64,000 nt of DNA, from positions 126,515,501 through 126,579,500 of the forward strand of contig CP142451.1 of the NCBI GenBank assembly GCA_038049695.1. Direction: 5' to 3'. Source of the stretch: Cinnamomum chago. Lineage: Eukaryota > Streptophyta > Magnoliopsida > Laurales > Lauraceae. Position 1 is the first letter of the stretch. Each line of letters starts with the position of its first letter. A program made the position numbers and the translations under genes. The notes beneath the pieces were generated by a model. The model made no database searches. It was not told the origin of the DNA and was given only the letters and a program-made list of their open reading frames with translations. Shown piece after piece: positions 1 to 64,000 of the stretch.

Positions 1-240
1 ATCACAAGTGGGTCACTATTGAACGGCAATGATCAGCATTGGATGAAAAGACTCTGAGATGTCTGAAACAGATCCTAGATCTGTTTTTTACTCCGGGAGA
101 GGTTGATTCCTCTCAGATCACTTGGAAGATTGCAAATTCTAGCTCTGATACCATAACAATCGTAGCATGTAAAAGAGATTTTGAGTTATAATTTTGTATA
201 TCCATTCATTGGAGATTCTCTCCCATTATATAGAATACAG
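1..240 (-). mobile_element. Copia-type LTR/leader remnant
   Basis: On the minus strand, 142-153 reads TGGTATCAGAGC, complementary to the 3' end of initiator tRNA-Met, the usual primer-binding site of plant Copia elements. The untranslated leader would lie to its left (1-141) and the LTR to its right. A TATA-like string (CTATATAATGG) lies on the minus strand near 226-236, within the expected LTR. No coding part is in the window and the far LTR edge was not found. It is probably a fragment running off the left end. Confidence 0.5.
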
Positions 241-579
241 ATGCCTCATCAAAGGCTACAAATTAGTTCATCACAGGCTACAAATCAGCTAATCTAATTA
301 CAATCTAATTAAAGAAAGAGTATTAGACTAAATCTAAATACAATCAAATTAAGGAAGGAAGAAAACTGTGCAAATATTTGACCAAATCCAACGAGATTGG
401 ATGCCACCATATTGGACCCAAGTGGGGCTGAGCCATCTTATATTTGACACTGGAGATGGACCTGGACCTGAATGTGGTCCATTACCTAGGATTGGACTGT
501 TGTTATTTTTCCTGTTGATTCTCTTACTAAAGTTCATACTTCACCTTTCTTATTTACTGTCACTCTTATATCCTTAGTG

Positions 580-1923
580 TAGCTTTTAACTGTTAATTAA
601 ATGGAAAATGATGACCTGAACCTAGGATATCTTAGAGATGACCCGATAGTGTGATTGGGAGAACACTGACCCGTGTCTGTGGCTAGGCGGGCCCTTGTTG
701 GGCCTAAGTATGGATATGTGTACCCGTAGATTAGAGAGGTAGTTTATATTGGAATTATAACTCATGATGATTGAGACTGAGTTGTTTATCAGTAGAAATA
801 GATATGTTGCCTCGTTTGGACTGTTTTAGACCAGGACATGTGTTGATGGGCCTTGGTATGGATCCAATGAGTGGGCTTGGACTTGGATTGTAATCCATGG
901 ACTGATTTGTTATATGAACCTCGTAGAGACTTGGTTAGGAACTTGTTCACGCAAGGCAAAGCCTAGACAGACACAGACCTTTAGAGTTTCCTCGAGTCGT
1001 CATAGACATTCACTTGGTTGATTTAAGCTCAGCCTGTGGACTGATCATCCCCGGTAGGAGCTATTATGAGTGTTGAGGAGCTATCATGATGAGCTATGTT
1101 GTTAAGACGGACGGTGTGATACCGGGTCCGGTCTTTGAGTGATGAGTGTAAGAGATGATTGAGTGATTTGCGGGGTTAGTAATCCCCAGCACTGGTGAGA
1201 TTCCCCTCCGCAACTGTGTTCAGTATTGGAGGGCCGCGGCATAATATCCCGCGGTATCCAGCTCGTGTGAATGTGCCATATTGCAATAGATTAGATGTTG
1301 TATATTTATTCTGATTCTATATGTTTATCTTGCTCAACTGCCTAGATCATCTACCTTGTTATTCCTTAATTTATATACCTTCTCTACTCTTTTGATACAT
1401 ATGTCCTATGTTACTTGTATGTTGTGACTTGCCAGATCTTTAGATCTGACCCATCTTTGGTGCTTAGGCCTTGACCCCGAGTTCGCGGAGGACGCGCTCG
1501 CGCTCGTAGAGGCGCCTGTCGTTGGAGATTACGGATGGGGTCCGGCCGACCCGGAAGTCGAGCCGGATGGTGGAGAGTCGTTACCAAGGCTTTGAGTGAT
1601 ATCTTTATCTTGGGCTTCTGAGCGAAATTTTGTAGTGAGCCGGGTAGTTATAAAAAATGTAATTAACTTTTGTTCTTAACAATTAACACCTTTGAACTAG
1701 ACTATGATTCTGCTCACATTTGATATACATATTGATACCTATTGCTTCCGCTTTACTTATTATGCTTCCGCAATTTAACCATTGAGTTTATATTGTTCAA
1801 AAGTTTTAAATTGGACCTCACTGCGGACCTACGATCTTGGAAGTTCTCAGATTTTCCGGGAAGTAGCGCGCCAACTTTGGGTATTCCGACGACTTTCTCG
1901 GTATCCGGAATTGGGGCATTACA
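580..1923 (+). mobile_element. LTR-like stretch, probable Gypsy-type LTR 3' end
   Basis: No gene is visible here. The stretch is GC-variable and ends in GGGGCATTACA at 1913-1923, the kind of terminus seen on plant Gypsy LTRs and similar to the GGGGCGTTACA end at 63829-63839. GC-rich blocks at 1195-1260 and 1480-1580 resemble LTR regions of that type. The left boundary, partner LTR and target duplication were not identified, so the class is an inference. Confidence 0.3.
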
Positions 1924-2676
1924 CTGATTGCTTGATGTTGATGATTTAAGGTGAAATGAGAAATCTCCTATTATTATATATGAAAGAGATTGATTTAAAA
2001 TTGAAATTAGTTTTTATTTGGAAATTTAAGATATGGTAAAAAATACTAGCCCTAGTCTTTTATTTTTCTTCTTATTATTGGTTTAACTTTGTCATTTCTT
2101 CATCCAATTGTCTTCCAAACTTATCCTTACTCTTTTTTACTCTTGAATCTCAACTTTAATTTTGAAATTAATCTTCAATTAACACATACAAAATTTTTTT
2201 TAGCATAATTGAGAGTATTTTCGAACATATTTTTTATGCAAGCCATTTTTTTTTCGCTTAATGGTAAATTGTATTAAGAGAAAGAAATAGAAAGAAACAA
2301 GGCAAGGCCCCGAGGACAAGGAGGAAGAAGAATACAACCAAAAAACAAAGAACAAGCCTACCCAGGAACAGGGAGGCAACAAAACAAAGAGCTCAAACAG
2401 AGGAGCCAGAGAACCAAGGAAGAAGATACAACCAAAATGCGCCAGAGCTGCTGAAAGAAGAGGGAGATGGCATCACCCCAGACTAGGCACAGCAGCCAAG
2501 AAGAGCCAGTGGAGGCTCTACCCCAGCAGACAGCCACCAGAACACCAGCAGGGCCACAAGGGAGAGACAGGAAGACTCAAACCGCAAGCTCCCCAGAGAG
2601 AGAGCTAAGCTCAGGCCAGAGCAAGGAACCCAACGACCACCAGATGACCAACAGCAGAGACAAGGAGAAACAGAAA

Positions 2677-5600
2677 TCATATCAGGCCCATACCTCTCAG
2701 GACAGGGTGGGAGGTTGGGCTAGCAGAGCCTTGCAGCAAACTAGCCAGCACTTTCAGCTGGTCTTGAATAATTGACTGAGCTCTCATCAACGAAGGCTTG
2801 CAATTCCGATGCTTACTGTCATTCCGAAGGGTCCAGATAGCGGAGGATGATTGAAAGAAGATCACCGCTGCCAGCTTTCTCTCAATGGGGCCAGCACCCT
2901 GAGATAAGGCTGACCAAATAGACGAGGCAGACAGATGAATGGAAGGAAGATTAACTCCCAAACTTAAAATCCACTTCCAAACCTGAATTGCAAAGGGGCA
3001 GGAGAAGAAAAGGTGGAGATCATTTTCTTCATTGTTGAGACAGAGACAGCATCTAGACGCCAAGGAGCTTCCTCTTTGTTTAGCCCGGCTATCCGTAGGA
3101 GTTTTCCTGTGAAGGAGGCGCCAGGAGAAGCAAGCCAGTCTGGGGGACATATACTTGGACCAGACCAGTCCATCCCAGGGAACAGCAGGGAGATTGGCCC
3201 TAAGTAAATTCCAGGCCTCATTGAGAGAGAGGATACCTGAGGAATTCCCCTGCCATTCAATGGAGTCAGGCGCAGAGGAAATACTTAAGGGTAAGAGAGA
3301 AATAGACTGCTGGAGAAAGGAACTCAGGTCAGCTGGGAGGTGGCTGGGGAGGATCCAGGAAGAATTCTGGATGAAGGCTGCCAGCAGATCCGATTCAGGG
3401 AGCTGGAGATGGGGAAATCTGGGAGCTATTGGACCTTTGCCTGTCCAATTGTCATACCAGCTGCTGATGGAGAGCCCATTCCTTATCTTCCAGATGCTGC
3501 CACTAAGGAGTAAGTGAGCCAGGGGCCTGATTCGCTGCCAGATGCTGGAACCTCTTTTTGGCGTGCCAGGAGACCAAATCAAAGGTCTGAAGTATCTATC
3601 TCTAAACCAATTTGCCCAGAGGGAGTTTGAGGAGGCCGCCGACCAACCAAGCTTTAGCATACAGGCTTCATTGTAGACCTTAACTCTTCGAAGGCCAAGC
3701 CCTCCTTCTGATTTTGGCGAGCAGACCGTACCCCAGTTAACTTGACCATTGGAATTGTCTGGCCCAGCTGACCAGAGGAAATTCCTCATCAGTCTTTCAA
3801 TCTGAAGGCAGGTTTTACTCGGAATTGGGACTACCAGGGAGGTGTGGAGGGGGATGGAGGAGAGCACATGCTTTACCAGAACAAGTCTACCCGCAAAGGA
3901 TAAACTTTTGGCTTTCCAACCCGCTAGCCTAGATCTTATGGAGTCCATTATCCGGTTAAAGAAGATGTGCCTCGAAGATCCAAGAAAAAAGGGGACTCCC
4001 AGGTAGGTGGAGGGGAAGTTAGCCTGAGGGATGCCCAGGTTATTGGATGCCAAGTGGGCTCTCCTGACTGAGCTCTTACCCATAAACAGCTGGCTTTTTT
4101 GGAGATTGAAGCATTGACCTGAAGATGCTTGATAGGTTGATAGGAGCTCCTGCACTCTTTTGAGACCTCTCTTGAAAGCTTTGAAAAGGAGCAGGATATC
4201 ATCCGCATAGAGGAGGTGACAGGGGGTCCTGGGGATAGAGGAGATAGGCACAATGGCTCCCCTCTGCTTAAGAGCTTCAAGATTTAAACTGAGAATCTCC
4301 TCCGCAATAATAACCAAATAGGGAGATAGGGGATCTCCCTGCCGAAGGCCACAAGAAGAACTAAAAAAACCACAAGGGCTTCCGTTGATAAGAACTGAGC
4401 CTTTGCAGGAAGTAACCAGCTCTTTGATCATGTTAATCCAAGCTTGGGAGAAGTTGAAGAACTTCAAAGCCCTGAATAGAAAGCTCCATTGCAGCTTGTC
4501 AAAAGCTTTAGAGATGTCCAACTTTAAGCAGACTGACCCTCCTCTGGTATTGGTTTTGAGGTTTTGAATCGTGAGCTAAGGCGGCATGGTGGTGGATGGC
4601 CCTTCCTTTTACAAAAGCTGATTGGTGATCAGAGATTAGGACAGGGAGGATTGTGACTAGCCTTGTAACCAAAATCTTGGAGATGATTTTATAAACAAAA
4701 TTCAGCAGGCTAATAGGGCGAAAATCAGAGAAGGTGGAAGGGGAGGATTTCTTAGGGATAAGAGAAAGGAAATAGGCATTAGTTTCTCTCAATAAGCGGC
4801 CAGAGGAGAAGAAATGGGTCACTGCTTCCACCACCTCTTTCCCTACGATGCTCCAGCAACTGGTGAAGAAAGCCCCTGTGTATCCATCTGGGCCAGGAGA
4901 GCTGCCCCTTTTGAGCTTAAAAGTAGCCTCTCTGATTTCTGTAGGAGAAGGGGTAGCAGTGAGAGCCCTATTTTGCTCTGCCGAGACTGATGGGCCTTGC
5001 AAGTTGAAGAGAGCTTCGTCCAGAGATTCAGAGGAGGAGTGAAACAGGTTGGAAAAGAAAATGGAGGCCTGACTTTTGATTTGAGACTCATCTTCCAGGA
5101 TATTATCTCCCACAGTGATCCGGTCAATTCTCTTCCGCTTACCTCTTAATTTGGCCGACAGGTGGAAAAACTTAGTATTTTTGTCTCCATCTTGGAGCCA
5201 CCTGATTTTTGCCCTCTGCTTCCAGTGCACAGCTTCTGCGTTTAACCAATTATGAAGGTCAGCTTTGGCAACATTCAGCTCTTGGAGAAGGGTGTCACTT
5301 GGATTGGCTTCGAATTCTGTTTGCTTGGACAAGACCAGGAGCTCAGCTTCAGCTATCTTGGTCTTCATTTGCCCAAATACCTCCTTACTCCAAACCTTGA
5401 GATTGTACTTCAGGTTCTTGAGCTTATTTGCAAGGATGAATTGAGGAGTCCCCCTGCAAGGAGAGGCCCAACTGGAAGAGACAACCTCTGAGAAGGAGTC
5501 ATGCAGTAGCCATTTTTCTTCAAATCTGAATGGAATGGACTTGCTGAAGGATGGATTAGTCCTATGGAATAGTAAAATTGGGCTGTGATCAGAAGCTATT

Positions 5601-6257
5601 CTGGGGAGGTGACTCACTATAGGATCATCAAAAGAATCTAACCAGAGAGAGTTTGATAAGGCTCTGTCTAGTCTTGCAGCAACCAGAGCCATTCCTTGCC
5701 TGTTATTTGCCCAGGTGAATTGATTGCCTTTAAAGCCAAGGTCTTGAAGCCCAGTGGCCGTGATCATTTCTTGAAAATCCTTAACTGAAGTGGGGGAGGG
5801 GGGGACGGATACTGAGATTTTCTTTGGCAAGGAGGATGGCATTGAAGTCCCCTATTACACTCCAGGGAAGAGTAGTAGAAGATCTATTCACTAGATAGCT
5901 CCAGAGGTCCCTTCTGAGTCTATAGTCTGTGGAGCCGTAGACCCCTGTAATGACACAGGTGGGAGAAGAAGAGGGATCGGCTAGGGAGATGGAGATGTGC
6001 TGGGAGGAACTATCAAGAAGGGAGAAGGAGAAGTTAGAGAATTTATGACAGAGACACCAGAGAGTATTAGTGGGATTGGAGAAGGAAGGGTTGAATTCAA
6101 AGGAGTGCTTTCTGGCTTCTAGAAATGAATCCAGACTGGCCTTAGGTTCAGAGAGAAAGATAAGGTCTGGAGAGTGGGAGTCTAGGAGATGAGACAACAT
6201 GATTTTTGTTGGGGAATTATTAATTCCCCTGCAGTTCCAATATAAGACTTTAATCAT
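2677..6257 (-). pseudogene. LINE ORF2, endonuclease-reverse transcriptase, frameshifted
   Basis: Three overlapping frames make one protein. 6257-5781 opens with the endonuclease signature (VLYWNCRGINN, later GDFNAIL). 5842-4508 continues with DLGFKGNQFTW and SDHSPI of the endonuclease, then the start of the reverse transcriptase. 4521-2677 holds LDISKAFD, the catalytic YADD (codons at 4198-4209) and a C-terminal zf-RVT-like region with CCLC and HLFFSC. In this family the enzyme nicks the target and copies the RNA in place. Frame changes fall near 5780-5842 and 4508-4521. No RNase H domain was seen. The copy cannot make a full ORF2 protein as read. Confidence 0.9.
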
Positions 6258-7933
6258 TGGTTACAGTGAGGGGGAGGGGGACCAGCAGAGCTTCTTGTCT
6301 TGGGGCCAGAGGATGAGGCTAGTTTTAGCTTTGGTTTTCTTTTAGGTTTCAAATTGAAAGGAGATAAGTCAACTGTGAGGGAGGAGATCTGAGTTGTAGG
6401 GGGAAAGGCCAAGAGGGGACTATTGCTGGCTGAGGGGGAGGGATGCTTGGTGGGACTGGGGATTATATTTCCATCGCAATTGGCTGAGGGGGAGGGATGC
6501 TTGTTGGGACTGGGGATTATATTTCCATCGCAAAAGGGGGCCTCTGATCTGTCCTCCAGAATGGTGAAGGGGTTAGAACATTCTATAGCTGGAGCTGGGA
6601 TACTCTCTGGGATTATGGGAGGAGGGGGCAAAGGGGAAGGGACTGGGTTGACTAATGTTTGAGTGGCTATTGATGTGGTGGAAGGATTTACCTTAGGAGG
6701 GGATGAAACCTGAGGGCTGTCTTCGGTTAGTTGGAGGGATCCCTGAGACGAGTTGGTAGTTGAAGAAGGATGAATGAGTCTATCTGCTTCTATCGGGGTT
6801 TTCAGCAAACCTGGCTTCTGACGAAATGGGCACTTGCTGGAGATGTGGCCAACCACTAGGCATTCAGCACAAGGAGTGTTCTCATAATAAACTTCTACCT
6901 CCACTGTATCCTCCCCTTCCAATTCCACTGAAAGGATATTAGGCCCTATCTTAGTCACCTCCAGAAGAACCTGCACTCTTGCAAAGGTTAGCATTCGCTG
7001 TTTAGCAGTAGTTTCATCTAGGCGCAGAGGCTTACCGACCGATGTTGCTATGGAGAGCAGGATGTCACTGCTCCAGCAGTGATAAGGCAAGCCTTTGAGG
7101 CGAATCCAGACTGGCGCTTCTGCTGGCCAAGGACTCTCCGCTTGACCTGGAGACCAAGGACGAAGAAGAAGCTTTTTCTTGTCGAACCGGAGAGGGCTTT
7201 GGCTGGTAAGGGCATCTCTGTCTGCCTGAGAGTTAAACCTAAAGATGAAATTCCCTTTCTCTGTGAGGGAGATTAGGCAGGGCAAGGAGAGGTTCCAAGT
7301 AGCAGACACCCATTGCTCCAGGGATTCCAGGGTTGGGCGTCTTCCCACAAATTTCCCCAAGGCGGAGAAGGTGAAGGAGTCTTTGCTGTTGGTGACCATT
7401 TGCTTAGGGATCCGAATGGTAAGTTTCCCGTCAATCCAGACTGCTGGGGGGATGGCAGGGGGGGGAGAGTAGACCATAGGAGAGAAGCATTTGGCGAAGG
7501 ATTTGGGTGGGGATATGGGAGGGAGGAGGTTCGAGGAGATTGGGTTGGGGTGAGGGCCTGTGGTTTGGGGGGTAAGACTCCTCAGGTGCTGCTGTAGCAG
7601 ATGGAGCTGGTCTGGGTCCCAAGCGACCGGAAGAGGGGCCAGGGAGGGAACCTGGGTATCAGGGGTCACAGGATTGGGAGTGGGGCCGGGTGAGGAGTGG
7701 GGGATGGAGGGATTTGGGGGATTGAGGATGGGAAGGTTTTGCTCTGAACCATTTAGTGGAGAGGAGAGGATTCGCAGAGCAGACTGAGATTCAGCAGGTA
7801 AGGCCAAGGCGATGGAAGCTTCTGCTTGCTTTGATTGAGATAGATCCGGGAAACCAGGCGGGGAAATGGGGGGGGGGGGGGGGGGGGCGATCGGGGGAGC
7901 AGTGGGAAGGAAGGGAACATCACCGACTATCAT
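6254..7933 (-). CDS. LINE ORF1, RNA-binding protein (DUF4283/zinc-knuckle type)
   Basis: An open frame of 559 residues. The N-terminal ~170 residues are very Pro-rich. A central region (about 170-330) resembles the DUF4283 domain of plant LINE ORF1 proteins. A CX2CX4HX4C knuckle (CAECLVVGHISSKC) follows at about 355-370, and the tail is basic. The family's known role is to bind LINE RNA in the retrotransposition particle. A 20-base G run at 7868-7887 encodes part of the Pro tract. A 54-bp tandem duplication at about 6427-6534 encodes CDGNIIPSP..KHPSPSA twice. The stop TGA overlaps the ORF2 ATG as ATGA (6254-6257), which suggests coupled termination-reinitiation. Confidence 0.88.
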   Translation of the reverse strand: MIVGDVPFLPTAPPIAPPPPPPISPPGFPDLSQSKQAEASIALALPAESQSALRILSSPLNGSEQNLPILNPPNPSIPHSSPGPTPNPVTPDTQVPSLAPLPVAWDPDQLHLLQQHLRSLTPQTTGPHPNPISSNLLPPISPPKSFAKCFSPMVYSPPPAIPPAVWIDGKLTIRIPKQMVTNSKDSFTFSALGKFVGRRPTLESLEQWVSATWNLSLPCLISLTEKGNFIFRFNSQADRDALTSQSPLRFDKKKLLLRPWSPGQAESPWPAEAPVWIRLKGLPYHCWSSDILLSIATSVGKPLRLDETTAKQRMLTFARVQVLLEVTKIGPNILSVELEGEDTVEVEVYYENTPCAECLVVGHISSKCPFRQKPGLLKTPIEADRLIHPSSTTNSSQGSLQLTEDSPQVSSPPKVNPSTTSIATQTLVNPVPSPLPPPPIIPESIPAPAIECSNPFTILEDRSEAPFCDGNIIPSPNKHPSPSANCDGNIIPSPTKHPSPSASNSPLLAFPPTTQISSLTVDLSPFNLKPKRKPKLKLASSSGPKTRSSAGPPPPHCNQ

Positions 7934-8165
7934 GGGGCTAGGTTACGTTTTGGACCTTTCGTACGGTTCTAAAAAGAATTGTTATGCAAGCCATTGGAAC
8001 TCATGTAAATGGATACAAATGGGCAAACTATAATGGAAAATTATGAAGAAGGCATGATGGGGAGAATAATTGACTTTTATATTAAAAACAGTAGTTTGAG
8101 TTCTTTTATCTTTGAAAGCTCATAAAATAATATTAAAAAAGTGCAACTTTTGTGAACTCAGTAAT

Positions 8166-8274
8166 GTCATTGCAAAAACTTCTGATCTCTTCGGTATTGG
8201 ACGATGTTACGGCAACAAACAGGTTTTAAGATGTTGTAAGACTGCCAAAGAGTTGTGGGAAGATTGTTAACGCG

Positions 8275-8308
<34 letters not shown>

Positions 8309-8366
8309 CACCCCGCATGGAAGCCCAGGCTCCCATTCGGGACATGTAGCACCCCTGTTTGCTTTT
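8166..8366 (+). other. Non-genic stretch with 33-base C run and possible Gag scrap
   Basis: A run of about 33 C residues occupies roughly 8274-8306. Just before it, one frame reads CKTAKELWEDC, which recalls the TAKELW motif of Copia Gag (UBN2), but it is too short to call. Nothing else is recognisable. Confidence 0.35.
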
Positions 8367-8825
8367 TGTTGCACAAAAAAAAAAACAAAAGTGAATTCAA
8401 TATAAATCAATGACTTTACATAAACCTTCCTCACACTTTCGTCGCTTTACCTTTCATGAGTCATGACCATTTTTCATGCATTTAACATTGTCGTAGGGTT
8501 TTTACTCTTACTCTCTGAAAACTTTTTCCTGTTATGACTTTTTTATTGTCAGTTGGAGACTTATGCTTTTTCAGATTTTGATAGTGGATGAGCTTTCACA
8601 AAAGTAATTATGTACCCAAGTTCCTGACCATCGGTGTTGTGGCCACGGATTTATCCCGAGTCAATTTTTATTACGAGATGGATGCATGTCATATTTTTAT
8701 AAAATAAGACCACATTTGACAACCAATTAATTGTCAAGGAAAGATTTCGTATTTCTACATAAAGTCACGAAAAATCCACGTCTGGCAATTAGAAATCCCC
8801 AAAATTTGGAAAAATGGAAATTATA
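8367..8825 (+). repeat. Direct repeat, copy 1 (upstream of MYB)
   Basis: About 455 bases here recur in the same orientation at 10610-11066 inside MYB intron 2, with well over 90% identity by eye. This copy ends about 120 bases before the MYB start codon and so lies in the presumed promoter. Confidence 0.85.
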
Positions 8826-8879
8826 GTGAATACGCTAGCACGCCATCTTCTCAATGTGTGGCTTGAAAACACTAGGATC

Positions 8880-8943
8880 CAAATATAAATTGGGTACCCT
8901 TTGATGCCTGAGGGAGAGGGAGAGGGAGAGGGAGAGCAGTGGC
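8880..8943 (+). promoter_or_regulatory. Presumed MYB core promoter and leader
   Basis: A TATA-like AAATATAAATTGG lies at 8880-8892, followed by a GAGGGA hexamer repeat at about 8910-8937 directly before the ATG at 8944. The TATA assignment rests on position and sequence only. Confidence 0.4.
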
Positions 8944-9112
8944 ATGGGTTATTTCACAGCTGGCGTGGAACACCTTGGTGTGAGGAAAGGTGCATGGACA
9001 GAAGAAGAGGATATCCTGCTGAGGAAATGCATTGAAAAGTATGGAGAAGGAAAGTGGCGTCAAGTACCCATGAAAGCAGGTAGATTACAACTACTTTGTA
9101 AGTTGGGTTCAC

Positions 9113-9272
9113 ATTTTTTTTTTTTTTTGCTAAATTGCAAATTGAGTTAATCAAGAGAGAAAGAGCAATTACAGTCAAAGAAAGAAAAAACAGAGAAAAG
9201 AAAACCAACATAAGAAAGAAAGGACGGAGCTCTATCTCATGCAAGGATAGGGCTGGTTACAAAGGAGAAAAG
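9113..9272 (-). mobile_element. 5'-truncated LINE tail in MYB intron 1
   Basis: A T run followed by sequence resembling the 3' end of the large LINE (TAATCAAGAGAGAAAG-like) is flanked by TGGGTTCAC at 9104-9112 and 9273-9281. A poly-A end plus target duplication marks a short LINE insertion on the minus strand. Confidence 0.7.
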
Positions 9273-9360
9273 TGGGTTCACTTCAGTGTACTCTCATTGC
9301 CATGGTAAGTGGCAGAAAAACATGGGTGTATTCAGCTGTTATGAGGAATCATGTGTCTGA

Positions 9361-9802
9361 AGTTTGAATCACGGTTAATGTTTTTGGTATCTATATTGGT
9401 TTTGGACTGATATTCTCAATTTATTTTGGTCTCTATAAGAATTTTTTTAAATGTTTTAATTACAAAAAAGTTCCTTACATTTTATCAAGAGGATTTTGAC
9501 ATATTAGTCCCCCTTAAACTCAAATGTTCCAATTTTATGACCAAAATTCAAGTAATTTCACCAGAGTCACTTGACTATGGTCAACATGTTTTTAAGCTTT
9601 TTTGCACTGGATTCCATGATATCATGGGAACAATGTATGTCACAGAAATTATTAAATCTCATTAAATCATGGATTTTATGCAATATCTTAGGAAAATTTC
9701 TTCCAAATGATAAAACTTGAGAAATGGTGATCGGATGTGTATTTACTTTTAATAAAATGTCAAATTTTGTGTTCTATAAAAAAAAAATTTTGTTTACTAG
9801 TT

Positions 9803-9843
<41 letters not shown>

Positions 9844-10080
9844 ACAATAAATCCCATGATATCATGGGACTAACCCAAGATATCATGGGATATGGTGCAA
9901 AAAAGTAAAAAAAAATAATAATAATAATGTTGACCAAAGTCTAACAACTCTAGTGACATTATCTAAATTTGGGTAATGAATTTAGAAAAACAGCATGTAA
10001 GGTGAATCAATATGTCAAAACCATTTTTATCAAAATGGTTTGGGAGTTCATGGATGTGAACGAAAAAACACAAAATGCGA
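9361..10080. repeat. AT-rich repeat segment with GATATC palindromes in MYB intron 1
   Basis: The segment contains CCATGATATCATGGG-type palindromes near 9615-9630 and 9852-9870, a further GATATCATGGGA near 9880, and a 38-base A run at about 9804-9841. Partly inverted stretches at its two sides (near 9480-9515 and 9985-10035) suggest an old fold-back element. No coding sequence is seen. Confidence 0.4.
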
Positions 10081-10446
10081 ATGCACGTAAGAGGGTGGGA
10101 TAAAGTTCCATTCCCTAGAAAAATTGGTATCAGTGGTGATCAAATCCTTTACTTACCGAGTGGTATGACTCAGTTTAGGCTTATTAGAACTATGATGTAA
10201 TAGTAATAAAAAATAGTGATGAGGCTTGTGACTAACTTTTCAGGCCTCCGGCGGTGTGGAAAGAGTTGCAGACTATGATGGTTGAACTATCTCGAGCCGA
10301 ATATTAAGAGAGGAGAGTTGGAAGAAGATGAAGTGGATCTCATCATCAGGCTTCATAAGCTCTTGGGCAATAGGCAAGTGACATAACGTGTTGCATGACA
10401 ATTAGTTACTTACATGTGTATATATATGCTTTGCAATTAAGTACTA

Positions 10447-10447
<1 letters not shown>

Positions 10448-10480
<33 letters not shown>
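10448..10480. repeat. (TA)n microsatellite
   Basis: A simple TA repeat in MYB intron 2. Confidence 0.9.
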
Positions 10481-10483
<3 letters not shown>

Positions 10484-10609
10484 GCATACACACTTACGAG
10501 TTGTATGGATGTAAGAAATATATATGTGGACTGATGAGCATGCTCTGTAGCTGATAGGAAGCTTTTTGGGGCTTCGTCCTTTGTTCCTTTTCCTTTTTAA
10601 TATACTCAT

Positions 10610-11066
10610 TTGCTTTTTGTTGGAAAAAAAAAAAAGTGGATTCAATATAAATCAATGACTTTGCATAAAGCTTTCTCACACTTTCGTGGCTTTACCTTTC
10701 ATGAGTCATGACCATTTTTCATGCACTTAACATTGTCGCAGGGTTTTTACTCTTACTCTTTGAAAACTTTTTCCTGTTATGACTTTTTTATTGTCACTTG
10801 GAGACTGATGCTTTTTCAGATTTTGATAGTGGATGAGCTTTGGCAAAAGTAATTATCTACCCAAGTTCCTGACCTTCAGTGTTGTGGCCACGGATTTATC
10901 CTAAGTCAATTTTTATTACGAGATGGGTGCATGTCATATTTTTATAAAATAAGTCCACATTTGACAACCGATTAATTGTCAAGGAGAGATTTCGCATTTC
11001 TACATAAAGTCACGAAAAATCCACGTTTGGCAATTAGAAATCCCCAAGATTTGGAAAAATGGAAAT
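10610..11066 (+). repeat. Direct repeat, copy 2 (MYB intron 2)
   Basis: Second copy of the 8367-8825 upstream sequence, same orientation. It ends at the shared GGAAAAATGGAAAT string, after which the copies diverge. A 34-base tandem duplication (CTTTGAAAATCCTTGCCTTC unit) follows at about 11107-11175. Confidence 0.85.
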
Positions 11067-11179
11067 CCTCATTTTGCGGATTTTCATGGTCAACCTCCCC
11101 CATACTCTTTGAAAATCCTTGCCTTCAAAGATTTGTGCACCTTTGAAAATCCTTGCCTTCGAAGATTTGCACACCTATA

Positions 11180-12469
11180 CCGATTTTTCTCCACTATTGC
11201 ACCAATACATACCGATTTATCAATGTGTAACCTAAACCATACAAATCCTCAACCATGAGTCTTTGTTCTAGGGCAGTATATTCCTCATCTCTTACATGCA
11301 GTGATGGTTCCCAGGTGTGCATAAGATAGTGGACAATGTGAAATTTGTTATATCTGGAGAACCTCATTTACTTGTAATAGTGTATTTTCGCCACTACATC
11401 ACAGTTCAGGTAAGTTTATAGGTTGGATATACTAGATTATTCCAGTGAAAAGACTTTTAACAATTTAAATTGAAGAGGAGAAAATCCCAACATGGTCACG
11501 ACAATGGAAGCCAATGAAATTCGTTTTGGGCACCTTGTGGCCCACACCTATATTTCTCCACCTTTTCTCCTCATTCAAATTGATTTTGATGGTCCTAAGA
11601 ATTCAGAACTTATTTATTTTTAGGTAGTTTTACGAAAAAGGCCTAAAATATTCCAATACCTTGAAATCATTCCAAAAATACGTGGATAGTTCAAATCAAT
11701 CGTCTCCTGTATGGCATCTTTTTCTAAGACCAAATTGCCCTTTACTTCTTCTTTTTTTTTTTTTTTGAGTAAAGGTTCAAACAACCATTGCTAACCAAAT
11801 GGAGTTAAACATCCACACACCTATTGTCCATCATGCACAATTTATCAAAAAAAGCAATTTTATAGAGAAAAAAAGTTTAAGGGAAAACTTGAGATGAGAT
11901 ATTCTCACTATCAACAATTTTTATTTTGGCTTGTCGTGAGCTGTAGTTCAACTATTTAGAGACACAGAATCCATGAATGCATGTTCTTGGCTGCAGCTCA
12001 ATTGGATACACAAATGCGCCTGGAAGAGTCGAGGCTAGAGCACCTGAGTTTTTTTTTTTTGCTAAGTTAGTGCATTCCCAGCAAAAAAAAAGAAAGAAAG
12101 TAAAAGAAATACTTCGCTATGTGGGAATTTTACAAAAAAAGGCGTAAAATATTCCTATACATTGAAATTGGTCCTCATATAAACGTATTGCCCAAATCGG
12201 TCCTCTCCTGAATCGCCCCTTTTCTAAGACCAAATTGCGCTTCACTTGTTTTTCAAGTATTCGCAAGTAATGTCTTGAGCTCTCAAGTGCCATTTATCAA
12301 ATTCATGAGTCAAAGTCCTTTGAAAAATTTCTAGCGATGCTATGCTGGTGTCTCTTTTTGAATTTTTATATCCTACAAACTCTAGAATGCCAATAACTGA
12401 ATGTTGGCTATGATGGAGAAACCCATACCTTTAGAGTTAATTGTCGTCAAACTGAAAGCCTACAAGTTT
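11180..12469 (+). other. MYB intron 2, nothing recognised
   Basis: AT-rich intron sequence with T runs near 11750-11766 and 12051-12060 that may be old retroposon tails. No open frame of note. Confidence 0.4.
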
Positions 12470-12650
12470 TTTTATTTTTTATTTTTTAGTGAAGGGTTCC
12501 TATCTCTTTGGGCCAGAATAATCCCTACAGGTGCATGAGAGAAAAATCGGATAAAATTCCCTTGTGGCCCTAATGTGGTATTGCAGTTTCGAACCCACAA
12601 TCTCTGAATGCAAACTGTGGTCCTAATTCAACTGTGCTACCCTTCGGGGT
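12470..12650 (-). mobile_element. tRNA-derived SINE
   Basis: Flanked by a perfect 9-bp duplication, TACAAGTTT, at 12461-12469 and 12651-12659. On the minus strand the head contains an A-box-like TAGCACAGTTG and, about 35 bases on, a B-box-like GGTTCGAAACTG, the internal polymerase III promoter of tRNA genes. The 3' end on that strand is A-rich (T-rich 12470-12487). Length (181 bp) fits plant SINEs. Confidence 0.8.
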
Positions 12651-12659
12651 TACAAGTTT

Positions 12660-13685
12660 GAAAAAAAAAAAAAAAAAAAAAAACAAGACATCAAAGGAAT
12701 TGAAAGAAAAAATGAGGAAATGAAAGAAATATCATACTCAGATATTGCTGGTACAATCGACGTTGGTGTGAGAGAAGACCTTTAAATGGCCTAAATACCC
12801 TCCAAAAATAGGTAAAGAAAAAGAATTTCCAGACGAGAAGATGAATTTGGTGTGAGAGGAACTAAAATGACATTTTTCGTCTAAGTGCATCTAATGTGTT
12901 TTCTTTAAATTCTCTTTTTTATTTTTTACCAAAAAATAGATTTTTATTTCCTGCCAATACACCATCAATATAATCCCAAGAAAAATCAAATATATCATTT
13001 TCTAAAGGGAGATAGATCTCGTATTTGGTTGAAATAATAGCCTTATTTAGACCAATCTGGAGTGCCACGTAATGAGAGAGTCACATCCAATCACTTTGAA
13101 AAAAAAAATCCCGTCTCCTGAAAAATTTCCTTACCCACGTGGTACCCTGATTGTACCAAACCGATCCAGAGCTATACCCCATCGCACATCAATCGCACAT
13201 CAATCAATATCATAGAAAAAGCAGCAATAATTACAAGGCCCCTCCTCGAAGCGAGATGCAGGTCCTACTTACAGTCCCCCAATGTTCGACGTGTCAGTGC
13301 CCATCAATGTCAAGAAAAAGCTTTACCGAGGGATGAAATTTCGAGTTACAGTTTGTTTTTGGTAGAATTCGAGTTACATTTGGCGTTTGTTGAAAGTCCC
13401 AGTCTACAGATATTATTATTGTTAATAAAGCACTTTTATAGATTCTTCTTAAAATATTTCTCATTTTTTATTTTGTTAGATTTCTCAATATTGTTTCAAA
13501 TTTCAATATTATGATAGAAAAGTTGTGATGTTTTTAGTACATCATAATATTAACAGGAAAACATCTTTCCAAGTAATTTGATGATATTATTGAAATATTG
13601 TCAAGATATAACAAATATTAGTGAAAACAATTAGTACGAGCAATGTTCATGTACCATATATTCAATCTAAGTGCATCACAAAACA
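12660..13685 (+). other. MYB intron 2, nothing recognised
   Basis: AT-rich. The part from about 13420 has weak similarity to 33110-33370 in the duplicate locus, so it is probably original intron sequence. Confidence 0.4.
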
Positions 13686-13689
13686 TATT

Positions 13690-14098
13690 AACACTATGTT
13701 TGGGAAGTGGGCAGGGCAGGGGAAGGAAAATTAATTTTACCTCCTCTTGTTTGGATAGTAAAAAAGTAGGGGAAAGAAAATTGAAAAAGTATAATTTGTT
13801 TTGTTTGTAAGGTAAAGAGACAATTACCATTTTATCTTTACTTTTACAAAAAAGATAAGAAACAAAAGGGCAATTTAGTTATTTTCCAAAAATTTCCCTC
13901 CCCCTCTCATATTTTTCCCCCATTTTTGAAGGAAAAAATTTAGAGTGGGCCCCACACTAATTTTACCCCCAAATTCCCTTCCCCCACTTTCCCTCCCCCC
14001 TTCCCAAACATCCTCAATTTCAACATTCCATCCATTTTCCCTTTCTGTTTTTTTTTTTTTCTTTCCCCTCATTTTACGTCCTTCCCAAATGATACCTA
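13690..14098. mobile_element. Putative MITE in MYB intron 2
   Basis: The ends are roughly inverted: ACTATGTTTGGGAAG at about 13691 and CTTCCCAAATGATACC at about 14081-14096. That pattern is common among plant hAT-type MITEs. The target duplication was not resolved. Short open frames inside are low-complexity. Confidence 0.5.
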
Positions 14099-15021
14099 AA
14101 ATAATAGCATCACAAATATTTTGAAAATATCACAAGAACATCATAGTATTTACCTAAAGCAGTAAACTTTCCGATAATATCATGAATATTTTAAAAATAC
14201 CAACAAATATTAAGATGTATCAAAACAAGAATGAAAAATAGGAAAAATCTATAAAATATTTTTTGACAATTCCTTATTTACTTAAATATTTATTATCTTA
14301 TTTGTTTCAAGATAAACTTAAGACATTTCCCCAACAATACTAGATAAATAATTCCACATTTGAAAGCATTCCAACATTTCTGGACCAATGGCAATTTTTC
14401 TGACACTGCGATATTCAATTCCATTTATCAAGGTAATTAATACAAATATTGTACAAAACTTGAGATTACAATGTTGTAAGTAGATCTAACAATGTTTTCC
14501 TTGAATACAGGTGGTCTCTGATTGCAGGTAGGCTTCCAGGAAGAACTGCAAATGATGTAAAGAACTACTGGAACTCTCACTTGAGCAGAAGGCTATCCTT
14601 GAAAAAAGGGGTGCAATCTCATATCAAATCAATGAAAGCTACTACCACAACTACTACTGCTAAGATTATAAGGCCTCAGCCTCGGACCTTCTCCCCTAAT
14701 TCAAAGTGGTTGAATGGGATCGGATCGTCCATCGTGGAAGCCCAACTAAAACAGACGTCCAATAATGCAACAATGCCAGGGTCCCCTCAAGAGGAGAGTG
14801 CGTTATGGTGGAAAAGTCTATTGGCTGAGGAGGAGGAGGATACATGGTGGTCGAAAGCTGTGGAAGTTGGAAAAGAAGAGGCGCTGCCTCTGAGCTTTGA
14901 GGTGGAGGAGATGGAGAGGATGAGGAAGGAAGGAGATGGGTTGATGATGGAAGGAGGGGGATTGGGTGGATGTGATAACATGCTTTTGGACATCGACCTT
15001 TGGGGTCTGTTGGAGACGTAA

Positions 15022-15526
15022 TGGTAAAAGTTAGCAAACCTGCCTTGCCTTTGAAATCTGAACTACTAAAAATCATGGTTTTTCTATGGATTGACACTCA
15101 CAGAATCCTCACACCAATTATTGTTGGATCCATCAACAGATTAATCATATTTTTTAGTGATCAATCTGAGGTCAGGTCAAGTCTAATTGAGGTGGAATTG
15201 GTCAATATCAATATATAGTGGCAGTTATATTGAGCTGTTTAAATTTTAAAGGTGGGCGATTCTAATGAATTAATTGGGTTGGTCTCTGAGATCGCATTCA
15301 TTGTGATTTTTCACATGTTGTGGTGACTTCATAACAGTACATGTGATAATTCAAGTGCACCAGTTCATAGCGTTTCAATTGTGAGCACGATTGTAATCTG
15401 TAGACGTGGGTTATACCCGAAGACTGCTTTGATTATTCATCTTCACACACTTGCATGCATGTATATATTGTGTATGATTTGATATGTTGCATATTACTTA
15501 AATTTCAGTTGAAATATGGATAACAT
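15022..15526 (+). other. MYB 3' flank
   Basis: No gene. The stretch 15100-15480 is similar to 35180-35885 downstream of the MYB pseudogene, for example a shared TGTAATCTGTAGACGTGG. This shows that the tandem duplication included 3' flanking DNA. Confidence 0.6.
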
Positions 15527-16177
15527 TAGGCACGTCAAATGGGCCGGGCCACGGCCCAGTAAACAGCACGGCCTACATGGCACGGCCCGTGACTTGGGCC
15601 GTGCTGGCCGAGGCGCCTAGGCCCGTTGGCCCGGCCCGCCAGGCACATGGGCTGCCCTCTGCTGCCCGCAAGGCCCACCCAACACTCGGTCCGCTAGGCT
15701 CGGCCCGGCCCAACAGCAAAAAACGGCTAGTTTTTTTTTTAAAAAAGTCCATTTTACCCCCAACAGTTATAAAACGGTCATATAAGGGATATTTGGTGTC
15801 ATTTTCCATTTTACTAAGTCTATAAATACCCTAACCCTCCCATTCTCATTTCTTACCAATTTACACACTCATTCCTCACCAATTTACACAACTCTCTCAC
15901 TCTTTATTCATTCTCTAGCTCTCTCTCAAAGCATTCAACTCTTTCACTCTCTGTAAGAAGTTTTTGAAGGGCAAAAGATCAAGTTATTAAGAGACAAGAT
16001 TAAAGGGGCCTTCAAAGATTTATAGGTATTTATATTATTTAAATTTGAGATTCCATATATATAAGTGTATATTATATTATATTAACTCTCATTTTCTCCC
16101 CTTTCTTATATTAATTATCACAAAAGAAGGCTATTAGCCCATTACTGTTATTATATATAAATTTTATTTTTTGAAAT

Positions 16178-18124
16178 ATGGCTAGAAGATTTCCCACATA
16201 ATCTTCTTTTGTTAATTTAGGGGAAGAAAAAGATTTTACTGAATTACAAGATGAAGTAGGTGATTTACCACCCCCCTTTCCTCAGACTTTCCGTAAGCCA
16301 ACAAAGAGGAATAGAACTTCAGTAGTTTGGGAGATATTTACAAGGTTTAATGTTATTGAAAATGGAAAGAAAGTTGAAAAGGCAAAATGCAAATTTTGTA
16401 GTAAGATTTATGGTGCCGAGTCAAAATCGGATACCGGCCATTTGACAAGAAATATGCAAAAATGTATAGCCTTACATAAGTCGGCGGATACAGGGACATG
16501 GATGCCTGGTTCACAAACCCAAATTTCTACTACTGGTGGTGGTAGGAGTAGTAGCAGTTTGAGTCTTTTTCTTTTAATGCATAAAGTATTAAACAAAATT
16601 TTGTTAAAATGATTGTGTTATTCGAATTACCATTTTCTTTTGTTAAAAATAAGTTTTTTTGAACAATGGGTCAAGGAATACTGTCAACCATAATTTTATA
16701 GTATTTCAAGAAATACGGTCAGAAATGATGCTATTAGACTCTGGCAAGAAGAGAAAACAAATATAAAAAATTACATTGCAGAAATTCCTGGTAGAATAGC
16801 CATAACCACAGATATGTGGACTTCTAAAGGGGGGTGATAGTTTTCTTTGTATTACTGCACATAACATAAATGCAAAATGGATTATTAATAAACGTATAAT
16901 TAGTTTTAGTTGTCTTGAATGGTCACATAATGACATTAGAATAAGTACATTTATTTTCAAAAAAACTAGATGAATATAATATTAAGGAAAAAGTGGCTAT
17001 AACTTTAGATAATGCCACTAATAATATAGTGACTATTGAATTAATGAGAATGCAGATGCCACTTGCAACTTTGATAGATAACTCTATCTTTCAAAATAGA
17101 TGTGTATGTCACATCTTAAATCTCCTTGCAAAAGTTGGTTTAAAGCATATTGTAAGTTACACAGATGCTATTAAAGACATTGGTAGATTTATTTTCTCCT
17201 CCGCACAGAGAAGACAATTGTATGCCCAAATATATGCGATGCAAGGCGTATCAACAATTAAAATGACTAAAGAGGTAAAACATAGATGTAATTCTGTGTA
17301 TGATTTGTTAAACAAGGCACTTGATCGAAAAAACTGTTTTGAATGAATTTTGTACTCTACATGCATAAGATTTGTTGATTAGTGATGAACATTGGGAGTT
17401 ATGTACCCATATAAGAGATATATTAGAAGCTTTTTATACTTCAATATTATTTTTTTCCGGGATATATTATCCCACATCTAATGAAGTTTTAATGAAGCTT
17501 TTTAAAATTAATTTACAATTTAGTAGATTTAGATATCATTTCTTACTGGGTAGCACTATTAGAAACATGGAAGAAAATTTTAATAAATATTAGAAAGAAG
17601 CTCCAATGACATTTTCTTTAGCTGTTGTATTTGATCTTACATTAAAACTAAGTGGTGTACAGTTTTTTATTGATGGAATAAATAAAAATAAAAATTATAT
17701 ATATTTAAATATTTTTTCAAATATAAGGGAAAATTTACTAGCACTTTTGTAATTTTATTGTGAGAAAATAGGTATAACTGAGCTTAATATTGGCCATTCA
17801 GAAGTCCAGCAAACAAGTGTTGGTGAGTGGGATGTGTGGTATTCTTCCCTTTCCACTGGCATGGCATCTAGCTCAAGCTCAAGTAACACTGTGACGAAGT
17901 TATCATCGTATCTTGACGTCAGTGTAATACGGGTGCAGGATGCATCTACTTTTGACTTTTAGCTAGCTTGGCGGAAGCAACAAGAAAGCGTTTATCCGGT
18001 GTTGACCGCCATGGCTCGTGATCTATTGACTTTTTCAATGTCTTCTGTAACATCAGAAAATGGTTTTAGTGCAGGTGGATGTGTGGTGGATGACAGAAGA
18101 GCAAATCTAATTGAAGAAATATTT
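16178..18124 (+). pseudogene. hAT transposase, N-terminal and central parts, decayed
   Basis: A BED-type zinc finger is readable near 16310-16470 (VVWEIFTRF, then CKFC and HLTRNMQKC). TTDMWTSKG, a family landmark, falls near 16800-16830. 16993-17346 reads TLDNATNN and CVCHILNLL of the RNase H-like core. 17372-17593 continues the transposase (HWELCTHIRDILEAFY). The dimerisation region appears at about 17950-18124 (AWRKQQESVYPVL, SSVTSENGFSAGG, DDRRANL). Many stops and frameshifts separate these pieces, so it is inactive. The family binds the element ends and excises it. The C-terminus resumes at about 27489. Confidence 0.85.
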
Positions 18125-18404
18125 GAGAATTTTCCGCAAGTATACGGTTGTCTCAAGTAATATAGACTATGAAAGTCCGAATATCGTTCCCACGAGGATT
18201 GTTACAAGAGAAATAACAATGATTAATGAAAAGGAGTATGAACTCAAATATAGCTAACAAATGCAAATGGAGATAACAAAAACAAGGAACAAGAAGCAAG
18301 ATATTAACAAGGAAAAAAAATGCAAACTAAAAGAAAACAAGAAACTAGATAACAAAGAGATGTAAGTAGAAATAAAAGAACTCAAAGAAGAACAAGGTTA
18401 GTAA

Positions 18405-20127
18405 TGTTAGGGATTTTGTATTTGCAATTTGATGGATGCATTAACATATTCACATCATTTGAATTTACACTCATGCATTGTTTTAGAAAATCTTGAAATC
18501 TGGTTTTATACATGCATTGCTTTTAAGATTTGTAAAAGTATTGTTTTATGCATGTTTTGTTTCTAAACTTGGATGCATTGGTTTTAGAATTCAAACTCTT
18601 TTGAAAACCTAATTCTTTGTGCATTATATTTGGAAAATCATTTTGAGAATTTAGGTTTGAACCTTGCATACATTCATCACTTTCAGAATCAGTTTTGTAT
18701 GTTTTTTTCATTTGAAAAGAGTTTTAGAAAATCAAGCTAGCCTATGAGTTTTAAATATTTCAAAATGTTTTAGACTTTTTATGTTCCATATTTTAAAACC
18801 CTTAAAATGATTTAAAACATGTTTTTAAGCTTGATTTATTGGCCCAAAAAGTTCCACAAAGAAAATCTTTGAAAGTTGCAAAACTGGAATTTGGGGCCTG
18901 GCAGTGTCGCCGGTCGACCGAGACCTGCTTCCCGGTCGACCGGGAACACTGTCGGTCGAGTGTGCAGGTTCTGAACTGAAACCTGCCAACGGTCAAAAAT
19001 ATGACCGTTGTGCCTTCCCGGTCGACCGAGACCTCTTTGCAGGTCGACCGAGGACTAGCCGTTGGGCACTTTTTGGCTATAAAGTCCATTCATTTCCAAC
19101 CCTTTTCAAGGCTTGACACATGAACTTTTGAGACCATTTTGGAGCCAAAGAAAGGGGAAGAAGTTGGAAAGGCTAGAGGGCTATTTGGAAATCAAATGCT
19201 TGAGTTTTAAAAAGGTAGATCTTTACTTGTATTTTGATTTCCATTCAAATGAAATCCATACATGCTTAAATCTTTGTTTTTCACTTATGCATGATTTCTA
19301 GAGAAGTTTAGCAAACTCATTATCATCTTTGGAATATTAAGAATGGTTTGCAAACTCTCTTGACTAATTCACATGTTCTTAGACTTTAATATTCATACAA
19401 CTTGTTTAGTTCATTTCTTCAAAGTTGTTTGAATCTTTTATATGATTAGTTTTATCTTCAATCATCATTTTATAAGCTTTGATTTTAAAATGCATCATGC
19501 ATTCATTTAGGAGCTTCATTGTAGAAATTGATTGAAGAAAAGCATTCATACACTTGTGCACACACTTTAACTTGTTTTAGTGTATGTTTGTAAGTTGAAT
19601 TAAACTTTCATATTAGCCTATGTAGAGGCAATTCAATTGTGCTTAAATTGTATCTCTTGGAGTGTTCTTTTGTGAAGACACCATCTTAGAGAAATCTTTA
19701 TTTGTAAAGGTTATTGCTTAGCCTAAGAAAAGCATTGTGTAAAGGTTATTGCTTAGCCTAAGAAAAACATCTTGTAAGGTTATTGCTTAGCCTATAAAAG
19801 CACATTGAGAGGTTGTTGTTTAGCCTAGAAAAACAACATTGTAAGGGTTATTGCTTAGCCTAGTAAAAAGCATACATAGTGGAAATCCGGTGGGGTGATT
19901 GGATCACAAGCCGGTAGTGGACGTAGGCATTGAGGCCGAACCACTATAAACATTGGTGTTGTGTTTGCTTGTGGTGATTTATTTATTAGCTTCCGCATTT
20001 TGTATGGTTAATCATCACATGTGACTAGTTGGTTTTAAAGAAGTTAAAATTTGTCTAAATTGGTCATAGTTGTAGCACACCCTATTCACCCCCCCTCCCT
20101 CTAGGGTTAGGATCCCAAGGACTTTCA
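18405..20127 (+). repeat. Copy A 5' LTR
   Basis: Starts TGTTAGGGATTTTG and ends CCCAAGGACTTTCA. It contains the palindrome cluster (18905-19060), a TATA-like CTATAAAG at about 19076-19083, and five units of a GGTTATTGCTTAGCC minisatellite at about 19705-19865. Confidence 0.93.
18905..19083 (+). promoter_or_regulatory. GGTCGACC palindrome cluster and TATA of copy A LTR
   Basis: CCGGTCGACCGA, CCCGGTCGACCGGG, a half-site GTCGGTCGAG, CCCGGTCGACCGAG and AGGTCGACCGAG follow each other over about 150 bases. An ACGGTCA...TGACCGT inverted pair sits between them. The cluster ends about 20 bases before CTATAAAG. Position suggests a U3 enhancer; binding by a protein is inference. Confidence 0.6.
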
Positions 20128-20142
20128 ATTGGTATCAGAGCC
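20128..20142 (+). promoter_or_regulatory. Primer-binding site, tRNA-Met type (copy A)
   Basis: TGGTATCAGAGCC lies two bases after the 5' LTR and matches the complement of the initiator tRNA-Met 3' end. Confidence 0.9.
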
Positions 20143-20228
20143 TCGTGCTCTATCTTATAGGATCAAGTGTTTGAAACTCTTGATTAGGTGTAAAAACCTA
20201 GAGTAAAAAACCCTAGAGTTGTGTTTAT

Positions 20229-21641
20229 ATGAAAATCATTAGAATGGACTCCACTATGCTAGACTTTGTAGATTCTTCTAGATCCCTCATTCTTCCATCT
20301 ATTGGAGATTCAAACCCTCAATCAAATGAATCTCAATGTGACATAAAAGAAGAAGAATTAATTGAAAATAAAGGAGATCTTCAACAAGCCTTTGAGGAAT
20401 TATATGAATTATCCTTAAAGACTGAAAAGAAAAACAAAAAGTTAGGAGAATAATCTAAAAGACTAAACAAAGAATTAGTCTATTCAAAAGATGAGCTTAG
20501 AAAGAAAGAAGAAGTCATAAATTGTTTAGAATCTAAGTTCATGATCTCCTTAAATAACCAATCTAACATTCAAGATGATCTAAGAGAATTAAAGATGGAT
20601 TATGATGATGTCAATAAGGAAAATTTAAAACTAAGAGATCAAATAAAAAGGCAAGATAAAGACTTTATCAATTTAGAAGCCAAGTTGATTAAAAGTAAGT
20701 TAAAAACCAAAGAACTTGGATCTAATGTTGTTAATGATCTAAAACTTGAATTAAAACTTGCCAATGAAGAGCTAAGCAAATATAAGGAAATTGAAAATGA
20801 ACTTTCAAAAGTAAAAAATGAAAATTCAATCCTTATAACCAAAGTCACTCAACTTGAAGGATATAAACAAAAGTATTAGTGCAAGTTTACCCAAAGTGAA
20901 GAAAGACTTGAAAAATTATTTAAATTGGGTAAACCTCATGGAGATAGGACGGGTATTGGATTTAATAGGAATATGTCATATGACCCTAAATTCACCAACA
21001 CTTTTGTGAAAGGTGAGTCCTCATTCTCTAGCACTCTTTCTCCCTTGCCCAAATCAAAATGTATTTATTGTGGCATTGAAGGGCATTTTAGGTTTGAGTG
21101 CAAACTAAGAAGAAGCCATGTGTCTAAACCCCTCCTTGAACCCAAAAATGTAGAATCTAAATCTATGAAGGGTAAGACACTAAAAATCAAAGAAGACTCC
21201 AAAAAGACTAAACAAGGTAAATCATTTAAAATGGAGTCTCCTAAGATAGATTCTAAGAAGTTTAGACAAGTTAAACCAAGCTTAAAAGAATCTATAAACA
21301 AAAAGCTTCTCAACCTCTCTCCCTTATATCAACCCATGAAAGAACTTTTGAATAAAGTAACAAAGATAAATCTAAAATTCAAAAGTCAAATAAAGGGAGA
21401 ATATAAGAAGAAAAGAAAAATGAACAAATCCCCTAAGAAACAAACTCACCAACATCAAAAGACTAATCACCAATCTAAGCTTAATTTAGTCAAATCTAAA
21501 TATCTTGGTGATAAGTTTAAATTGAAAATTTATCAAGTCAAATCTCCTTTAGTTGGTGAGAAGTCCAAACTAGACCTCAAAGTTCAACCCTCTCAAGACC
21601 TTAGGTGGATTCCAAAAGTTATTTACTTAGACAAACCTTAA
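20229..21641 (+). pseudogene. Copy A Gag-like ORF with two in-frame stops
   Basis: One frame runs through the region but is broken by TAA (20451-20453) and TAG (20877-20879). The copy B equivalents at these places are Glu codons. The N-terminal half is Lys/Glu/Asn-rich coiled coil. A CX2CX4HX4C knuckle (CIYCGIEGHFRFEC) comes before a Lys-rich tail ending DLRWIPKVIYLDKP. Order and motifs match the C-terminal part of SIRE-type Copia Gag, nucleocapsid included. No UBN2-type capsid domain is seen. It has one coiled-coil repeat fewer than copy B. Confidence 0.8.
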
Positions 21642-23984
21642 GGCCTTGAACCTCCTTGACCAACCTATTCTTTAATAGTTAAATATCTTTGTTGGTCATG
21701 TTGCATTTGCATTTTGCTTTTATATAGTTACATTCTTTAAAATGCATTGTTTCTTTATGATCAATTGATTTTGCTTTCATGCACCATTCCAAGTTACATG
21801 TCATGGTTTTCAAAAAACTTTTGATTATAATTTCAGCATGTTTGATTTGCTTTTTGCACACATAAGTTTTGCATTGCATTTCTACATGATTAATTGATTG
21901 TGATTTTAAAAGCTTTCATAGCTAATTTATTCATGATCAATTGTTGTTGCAAAATCATTTGTGTAGATGTCATAGTAATATTATTTGATCAAATGATTTG
22001 AATCAATTCAAGTTTTTCCATGGATTTCTAAGCTATACTTTTATATGGAAAATCATTGTTTTGAAAAATCAACTTGTATGTGTTTCTTTTAAGTTATATC
22101 TTTTAAAATACAATGTTGAAAATTGATCTTCAAAATCATTCTCTTTATGCTCATTGTTGGATTTTGTTTATCAAAATGATTTGAAGATTATTTGAAAGGA
22201 AATGCCTATAACATCATTAGTTATATTCATCTAAGCATGTTCCATGTTCTCATTTCCTTTTCTTTTGGTTTCATTATCTTAGAATTGGAGATGTATGTTG
22301 TTTGCATCTTTGCTTATTTAGTTATTCTTTTTATATGCAAATGACTATTGGTTCCATGTATGGTTGTGATCTTAGTAATATTTGTAGAAACCATACTAGA
22401 ACCCAAATCCATCCTCTATGCCTTATAGTCATTTCTATTTGGATGGTTATGATGTTGTTTCATGTATTTTCTCTAAGTGATATCATCCTTATACATGTTT
22501 CAACTTCATAATAGTGTTCTTGATCATATGAAACTCTTTGAAATCTATTCCTCATATTTCTATATGTTTGATGGATATCTTAGATGTTGAATTCATATGA
22601 TTTTGACACTTTGGAAATTGCATGCTTTACCAAGTTATATTCTTTTGCATTGCAATTTGCCTTGTTCATCACTATGCTCAATAGTCATATCTTTAAAAGT
22701 GATGAATATGCATTTATGATGCTTGATGGGATTTTGGGTTTGTCACATCCTTGCTTTTAATCATGTTGTCATATTCAATTGGTTTCATTTGGTATAACTT
22801 TCCATTGATTTCATATCCAATTGATATCTTATCTTGTGTATGTGATAGACCTTGTGTGCATTGGATTGAACTTGATAAGTAATATGATTGTTCCATGTCA
22901 CACACCATTAGCATCATAATGTTCATGTTTGCCACCTCTCTTGCTCTTATAGGTATATCTCATGACCACCATGTTTATGTGTTCATAATATTGGTTGGTT
23001 ATTAGTTGAGGTTGGCTTCATGCTTGAATTCATTTCACTCATCTTGCACTTTAATAGTCATATTTATTGATTGAATGAAATGATTTTCAAATCCTTCATA
23101 GCATATGATTTTCATAGTTATATTGATTGATGCTCTGTTTAGTAAACCCCATTTCATCATGGATAGCTCTAATTTGGATGTTTCCTAATAGTTATATTTT
23201 TAAATCCATTTTAGAGTGATTGTGTTTAATAGTCTTATCCTTAAATCTCAATTGGTATTCTTTGTTTTTCCAATTGATATCTATGATTGCTTTTCTCATT
23301 GACCTTGCTCTCTTTTGGCAATTTGATCATGTGAGCTTTATAGTTAAATGAATCTAATCATTTCCTTGAAGTTGACCCTCATTGGTAAAACCATCTTCTT
23401 CTTGCATCTAATAGTTAAATCTTTGTCAATATGTTGACAAAAGAAGAGTATGGATTGAGGGGGAGTGTAAACCTTCATAGGAAGTATTAGTTTTGATCAA
23501 ATTGACCCTTGGATTGACCCTTAGAGTCTAACTTCCATACATGATAGCCTGTTATGTACTTCATTTTCGATTTCATTTGTTAACAGGTGCTACTAAAGGT
23601 ATTTTCCTTATTTCATGTGTGTAGGTACCTTTGCAATTTAATGTCAAAGGGGGAGAGAGTTCAAGTACTCAAAGATCTCCTATTCTTCAAAGGGGGAGAG
23701 TGCCAAAGGGAGAGAGAGGCATGGTCAAAGGGGGAGAACAAATAGAAGGAAGAAAGCTTGGAGCTAAAGAAGATGCTTGGCCAAAGAGAGGAAGATGAAT
23801 AGAAAGCTTGAAAATTGATCAAGCACCAAGCATCAAGAAGATTGAAGAAAAGAGCCCAAGAGCCCTAGCTAAAAGGAGGAGCATCCAAGAAGATTTCTAG
23901 ACTTGTCCAGCTTAGGGGGAGCTGAAGACTTGTTGTGTTAATTCAATGATAAGTAAGTTGCCATCAAATTGCAAAGGGGGAGAT
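21642..23984 (+). other. Copy A non-coding 3' region with polypurine repeats
   Basis: AT-rich, with no pol motif in any frame. From about 23455 to 23984 the string AAGGGGGAG recurs several times; the last, CAAAGGGGGAGAT, directly precedes the 3' LTR and is the polypurine tract that primes plus-strand synthesis. Confidence 0.75.
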
Positions 23985-25867
23985 TGTTAGGGATTTTGTA
24001 TTTGCAATTTGATGGATGCATTAACATATTCACATCATTTGAATTTACACTCATGCATTGTTTTAGAAAATCTTGAAATCTGGTTTTATACATGCATTGC
24101 TTTTAAGATTTGTAAAAGTATTGTTTTATGCATGTTTTGTTTCTAAACTTGGATGCATTGGTTTTAGAATTCAAACTCTTTTGAAAACCTAATTCTTTGT
24201 GCATTATATTTGGAAAATCATTTTGAGAATTTAGGTTTGAACCTTGCATACATTCATCACTTTCAGAATCAGTTTTGTATGTTTTTTTCATTTGAAAAGA
24301 GTTTTAGAAAATCAAGCTAGCCTATGAGTTTTAAATATTTCAAAATGTTTTAGACTTTTTATGTTCCATATTTTAAAACCCTTAAAATGATTTAAAACAT
24401 GTTTTTAAGCTTGATTTATTGGCCCAAAAAGTTCCACAAAGAAAATCTTTGAAAATTGCAAAACTGGAATTTGGGGCCCTGGCAGTGTCGCCGGTCGACC
24501 GAGACCTGCTTCCCGGTCGACCGGGAACACTGTCGGTCGAGTGTGCAGGTTCTGAACTGAAACCTGCCAACGGTCAAAAATATGACCGTTGTGCCTTCCC
24601 GGTCGACCGAGACCTCTTTGCAGGTCGACCGAGGATTAGCCGTTGGGCACTTTTTGGCTATAAAGTCCATTCATTTCCAACCCTTTTCAAGGCTTGACAC
24701 ATGAACTTTTGAGACCATTTTGGAGCCAAAGAAAGGGGAAGAAGTTGGAAAGGCTAGAGGGCTATTTGGAAATCAAATGCTTGAGTTTTAAAAAGGTAGA
24801 TCTTTACTTGTATTTTGATTTCCATTCAAATGAAATCCATGCATGCTTAAATCTTTGTTTTTCACTTATGCATGATTTCTAGAGAAGTTTAGCAAACTCA
24901 TTATCATCTTTGGAATATTAAGAATGGTTTGCAAACTCTCTTGACTAATTCACATGTTCTTAGACTTTAATATTCATACAACTTGTTTAGTTCATTTCTT
25001 CAAAGTTGTTTGAATCTTTTATATGATTAGTTTTATCTTCAATCATCATTTTATAAGCTTTGATTTTAAAATGCATCATGCATTCATTTAGGAGCTTCAT
25101 TGTAGAAATTGATTGAAGAAAAGCATTCATACACTTGTGCACACACTTTAACTTGTTTTAGTGTATGTTTGTAAGTTGAATTAAACTTTCATATTAGCCT
25201 ATGTAGAGGCAATTCAATTGTGCTTAAATTGTATCTCTTGGAGTGTTCTTTTGTGAAGACACCATCTTAGAGAAATCTTTATTTGTAAAGGTTATTGCTT
25301 AGCCTAAGAAAAGCATTGTGTAAAGGTTATTGCTTAGCCTAAGAAAAACATCTTGTAAGGTTATTGCTTAGCCTATAAAAGCACATTGAGAGGTTGTTGT
25401 TTAGCCTAGAAAAACAACATTGTAACAATCTTAGAGAAATCTTTATTTGTAAAGGTTATTGCTTAGCCTAAGAAAAACATTGTGTAAAGGTTATTGCTTA
25501 GCCTAAGAAAAGCATCTTGTAAGGTTATTGCTTAGCCTATAAAAGCACATTGAGAGGTTGTTGTTTAGCCTAGAAAAACAACATTGTAAGGGTTATTGCT
25601 TAGCCTAGTAAAAAGCATACATAGTGGAAATCCGGTGGGGTGATTGGATCACAAGCCGGTAGTGGACGTAGGCATTGAGGCCGAACCACTATAAACCTTG
25701 GTGTTGTGTTTGCTTGTGGTGATTTATTTATTAGCTTCCGCATTTTGTATGGTTAATCATCACATGTGACTAGTTGGTTTTAAAGAAATTAAAATTTGTC
25801 TAAATTGGTCATAGTTGTAGCACACCCTATTCACCCCCCTCTAGGGTTAGGATCCCAAGGACTTTCA
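23985..25867 (+). repeat. Copy A 3' LTR
   Basis: Same ends as the 5' LTR but about 160 bases longer. A four-unit block of the GGTTATTGCTTAGCC minisatellite is duplicated (nine units, about 25285-25610, against five). Several substitutions separate the two LTRs. Confidence 0.93.
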
Positions 25868-27488
25868 AGTAACAAGTTAGTAACAAAGTTAATGACAAAA
25901 GAAAAATAACAAGGTTAATAACAAGAACAAATGAACAATGTTAGATAGATCAAATGAGTAAGTGTGTGAAAATAAGTGAAAGATCAAGATGGAAATAAAC
26001 TAAAAGCATTCATGAAAACTAACTAATAAGGAGAACAAGATAGAAAATGAGTGGATGGAGATAAAAAGAAATGTGCTAAAAGTGTAAAATCAAAGGAGGA
26101 ATAAAAACAAACACATAAAAGGTATGAACAAATAAGCTAATGGATATGATGGTGTGGATAGAGAAATGGAGTGTGAGAATAAAAACAAGAGAATAAGTGT
26201 GTGGGAATGTGAATGCAATCAAGCTAAAGTAAGTAAAATAAGCAATAAGCAATACTAATGGATAGATTGAATCATCTAGAATCCACTAAGTGATACTAAT
26301 CCAATGCTAATGCTCTTCTATTTTCCCAAACAAATACTCAAATCTAATCACAAATCAATGCTTAGATTTGGAAAATATAACTTTAAAGCTCTAAGATAGA
26401 AATTAACAATCTAATAACCAAGATTTTCTTCCCTTCATAAAAGAAAAGATTCCTAATGACTATCTATTAAAAGTAAGCATAATCCATCAAAAGATATTAA
26501 CTCCTAAGCATGATTTATCAAACATAAGCATAGATAGTAAAAAGAATGCTAAGAAATAAAATAGGCATGGAAGGTAGCACATTGCAATGAAGAAAAATCT
26601 ATTCTAGCATGTTAAGCACATAAACAAAGGGAATTAAGAGCATAAGCAAAATGAATAGTATTAACTTAGCTTCTTCTAGAAGATCCAATCAAAGGGATTA
26701 GCCACCCATTGGAGAAGACAAAGCTTTCATTACAAATCTTCAAATTTTACAATGCTTTCCTCACTTTCTCTCTACAATTGCTCTCAATTTACATGAATAG
26801 CTTAAGTAAAGAGGAGGAGGCTCACCTTGCTTGTGTGTCTAATGCCTAGAGCTTCCTTCCTTATATAGGGACATTTTCTTTGCTCTTTTTGGTTTCTTTT
26901 CGATGTGGGACTTTACAAGAATGGAAATATGAACATATGAATGTAATTCTCGTGTTAGAAAACAGTCCCCAGATTGATGTGCAATTTTGACCCCCGAAAC
27001 GTTCGAATTGGGAAAAATGTTGTGAAATATGATTTTTAGATCTTAGAACAAGCTTTCCAATGCTTCTGAGATCACCTCAATTGAACATCCGAGTGAAAAG
27101 ATATGGTCAAAATACCAACCCAGGTCTTTCATTTTTCTTCTTATTGTTGGCATATCTTTGTCATTTCTTCATCCAATTGTCTTCCAAACTTATCCTTACA
27201 CTCTTTAACTCTTGAATCTCAACTTTAATATTCAAATTAATCTTCAATTAACACCTACAAAGAGAAACTAACATAATTGAGAGTATTTTTTAACATATTT
27301 TGTATGGAGGCCATTGGAACTCATATAAATGCATACAAATGACTATCTATAATGGAAAGATATGAGCAAAGCATGATGGGGAGGAAATTTATTATTTTTA
27401 TGCTAAAAATAGTGTTTTGAGTTCTTTTATCTTTGAAACCTCATAAAATAATGCTATGAAAGTGTATTTTTTGTGAACTCATCAAGAA

Positions 27489-27550
27489 ACGGTGGGGGTG
27501 TTGTGTTTGCTTACGAGACTGGTATTTGATAGATAAGAGGAAGCAATAGT
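27489..27550 (+). pseudogene. hAT transposase, displaced C-terminal end
   Basis: The frame reads TVGVLCLLTRLVF then a stop, like the final VLCLKDW segment of hAT transposases. It continues the reading interrupted at about 18124 and shows where the next element went in. Confidence 0.55.
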
Positions 27551-27936
27551 TAACATTAATGGAAGATTATGATCCAGCAGAATACATTAGTGGACTATGC
27601 ATATGATTTTTTACTTTTTCCTTCATTGTAATTTGTAAATATATAAGTTTTTCATTTCTTTTTTATTTTTATTTTCTAAAAAAGATTGTAAGGTTTTGAA
27701 AATAATCCTATTTAGAAACCTTCAAGAAGTTAAGATCCAAATGGTTCTCTTTTCTCAGTGGAGTAGGTCGAGTTTGATCGAACCACTTAAATATCTTTGT
27801 CATTCTCTGTGCTTGTGTTTTAATTTTTATTTTTAATACTGATAAGAAAAAAAAGAGAAAAATATGAAGGAGGCACGCCAGCCCGGCATGGCCCGACCCG
27901 CTCTTGCCCGGCCCATTTGACATGCCTAAATAACAT

Positions 27937-28845
27937 GTTGAATGAACTCCATTGATCCATGACTGCGTACAATGGACGGTTACACCGACTCGATCTCTTC
28001 TCGTCTGATGCTCTTATATTTTAATTTTACGGTTTTAAAACATTTTCAGGATGAATAATGAAACAGAATTCTTAGAAATCACTAGTACAAGAACGAAATA
28101 CTGAGTATGACCAGTGGCGGAGTTAAGATTTCTAGAGATGGGGTGGGGGGCGGATTTCTCTTTGGGAACTTCACTGGTTGAGTAGATTGAAGTAAAGCCT
28201 GTATGTTTCAGACAAAATGTTACATAAAAGTACACAATTTTAAAAAAGAAATTCCATCTTTTAAGAAAAAGAGGTGAAAAAGCAACATAATTTCTCAATT
28301 AAAAGCTAAAAATTACCCACTTTTTATACGAAAAGTAAAAAATATTTCCTATCAAACAACTAAAGACAAAATATCATCATCATCTCTTGATTTTAGCCTT
28401 TACTTCACTTAAGTCTCCGGGGTAAAGTTTTCAAACAATAGCGAGATACTTGAGAAAGAATATTTAAGAAAGAACTAGAAAAAACTAACATGTTAACATA
28501 ATATTGAGACTTTGAAATCATGTGTTCAATTTAAACAATAAACTAGTTATTAGATTTATCTCAAAAATGGTAAAAAGGATGAATTGTATTGCTCAGTACA
28601 TCCAACAACATTCAATAGTAGGCCCATAGAGAAGAATTTCTAGTTGCATGATTTTAGCGCATTTATTTGTGGAAAATATCTGCCTACTCATTGCACATTG
28701 GAACCATCCAATGGATATATGATACGGAAGACTCACTGAATTTATGGGGGAAGCGTACTATCCTATAATAACTCTATTATATATTCTAGTAACGAGAAAC
28801 TCACTGTACTCAGGTTGGAGGATATGCATTTATTAGACTAGGAGC
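27937..28845. other. Intergenic, no gene recognised
   Basis: AT-rich. CCAGTGGCGGAGTTAAGATTT near 28110 followed by GGGGTGGGGGGCGG is a string often found in decayed plant transposons, but no boundary could be set. Confidence 0.4.
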
Positions 28846-29121
28846 GTGATAACTGGAATTCTTTGGAGTGATATTTATCAATCAGTGTATGCAGCAATTG
28901 AGCATTCTCTTGATTATTATCTCCGCGTTTTGCATGTCATACAGATTATCCCTAATCTTGTCACCCATATTTGTATTGAATCGGATTCTGATCTTACCCA
29001 AGCCTTGAGATGCCCATCAAAATCTCCATGGACAACGAGATTTCAAGTGAGGAAAATAGTTTCCAACATGAATAGATTTGAGAATATTCATTTCTCCATT
29101 ATTCATCCTCATACAATTTAA
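28846..29121 (+). pseudogene. Relic of an RNase H-like (RVT_3) domain
   Basis: A 91-residue frame contains HICIESDSDLTQAL, then PW, then IVSNMNRFENIHFSIIHP. This spacing recalls the plant RVT_3 RNase H-like domain (ESDS..., W..., I..., F..HV.R) found in LINEs and free-standing copies. Only part of the domain is present and there is no clear gene around it. Confidence 0.4.
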
Positions 29122-29149
29122 TTCAGCAAAAAAGTTTCCAAAAGTAAAA

Positions 29150-29760
29150 TGGTCGCAGTTGAATTAATGCCAATGAAAATGAAAAGGAGAAGAAGAAGAA
29201 AAAGAGAGAGAGGAAGAAGATGGGCGCGATGGCGCAAGTGATGCAGGATGTGCGCAGTGACACAGTGGCGTGGCACACTGGGAAGAAAAGAAGACTGGAG
29301 GAGAAGGAGAAGAGAGAAAGAAAAGAAAAGGAGAAAATAGAAAAGGAAGAGGAAGAAGAGGATGATGGGCGGCTGGGTGTTGGACGTATGCAAGTGTAGG
29401 TGGGTGCAAGGAAGAGGGATAAGAGAAGAAGGAGGAAGAGACAACAAAGAAAGGAAGAAGAGAAGGAGAGTGCTAGGCGTGTGTGCGCCGATGATGGAAG
29501 AAGAAGGGAGATGGCTTGGTGACGCAGGGAGGAAGGAGAGAAGAGAGGGAGGAAGGAGAGAAGAGAGGGAGGAAAAGAAAACGAAAACAAAAAGAAAGAA
29601 AGAAAGAAAGAAAGAAAGAAGAAGGTGGAGATGGGGATGTTGTGAGTGGTGGATGCAAGAGTGTAGGGGATGGCAGGGGAGGAGAAGAAGTGAGATGAAG
29701 GTAGAAGGGAAGAAAGAAAGAGAGAAGAAAAAATGAAAAAAGCATATCCCCGCTCGTATA
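29150..29760 (+). repeat. Purine-rich (GA) low-complexity tract
   Basis: About 600 bases are strongly purine-rich on the plus strand, with GAAGAAG, GGAGAGAAGA and (AAAG)n runs, e.g. 29588-29625. The open frames here on both strands are compositional. Short purine tandem duplications occur at 29525-29575. Confidence 0.75.
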
Positions 29761-29988
29761 TAAAGGTGGGCATGGATATCACTGCTAGGCGAAGCGACAA
29801 AAATATAATTGAAAAGCCCCTAAGACTATTATGATCATTTTATATCTTCTAGGATTTTTTTAGTCTATAGTGAGTCTAATGAGATTTTTTCCATTAAATC
29901 CCAAAAAGATAGGAAAAGAGGAGTAAATTTCCCACTGCAAACAGGATATTATAATGAAGAAAGCGAGAGAGCCTATAAAGCGTGGTGA

Positions 29989-30304
29989 GGGGGTTCTGCT
30001 GTAGGTAGAATCGAACGGCTGTGGGTCATCCAATAGCTGGTATTTTCTAATGTGTGTGATGGAGATCTGATGGTCGGCGAAGTTGGATGGATGGTAGGGA
30101 TGAGTGTGTGCCGAAAGTGGGTTGAGAGAGAAAAGGTTGAAGAGAGAGAAAAGGGTTTTTGAAAGTGGATTGAAGAGAGAGAAAAGGTTTTAAAATACAA
30201 GATATCTTTTTAATTTTGTTTCATTTAGAAAATACCAGTCATTGGATGCTGGGTTAAACTCATAGCCGTTCATTCTACCAACAGTAACTACAGCAGACCC
30301 CTTC
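29989..30304. mobile_element. Fold-back/MITE-like inverted repeat
   Basis: Left arm GGGGTTCTGCTGTAG...GAACGGCTGTG...CCAATAGCTGGTATTTTC is matched in reverse at the right end (GAAAATACCAGTCATTGG...AGCCGTTCATTC...CTACAGCAGACCCC). Arms are about 65-80 bases with mismatches. The loop has GAGAGAGAAAAGG repeats. Target duplication was not resolved. Confidence 0.7.
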
Positions 30305-32260
30305 AGGTACCTTCCATCTCTGCAGCCGTACATAATAATTGGAGACATGTAAATTTTTTTTTTTTTTTGTTACTATACACTATTTTTTAAAATTTTATCC
30401 CTCGTTTCCAAAAGCAAATGGGGACGCAGGAAAACTCCCAATTCTTTTTCACGCAGAAAACGCCCATTCTCAACATCCAATGAGGATTAAGAATAAAGAT
30501 AATATATGCTGACATAAGCATTCCTAACTTCCATTACCTCCTCCTTTCAACTAACTAAATATCATATCCAATTTCTTTTGTAGTCAATCTCATCTCCTAA
30601 AACTAGGTAATCCAGCCAACTTTGCAACTTTAGCTGCAGTCATACTACATACATGTTCTTCTTTCATGGAAATATTTAAAAAAATCCTAGGCTCTACATG
30701 GAACATTGCTGCTTTACAATGGCTTGAATTCTAATTGGTGTGACCCACCACATGATGACATTAATCATAAAAATTCATAACCCAATGAAGCTTTAGATTT
30801 TCTTTGATGGAAATCTAGTATAAAATCCCAAGGTTTCACATGGGAGATTGCTAATTCACAAAGGCACGTTATCTAATTGAAGTGGCCCGCCAGATGCGAT
30901 TAAATTCGTTGGCAGTTATTGTGCATGGCAATATGTCAAATCTATCAGGGGACCATCTTATTTTTAATCAATGATAGATAACGGCTTGATTGGTATCAAA
31001 CTAATGCAATTCTTGGTGTTAATTATTACTTTCATCATAGCATGGCAGGACCCACTTATTTTTGTATTAAATTCTATTGACAGTTAACGGTCAAATTTGT
31101 GACAAATTAGAAACAAATGCAAATTCACTAGACCTAGATAAGTTGAAAGGCTAGGATTTATCTAAATATTTGTGTGAAAGGCTTTATCCAAAGCTGTGCC
31201 CAACTACATATACAAAATAAAGATGAGAAAAGAAAGAGGGTTGCGTAGCGTGTAATGCACATCCCCTTGCCTCTAGGTAATTGGGAGGGAGGGAGGGAGT
31301 AGAAATGTGATCAGACAATAACTGTTTTTTTAAACAAGAGAAAAGTTTGGAAAAGATTGTTGCCTTTCAAGAGTGACAGTTATTGCCTTTTAAACAAAGA
31401 GCTTTTTATATATACACCCCTAAGATTTGTAAGATTTGTAAATAGGTCATTGAGATTTTAGGATTTGCAAATAGACCCCTGCAGTTTTATTTTAATACTT
31501 TCCGTGTCTCCAAAATCAATAGTCTTCCAACCACCATAGGTTTTTAGTTCGAAATGACACTTTTGTTCATCTTTTTTATCCTTATATGAATAATTTGAAA
31601 AGCTTGGACTCAATTTTTTTTATTATAAAGCATTAACATTGAAAATTGCACTTAGTGGAAGAAAACAACCCTACATAAATTCAATTTTTATCAATACATG
31701 ACTCATTTTATTAAAACCAGATTGATTATGATGACAATCAGCACCTGTACTTATAATTGGTTATGATTTATCCAATCCATACATGACCCACCATTGGATT
31801 GCTGAAAGTTTCAAAATATATGATTCCGCTCCATATGTAGGGGGTGCAAAAGAAATATTGGGGAAATGACAGATGTAAAAAAAATTAGTTTTTAGAATTT
31901 ATGAGGGGGTGGGAATGTGTTTGGCTCTATGTAAAAGAAATATTGGAAAAATGGGCAAATGTCAAGAAACATATTAATTCTTAGGATTTGAGGGGGAATG
32001 GGGGGCTTTTAAACTTTTCTCAGAGATGGGTGGGGGCTTCAGTTCCCAAGTCCTGGTACCTGGGTCCACCTCCGGTCATGTACAAGAGAGAGTTATTAAG
32101 AGAAATTATTGGGACTTTAGATAAAATAATAACATTTTTGTATATAATAATACGCTTATTTTGTTTAATGGATGGAAGGGCAAAGCTGTTATTTATATAA
32201 AAATTCAAGACAAGTCTCATGGTGGTTGCCCATTATTATTAGGAATGTTGATTTAGGGGA
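30305..32260. other. Intergenic/upstream of MYB duplicate, no gene recognised
   Basis: AT-rich sequence with a short GGGAGGGAGGGAGGG run near 31285. MYB exon 1 of the duplicate was not found here. Confidence 0.4.
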
Positions 32261-32459
32261 CATGAAGAGTTGCAGACTTTTAGTTGGTTAAACTATCTCA
32301 AGCCAAATATCAAAAGAGGAGAGTTCGACGAAGACGAAGTGGATCTCATTATCAGACTTCACAAGCTCTTGGGCAACAGGGACGCGAAACAAACTAGTTT
32401 CCCGCAATTTTTTTTCTTTTTTGTGTTGAGGGAGTATGGAGAGAGAAATTGAGAACGCA

Positions 32460-34240
32460 CCCAAAGTTGTTTATTGCATTCTACTAAATCTCATTACATG
32501 CACAAATATGCATAGGAAAATCTAAGCATACTTGCTAAGCAAGAGATCTACCCACAATAGGAAACCCAATAAAATAAGCTAACCCTATGCAAAATATAAT
32601 CCTACCATATATAGCGTGATCGGCCCAACCACTCCGGCATGTGTGCCGAGTCAGCGATGACTTATACAAGTGGTCCCTTTTGTCCGAGGAAAACTAAGAG
32701 GGTCTTTATTGTGTATTCCGCATCTAAGGTGATTTTTTTAATAAAATCCTCAAAAAAAAAAAAAAAAAAAAAAAAAACTAGGGAAGCATTCAACCCATTA
32801 ATTTTTTTTTCTTAAAATTAGCTTCTTTATATCATTCCATTTAATATGAGTCCACCTCAACATAATTTCTAATGAATAGTTTAATACACCTCTCATTCGT
32901 AGGGGAAGAGCATTCTTTTTGTTAACAAAAATAAAAAAAATAGAATTGCAGGGTTGCGTTTTCTAGTTCCTTTCTCTATATAAATTTTCAAATTGGTTCA
33001 GCCCGTAAAAGAAGATAGCATTTATTATCAGTCTAACCAATCAAATGTATAAATATTTTCGGATTTAGGATTTTTTAATACAATATGTAAAATGTAAAAT
33101 TTTAAATTTTTCTTTATAGATTCTTCTGATAATTATCTCATTCTTATGGATGGTTTTCAATTTCTTGTCATACGTAAATTATGACTATATTTTTAATACA
33201 TCACTTTATTATGGGGAAAACATCATCCCAAATAAATTCCTCGTGTTATTATCCTGATATTATGATGGCAGGGCTTATAATTGTGGATAGATTTTTGAAA
33301 TATTGAGATAATATCACAATATTTTCTAATAGTGCTAAACTTCGCATTAATATCATGATATTTTAAAGTGTATATAAAAACAGTTATAATATTGAAACAG
33401 ATGCGTAAAAATGAGAATTCTATAAAATAGCTTTTAACAATATCTTAATTATTTATTTATTAGAGATCTTTCCATTACAAGACAAATTTCCAATAACAAT
33501 ATTTATGTCATTGCCATCTTCAATACCGAATGCCATGACTAGGGATGGTAATGTGTTTTTTTCTTTTTTCTAACCCAATGTAGAGCTTGAGACCTAAGAA
33601 ATAGCCTGCACACACATGGAAAGACAGTCCGCACAATCAGAAAGAAGGCCCACACAAATGGGGAAAGGTGACCTACGCAGTGTTCCAACCCTTGGCAACA
33701 AAGTGAGAACCGCAGTCACTTACTAGTGAGGGAAGTGGCCTTTTTTTATGGTATCTGATACTAAACCCACCCTGGTTTGGTATAAATAATGTCGGGTCTA
33801 CTGGTGTTTATCTTTTAGAGCTGTTAAAATTATAAATATATCTTCAAATTCAGTTAAAGGAAGAATTGAACCATTGACCTCACCCAGGTGTGGATTCAGG
33901 AAAATTATCTTGCAGGACCACTATCTATCTAAAAAGAAAAAAACTTGGGGTCATATGTAAAATATGCATAGAATCTTCTAAAAGCCTAAAGTGGTTTGAT
34001 ATATACAATATTTTAGGGGGCCAAAGCCAACCCCAGCCCCCTCTGATTCCGTCGATGACCTCAGCTTTTACCTTTGTCAATGTCATTATCAACAAAGTTA
34101 TAGTTTTTACCAAAAAAACTAAGTTATAGTTATTTTTACAAGTAATGCTTTAGTAAGAAATATTTATACTAATCATTAAATCCAGATCCACCCTAAATTT
34201 GACCAATATCGATTGCAGCCATCCCTACATGACTAACATA
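32460..34240. other. Intron/insertion sequence of MYB pseudogene
   Basis: No gene. 33110-33370 weakly matches 13420-13620 of the first MYB intron. 33885-34060 has a GTGGATTCAGGAAAATT...CCCCAGCCCCCTC pattern common in decayed transposons. A (A)n run lies at 32752-32776. Confidence 0.4.
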
Positions 34241-34439
34241 ACTCAAGATTACAATGTTTTAAGTAGCTCTAACAATGCTTGCAATGTATACCGGTGGTCT
34301 CTCATAGCAGGTAGGCTTCCAGGAAGAACTGCAAATGATATAAAGAAGTACTGGAACTGTCACCTGAGTAAAACACTATCCATGCAACAAGGGGTGCAAT
34401 TTCAGATTTAAGTCACTAAAAACTACTGCAACAACTACT

Positions 34440-34729
34440 CTTTAGAGCCCGTTTGGTAATTTACTTTTAAAATAAAGTGGAGTGAAGTGAAATGAAAAGA
34501 ATGAATAAAATATAAATAAGTTATGATGATATTTTGTTTTTAATTGTTTGGAATGGAATATTTTTGACTTTTTGTATAGAGAAATGTAGATTTTTTGTCT
34601 TTTAGTGAATAAATGTAGTTGTTTTTTGACTTTTTTTGAAAAAGATGGAGGAAATTTTTGTAAAAAGTGTTTTTGATGGGATGTTTAACTTAAGTTGACT
34701 TTATTAGTAAATTTACCAAACGAGCCCTA
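34440..34729. mobile_element. MITE in MYB pseudogene exon 3
   Basis: Ends are inverted: TAGAGCCCGTTTGGTAATTT on the left and AAATTTACCAAACGAGCCCTA on the right. It separates exon 3 DNA that is continuous in the first MYB gene. GCCCGTTTGG ends are typical of plant hAT-type MITEs. The target duplication is unclear because adjacent exon bases are missing. Confidence 0.7.
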
Positions 34730-35053
34730 ATTCAAAATGGTTGAATGGGACCGGTTCGACCATATAGTTGAAGCCCAACTGCAAAAGATGATCAATAATA
34801 ATGCGATGCCGGGGTCCCCTCAAGAGTAGAGTATGTTATAGTGGAAAAGTCTATTGGCTGAGATGGAAAAGGATACATGGTGGTCGAAAAGTGGGAAAGT
34901 TGGAAAAGAAGAGGCGCTGCCTCTGAACTTAGGGGTGGAGGCCAGATGGAGAGGATGAGTGAGGAAGGAGATGGGTTGATGATGGAAGGAGGATTAGGTG
35001 AGTTGGATAACATGATTTTGGACTTCGACCTTGGGGGTCTAATGGTGATGTAA

Positions 35054-36146
35054 TAGCAAACAACCATCTCATATTGCTAGTGTACCCCAGTCTATCTAAC
35101 TCATTGCGCCTCTATACTTCCATCAGCAGGAAGGTCGAGAATTACCCGTACGTGGATTGACACAGAAGAAAGTTTCGCACCGATCAAGTGTTGCGCTCAC
35201 TATCAGAATTAATCACATTTACATGATCAATCGGAGGTCAGACCAACTCTAATCGATCTGAAACTCTGCCAACACTAATCTGTTACTAGCACAGTAACCC
35301 GCCATCACCACGGTATCTCCCTGCATAGCAAAATAAATAATCATACATTAAAAAGGTTATAGAAATACCTATTTTCATAGTGCAAATTGCATAAAATGAA
35401 AATAGAAAAATTCAAGCAAAAAGAGAATAGAAAAGATGGGTTAGAAGAGAATTTTTATATAAAGGAACAACTGAAACTTTAAAAAGTTGAAAGTAGATGT
35501 GAGTAGTTTGATGAGACAGTTATAAGTAGGTAATTGCATGAGATAAATAGTACTGGAAAGAAAATGTAGAACATTTGAAAAAAAAAGAAAAGAAAGCATA
35601 ACTTCCGGTCAAAATTAAGCCCAAAACCTTCTAGCTTATAATATAGTAAAATGGCAGCTATTTTGAGACGTCTAAGTTTCATAGGTGGACACCGCTGATG
35701 AATTAATAGGGGTGGCCTCTGAGATTTCCTTCGTTCTGATTGTTCACAAGTTGTGGCGACTTCAACAACAACAGGTGATAATATGAAATTGCACCAGTTC
35801 ATACCTTCCGATTTGTGAGCATGATTGTAATCTGTAGACGTGGATATAACCCAAAGACTTTATATGTTGTGTATGATTTTATATGAAGGCCATTTTATAA
35901 ATTACATATTACTTAACAGCACGTTTGTGCATAGGCTACTTCTATCTCCATGGAAAGATGAAATTGTTACATTAACAAATTCTATAGTTTTTAAATACAT
36001 CGGAAAAGGTTTTCTGAGGAAGTTAGAAAATATTCATGTTTTGGTGCAAAAAGTTTTTTCTTGAGGAATTGGTGCTAATGCACTGATTGGTGCAGTTACA
36101 GATTTCTTTAATGAAAACTACTGGTGGGTGGGTCGGGGAGTGTTTG
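35054..36146. other. 3' flank of MYB pseudogene
   Basis: Similar to the 3' flank of the first MYB (15100-15480). No gene seen. Confidence 0.5.
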
Positions 36147-37512
36147 TGTGAGGACCCATTCCTAAAAATACCTAGTGGGACCCAATTTGACCAAGTCAAC
36201 CATATGTTATCCTATTTAATAGGTGATTAGCATGAGTAGTTAGTCATTTCCTATTAATTAAGCCTAATTTATAGGATTGAGACTCTTGTGATACTAATAG
36301 TGGTTTTCTTAAAATTAATTAACCAATTAGAGGCCTCAGTGGTAATCCTAATTATAGATGAGTTTCCCTTAGAGAGTTGTGCAATTAACCTTAGAATGAC
36401 CCAACTATCAATGGCCCAACTCATTAGCCCATTTATCATATGGGGGTACTCTAGTCTTTACTACCACACCCTTTCCCTCCTTTTTAGAAATCCCAATACC
36501 ATAAATGACCTTAGCTCCTTTATTCTCTACCAAGTAAATATGGGCACTTTTATCATAATAAATAACCTACCTTTATTACCCTTAGGCTCCTTTATTCACA
36601 ACCACTCATTTGATGATACTTTAGTCATTATATGTGAATACCTAAATTACCCTAGTCCTTATCCTTTATTTCTATTGGCAACCAAGGACCCTTTGGTCAT
36701 TCTATTTTAGCATTATCCAAATACCCTCATCCTTATCTTAAACTTACTCTAGCAAGAGAGAGCATTTTGAACTATAATCCAACAAACCCCTATAAAAGAA
36801 ACCCCTCTTATCTCTTCCTCTCATTTCACTACAATTCCCTCACATCTCTCTTCTCTCTCTAAGTTAGAGATTAGGGTCTCTCTCTAGATCCTAGCCCTCC
36901 AATTACTAGAAGCAATAGCCTCATCTACATCTAGTCATTTACAAGTTAAGGAGCTCATCTCATCTCCTAGATCTCTCTTCCCTCTCCAAGTTAAGGTAAT
37001 CTCCTTCTCTCTTTCCAATTTCCTTGTAGTATAGCTCTTTCTCTTAAAGTTCCCTTTCTTATGCATTTCTCTCTTTGGGAATGGGTGTAGAGATTGTAGA
37101 TCCAGCTATTGGGGTGATCTTAGAGCTATTGGAGTGGAACCCAAGCTATTTGAGGAGATTTCTTCATAATTAGGCAAGTAGACATGCTTAGATTCTTTAA
37201 TTAAATTGATTAATATGCTTAGATTGTTAATTACTATCTTTTATGGTTATTTGGCATGATTTCTGTATTTAGATGGTTGATTAGATGGTATTATGCATGG
37301 ATAGTTGTTCTAAGCCTTTTCTTATGTGTTGTTGGTCATTGATGGATGAGAATCCCCCATTTGGAAGATCAATGACCCATTTGTGATGAGATCATTATGA
37401 GGGAGGTGTGTTTGATGTTTGGAAGTGTTTGGTGAAGATCTGGGATACATTTGATGTAGTTTTGATGGAAAATGGGAGATGACAGAATCTGGATTTTTAG
37501 GGTTTCGTGTGT

Positions 37513-37805
37513 ACCCGGTCGACCTGGTCACTCAGGCGGTCGACCAGGCACACAGGGGACTGACCTTCAGTTGGGAGCTGAAATCACCTGCAGGGTACAG
37601 AACTCAGTGTACCCGGTCGACCTGCCACACTGTAGTACCCCCATCGGCCAGTTGTTTGTGGAAATTCCTGCAGTTTACCCGGTCGACCGGGGGACCCTCC
37701 AGGTCGACCGGGGACACTGCAGACAGTGTTTTCCTGTCTCCTAGTTTGCTGTCCACCCCTACAGTGTAACAGGTCGACCCAATGACCATGATGTCGACCT
37801 GGTAC
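37513..37805 (+). repeat. GGTCGACC palindrome cluster in the putative solo LTR
   Basis: Full or half copies of GGTCGACC occur at about 37518, 37540, 37615, 37680, 37702, 37772 and 37794, often next to GTACCC or CACTGCAG. The same core appears in the unrelated copy A LTR. Here it lies about 700 bases downstream of the TATA box. Confidence 0.7.
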
Positions 37806-39689
37806 ACTACAGATGTCCATTTTCCCAGATTTGGATCCTCTTATGATTTGACCATGTGTGGGCCTTGTTGACTTTCCATTTGGACTGTTTGGGATACGCG
37901 AGACACGAGTCAAGGGCCGGGCTTAACCTTGACCCGGGTAGCCACCTAATTAGGGTCTCGGGTTGTAAACGGAACCCGATTCAATGGTTACGGATGTCTT
38001 ATGATGCTAATTACCTACAGGAGCACCAATGATACTTAATAAGCATGTGTGGCTCCGTGATCATTGTCTTAGGTGAAGTGGGACCCTGGACCCGAAGAGA
38101 GGGGCAGTGATTACCGATGTATTTGAGATATGTGGTACTTATATTATGAAACGGATACTTAGTCTGGCTTGTAGGTCCGAACTTTGGATATAGGCCTCGA
38201 GAGATATTATAAATCAGGGCATTGCACTTAGGCTCTGATACACGATCACGGTCCATATTGGATGAAATGTCGGGACATGGCACTTGAAGTCCTGACCTGT
38301 AATAATGGGAACTTAACGGTAGATATTGATGAATGGACCGCATAATGAGATAATACTAATTAAGCGTATGGAGAAGCGAGATTTATAAGGGTATGTATTA
38401 TTAGCTGTTGAGAATCACAAGGATGGATTAACTATACTTGAACTTCGTGCCTCGTACCCTTGACTACTATCATCTCATAATAAGGATAATAAGGCTATCC
38501 AGTTCGGAGTACCCCCACCTAGTGATCCGTAGGATACATGGATGTACGATTGGTCTGCCGAGGGTTATGATGCCGGCATGGACATTGATATTGAGTGTTG
38601 AGTGATTGAGTACAGTAGGTACCGATGAGTGATCGGATACCGAGACCGCCGGCATTCGGACCGGGTACATGTGGATGGATATTAAGTGTTGAGGTAGAGC
38701 TAGCACGTAAGACCAATGACTAAGACTTGGCAGTGGCTATGGATGAGTGTTGAGGTAGATCTAGCACATAAGACCAATGACTGGGACGTGGCTGTGGCTA
38801 TGGTTATTGATGGACTCTTGTACGCTCCTATTCGATGTGACGGTAGCGATGGGTGGCTATGACCCTCATGGCTAATGTCCATCGACAGTTGTTGGGACAA
38901 CGACGTTGAGCTGGCTCTGACCCCTCACGTCCCTTGTACTTCAACTGTGGACGTACATTTATATACTTTTATGTATATATATATATTGAGTGTATGATTA
39001 TTATGTATCGTGGATGCTGTTATAGATTGTCTTTAATTGCCGACATTATTACAATTGGATCTTGACACGATGGTTACATATATGGTAAGGTTACTTCCTC
39101 GGGTTATCTATGCTACTTGTGACTCTGATGTGCTCATATGATTTATATGATGTCTTGATGATGATGGCTTCTCTTATCTACCTAATATACTATATCAAAC
39201 ATCTGTTATATAAATATCTTGATTATCGTTCACGCACTACACTCCACACTACTTTTCGTTGCACTCTGATATTCTATATTTCTTTTGTTATACTAATCAC
39301 GCAGGTACAACTGGGATCAGGTATGGTCTTCTTCCCTATCTACTAATATAATGTATTGCCATCTAAACATGCCTATTTGCCTGGTTCATCTAGCATGACC
39401 CAATCCTTGGTGTTTTCAGGTATCTTCTCTTCCGCCTTTGCTTGGTAGAATTGCTTGGCGGCTGAACTGTTGTCGCGGGGTTCAGAGAATGATGCAGTTG
39501 GTGCATCGAGAGGCGTCTGACACTTAAATCTCTATTCTCTCCTTTTCTTGTAGCTGGCCGTGTCAGCCTAGGATTGAATAGTTAGTTTAATTATTGAAAG
39601 TATCTTGTAATCTCTTAAAGTGAACTAAAATTTTAAGGCTTGTCCAATTACTTCACTACTAGAAAAATGAGCTTTTGCTCATGAGAAGG

Positions 39690-39770
39690 CGGGCGGCCGC
39701 CTGTGGCGGTCGCAAAAGGTCCATTAGCGACCGCCACAAGCGGCCGCAATAGACCAAACGGCGGTCGCTA
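39690..39770 (+). repeat. CACTA 5' subterminal repeats
   Basis: GCGGCCGCC, GGCGGTCGC, TTAGCGACCGCC, GCGGCCGC and GGCGGTCGCTAA lie within 80 bases in both orientations. In En/Spm such motifs bind the TnpA protein; binding here is inferred. Confidence 0.8.
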
Positions 39771-39779
39771 ATGATGAAG

Positions 39780-40175
39780 TATATTCACCCTCGCGCCAAG
39801 CCATCTCTTTTCCTTCCCACTTCTTTTTCCCCTGCTCCCGCGCTCTGCATCTCCTACTCCTTCTCCGCGCGCGCGTCCTTCTCCTTCTCTGCCTCGATCG
39901 CTCATCTCTCTCTCTCTCCCTTTCCTCTCTCTCTTCTCTCCCTCTCCTTCCCTTCTCTCTCTCTCTTCTCTCCCTGCGTTCAGTACCGTCTCTCTCTCTC
40001 TTCTCTGCCTGCGTTCAGGGCCAGCCGCTAGCGCTGATCCTCCGATCCCTTCCCACTGATTCTCTCTCTCTCTCTCTCTATTTGCACGTCCCTCACCTCA
40101 CGGCTTCGTCTCCTTCGGCATCTCCCTCGCCAGCGCATCCTCACGGTCTCTCTCTCTCTGGCCGGCATCCATCAG
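39780..40175 (+). other. CT-rich probable leader exon of the CACTA transcript
   Basis: CT-rich sequence resembling a plant 5' leader ends at CATCAG with a GTATT donor-like site at 40176. Its place just inside the 5' end fits a non-coding first exon of the transposase transcript. It might instead be captured host leader sequence. The open frame across it is low-complexity. Confidence 0.4.
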
Positions 40176-40179
40176 GTAT

Positions 40180-42340
40180 TCATCACCTCACACGCACACA
40201 CACCCTAAATCCCTAAATCCCTAAATCACTTTCTCTCTCTGCCTCTCTCTCACACATCAAACCCTAAATCCCTAAACTTCTAACTCTATCCCTGATTTTT
40301 TTTTTTAATTTTATCTTCTCATATTTCCATATTTTTTTTATCTGATTTAAATGTGGTTAGATCTTCAGTTTCTGCAACACTACCACAAATTGGTTAGAGA
40401 ATTTATCTAACGTGGGGCATCTTGTGGAGTTTTCCTGAGGTGATTTCAGTAAAATGCATATTTCTATTCTCTATTTCATTCTTCTCGGTTGTTGTTGGAT
40501 GTGTTTTGGGTGCATTCAGTACTGTAATAGCATTGTGGTTTGCTGTTCTGCAAGTGCTACTAGAGCTCTTTGGTTAGTTTTCATGGTTTCTTTGATGGGT
40601 GATTTTGAATTTATCTCTTTTTTTGTGTGTGTGTGTGTGTGGTTTGAGAATGACCTCTCATCTCTCCCAACTACATTTTCTTCTTCCTTTTTGTCACAGT
40701 TACCATATCTGTTATTTTTAGAATAACCTTTCATCTCTCCTAATTATCTTTTCTTCTTCTTTTTTCTCACAGTTACTGTATTTGTTGTTTTCTTCCAATT
40801 TGAAAGGGGACATTAGATTTTGACCTTTGAAGTCATCAGCGGGTAAGACTACTACTATTACTACTGCTTCGTGATGTGAACTAACAAATGTCATTTGCTA
40901 TGTAGTACATATTGCAAATGTTTAATGCAATGCCTAAATGAGATATTTGCATGGATATGAGGTTCCTGATAGCTCTTTATTTGTGGACATTTGACAAGTA
41001 AGTGAAGGAAAGCCACAGTGAGATCATTCCAGGTCTTTTTTTTTTATCACTTATGGATGACTTCCGAGTGCTTGATCCAAAGATTCAATGAGGTCTTTTT
41101 ACCATGAAAGTTAAATTGTTTGATGGAACTTTTTAATAAGAATATAAGATATTACTACTGAAATGCTTACCAACTGTTTGAATTACTGTAGTAGGAATGC
41201 AGAAAAGATGATTCTACCCTTATTTAGTTTGATGTTTGTTGATGGATTTCGATATAGAGTTTCAAAGTTTCAAATAGCAGGAGCTCTTTGGTCCCTGTTA
41301 TCACAGTTGGACCTGAGTTCCAACCACCAGTAGGTGTTGTCTTCACTGCTGGTTCTGAGTTCCAACTACTGGTTGTTGCAAAACAGTGTTTTTGTCCTCT
41401 GTTCGCACCATATACACACATACTTGGTTCTTTTCATCTCTATTTAATTATTTATGTATTATACTTGATGCATAGGCAATAAGTGTTATGCAGTTGCTAT
41501 CCATCCCTTCTAGTTTTATTTCCTCTTATTTAGACTTTTTGTATTATTTTTATATATTATTTATAGTGTAAAAGATGCAACATTTTCCTCTCTAAAGTGA
41601 CTCAGGTGCCTGCCAACTGATTTATACAGGTAGTTTGCATTTATATGAAACTTCAAGGAGATGGGGTTATCCAAATATCTTTTTAATTGGATAATTATTT
41701 CTCCCAATTTCTAACAGGATAAACTAATAGTATTTTTTTATGTGCATTTATTTTTGTGACTCAAATCCAACAATGCTTAATAGTCAATTTAGTGTTAAAT
41801 TGAAAATGATATCAATTCATAAAAGCAAGGTGAATGTAAATGTTTTAAAAGTTTTCAAAGACTATTAGAATGATACCCAATTTGTTTGATGATTGTTACA
41901 TTCTTGTTATATTTTCTGGTTTTGGGTGTTTTCGATTTGAATTTGGTTGTTGATTAGTATTTTGCTTCTTCTTCTTCTTTTTTTTTATGTTTTAATGACT
42001 AGGTTGTGGTGTTCGCATGTATTGAACTGGTATTGAATCCATAAGAATCCAGTATGATGATCCTTCAGTGGACATTTTTTATTTTTTTTTCCTATATATT
42101 TAAGTAGGTGAAAGAATTCAAGTAACAAAAAAGTTATTTCTATTTATGCATTGGGCCTCATAATTGTTGTTTCTGGGTTAGTACTGTAGAGTGCAATATC
42201 ATCATCCATATAGTGGCATCTAAGATAAGTCACATGCATCTCCACACACATGAATGTCATTGTGTGCTTCAGCATTTAAACTGTTTTTGGTGGTTAATTG
42301 GTACTTGGTTGAGAGCCCAATGGAACGGGGTGTCTCACTG
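40180..42340. other. CACTA internal, no gene recognised
   Basis: Intron-like AT-rich DNA with T runs and a GT microsatellite at 40624-40640. No protein similarity that I recognise. Confidence 0.4.
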
Positions 42341-42341
42341 A

Positions 42342-42450
42342 CAGAGCTAGGTTATCCCACGTGTAACACAGCTGCCCAGGGATTAGGTTATCCCACGTGT
42401 ACTGTTATTATTAACCCAATCAATCCCTTGACAGAGCTAGGTTATCCCAC
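42342..42450 (+). repeat. Threefold short repeat before the MITE
   Basis: TAGGTTATCCCAC occurs three times (about 42349, 42383 and 42438), twice preceded by GACAGAGC and twice followed by GTGTA. Confidence 0.7.
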
Positions 42451-42655
42451 CACTACACCAAAAATCGAAAATTGGAACGGAAAAGCGTTCCTAATCCTCC
42501 CGTTCCTAATTCGTTAAACCGTTCCAATTTCCGTTCCAATTTGGTACCAACCGTTCCTAATCCAAATTGGAACGGAAATTGGAACGGTTTAACGGATTAG
42601 GAACGGGAGGATTAGGAACGCTTTTCCGTTCCAATTTCCGATTTTTGGTGTAGTG
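42451..42655. mobile_element. Palindromic CACTA-type MITE
   Basis: Begins CACTACACCAAAAATCG and ends in its inverse. The 3-bp target duplication CAC flanks it (42448-42450 and 42656-42658). The arms, about 95 bases each, are almost perfect inverted copies with about two mismatches, built of GGAACGG/CCGTTCC strings around a short loop. It has no coding capacity. It is nested in the larger CACTA element, whose ends differ beyond CACTAC. Confidence 0.93.
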
Positions 42656-43701
42656 CACTGACCTAATCTAGTAAAAACAAAAACGAAACGAAAAAAAAAA
42701 AAAAAAAGCAGGAGTACTTGGTTGCCAATTCAAGACCTTTTTTTTCCAGGCCACTACAAAGCAGTTGAATTGCTGCAAAACCAAGCTCCTGTTGAAGTTA
42801 TGAGAATGCTGTGTACAATCTCTCAACTAAAAGAACCTGTTTCCTTATTTGCCAGATATCTTTGGCTTTTGCATAATTCATTTTGAGTTCATGAACCTTT
42901 GCTGCATTACCAATTACCATTTACTCTCTGATCATGACCCTTATAGTACATAGCTGAATAAGGGCTAAAACAAACTGTAGCTAGGCCAGGCAGTTGTAGC
43001 ATTTAAGGTCAGGAACAGGCCACATGTCTAATATGTTTCAATTACCCAATCATAAAGGTTTAAAATCAATGTGCATACTTAGATTCTTTTGGGCAAACTA
43101 GGGTAAGCAATTCCATTAACAGCAAGAAGAGTGGGCAATCAACAATGTGCCTCATTTCTAATCATGTCTCATGTTAAATCCATCACTCCAAAATTTGTAT
43201 TTAAATGACGTCATCACATAACAACACTCATTGCTCCCATAACATAATGACAATAAAAAAAACAAGATAGAAATATATAGTTATCTATAACAATGAAAAG
43301 TTACAATTTTAGAACAAGGCTGATTGAAAGGAAAAGTTGGATATATCAAATGGGGTGGTCAAAGTTGGGTGGGGTTAAAGTGGAGACAAGCATGTGAAGA
43401 AATGAAACAACATTTATATTGTATAGAGCTGAATGTTGGGCAGTGAAGAAATGAAAAGAAAGAATCATGAATGAATTCATTAAAGAGGAAAGTAGAATTG
43501 AGAATCATTTGAGAAATAGTATTAGTTTTTCAACAAGGATATTATTAGTTTTTCAAAAATGATACATTTCATTTTTAGAAATCAATGGTGCATGAGAAAT
43601 CAAGGTGAGAAATCCTATCCCTAAAAGAAAAGGAAGGGAGGAATTGGAAACCCTAGAGAGAAGAAATGAATGGAGGATGGGTTAGGGTTTCAGATACGTA
43701 C
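42656..43701. other. CACTA internal, possible captured DNA
   Basis: 42750-42855 has acceptor-like CCAG at its left and a frame reading HYKAVELLQNQAPVEVMRML and on. It could be a captured exon but was not recognised. The part next to 43701 on the minus strand is the presumed intron following the RPT1 exon. Confidence 0.35.
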
Positions 43702-43788
43702 GTAAGTTTTAAGGAGAGCGATGTCGTCTTCATCGAGAGGGGGATGGTTTTTCTCGTTGTTGATATCATCTTCGGGTTCTGGCGCCAT
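43702..43788 (-). pseudogene. RPT1: Captured first coding exon of 26S proteasome regulatory ATPase RPT1
   Basis: On the minus strand an ATG at 43788 opens 29 codons reading [13 protein letters not shown] then [13 protein letters not shown]. The latter is the highly conserved N-terminus of plant RPT1 (regulatory subunit 7). The exon stops at TAC followed by a GTACGT donor, where RPT1 normally continues with Gly. RPT1 is an AAA ATPase that unfolds substrates for the proteasome; no ATPase domain is present here. The exon lies inside the CACTA element, opposite to its transposase genes, so it is a captured host fragment with some leader and intron. Confidence 0.8.
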
Positions 43789-44935
43789 TGTTAATAATCA
43801 TCGATTTTCTGAGACGTCTCTGCCTGCAACAACTTCAACTTTCTAGGTCTATGAATAAGAGAGAGAGAGAGAGATTTCTTTTCTTGATGCTCAAGAGAAG
43901 GACAAGAGCTTGCACATTATATATATATATATCCGGAATAAATGGAAAGCTTTACTCTTTGCCCCCTGTCCATTTATTGATACTATACTACTATGTAGGG
44001 GTTTTGGAATGCAATAAGTTAGGACAAAACATAGGGACCATTTTCAGATTTTCCCAACAATACTGTTACACACATACATGTATAATTACATTCAATCACT
44101 TTCCTATTTCATCTTAAATTAAATCCCCATTTTGAATTTTTTTAAAACAAAAGAACAATACCCAGACTTTCCTTACTTCCACCAGTATGCTGCATGAAAA
44201 CCAAACTGCCCTTAACCAAACTGCCCTTACAAATTAGGACAAAACATGAACAGTTGGGAATTTGTTAGAGAGAATAGCAATTTCATTAGATGCCAAACAT
44301 TGAGGGTTTTTACTCTCCAATTCATGCAATTTTACTTAAATTATAGGAGGGTGTTCTTGACTCTCCAATTCATACAACTTTACTTATAGAAAATTTTATA
44401 TTTGAAGATTTCATTGGTTGCGAACCTTTCATTATCAACTTATTCTATTCATTTGCATGCATTAGTGAAACTTAGACCCGTTCGAGAATTGTGTACGACA
44501 TAAGTTCGGTAATCCTTGACGCGACGGATTGGGTCTTCGACTAGATTCGTTGTTCTTGTGATGTACATTCGAACTTTGTCGTATACAATTCTTGAATTGT
44601 CCAGTTCGGACAGTTTGAGAATGCAATTATACATCTTATACTCAATAGCTCATGCAAGTCTGATGTTAGACAGAGTTTCGGTTGATGTCCCATTGTTCTC
44701 TGGGTACATACATAGGTACGACTGATGTTGTACCTGTGTCGTGTACTTGGAGAACCACGCGGACATGCTGCCAAAATTTTGTTTGACTAGGGGACGAAGC
44801 ATTCGAGTTGTTGAGTGCAAGTTGGTTCGTGCATTCTCGAATGGGATAGGACCAACCACCTTGTAGTAAGGAGTTTGCAGTTTATGGATAGGTGACTTGC
44901 ATGATGTCTCCAAACATTGGGCTAATTGTATTACA
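43789..44935. other. CACTA region upstream of transposase
   Basis: Includes the leader side of the captured RPT1 fragment (to perhaps 43880, with a GA repeat) and then sequence before the first recognised transposase exon. The N-terminal start of the transposase was not found. It may be missing or in an unrecognised exon; TTACAG at 44930-44935 is a good acceptor. Confidence 0.45.
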
Positions 44936-47900
44936 GAAGAGAGATTGTTCGAGAGCATCTGATTCTGAATGGATTCTTGAAGGACTACAAGAACTGGATA
45001 AAACATGGAGAAGAGTATGTTTCCTGTCGCAGAGAGGAAATAGATGAAATTGAGGTGGATGATATGTCAGAGGCTGATCCGATGAACGTGATGTTAAATG
45101 ATATCGCGTGCGGGTTGGCACCCGAATACAGAAGCTGTGAGACTGAGGGGGCGGGTGGGAGTAATCCTCGCTCTGGTGCCGATGAAGAAGCCTTGAGATA
45201 TTTTGAAATTCTAGACGATGCACAGACAGAATTGTATCCTGGATGCAATGACTTCAGTAAATTGTCCTTTATTGTTGAGTTGTTACATTTGAAGGCATTG
45301 AACCTATGGTCTGACAAGTCTTTTGATATGCTCCTCCAGTTGTTGCATCGAGCGCTCCCATCCGGTGCAAAACTTGCTGAGTCCTACTATCAGGCTCGCA
45401 AGTTAACTGAAAATTTAGGTTTCACATATGAGACTTTGGATGCATGTCCGAACAATTGCATGTTGTTTAGGAATGAGAATGCCCATCTTGATAAGTGCAT
45501 TGTGTGTCAGACTTCGAGATGGAAGGAGGACGGGGTTGGTTACAATCGTCAGAATAGTTCTACAAGTGTTATCAACCATGGCAAACTTGTGGCAGTAAAG
45601 CAATTGAGATATTTCCCACTTAAGCCAAGGCTGAAGAGGCTTTTTATGTCATCAAATATTTCTAAACTGATGAGATGGCATGCCGAGAATAGCAGGGACG
45701 ATGGTAAGTTGGCCCATCCAGCAGATTCCCCAACATGGAAAGACTTCGATCGGAGGAATCCAGAATTTGCCTTGGATTGTCGCCATGTGCGGCTTGGTTT
45801 GGCTGCAGATGGTTTTAGTCCGTTCAGATCCATGACTGGGGCAAATCACAGTACGTGGCCAGTTGTTTTGGTACCTTATAATCTTCCGCCATGGATGTGT
45901 ATGAAGCAACCTTTTCTGATCATATCCACACTTATTGATGGACCAAGAGGACCAGGGGACAAGATTGATGTATATATGCAACCTCTGATAGATGAATTGA
46001 ATGAATTATGGGCTGATGGTCTGATGACATTTGATGCCGAAGGCAATGAAATGTTTAAACTCCGCGCCGCATTATTATAGACAATCAACGACTTCCCTGC
46101 GTACGCCAACTTGTCGGGTTGGAGCACAAAGGGAGAGTTTGCATGTCCTTGCTACAATAAGGAGAAGAAGTCAACTTGGTTGAAGCACGGCAGAAAATGG
46201 GCATACACGGGTCATAGGCGCTTTCTACCTCCATTGCATAGGTTCAGGAGGGACAAAGTGTCATTTGATGGGAGTCGAGAATATGGTCCAGCACCTCGAA
46301 CAATGACGGGAGTTGACTTGTTGTCACAGCTCGAGCAGGAGCAAATACGTACTGTGTATGATTTTCAAGATTTACTGGCCCCGGTGCTGCCTTCTATTCC
46401 CGGTGCAAGTAGAAGGCGAGGTCATAATTGGAAGAAAAAAAGTATTTTCTACGATTTACCATACTGGAAAGATAACTTACTCAGGCATAACTTAGATGTT
46501 ATGCACATCGAGAAGAAATTTTGTGATAATATACTATGGACCATTCTCGGTGCTCAGGGGAAGTCGAAGGATGGTGTCAATGCACGCTGTGACTTGGAAG
46601 AAATGGGCTTGAGAAAGCCGTTGCACTTGCAGTTGAGAGAGTCTAACAAGGCATACATGCCTCCTGCGCAGTACACGATGAGTAAAGATGAGAAAGATGT
46701 CTTCCTCTCAGTTTTGAAGGGTGTCAAGGTTCCTGACGGGTACTGTTCGAATATCGCAAAGCGTGTGAACATGAGAGAGAGAACATTACAGGGTTTGAAG
46801 AGTCATGACAATCATATTCTCATTCAACAATTACTGCCTATCTCCATACGGAATTGTTTGCCTAAGAATGTTGTAGCGCCGTTGATTGAAGTTAGTAACT
46901 TCTTCAGACAACTTTGTTCTAGAGTTCATCGAATTGATGAGTTGAATGGTTTGCAAGAGAGGATTGCTGTGACGTTGTGTCATTTAGAAAAAAAAATTCC
47001 ACCTGCATTTTTCGATGTCATGGTTCACTTGACCATACACTTAACCAATGAAGCCCTGCTTGGTGGCCCTGTCCAATTCAGATGGATGTATCCGATCGAG
47101 AGGTATATGAACACATTGAAGAGATATGTTCGCAATAGAGCTCGTCCGGAGGCATCGATAGCAAAGGGGTATCTGATGGATGAGTGCACAAATTTCTGCG
47201 CAGCATATCTTAAAGAGAATATTGAAACAAAGTTAACTAGGCCCTCGCGGATTAATGATGGTCCAGTTGGGGAGGGCACGCCATTTGATCTCAACAATAT
47301 TGAGTGGATTCAAGCTCACCGGTGGGTGTTGTTCAACACCCCATATGTTATGGCTTTCACTCAGTAAGTGATCACTCATTTATACGTGTAACTTGTCAGT
47401 TTTTTGCCTAAAACATCACACTTGTCGTTAACACGTATTATGCATCGCAGGACACACATTGATGAGCTGAAACGGGACATGCCTCATGCTACAGAGAATG
47501 AAATGCATCAGTCTCATTACCAGTCATTTCATGAATGGTTCAAGAATCACGTATGTACTCAATCATTAGGAGTAGTTTCACTTGTTCTTGTCATATTACT
47601 TTCATGTAGTGATATTCACTGATCACATGCATTGTGTAGGTATATAGCTTACGAAGAACCAACGATCCGTATTTGACTGATGAAATGAACCAGTTAGCTG
47701 ATGGCCCATTTATAACGGCCCGACGTTACACAACTTGTGATGTCAACGGCTTTCGATTTCGCATCAAGGATGTAGATGAGAAACGAGCGACGCAAAATAG
47801 TGGGCTCGGTTGTCCATCCGTCGATGCTGGTTACTATTATGGCCGGTTGAAAGATATTGTTGAAGTTGTGTATAATCACGGGCTAAAGTTTCTATTGTTT

Positions 47901-48251
47901 AAGTGTGATTGGGTGGATCCCATCCGAGGGGTGAAAACAGATAATTACCAGTTTACATTGGTAAATTTTAACAATTTGTTACACCGTGATGATCGAATAA
48001 GTGCCGAACCGTACATACTGTCCTCAATGGCTGAGCAAGTTTACTATGTCAGAGATCCGAAAGATCCTAACTGGCAGGTTGCAGTTAAAATGTCAAGGAG
48101 GGGAGTGTATCAGATTGAATGTGATGAGCCAGATATTGATGCATTCGTCCAACAAGAACTTGACCAGAATACAGTTGTTCAACATGATGAAGATATTAAT
48201 TGGGTTCGGGAAACCATTGAAGGAGATACAGTTGACTTACATGACCAATAA
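44936..48251 (+). pseudogene. CACTA transposase, TNP2 (TnpD-like), one amber codon
   Basis: Exons 44936-47363, 47451-47550 and 47640-48251 join in phase with GT-AG introns. The start carries the end of a Transpos_assoc domain (REIVREHLILNGF). The Transposase_21/TNP2 core follows, with CPNNCMLF, PLIDELNELW, SGWSTKGEFACP, and NLDVMHIEKKFCDNI. DUF4218 (about 46840-47220) and DUF4216 in exon 3 complete the family order. The frame is open except for TAG at 46078-46080, exactly where TNP2 proteins carry Trp (TAG for TGG); it continues TINDFPAYANLSGWS. The protein is expected to cut at the CACTA ends. One nonsense change and an unidentified N-terminus make activity doubtful. Confidence 0.9.
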
Positions 48252-49282
48252 ACGGTTGGGAACTATTTCAGTAATGTTAAATTTTAGTGTAAATAATTTT
48301 TAAATGTTATTTTCAATTATCTTGTTTAATGAAATTTATCTTACAAACATTTGAACAGATATGTCAGGACGAAAGAGGAGTTTGCCATCGGCATCTCATC
48401 CCAGTCCATCCACTCCAGTGGATGCTTCAGCGTCGTCCAGTGCGGCAGCTCCACCATCTTCAGCACCACCATCAGGAGATACACGGACTGGTATAAGTTG
48501 ATTTAATTAAAACATTTTAATTCTAGCAAATTATTTTATTTCAATTTAATTAGATTATCTCGAATTTAAACAGGTGCTACGAGCACGGGCCCATCTTCCA
48601 GCAGGGGGAGAGGCCCTGCTAGAGGGATCCGGACATGGAATTCCGGGCATCCCATAGACGTAGAGTTTGATGAGTCATATCATCCGGTGGGCCCTCATGC
48701 TCGCCAGCTCATAAGCCAGTTAGGACATATGGTCCGGGATCCATATGTATTTCCTTTGACCACACATGATTGGGACGCATTCCCGGTGGCGACGCTAGAT
48801 CGGACCTGGCAGCAGGTCAAGGTAATAATTTAACAATTCTCCTCAGGATGTGTCAATTTAAACCATAACTTAATGAAAAATAATTTGTCAATGAAAAATT
48901 ATTTGTCCTTTTCATGACAATCTGAGAGCATGTCCTGAGCTCTTCCGGCCAGTTTGCTTGTCTAGGTGCCGGAAGACGCGGAAGGATCATAAAAATAAAA
49001 TAAAGACGCAGCACTGGAAGCCTCATCAGGGTGCGCCTGACATACTTCAGCGAGTGCCGACTGGCGTTCTCCCTGATCAGTGGACTCAGCTCGTCGGGTA
49101 CTGGTCGAGCGAGGAGGCTCAAGTGAGAAACTTGTACTTTTTTATTTTAATTTTAACATTTTACTAATAACTAACGTAACTAACAAAAATCCCTACTAAT
49201 AAATATTGAAAACAGAGAGTGTCTGCTACGAATGCGCGGAACCGCGCATTGCAGGGTCCTTCACATAGGTTGGGGACTCGAC

Positions 49283-51213
49283 TGAAAGTCCTTGAGGATC
49301 CTAACCCTAGAGGGGGGGGTGAATAGGGTGAGCTACAACTAATGACTAATTATGACCAATTTTAATTTCTTAAACTAAACTAGTCACAAGTGGTGATTAT
49401 AAGAAAAAAATGCGGAAGCTCAAATAAACAATCACCACAAAAGCATGCACCACAACACAATATTTATAGTGGTTCGGCCAACGTGCCTACATCCACTACC
49501 GGCTTGTGTCTCCAACACCCCACCGGATTCCACTAAGTATGCTTTTTACTAGGCTAAGCAATAACCCTTACAATGTGCTTTTCTAGGCTAAGCAATAACC
49601 TTACAAGATGCTTTTCAAAGGCTAAGCAATAACCTTACAAGATGCTTTTCAAAGGCTAAGCAATAACCTTACAAGTTGCTTTTCTTAGGCTTAGCAATAA
49701 CCTTTACAAATATAGTTTTCTCAAAGAAAGTGTCTTAACAAAAGAACACTCTAAGAGATTACAATTTAAGCTCAATGGAATTGCCTCTTGAATAGGCTAA
49801 TATGAAAGTGAAAACTAAACTCACACAAACACTCTATGAATGCAAAGATGTATGCTTATGAGGTGTGTGTGTGTGATGGCTTCAATCAAGTTCAAAAAGA
49901 AAGCTTAATCAAATATATTGCTTAAAGCAATTCAAAGTTTAAAGCTCATAAAAGATTGATTGAAGTCTTATGCAAATCACATGTATGAAATTCAACTTGT
50001 TTATGATATGAAAATCAAGGACTAACAAGTTGTATGAAAATGGCTAATTTAGAACATGTGATGCATGTGCATGTTGTTTTCAAAACCAAATTAATTTTAC
50101 TAATGTTTAAATGAATGAAAACAACAAGCAATGTTTCAACCAAGTGATATAATCATGCAATACAAGAAATCCAAGATTTATGACTAAACATGATTAAGAA
50201 AGTTTAAAACAAAACTTGGTTTGAAAACAAAGTGATGAATCCAATTCTTGAATATCAAAGATGAAGGGAAGAATGGATTCAACACATCATTGTTATCATG
50301 CTTGAAATCAATTTCCAAAGTTTCAAACAAAGCACATAACAAATGATTAAATCAAAGTAAAACTTACTTGGAGATTTAACTTAGTTGATCCAAGCTTAAG
50401 CTTTACTTAATGACCCTTTAGCCTCTCTTAGTTCCTCCCCTTTGTCTTGTCTCAAAGCTCCTCAAAGAAGGCTTAAAAATCTCCAACCAAAGACAAAGGA
50501 AAGAGCTCATTTAAATACCAAAAACTGCCCAACGGCTAGTTTGGCCGGTTGACCGGCCATGACAGGCCGGTAGACCGGCCAAGCACAACGGTCATAAAAA
50601 TAGCCGTTGTGTTTTGGGTCATCCTGCACTATGGCCGGTTAACCGGGCTAACATGGCCGGTTAACCGGCTACACTGCGGGTTGACCACCCCGGTTAACCC
50701 CATGGTTAACCCCGCAGCACCAAAATTCCCAAAAAATGCATTTTTCACAGTTTTGCTTGGGGGAACTTTTTGGCCACTAAATCAAGCTTGGAAAACATGT
50801 TTTAAAGATTCTAAAGGTTTTTAAAACATGACATAAAAAGCCTAAAAAGTTTCAAAACTTTTAAAACAAAGGCTTGCTTGATTTCTTGAAAACTCTTTTC
50901 AAATGAAATTGCATACACAAATGATTCTTTTTGTGATGAATGTATGCAAAACTCAAACCTAAATTCACAAGATGATTTTCCAAATATAATGCACAAGGAA
51001 TTAGGTTTTCAAAAGAGTTTTGGGTTCTAAAACCAATGCATCCAAGTTTAGAACCAAAACATGCATATAACGCAAACTTTTCCAAATCTAAAAACCAATG
51101 CATGTATAAAACTAGATTTCAAGTTTATTTAAAAAACCAATGCAAGTGTGTAAATCACATGATGCTAGAATGATAATGCATCCATCAAATTGCAATCTAT
51201 AAAAACCCTAACA
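49283..51213 (-). repeat. Copy B 3' LTR
   Basis: On the minus strand it begins TGTTAGGGTTTTTATAG and ends GGACTTTCA. It holds five minisatellite units (about 49550-49705) and the GGTTAACC-type palindrome cluster at 50535-50715. Confidence 0.93.
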
Positions 51214-53623
51214 ATCTCCCCCTTTGCAATTTGATGGCAAACTCACTCACCACTGAGATTACACACTTAGTCTTCAGCTCCCCCTCAGTTGGACAAGACT
51301 TGAAATCTTCTTGGATGCTCCTTCTCATTAGCTTGAGCTCTTGGGCTCTTTTCTTCAATCTTCTTGATGCTTGGAGCTTGATCATTCTTCAAGCTTTCTT
51401 TCTTCTTCCTCTCTTTATGGCCAAGCATCTTCTTTAGCTCCAAGCTTTCTTTCTTCTATTTGCTCTCCCCCTTTGACCATGCTTCTTTCTCCTCTTGAGA
51501 ACTTGAAAGCTTTCTCCCCCTTTGATGGATAGGAGATCTTCGAGTACTTGAACTCTCGAACTCTCTCCCCCTTTGATGAGTGGGAGATCTTTGAGTCACA
51601 CTTGAACTCTCTCTCCCCCTTTGACATTAAATTGCAAAGGTACCTACACACATGAGACAAGAAGAATACCTTTAGTAGCACCTGTTAACAAATGGAATCG
51701 AAAATGAAATTCATAACAGGCTATCATGTATGGAAGTTATCTCTAAGGGCTCAAAGGCAATCCAAGGGTGAATTTGATCAAACTAATACTTCCTATGAAG
51801 GTTTACACTCCCCCTCAATCCATTCTCTTCTTTTGTCAAGCTTTTGACAAGATATAACTATTAGATTCAAGGAGTATATGGTTTATCTAAGTGAGGGTCA
51901 ACTTCAAGGAAAGGATTAGATTCATTTAACTATAAGGCTCATATGATCAAATTACCAAAAGAGAGCAAGGTCTAAAGAGAGAAACGATCATGGATACCAA
52001 TTGAAATAAACATATCAATTGAGATTAAAGGATGTGACAATAAACTCAATCACTCTAAAATGGATTTAAGAATATTACTATTAGGAAAAATCCAAATAAG
52101 AGCTATCCATGATGCAATGGGGTTTACTCAAACATAGCATCAATCAATATAACTTATGAAAATCATATGCTATGTAAGTTTTGAAATCATTTCATTCAAA
52201 CAATAAATATGACTATTAACGTGCATGAATGAGTGAAATGAAATTCAAGCATGAAGCCAACCTCAACTAATAACCAACCACTATTATGAACACATAAACA
52301 TGGTGGTCATGAGATATACCTATATGAGCAAAAGAGGTGGCAATCATGAGCATTGTGATGCTAATGGTGTGTGACATGGAACAATTATATAACTATCAAG
52401 TTCAATCCAATGTACACATGGTCTATCACATACACAAGATAAGATATCAATTGGATATGAAATCAATGGAAAGTTATACCAAATGAGACCAATTGAATAT
52501 GATAACATGAATAAAAGCAAGGATGTGACAAACTTCCATCAAGCATCATTAATGCATATTCATCACTTTTAAAGATTTAACTATTGAGCATAGTGATGAA
52601 TAAGAGAAATTGCAATGCAAAAAGATATGACTAGGTAAAGCATGCAATTCTCAAAGTGTCCAAATCATATGAATTCAACTACTAAGATATCCATCAACCA
52701 ACATAAATGTAAGGAATGGATTTCAAAGAGATTCATATGATCAAGAACACTACATATGAGGTTGAAACATGTACAAGGATGACACCAAGAGAATCTACAT
52801 GAATCAACATCATAACCATCCATAAAGAAATGACTATAAGGCAAAAAGGATGGATTTGGGTTCTAGTATGGTTTCTACAAATGTAACTAAGGTCACAACC
52901 ATACATGGAACCAATTGTCATTTGCATATGCAAGGAAAGTAAACAAACAAGCAAAGATGCAAACAACAAACATTTCCATTTCTAAAGATAATGAAACCAA
53001 AAGAAAAAGAAATGAAAACATGGAACATGCTCAAAAGATTATAACTAATGAAGTTATGGAGCATTTCCATTCAATCAATCTTCAAATCATTTTGATAAAT
53101 AAAATCCAACAATGAGCATAAAAGGAATGATTTTGAAGATCAATTTTCAACTTTGTATTTGAAAAGATATAACTTAGATGAGACACATACAAGTTGATAA
53201 TTCAAAACAATGAATTTCCATATAAGGGTATAACTTATAAATCCATGGAGAAACTTGAATTGAATCAAATCATTTGATTTACAAAAAGGATCTAACTAAG
53301 ACATACATCAAATGATTCAACAATTGATCATGAAGAGTCTAGCTATGAAAGCTTTTGAAATCACAATCAATTGATCATGTAAAGAAATGCAATGCAAGAC
53401 ATATGTGTGCAAAAGACAAATCAAACATGATGAAATTATAATCAAATGATTTTGAAAACCATGACATGTAACTTAGAATGGTGCATGAAACCAAAATCAA
53501 ATGATCATAAAGAAGCAATGCATTTTAAGAAATCTAACTAAAAGAAACAAAATGCAAATGCAATCATGACCAACAAAGTGATTTAACTAATAAAGAGTAG
53601 GTTGGTCAATGAGGTTCAAGACC
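51214..53623 (-). other. Copy B non-coding 3' region with polypurine repeats
   Basis: No pol-like frame. The polypurine tract (minus AAAGGGGGAGAT, 51214-51226) touches the LTR, and further AAAGGGGGAG copies lie at about 51463, 51510, 51565 and 51612. The rest is AT-rich and matches the corresponding region of copy A. Confidence 0.75.
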
Positions 53624-55198
53624 CTAAGGTTTGTCTAGGTAAATAACTTTAGGAATCCACCTAAGGTCTTGGGAGGGTTGAACTTTGAGATCTATCTTGG
53701 AATTCTCACCAACTAAAGGAGATTTAACTTGATAAATTTTCAATTTGAACTTATCACCATGATATTTAGATTTTACTAAATTTGGCTTAGAATGGTGATT
53801 AGTCTTTTGATGTTGGTGAGTTTGTTTCTTTGGGGATTGTTTCACTTTTCTTTTCTTCTTACTTTCTCCCTTTACTTGACTTTTGAATTTTAGATTTAAC
53901 TTAGCAACTTTCTTCAAAAGTTCTTTCATGGGTTCATATAAGGGAGATAAGTTGAGAAGCTTTTTGTTCTTAGATTCTTTCAAGCTTGGTTTAACTTGTT
54001 TAAGCTTTTTAGAATCTATCTTAGGAGACTCCATTTTAAATGATTTAACTTCTTTAGCCTTTTTGGAGTCTTCCTTGATTTTTAGTGTCTTACCCTTCAT
54101 AGATTTAGATTCTCCATTTTTGAGTTCAAAGTTGGGTTTAGACACATGGCTTCTTTTTCTTATTTTGCACTCAAATGTAAAATGCCCTTTAATGCCACAA
54201 TAATTACATTTGGACATGGGCAAAGAAGTGTGAGTGCTAGAGAAAGAGGACTCACCTTTCACAAAGGTGGTGGTGAATTTAGGGTCATGTGAAGTATACT
54301 TATTAAAACCAATACCCGTCCTATCTCCATGATGTTTACCCAATTTAAATAATTTTTCAAGTTTATCTTCACTTTGGGTAAACTTGCACTCATACTTTTG
54401 TTTATAGCTTTCAAGTTGAGTGACTTTGGTTATAAGGATTGAATTTTCATGTTTGACTTTTGAAAGTTCATTTTCAATTTCCTTATAATTGTTTAGCTCT
54501 TCATAGGCAAGTTTTAACTTAGAATTAAGCTCATTAACAACATTAGATCCAAGTTCTAAAGTTTTTGAATTACTTTGAGCATTAGACAAATTTTCATTTG
54601 AAATTGTCAACTTGGATTTTAAATAGTTAATGTTTTCATCTTGTCTTTTAATTGTATCTCTTAGGTTACAATTTTCCTTTTTAAGCTCATCACAATTTAT
54701 CTTAGTCTTATTTAATTCATCTTGAGCATTTGATAAATTTTCCTTAGAGATAGACAATTTAGATTCAAGATTGTTAAAGTCTTTATCTTGCCTTTTTATT
54801 TGATCTCTTAGAATTAAATTTTCCTTATTGACATTATCATAATCCATCTTTAATTCTCTTAGTTCATCTTGAATGTTAGATAGATTATTTAAAGAGATCA
54901 TGAACTTAGATTCTACACAATTTATAAATTCATCTTTTTCTCTAAGTTCATTTTTAGAAGAGTCTAATTCTTGGTTTAGCCTTATAGATTCTTCTTTTAA
55001 TCTTTTATTTTTCTTGGAAACCTCTAAGGACCATGTGTATAATTCCTCATAGGCTTCAAGTTCATCATATTCTTCTTCTTTTAATTCAAGATGAGATTCT
55101 TTAGTTTCAATGTTTGAATCTCCATAAGATGGAAGAATGAGGGGTCTAGAAGAATCTACTAAGTCTAGCATAGTGGAGTCCATTCTAATGATTTTCAA
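53624..55198 (-). CDS. Intact Gag-like protein of copy B (coiled coil plus zinc knuckle)
   Basis: An open frame of 524 residues, starting about 100 bases after the PBS; the start matches the copy A frame. Residues about 40-310 are Lys/Glu/Asn-rich with heptad-like Leu, a long coiled coil. It contains a ~49-residue unit repeated a little over twice (NLSNIQDEL / NLSNAQDEL / NLSNAQ). A CX2CX4HX4C knuckle (CNYCGIKGHFTFEC) lies at about 331-344, followed by a Lys/Ser-rich basic tail ending WIPKVIYLDKP. This matches the C-terminal part of SIRE-type Copia Gag (GIGF... then knuckle). No UBN2/capsid domain or protease is seen. It probably binds element RNA and joins particles built by a full-length relative; that is inference. 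Confidence 0.88.
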   Translation of the reverse strand: MKIIRMDSTMLDLVDSSRPLILPSYGDSNIETKESHLELKEEEYDELEAYEELYTWSLEVSKKNKRLKEESIRLNQELDSSKNELREKDEFINCVESKFMISLNNLSNIQDELRELKMDYDNVNKENLILRDQIKRQDKDFNNLESKLSISKENLSNAQDELNKTKINCDELKKENCNLRDTIKRQDENINYLKSKLTISNENLSNAQSNSKTLELGSNVVNELNSKLKLAYEELNNYKEIENELSKVKHENSILITKVTQLESYKQKYECKFTQSEDKLEKLFKLGKHHGDRTGIGFNKYTSHDPKFTTTFVKGESSFSSTHTSLPMSKCNYCGIKGHFTFECKIRKRSHVSKPNFELKNGESKSMKGKTLKIKEDSKKAKEVKSFKMESPKIDSKKLKQVKPSLKESKNKKLLNLSPLYEPMKELLKKVAKLNLKFKSQVKGESKKKRKVKQSPKKQTHQHQKTNHHSKPNLVKSKYHGDKFKLKIYQVKSPLVGENSKIDLKVQPSQDLRWIPKVIYLDKP

Positions 55199-55284
55199 GC
55201 AAGGACAACTCTAGGGTTTTAACTCTAGGTTTTTACACCTAATCAAGAGTTTCAACACTTGATCCTAAGGGATAGAGCACTTGG

Positions 55285-55297
55285 CTCTGATACCAAT
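55285..55297 (-). promoter_or_regulatory. Primer-binding site, tRNA-Met type (copy B)
   Basis: Minus-strand TGGTATCAGAGCC two bases from the 5' LTR. Confidence 0.88.
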
Positions 55298-57230
55298 TGA
55301 AAGTCCTTGAGGATCCTAACCCTAGAGGGGGGGGGGTGAATAGGGTGAGCTACAACTAATGACTAATTATGACCAATTTTAATTTCTTAAACTAAACTAG
55401 TCACAAGTGGTGATTATAAGAAAAAAATGCGGAAGCTCAAATAAACAATCACCACAAAAGCATGCACCACAACACAATATTTATAGTGGTTCGGCCAACG
55501 TGCCTACATCCACTACCGGCTTGTGTCTCCAACACCCCACCGGATTCCACTAAGTATGCTTTTTACTAGGCTAAGCAATAACCCTTACAATGTGCTTTTC
55601 TAGGCTAAGCAATAACCTTACAAGATGCTTTTCAAAGGCTAAGCAATAACCTTACAAGATGCTTTTCAAAGGCTAAGCAATAACCTTACAAGTTGCTTTT
55701 CTTAGGCTTAGTAATAACCTTTACAAATATAGTTTTCTCAAAGAAAGTGTCTTAACAAAAGAACACTCTAAGAGATTACAATTTAAGCTCAATGGAATTG
55801 CCTCTTGAATAGGCTAATATGAAAGTGAAAACTAAACTCACACAAACACTCTATGAATGCAAAGATGTATGCTTATGAGGTGTGTGTGTGTGATGGCTTC
55901 AATCAAGTTCAAAAAGAAAGCTTAATCAAATATATTGCTTAAAGCAATTCAAAGTTTAAAGCTCATAAAAGATTGATTGAAGTCTTATGCAAATCACATG
56001 TATGAAATTCAACTTGTTTATGATATGAAAATCAAGGACTAACAAGTTGTATGAAAATGGCTAATTTAGAACATGTGATGCATGTGCATGTTGTTTTCAA
56101 AACCAAATTAATTTTACTAATGTTTAAATGAATGAAAACAACAAGCAATGTTTCAACCAAGTGATATAATCATGCAATACAAGAAATCCAAGATTTATGA
56201 CTAAACATGATTAAGAAAGTTTAAAACAAAACTTGGTTTGAAAACAAAGTGATGAATCCAATTCTTGAATATCAAAGATGAAGGGAAGAATGGATTCAAC
56301 ACATCATTGTTATCATGCTTGAAATCAATTTCCAAAGTTTCAAACAAAGCACATAACAAATGATTAAATCAAAGTAAAACTTACTTGGAGATTTAACTTA
56401 GTTGATCCAAGCTTAAGCTTTACTTAATGACCCTTTAGCCTCTCTTAGTTCCTCCCCTTTGTCTTGTCTCAAAGCTCCTCAAAGAAGGCTTAAAAATCTC
56501 CAACCAAAGACAAAGGAAAGAGCTCATTTAAATACCAAAAACTGCCCAACGGCTAGTTTGGCCGGTTGACCGGCCATGACAGGCCGGTAGACCGGCCAAG
56601 CACAACGGTCATAAAAATAGCCGTTGTGTTTTGGGTCATCCTGCACTATGGCCGGTTAACCGGGCTAACATGGCCGGTTAACCGGCTACACTGCGGGTTG
56701 ACCACCCCGGTTAACCCCATGGTTAACCCCGCAGCACCAAAATTCCCAAAAAATGCATTTTTCACAGTTTTGCTTGGGGGAACTTTTTGGCCACTAAATC
56801 AAGCTTGGAAAACATGTTTTAAAGATTCTAAAGGTTTTTAAAACATGACATAAAAAGCCTAAAAAGTTTCAAAACTTTTAAAACAAAGGCTTGCTTGATT
56901 TCTTGAAAACTCTTTTCAAATGAAATTGCATACACAAATGATTCTTTTTGTGATGAATGTATGCAAAACTCAAACCTAAATTCACAAGATGATTTTCCAA
57001 ATATAATGCACAAGGAATTAGGTTTTCAAAAGAGTTTTGGGTTCTAAAACCAATGCATCCAAGTTTAGAACCAAAACATGCATATAACGCAAACTTTTCC
57101 AAATCTAAAAACCAATGCATGTATAAAACTAGATTTCAAGTTTATTTAAAAAACCAATGCAAGTGTGTAAATCACATGATGCTAGAATGATAATGCATCC
57201 ATCAAATTGCAATCTATAAAAACCCTAACA
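55298..57230 (-). repeat. Copy B 5' LTR
   Basis: Almost identical to the 3' LTR. The G tract near 55327 is 10 long against 8 near 49312, and one base in the TTAGC/TTAGT AATAACC minisatellite unit differs. Confidence 0.93.
56535..56730 (-). promoter_or_regulatory. GGTTAACC/GGTTGACC palindrome cluster and TATA of copy B LTR
   Basis: On the plus strand it reads GGCCGGTTGACCGGCC, GGCCGGTAGACCGGCC, GGCCGGTTAACCGGGC, GGCCGGTTAACCGGC, GGGTTGACC, CCGGTTAACCCC and GGTTAACCCC. They lie at the same LTR offset as the GGTCGACC cluster of copy A (about 505-670 from the LTR start). On the minus strand a TATTTAAAT box follows within about 30 bases (56526-56534). Confidence 0.6.
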
Positions 57231-58114
57231 TCGACACATCACCCAGGTCCACCACGAGGTAAAAAGTTATATCGTACATTTAATTTATGTTTTTGTCATT
57301 CTGTTTGATAGTATACTAGTAATACATTCCTCCACCAACCAGTTGCGTACCGAGGGTGTTCCGGTCGATAGGATGTACGTCTGGATGCGTTCTCGAGATC
57401 CTCGCCATCCAGAGGTTGCAACTATCTTCGTAAGTTTTTATATTGAACTGTTTAAATTATGTTTCTATTTGTATGTCTTGTTATGCATGATAATATACTA
57501 AATGAATAAACTACGCAGGCCCAATATCAGTCACGCTTGGAGGAGTTACCCGAGGAGGAGCACAGATTGCCATCGCGAAGGGATGAGATATTCCACTCCA
57601 TCGTTGGCCGGGATGGGCATGGATACACTCTGACGTATGGGACGGGCATTCCACGCTCGCACATCACGCGATCGGAGTCATCCGGTGCTAGCTCCTCCCA
57701 GGGCATACACTTCCGTACGGATGAGGAGATTCAGGCGATGCTGCAGTCCATGAGGGCATCGATCAGAGAGGAGCACAGGGCAGAGGTCAGGGCAGAGGTC
57801 AGTGCAGAGATTAGTGCAGCGATGAGGGCCGAGGGGAGAGCGGAGATAGCAGAGCTTGAGAGTCGTCTATCACAGAGTCGCACCCCGCTTGCTTCAGACC
57901 CACCACCCACTACTCAGGTTAGTAAGAAAAAAATTTCGTACATATAAATTGTCAATTATGTAATTGATGCATCAATACTTATGTCTTTTTTTATTGTTTT
58001 TTACTGTATAATAAATAATTACAGGCACCAGACGCTGGCAGCGGCCACAGGGCTAGACATGACTTCGATGGAGAGGGCAGTCATGATTTAGCAAGCTCGA
58101 GTGATCCTGACCAG

Positions 58115-61100
58115 GTAAAATTATTTTTTATAATTCAAGATTTCAACATTTAAGTTAAAAGCTTAACATAAAACTTAGAAAACGAGCCTCCGGGCGTCCA
58201 AAACGAGCAAACGGGCTCCGTTGCCGGTGAAACTTGACGGGCACGGGCCCCTAGTCATTCATGACTTGATGGAACTGACGGAACGAGAATCCGACTCCCG
58301 GATTGCTCGTAATGTTGAAAAGTAGGTTTAAGTTAGAACGTTAAGTTAAAACTTAGAGAACGAGCCTCCGGGCGCTCAAAACGAGCAAACGGGCTCCGTT
58401 GCCTGTAAAACTTGACGGGCACGTGCCCCTAATCATTCCTGACTTGCAGGAACTGACGGAACGAGAATTCGACTCCCGTATTGCTCGTAATGTTGAAAAG
58501 TAGATTTGAGTTAGAACGTTAACTTAAAACTTAGAAAACGAGCATCCGGACGCCCAAAATGAGCAAACAGGGTCTGTTGCTCGTGAAACTTGAGGGGCAC
58601 GGGCCCCTAGTGATTCTTGACTTGCAGGAACTGACGGAACGAGATTCCGACTCCCGGAATGATCGTACAGTTAAAACGTAGGTTTAAGTTAAAACTTAGA
58701 AAACGAGCCTCCGGGCGACCAAAATGAGCAAACGGTGTCTGTTGCTCGTGAAACTCGACGGGCACGGGCCCCTAGTCATTCGTGACTTGTAGGAACTGAC
58801 GGAACGAGATTCCAACTCCCGGAATGATCGTACAGTTAAAACGTAGGTTTAAGTTAAAACGTTAAGTTAAAACTTAGAAAACGAGCCTCCGGGCGACCAA
58901 AATGAGCAAACGGTGTCCGTTGCTCGTGAAACTCGACGGGCACGGGCCCCTAGTGATTCGTGACTTGTAGGAACTGACGGAACGAGATTCCGACTCCCGG
59001 AATAATCGTACAGTTAAAACGTAAGTTTAAGTTAAAACGTTAAGTTAAAACTTAGAAAACGAGCCTCCGGGCAACCAAAATGAGTAAACGGTGTCCGTTG
59101 CTAGTGAAACTCGACGGGCACGGGCCCCTAGTCATTCCTGACTTGCAGGAACTGACGGAATGAGATTCCGACTCCCGGTTTGATCGTACAGTTGAAAAGT
59201 AGGTTTGAGTTAGAACGTTAACTTAAAACTTAGAAAACGAGCATCGGACGCCCAAAATGAGCAAACGGGGTCTGTTGCTCGTGAAACTTGAGGGGCATGG
59301 GCCCTTAGTTATTCCTGACTTGCGGGAACTGACGGAACGAGATTCCGACTCCCGGAATGATCGTACAGTTAAAACGTAGGTTTAAGTTAAACCGCTAAGT
59401 TAAAACTTAGAAAACGAGCCTCCGGGTGACCAAAATGAGCAAACGGTGTCCGTTACTTGTGAAACTCGACGGGTACGGGCCCCTAGTCATTCGTGACTTG
59501 TAGGAACTGACGGAACGAGATTCCGACTCCCGGAATGATCGTACAGTTAAAACGTAGGTTTAAGATAAAACGTTAAGTTAAAACTTAGAAAACGAGCCTC
59601 CGGGCGACCAAAATGAGCAAACGGTGTCCGTTGCTCGTGAAACTTGACGGACACGGGCCCCTAGTCATTCCTGACTTACAGAAACTGACGGAACGAGATT
59701 CCGACTCCCGGTTTGATCGTACAGTTGAAAAGTAGGTTTGAGTTTGAACGTTAACTTAAAACTTAGAAAACGAGCATCCGGACGCCCAAAATGAGCAAAC
59801 GGTGTCTGTTGCTTGTGAAACTTGAGGGACACGGGCCCCTAGTTATTCCTGACTTGCGGGAACTGACGGAACGAGATTCCGACTCCCGGAATGATCGTAC
59901 AGTTAAAACGTAGGTTTAAGTTAAATCGTTAAGTTAAAACTTAGAAAACGAGCCTCCGGGCGACCAAAATGAGCAAATGGTGTCCGTTGATCGTGAAACT
60001 TGACGGGCACGTGCCCCTAGTCATTCGTGACTTGTACGAACTGACGGAACGAGATTCCGACTCCCGGAATGATCGTACAGTTAAAACGTAGGTTTAAGTT
60101 AAAACTTAGAAAACGAGCCTCTAGGCGACCAAAATGAGCAAACGGTGTCCGTTGCTCGTGAAACTCGATGGGCACAGGTCCCTAGTCATTCGTGACTTGT
60201 AGGAATTGACGGAACGAGACTCCAACTCCCGGAATGATCGTACAGTTAAAACGTAAGTTTAAGTTAAAACGTTAAGTTAAAACTTAGAAAACGAGCCTCC
60301 GGGCGACCAAAATGAGCAAACGGTGTCCGTTGCTCGTGCAATTCGACGGGCACGGGCCCCTAGTCATTCCTAACTTGCAGGAAATGACGGAACGAGATTC
60401 CGACTCCCGGTTTGATCGTACAGTTGAAAAGTAGGTTTGAGTTAGAACGTTAACTTAAAACTTAGAAAACGAGCATCCGGACGCCCAAAATGAGCAAACG
60501 GGGTCTGTTGCTCGTGAAACTTGAGGGGCACGGGCCCCTAGTTATTCCTGACTTGCGGAAACTGACGGAACGAGATTCCGACTCCCGAATGATCGTACAG
60601 TTAAAACGTAGGTTTAAGTTAAAACGTTAAGTTAAAACTTAGAAAACGACCCTCCGGGCGACTAAAATGAGCAAATGGTGTCCGTTGATCGTGAAACTTG
60701 ACGGGCACGGGCCCCTAGTGATTCGTGACCTTTAGGAACTGACGGAACGAGATTCCGACTCCCGGAATGAACGTACAGTTAAAACGTAGGTTTAAGTTAA
60801 AACGTTAAGTTAAAACTTAGAAAACGAGCCTCCGGGCGACCAAAATGAGCAAACGGTGTCCGTGGCTCGTGAAACTCGACGGGCACGGGCCCCTAGTGAT
60901 TCGTGACTTGTAGGAACTGACGGAACGAGATTCCGACTCCCGGAATAATCGTACAGTTAAAACGTAAGTTTAAGTTAAAACGTTAAGTTAAAACTTAGAA
61001 AACGAGCCTCCGGGCGACCAAAATGCGCAAACGGTGTCCGTTGCTCGTGAAACTCGTCGGGCACGGGTCCCTAGTCATTCCTGACTTGCAGGAACTGACG

Positions 61101-62984
61101 GAACGAGATTCCGACTCCCGGTTTGATCGTACAGTTGAAAAGTAGGTTTGAGTTAGAACGTTAACTTAAAACTTAGAAAACGAGCATCCGGACGCCCAAA
61201 ATGAGCAAACGGGGTCTGTTGCTCGTGAAACTTGAGGGGCACGGGCCCCTAGTTATTCCTGATTTGTAGGAATTGACGGAACGAGATTCCGACTCCCGGA
61301 ATGATCGTACAGTTAAAACGTAGGTTTAAGTTAAAACGTTAAGTTAAAACTTAGAAAACGAGCCTCCGGGCGACCAAAATGAGCAAATGGTGTCCGTTGA
61401 TCGTGAAACTTGACGGGCACGGGTCCTAGTCATTCGTGACTTGTAGGAACTGACGGAACGAGATTCCGACTCCCGGAATGATCGTACAGTTAAAACGTAG
61501 GTTTAAGTTAAAACTTAGAAAACGAGCCTCTAGGCGACCAAAATGAGCAAACGGTGTCCGTTGCTCGTGAAACTCGACGAGTACAGGTCCGTAGTCATTC
61601 GTGACTTATAGGAACTGACGGAACGAGATTCCGACTCCCGGAATGATCGTACAGTTAAAATGTAGGTTTAAGTTAAAACGTTAAGTTAAAACTTAGAAAA
61701 CGAGCTTTCGGGCGACCAAAATGAGCAAACGGTATCCGTTGCTCGTGAAACTCGACGGGCACGGGCCCCTAGTCATTCCTGACTTGCAGGAACTGACGGA
61801 ACGAGATTCCAACTCCCGGTTTGATCGTACAGTTGAAAAGTAGGTTTGAGTTAGAACGTTAACTTAAAACTTAGAAAACGAGCATCCGGACGCCCAAAAT
61901 GAGCAAACGGGGTCTGTTGCTCGTGAAACTTGAGGGGCACGGGCCCTTAGTTATTCCTGACTTGCGGGAACTGACGAAACGAGATTCCGACTCCCGGAAT
62001 GATCGTACAATTAAAACGTAGGTCTAAGTTAAAACGTTAAGTTAAAACTTAGAAAACGAGCCTCCGGGCGACCAAAATGAGCAAATGGTGTCCGTTGATC
62101 GTGAAACTTGACGGGCACGGGCCCCTAGTCATTCGTGACTTGTACGAACTGACGGAACGAGATTCCGACTCCCAGAATGATCGTATAGTTAAAACGTAAA
62201 CGTTAAGTTAAAACTTAGAAAACGAGCCTCCGGCCGACCAAAATGAGCAAACGGTGTCCGTTGCTCATGAAACTCGACGGGCACGGGCCCCTAGTCATTC
62301 GTGACTTGTAGGAACTGACGGAACGAGATTCCGACTCCCAGAATGATCGTACAGTAAAAACGTAGGTTTAAGTTAAAACTTAGAAAACGAGCTTTCGGGC
62401 GACCAAAATGAGCAAACGGTATCCGTTGCTCGTGAAACTCGACGGGCACGGGCCCCTAGTCATTCCTGACTTGCAGGAACTGACGGAACGAGATTCCGAC
62501 TCCCGGTTTGATCGTACAGTTGAAAAGTAGGTTTGAGTTAGAACGTTAACTTAAAACTTAGAAAACGAGCATCCGGGCGCCCAAAATGAGCAAACGGGGT
62601 CCGTTGCTCGTGAAACTTGAGGGGCACGGGCCCTTATCCATTCAAGACTTGCGGGAACTGACGGAACGAGATTCCGACTCCCAGTTTGATCGTACAGTTG
62701 AAACGTAGGTTTGAGTTAGAACGTAAACTTAAAACTTAGAAAACGAGCATCCGGGCGACCAAACTGAGCAAACGGTGTTCGTTGCTCTTGAAACTTAACG
62801 GGCACGAGCCCTTAGTCATTCGTGACTTACAGGAACTGACGGAACGAGATTCCGACTTCAGGATTGATGTTAATGTTGAAACGTAAGTTAAAATTTTAAT
62901 TTTAATTCTTAATTTTTTATATTTAGTATAAATTGCCAATTTTTATACTTATCTTTTAATATTTATTTTTCTTTTTCTGTTCAG
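58115..62984 (+). other. Giant last intron of the TnpA-like gene
   Basis: Donor GTAAAA at 58115, acceptor TTCTGTTCAG at 62975-62984. Phase is kept, but the following exon adds only GTT before TGA. Almost the whole intron is the satellite array. Confidence 0.65.
58172..62880 (+). repeat. Satellite array, about 27 units of ~175 bp
   Basis: The landmark CGAGC(C/A)TCCGG recurs about 27 times, e.g. 58182, 58360, 58539, 58706, 58881 and on to 62746, at 165-180 bp spacing. Each unit also carries GACGGAACGAGATTCCGACT and GGGCACGGGCCCC. Two subtypes alternate: CCTCCGGGCGACC and CATCCGGACGCCC. The second occurs near 58539, 59237, 59772, 60470, 61180, 61879 and 62567, giving a higher-order period of about 700 bp (four units). 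It is CpG-rich and non-coding. Confidence 0.95.
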
Positions 62985-62990
62985 GTTTGA

Positions 62991-63110
62991 GAGCATCGGA
63001 CATACCACGGCACCCGGCAAATTTGTTTTTTCTTTTTCCTGTAAATGTAATGGATATATTTTATTGAAACTTTTGTAATGTTTTGAATGAAATTAATATA
63101 AGATTTTCTT
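62991..63110 (+). terminator. 3' untranslated end of the CACTA transcript
   Basis: After the TGA at 62988-62990 comes a short T-rich trailer with AATGAAATTAATATAAG (63086-63102), a plausible plant poly-A signal region. Confidence 0.4.
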
Positions 63111-63264
63111 TTTTTATTTGTGATTTTAATTGATGGTAGTAGTTGTATGTTATTTGTAATTTTAATTGATGGCATGATTTGTATATACTCAGGTACAGGT
63201 ACAGGTACAAAAATAAGGAAATAATTTGAGAAAATAAAAAGAATTTGTTAAAAAAAAAAGAACC

Positions 63265-63729
63265 ACTGGCGGCCGCTAAAAGAGAAATTGGCGGTCGCTA
63301 ATAGCTTCAAAAATAAAAAAAAAATAAAAAATTTCAAAAAAAATACTGTATTGGCGGCCGCCAGATGGGTATTAGCGACCGCTAATACTAAAAAAAATTT
63401 TAAAAAAAATAAAAATTCGAAAAAAAAAGGGCATTAGCGACCGCTGTATAAGTATTAGCAACCGCCTTGGCGGCCGCTAATACTAAAAAAATTTAAAAAA
63501 AAAAAAAAAATTCGAAAAAAAAGGGCATTAGGCGGTCGCTAAAAGTCAAAATATTGTTTTTTTTATTTTTTGGCGACCGCCATGTAGCGGTCGCTAATAC
63601 TTTTTGCGACGAGCTTTTCGCGGCCGTCGAGAGGCGGTCGCTAGGCGGTCGCTAAAGACTTTTAGCGACCGCCAATATACTTTTAGCGACGGCAAATGGC
63701 GGCCGCTAAAAGTCAATTTTCTAGTAGTG
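63265..63729 (+). repeat. CACTA 3' subterminal repeats and terminal inverted repeat
   Basis: At least 15 copies of GCGGTCGCTAA, GCGGCCGCTAA or their reverse (TTAGCGACCGC) are spread over about 460 bases between A runs and extend to the TAGTAGTG end. The 5' end has only about five. These are the expected TnpA binding motifs. Confidence 0.9.
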
Positions 63730-63844
63730 CTTGCTCATATGAGATTTACACTTGATTATATTATTGGATTTTCCGCATCTCTTAGGTACTTTCTTGTAGC
63801 ACCCCGAGATTCAAGGCGCGCGGATCTTGGGGCGTTACAGTATG

Positions 63845-64000
63845 GGGTGGGGTGGGATGGGGTGGGGTTGAGAGGGGAGGGGGAAGAAAGAGAGTGGCTA
63901 GGTAGAGTGGGGGTGCACGTGGGAGTGAGGAAGCGGGGGATTAGCTTTCTGTGGAGATAGACTTCTCATACCCTCATAGGAAATTTATTTCCAGACCTAA
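63845..64000 (+). other. Right flank, G-rich
   Basis: GGGGTGGGGT-type sequence beyond the putative LTR; no gene seen. Confidence 0.4.

Follow-up and report, generated by a model that had tools for sequence, protein, structure and literature searches.

TR-GAG elements, which are LTR retrotransposons, were reportedly described by Chaparro in 2015. Like the two elements reported in this study, they have two LTRs and one Gag-type ORF but no pol, and one Arabidopsis Copia member with a 562-amino-acid GAG is reported to transpose, according to the parts of the sources drawn on here (PMC8704663, PMC6022998, PMC9784723). They differ in that a GAG domain or GAG protein is described for them in those parts; a recognised domain was not found in the ORF of our family. 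A second close system is RLC_Giselle of barley, a non-autonomous Copia element that is thought to depend on the autonomous RLC_Inga and that has a potentially intact gag gene (PMC5738225, in part). As in the present elements, reverse transcriptase and integrase genes are lacking and a gag gene is kept; furthermore, conservation between RLC_Giselle and its partner peaks at the primer site. What sets RLC_Giselle apart is its description, since the cited part of that paper calls its gag potentially intact and gives neither UBN2 status nor a selection test. An element named Inga also appears in a table of Sireviruses in the excerpt of PMC2829016 used here.

Other relationships are less direct. RLG_Sabrina and BARE2 are likewise abundant non-autonomous families that coevolve with autonomous partners, and in some of the short variants of Sabrina, Gag-Pro is replaced by other short proteins; however, Sabrina is a Gypsy element, and BARE2 has a disrupted gag with its other genes intact (PMC9744471, in the portion cited). 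The Ty1 p22 protein resembles the short Gag of this study in being a C-terminal part of a Ty1/copia Gag, and it acts on full Gag in trans; it differs in that it is an internal product of a full element, is inhibitory, and overlaps with UBN2 according to the coordinates given in the cited text of PMC4599808.

Structure of the two elements

The window is a stretch of 64,000 nucleotides of the Cinnamomum chago genome (C1:126515501-126579500; the genome comprises 14 contigs with a total of 1.06 Gb). It contains two LTR retrotransposons, copies A and B, with the following features.

18405 to 25867, plus strand: copy A, LTR retrotransposon flanked by a 5-bp target duplication; it has a tRNA-Met primer site, a polypurine tract, and one ORF region but lacks pol
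18405 to 20127, plus strand: 5' LTR of copy A, from LTR comparison, with TG...CA ends
20244 to 21641, plus strand: interrupted ORF region of copy A, with a 222-codon open stretch at 20973 to 21641
23985 to 25867, plus strand: 3' LTR of copy A, inside which 164 bases are duplicated; target duplication AGTAA
49283 to 57230, minus strand: copy B, LTR retrotransposon flanked by a 5-bp target duplication; it has a tRNA-Met primer site, a polypurine tract, and one ORF but lacks pol
55298 to 57230, minus strand: 5' LTR of copy B, 99.85% identical to 49283 to 51213, with TG...CA ends; target duplication GTCGA
55283 to 55297, minus strand: ATTGGTATCAGAGCC, Sirevirus-type junction (as defined in PMC2829016) and tRNA-Met primer site of copy B
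55184 to 55297, minus strand: leader of copy B between LTR and ORF, including the primer site and a 27-base stretch typical of the family
53624 to 55183, minus strand: ORF of copy B, 519 codons from ATG, with predicted long helices, a GDRTGIGF motif, one CCHC knuckle, and a lysine-rich tail
51678 to 53623, minus strand: noncoding filler 3' of the ORF in copy B, 88.5% identical to copy A and without a match to the pol loci compared
51214 to 51815, minus strand: polypurine region of copy B with seven AGGGGGAG octamers, the last of which begins 10 bases ahead of the 3' LTR
49283 to 51213, minus strand: 3' LTR of copy B, paired with 55298 to 57230
49539 to 49709, and also 55556 to 55726, minus strand: tandem repeats of about 34 bases in the LTR of copy B, with a related stretch in the LTR of a full-length relative

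An earlier note on this DNA had described two LTR elements with a common primer site, polypurine tract, and single ORF, and this description is confirmed by the 5-base target duplications in the flanks (AGTAA for copy A and GTCGA for copy B), the TG...CA ends, and the primer site ATTGGTATCAGAGCC; in both copies AAAGGGGGAGAT immediately precedes the TG of the 3' LTR. The near-identity of the copy B LTRs was likewise found, with one mismatch and one gap opening over 1,933 columns (99.85%). The copy A pair is 97.8% and 99.7% identical in two segments, and its 3' LTR carries the 164-base duplication. The LTRs are 1.93 kb long in copy B and 1.72 and 1.88 kb long in copy A, and they enclose internal parts of 4,084 and 3,857 bases, respectively. 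Inward from the 5' LTR, the order is CA, ATTGG, TATCAGAGC, the leader (about 115 bases in total), the ORF, and a filler of about 1.9 kb; the filler is followed by the AGGGGGAG octamer region and then by AT/TG at the 3' LTR. An open frame in copy B was also claimed, and it is indeed open; however, its length is not 524 codons but 528 from stop to stop and 519 from ATG. The frame of copy A is broken, with a stop after 69 codons and two in-frame stops in the alignment. The tandem repeats in the copy B LTRs are AT-rich. The leader was also considered as a stable packaging hairpin; this idea was rejected, as folding was no better than that of shuffled sequences (z of -0.33 to -1.14).

In the portion of PMC2829016 used here, Sireviruses are described as having a 5' LTR that ends in CA, followed by ATTGG and TATCAGAGC; a AGGGGGAG octamer 10 bases before a 3' LTR with AT/TG, together with several upstream copies; and a polyC-rich integrase signal close to the 3' end of the LTR. 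Further Sirevirus traits given there are placement of RT/RH in the Sirevirus clade and repeated CGG-CCG motifs that form CpG islands in the LTR. The junction is present in copies A and B, and in the 30 primer-site loci discussed below by construction of the search pattern. There are seven octamers in copy B and six in copy A, with the last at -10 in both, and the polyC-rich signal CACCCTATTCACCCCCCC was found in copy A, copy B, and the full-length relative L069; CACCCC occurs in 18 of 22 short-ORF loci by a crude string test. Copies A and B fit the Sirevirus type (Ty1/Copia), an assignment that is made from the noncoding ends of elements that themselves carry no reverse transcriptase.

Absence of pol and of a recognisable capsid half of Gag

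The reported lack of pol in copies A and B was borne out. In tblastx and blastn comparisons (E of 0.01), the 1,946 bases behind the copy B ORF gave no match to L069 or to 30 loci with RVT_2, each about 3.7 kb long, so that no trace of pol was found in the filler. Three pieces of pol were also taken from the full-length relative, all of which match their own source locus as a control; at an E of 0.001 they were not found in the copy A and B regions or in four further 5-kb downstream stretches, two of them including the 3' LTR. Pol is thus missing from the copies examined, a small part of the family that consists of four copies read to the 3' LTR (A, B, L055, and L064) and two partial stretches. 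In arrays, the spacing between family units is 5.5 to 6.0 kb, which leaves no room for pol.

The copy B product corresponds to approximately residues 355 to 550 of a 603-residue open Gag stretch at L069 in the same genome, that is, to the coiled coil and the second CCHC knuckle. Residues 355 to 467 align at 34.5% identity, and residues 474 to 550, with GxGF and the second CCHC, at 37% by profile; identity in the shared blocks is 27 to 37%. The first CCHC knuckle and the capsid (UBN2) half are absent from the copy B ORF in this comparison, and the long lysine-rich tail of the short Gag is missing from the Gag of the relative. The proposal that the ORF represents the coiled-coil and nucleocapsid part of Gag without a capsid therefore holds, since the credible alignment covers the post-capsid half only and UBN2 was not found. 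It needs one refinement: the knuckle that was kept is the second, post-coil one. This knuckle is complete in all 17 aligned open copies, and K or R makes up 29 to 34% of the residues after it, counting a tail that is only partial in seven copies because they end at the locus border.

The profile search for UBN2 that the earlier note had called for returned no Retrotran_gag_2/UBN2 match in the copy B ORF up to an E of 1; the same Pfam model scored the open Gag frame of L060, a full-type Gag locus, at 6.6e-31. Pfam and NCBIfam together gave only coiled-coil or subthreshold knuckle matches for this ORF; the knuckle matches lie under the curated Pfam cutoff, which no domain passes. No match to the copy B product was found among PDB sequences or PDB folds, although the empty fold search says little because the mean pLDDT of the model was 57.4. 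That single-sequence AlphaFold model has helices at residues 36 to 203, 212 to 264, 272 to 281, and 416 to 437 and is of low confidence elsewhere; overall, it is a low-confidence fold of long helices and disorder.

These data bear on the idea of an ordinary TR-GAG element whose capsid has diverged past recognition. TR-GAG elements are described in several plants, and the copy B protein has weak pairwise matches to the capsid half of the L069 Gag (E of 0.007 to 0.11); however, these matches are of low complexity and were not credited, the profile score of the capsid-half stretch is -8.7 bits, and both profile and pairwise comparisons support the post-capsid half only. Furthermore, there is no upstream room for a capsid, since the ORF starts about 115 bases past the LTR end. 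A hidden capsid domain was rejected on the Pfam, NCBIfam, pairwise, and profile comparisons, and we regard a diverged capsid as extremely improbable.

Copies A and B do have the TR-GAG structure of two LTRs and an internal region without pol, but because a recognised GAG domain was not found in the copy B ORF, they are not filed as TR-GAG. The LARD rule asks for at least 2 kb and no coding domain (PMC6022998, in the part cited). No domain in copy B passes the Pfam cutoff, yet its ORF is under coding constraint; such a domain rule would probably file the element as domainless, so that the coding capacity of the family may easily be missed.

Size of the family and constraint on its ORF

The 27-base leader stretch is matched exactly at 2,944 genomic sites, array units included (control, 0), and an ORF search scored 83 places among 8,311 first-look candidates. 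The observation made on copies A and B is confirmed, and these counts show that it is not due to chance. Of the 83 scored places, 66 have no internal stop, a figure that is biased because the scored places are the best matches. A sample taken regardless of ORF was provided by the LTR/primer-site junction pattern (3,108 exact matches; control, 0); it consists of the first 30 loci, which all lie on contig C1. A short ORF lies directly behind the leader in 22 of them; in four the Gag is of the full type (recognised by Pfam in L060 and by eye in L050, L059, and L067), and four are other elements (L040, L041, L043, and L056). The ORF is open as far as it was read in 11 of the 22 short-ORF loci, to its own stop in three (459 to 465 codons) and to the locus end in eight (466 codons); at L045 and L064 the adjoining stretch carries the frame on to its usual end. 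Within the sample, L065 and L066 are at one duplicated place and L047 and L048 are in one small array; an array on C7 has nine units.

Selection was analyzed in a 17-copy set and then in a ten-copy set, which replaced it because the 17 included, besides copy B itself, four copies found by protein similarity to it and two found by downstream DNA. The ten are open copies of the primer-site sample, compared over 373 columns away from gaps; of the 22 loci, they exclude the 11 that were not open over the length read, as well as L048, which is the array twin of L047. Their pooled pairwise dN/dS was 0.52 at a kappa of 1.25 (bootstrap, 0.41 to 0.63) and 0.61 at a kappa of 2 (bootstrap, 0.48 to 0.78), with shifted-frame controls at 1.20 and 1.56 for a kappa of 2. 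A codon model gave an omega of 0.50 and a kappa of 1.74, with a log-likelihood of -4426.3 versus -4453.2 at an omega of 1 (26.9 units, best of four fixed kappa values); this tree-based test is approximate because linkage decay shows recombination, but the pairwise values need no tree. At a kappa of 2, dN/dS was lowest in the basic tail (0.45), followed by the knuckle block (0.46) and the coil (0.58 and 0.64); the first 30 usable codons gave 2.5.

For all columns of the 17 copies, dN/dS was 0.53, 0.69, 0.79, and 0.86 at kappa values of 1, 2, 3, and 4 (bootstrap at a kappa of 3, 0.66 to 0.97), the kappa estimate in this analysis being 1.25, and the codon-model test gave -5557.7 versus -5594.1. 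Codons 151 to 290 of the unfiltered set stood at 0.93, and the pairs B-L072 and B-L073 stood at 1.19 and 0.90. Shared variants were more synonymous than singletons (omega-like ratio, 0.60 versus 0.80). The constraint on the short ORF is apparently moderate and dependent on kappa, with a caveat for recombination. A dN/dS near 1 with the other copies broken, which would have spoken against a maintained gene, was not what we saw: the values were 0.50 to 0.61 on ten copies sampled independently of the ORF, and 11 of 22 copies were open.

It can be envisioned that the ORF is a passenger, a gag fossil that is carried along by good cis signals and whose protein has no function. Such a reading would accommodate the 11 of 22 sampled copies that are not open and a constraint that is moderate and kappa dependent; however, dN/dS is below 1 while shifted frames are above 1, and openness exceeds the neutral expectation. 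In a neutral simulation of stops only, the probability of an open frame was 0.25 at 2% own substitutions and 0.02 at 6%; with the indel rates of the filler it was 0.0195 at 2% and less above. Gap runs that are not a multiple of 3 make up 1 of 11 in the aligned ORFs versus 40 of 45 in the filler, a contrast that is weak because the ORF set was chosen open. A passenger ORF is, in our judgment, very unlikely.

A full-length relative with related ends

At L069, stretches identified by eye as PR, INT, RT, and RH follow gag and are spread over several frames; L059 and L069 resemble the full-type Gag of L060 by eye. Matches to the L069 Gag were scored at 73 places among 11,661 candidates, and at 36 of the 73, several of which belong to arrays, an open frame of 1,609 codons is reported and the match is free of stops. 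Judged from its length, this frame is putatively gag-pol. No ratio of short-ORF to full-length copies is claimed from the exact patterns (2,944 and 153), because two members of the 1,609-codon group, L074 and L075, escape the full-length pattern (153).

The full-length partner with matching ends that had been predicted has a counterpart in this relative, which shares patches of its ends with copies A and B. Two 5' ends of the 1,609-codon group are about 76% identical to copies A and B over the final 90 or so LTR bases, with LTR islands at 75 to 92% and a 43-base leader block at 81 to 86%; L069 is 79% identical in the polypurine region and 100% identical in the last 27 to 29 bases up to the 3' LTR. 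Over 80 bases, the LTR ends of the L050/L059/L060/L067 type are 60 to 74% identical to copy B, and those of L040, L041, L043, and L056 are 46 to 54% identical, a contrast that is a tendency only, since the short-ORF copies themselves range from 53% (L068) to 94% (L057). Similarity to the LTR of the relative is piecewise, at about 67 to 92%; therefore, a closer partner may exist.

Alternatively, cis signals could suffice for packaging, and the role of the protein could lie at another step of the life cycle, such as the export, stability, translation, or chaperoning of RNA. The knuckle and basic tail would suit general RNA binding, and the cis ends are common to the relative in patches. Such roles do not call for a long coiled coil, however, and the coil columns are below 1 (0.58 and 0.64), but codons 151 to 290 of the unfiltered 17-copy set are at 0.93. 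We consider a role of this kind unlikely.

The main rival, and a live one, is a p22-like effect on the partner. In that case the fragment would co-assemble with the partner Gag and restrain the partner as Ty1 p22 does, and it would be selected for limiting damage or competition or for indirectly favoring its own RNA. It is likewise a C-terminal part of Gag under coding constraint; however, p22 arises from the same element as full Gag and overlaps UBN2, which was not found here, and the presumed partner is not evidently restrained, since many of its copies have open long frames and near-equal scores. Both the restraint itself and selection for it strike us as rather improbable.

Mosaic copies and age

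Four copies (L070 to L073) are nearly identical to copy B over the 701 bases behind the ORF; further upstream they differ from it by up to 29% per 100-base bin, and the switch points differ. The ORF is open in two of the four. Among the ten copies, r2 was 0.32 at distances of less than 50 bases, 0.09 at 300 to 600 bases, and 0.11 beyond 600 bases, and none of 2,000 permutations gave a correlation of r2 with distance as low. The mosaics and the decay of r2 are as expected if different RNAs share particles, which suggests template switching between co-packaged RNAs as a simple explanation of the mosaics; gene conversion or crossing over in arrays could also produce them.

Mobility of the family was recent, as the earlier note had proposed, for the LTR pairs are nearly identical in copy B (1 mismatch in 1,933), L064 (0 in 1,505), and L055 (3 in 1,506); the 3' LTR was present in the stretch read for two of the four loci followed downstream. 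At the commonly used substitution rate of 1.3e-8 per site and year, the LTR divergence places the insertion of copy B at about 20,000 years ago.

Proposed mobilization in trans and its implications

As far as the tests reached, the interpretation of the earlier note is supported: we found no hidden capsid domain, no pol in the copies examined, and no dN/dS near 1 with broken copies. The best explanation, which we cautiously favor, is that this is a non-autonomous Sirevirus-type family that encodes the post-capsid half of Gag and is moved in trans by a full-length relative. The family would have retained the cis signals found in its full-length relatives but neither pol nor the half of gag that encodes the capsid; its product would be the remaining half, in which a long coiled coil is combined with one CCHC knuckle and a basic tail. 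The full-length relative, or a closer one, would provide the capsid, reverse transcriptase, and integrase. We postulate that the short Gag may bind the RNA of the element via the knuckle and tail and may enter the particles of the relative via the coiled coil, thereby helping to package its own RNA. RNA that rides in partner particles would fit the shared ends and the intact relative, as judged here from sequence.

This explanation is weakened by the lack of a lysine-rich tail in the Gag of the relative, by the 27 to 37% identity in the shared Gag blocks, and by a leader that folds like shuffled sequences, as well as by the moderate, kappa-dependent constraint and by the 0.25 probability that copies at 2% are open when stops alone are considered. 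A more specific version is that the capsid was discarded and the Gag tail evolved into a dedicated RNA-packaging adaptor that docks into the particles of another element by its coiled coil; this proposal is tentative, and we think it possible but doubtful. If true, the adaptor reading would uncouple the selection of RNA from the building of particles.

Copia and Gypsy elements that are non-autonomous but carry a gag gene are already known, in the parts of the literature cited here (RLC_Giselle, TR-GAG, and Sabrina). The earlier note had set the ORF apart from described gag-only elements that keep a whole Gag; a non-autonomous Copia element with a gag gene has indeed been described (RLC_Giselle, in the cited part of PMC5738225). 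In searches of the open-access literature, no description of a selected Gag without a capsid domain was found, and such a Gag looks like a new form. According to the same partial sources, known non-autonomous LTR elements either encode no protein or retain a Gag domain, a gag gene, individual parts of pol, or short proteins of another kind. In conclusion, a capsid-less, constrained Gag half with thousands of leader copies, beside an open full-length relative, constitutes a natural experiment that asks which parts of Gag serve the choice of RNA and which serve the building of particles.

Head-to-tail arrays were found in the genome for the gag-only family, each unit consisting of one LTR and one internal part, and Copia reverse transcriptase genes (RVT_2 matches) occur in comparable arrays on C5 and C7; the unit spacing in the arrays is 5.4 to 6.0 kb.

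Head-to-tail arrays
C1:117785482-117820002, gag-only family, 7 units
C2:37229068-37283561, gag-only family, 10 units
C4:41064311-41100983, gag-only family, 7 units
C11:25429591-25472454, gag-only family, 8 units
C5:21564560-21636143, RVT_2 matches, 14 units
C7:25056752-25101037, RVT_2 matches, 9 units

These arrays may be a product of assembly error; long arrays are on record for Cassandra, according to passages in PMC7215508. Within the single locus L065/L066, a duplicated place with the short ORF, the primer site, the leader and the first ~100 codons of the ORF are repeated at a spacing of 659 bases.

Other features of the window are as follows.

Window 4508-7933, minus strand, LINE-like frames (RVT_1, 3.6e-08; DUF4283, 1.8e-29)
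Window 45064-46080, frame for a tnp2 transposase of the CACTA type (PF02992, 2.9e-56)
Window 58149-62895, tandem satellite, unit ~178 bases

Copy B lies ~3 kb from the tnp2 frame, and the satellite starts 0.9 kb past copy B. At the start of copy B's ORF (codons 1 to 45, window 55049-55183), dN/dS was 2.5 over 30 usable codon columns from ten open copies, and in the remainder it was below 1 for the same copies; the high initial value could reflect relaxed constraint, diversification or small numbers.

The LTR end of another sampled element, L041, is nearly identical to that of L040, whose Gag was judged by eye to be Copia-like, and an internal frame of L041 matched PF20167 Transposase_32 (8.3e-23). 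L041 is apparently a further non-autonomous derivative with a foreign ORF inside.
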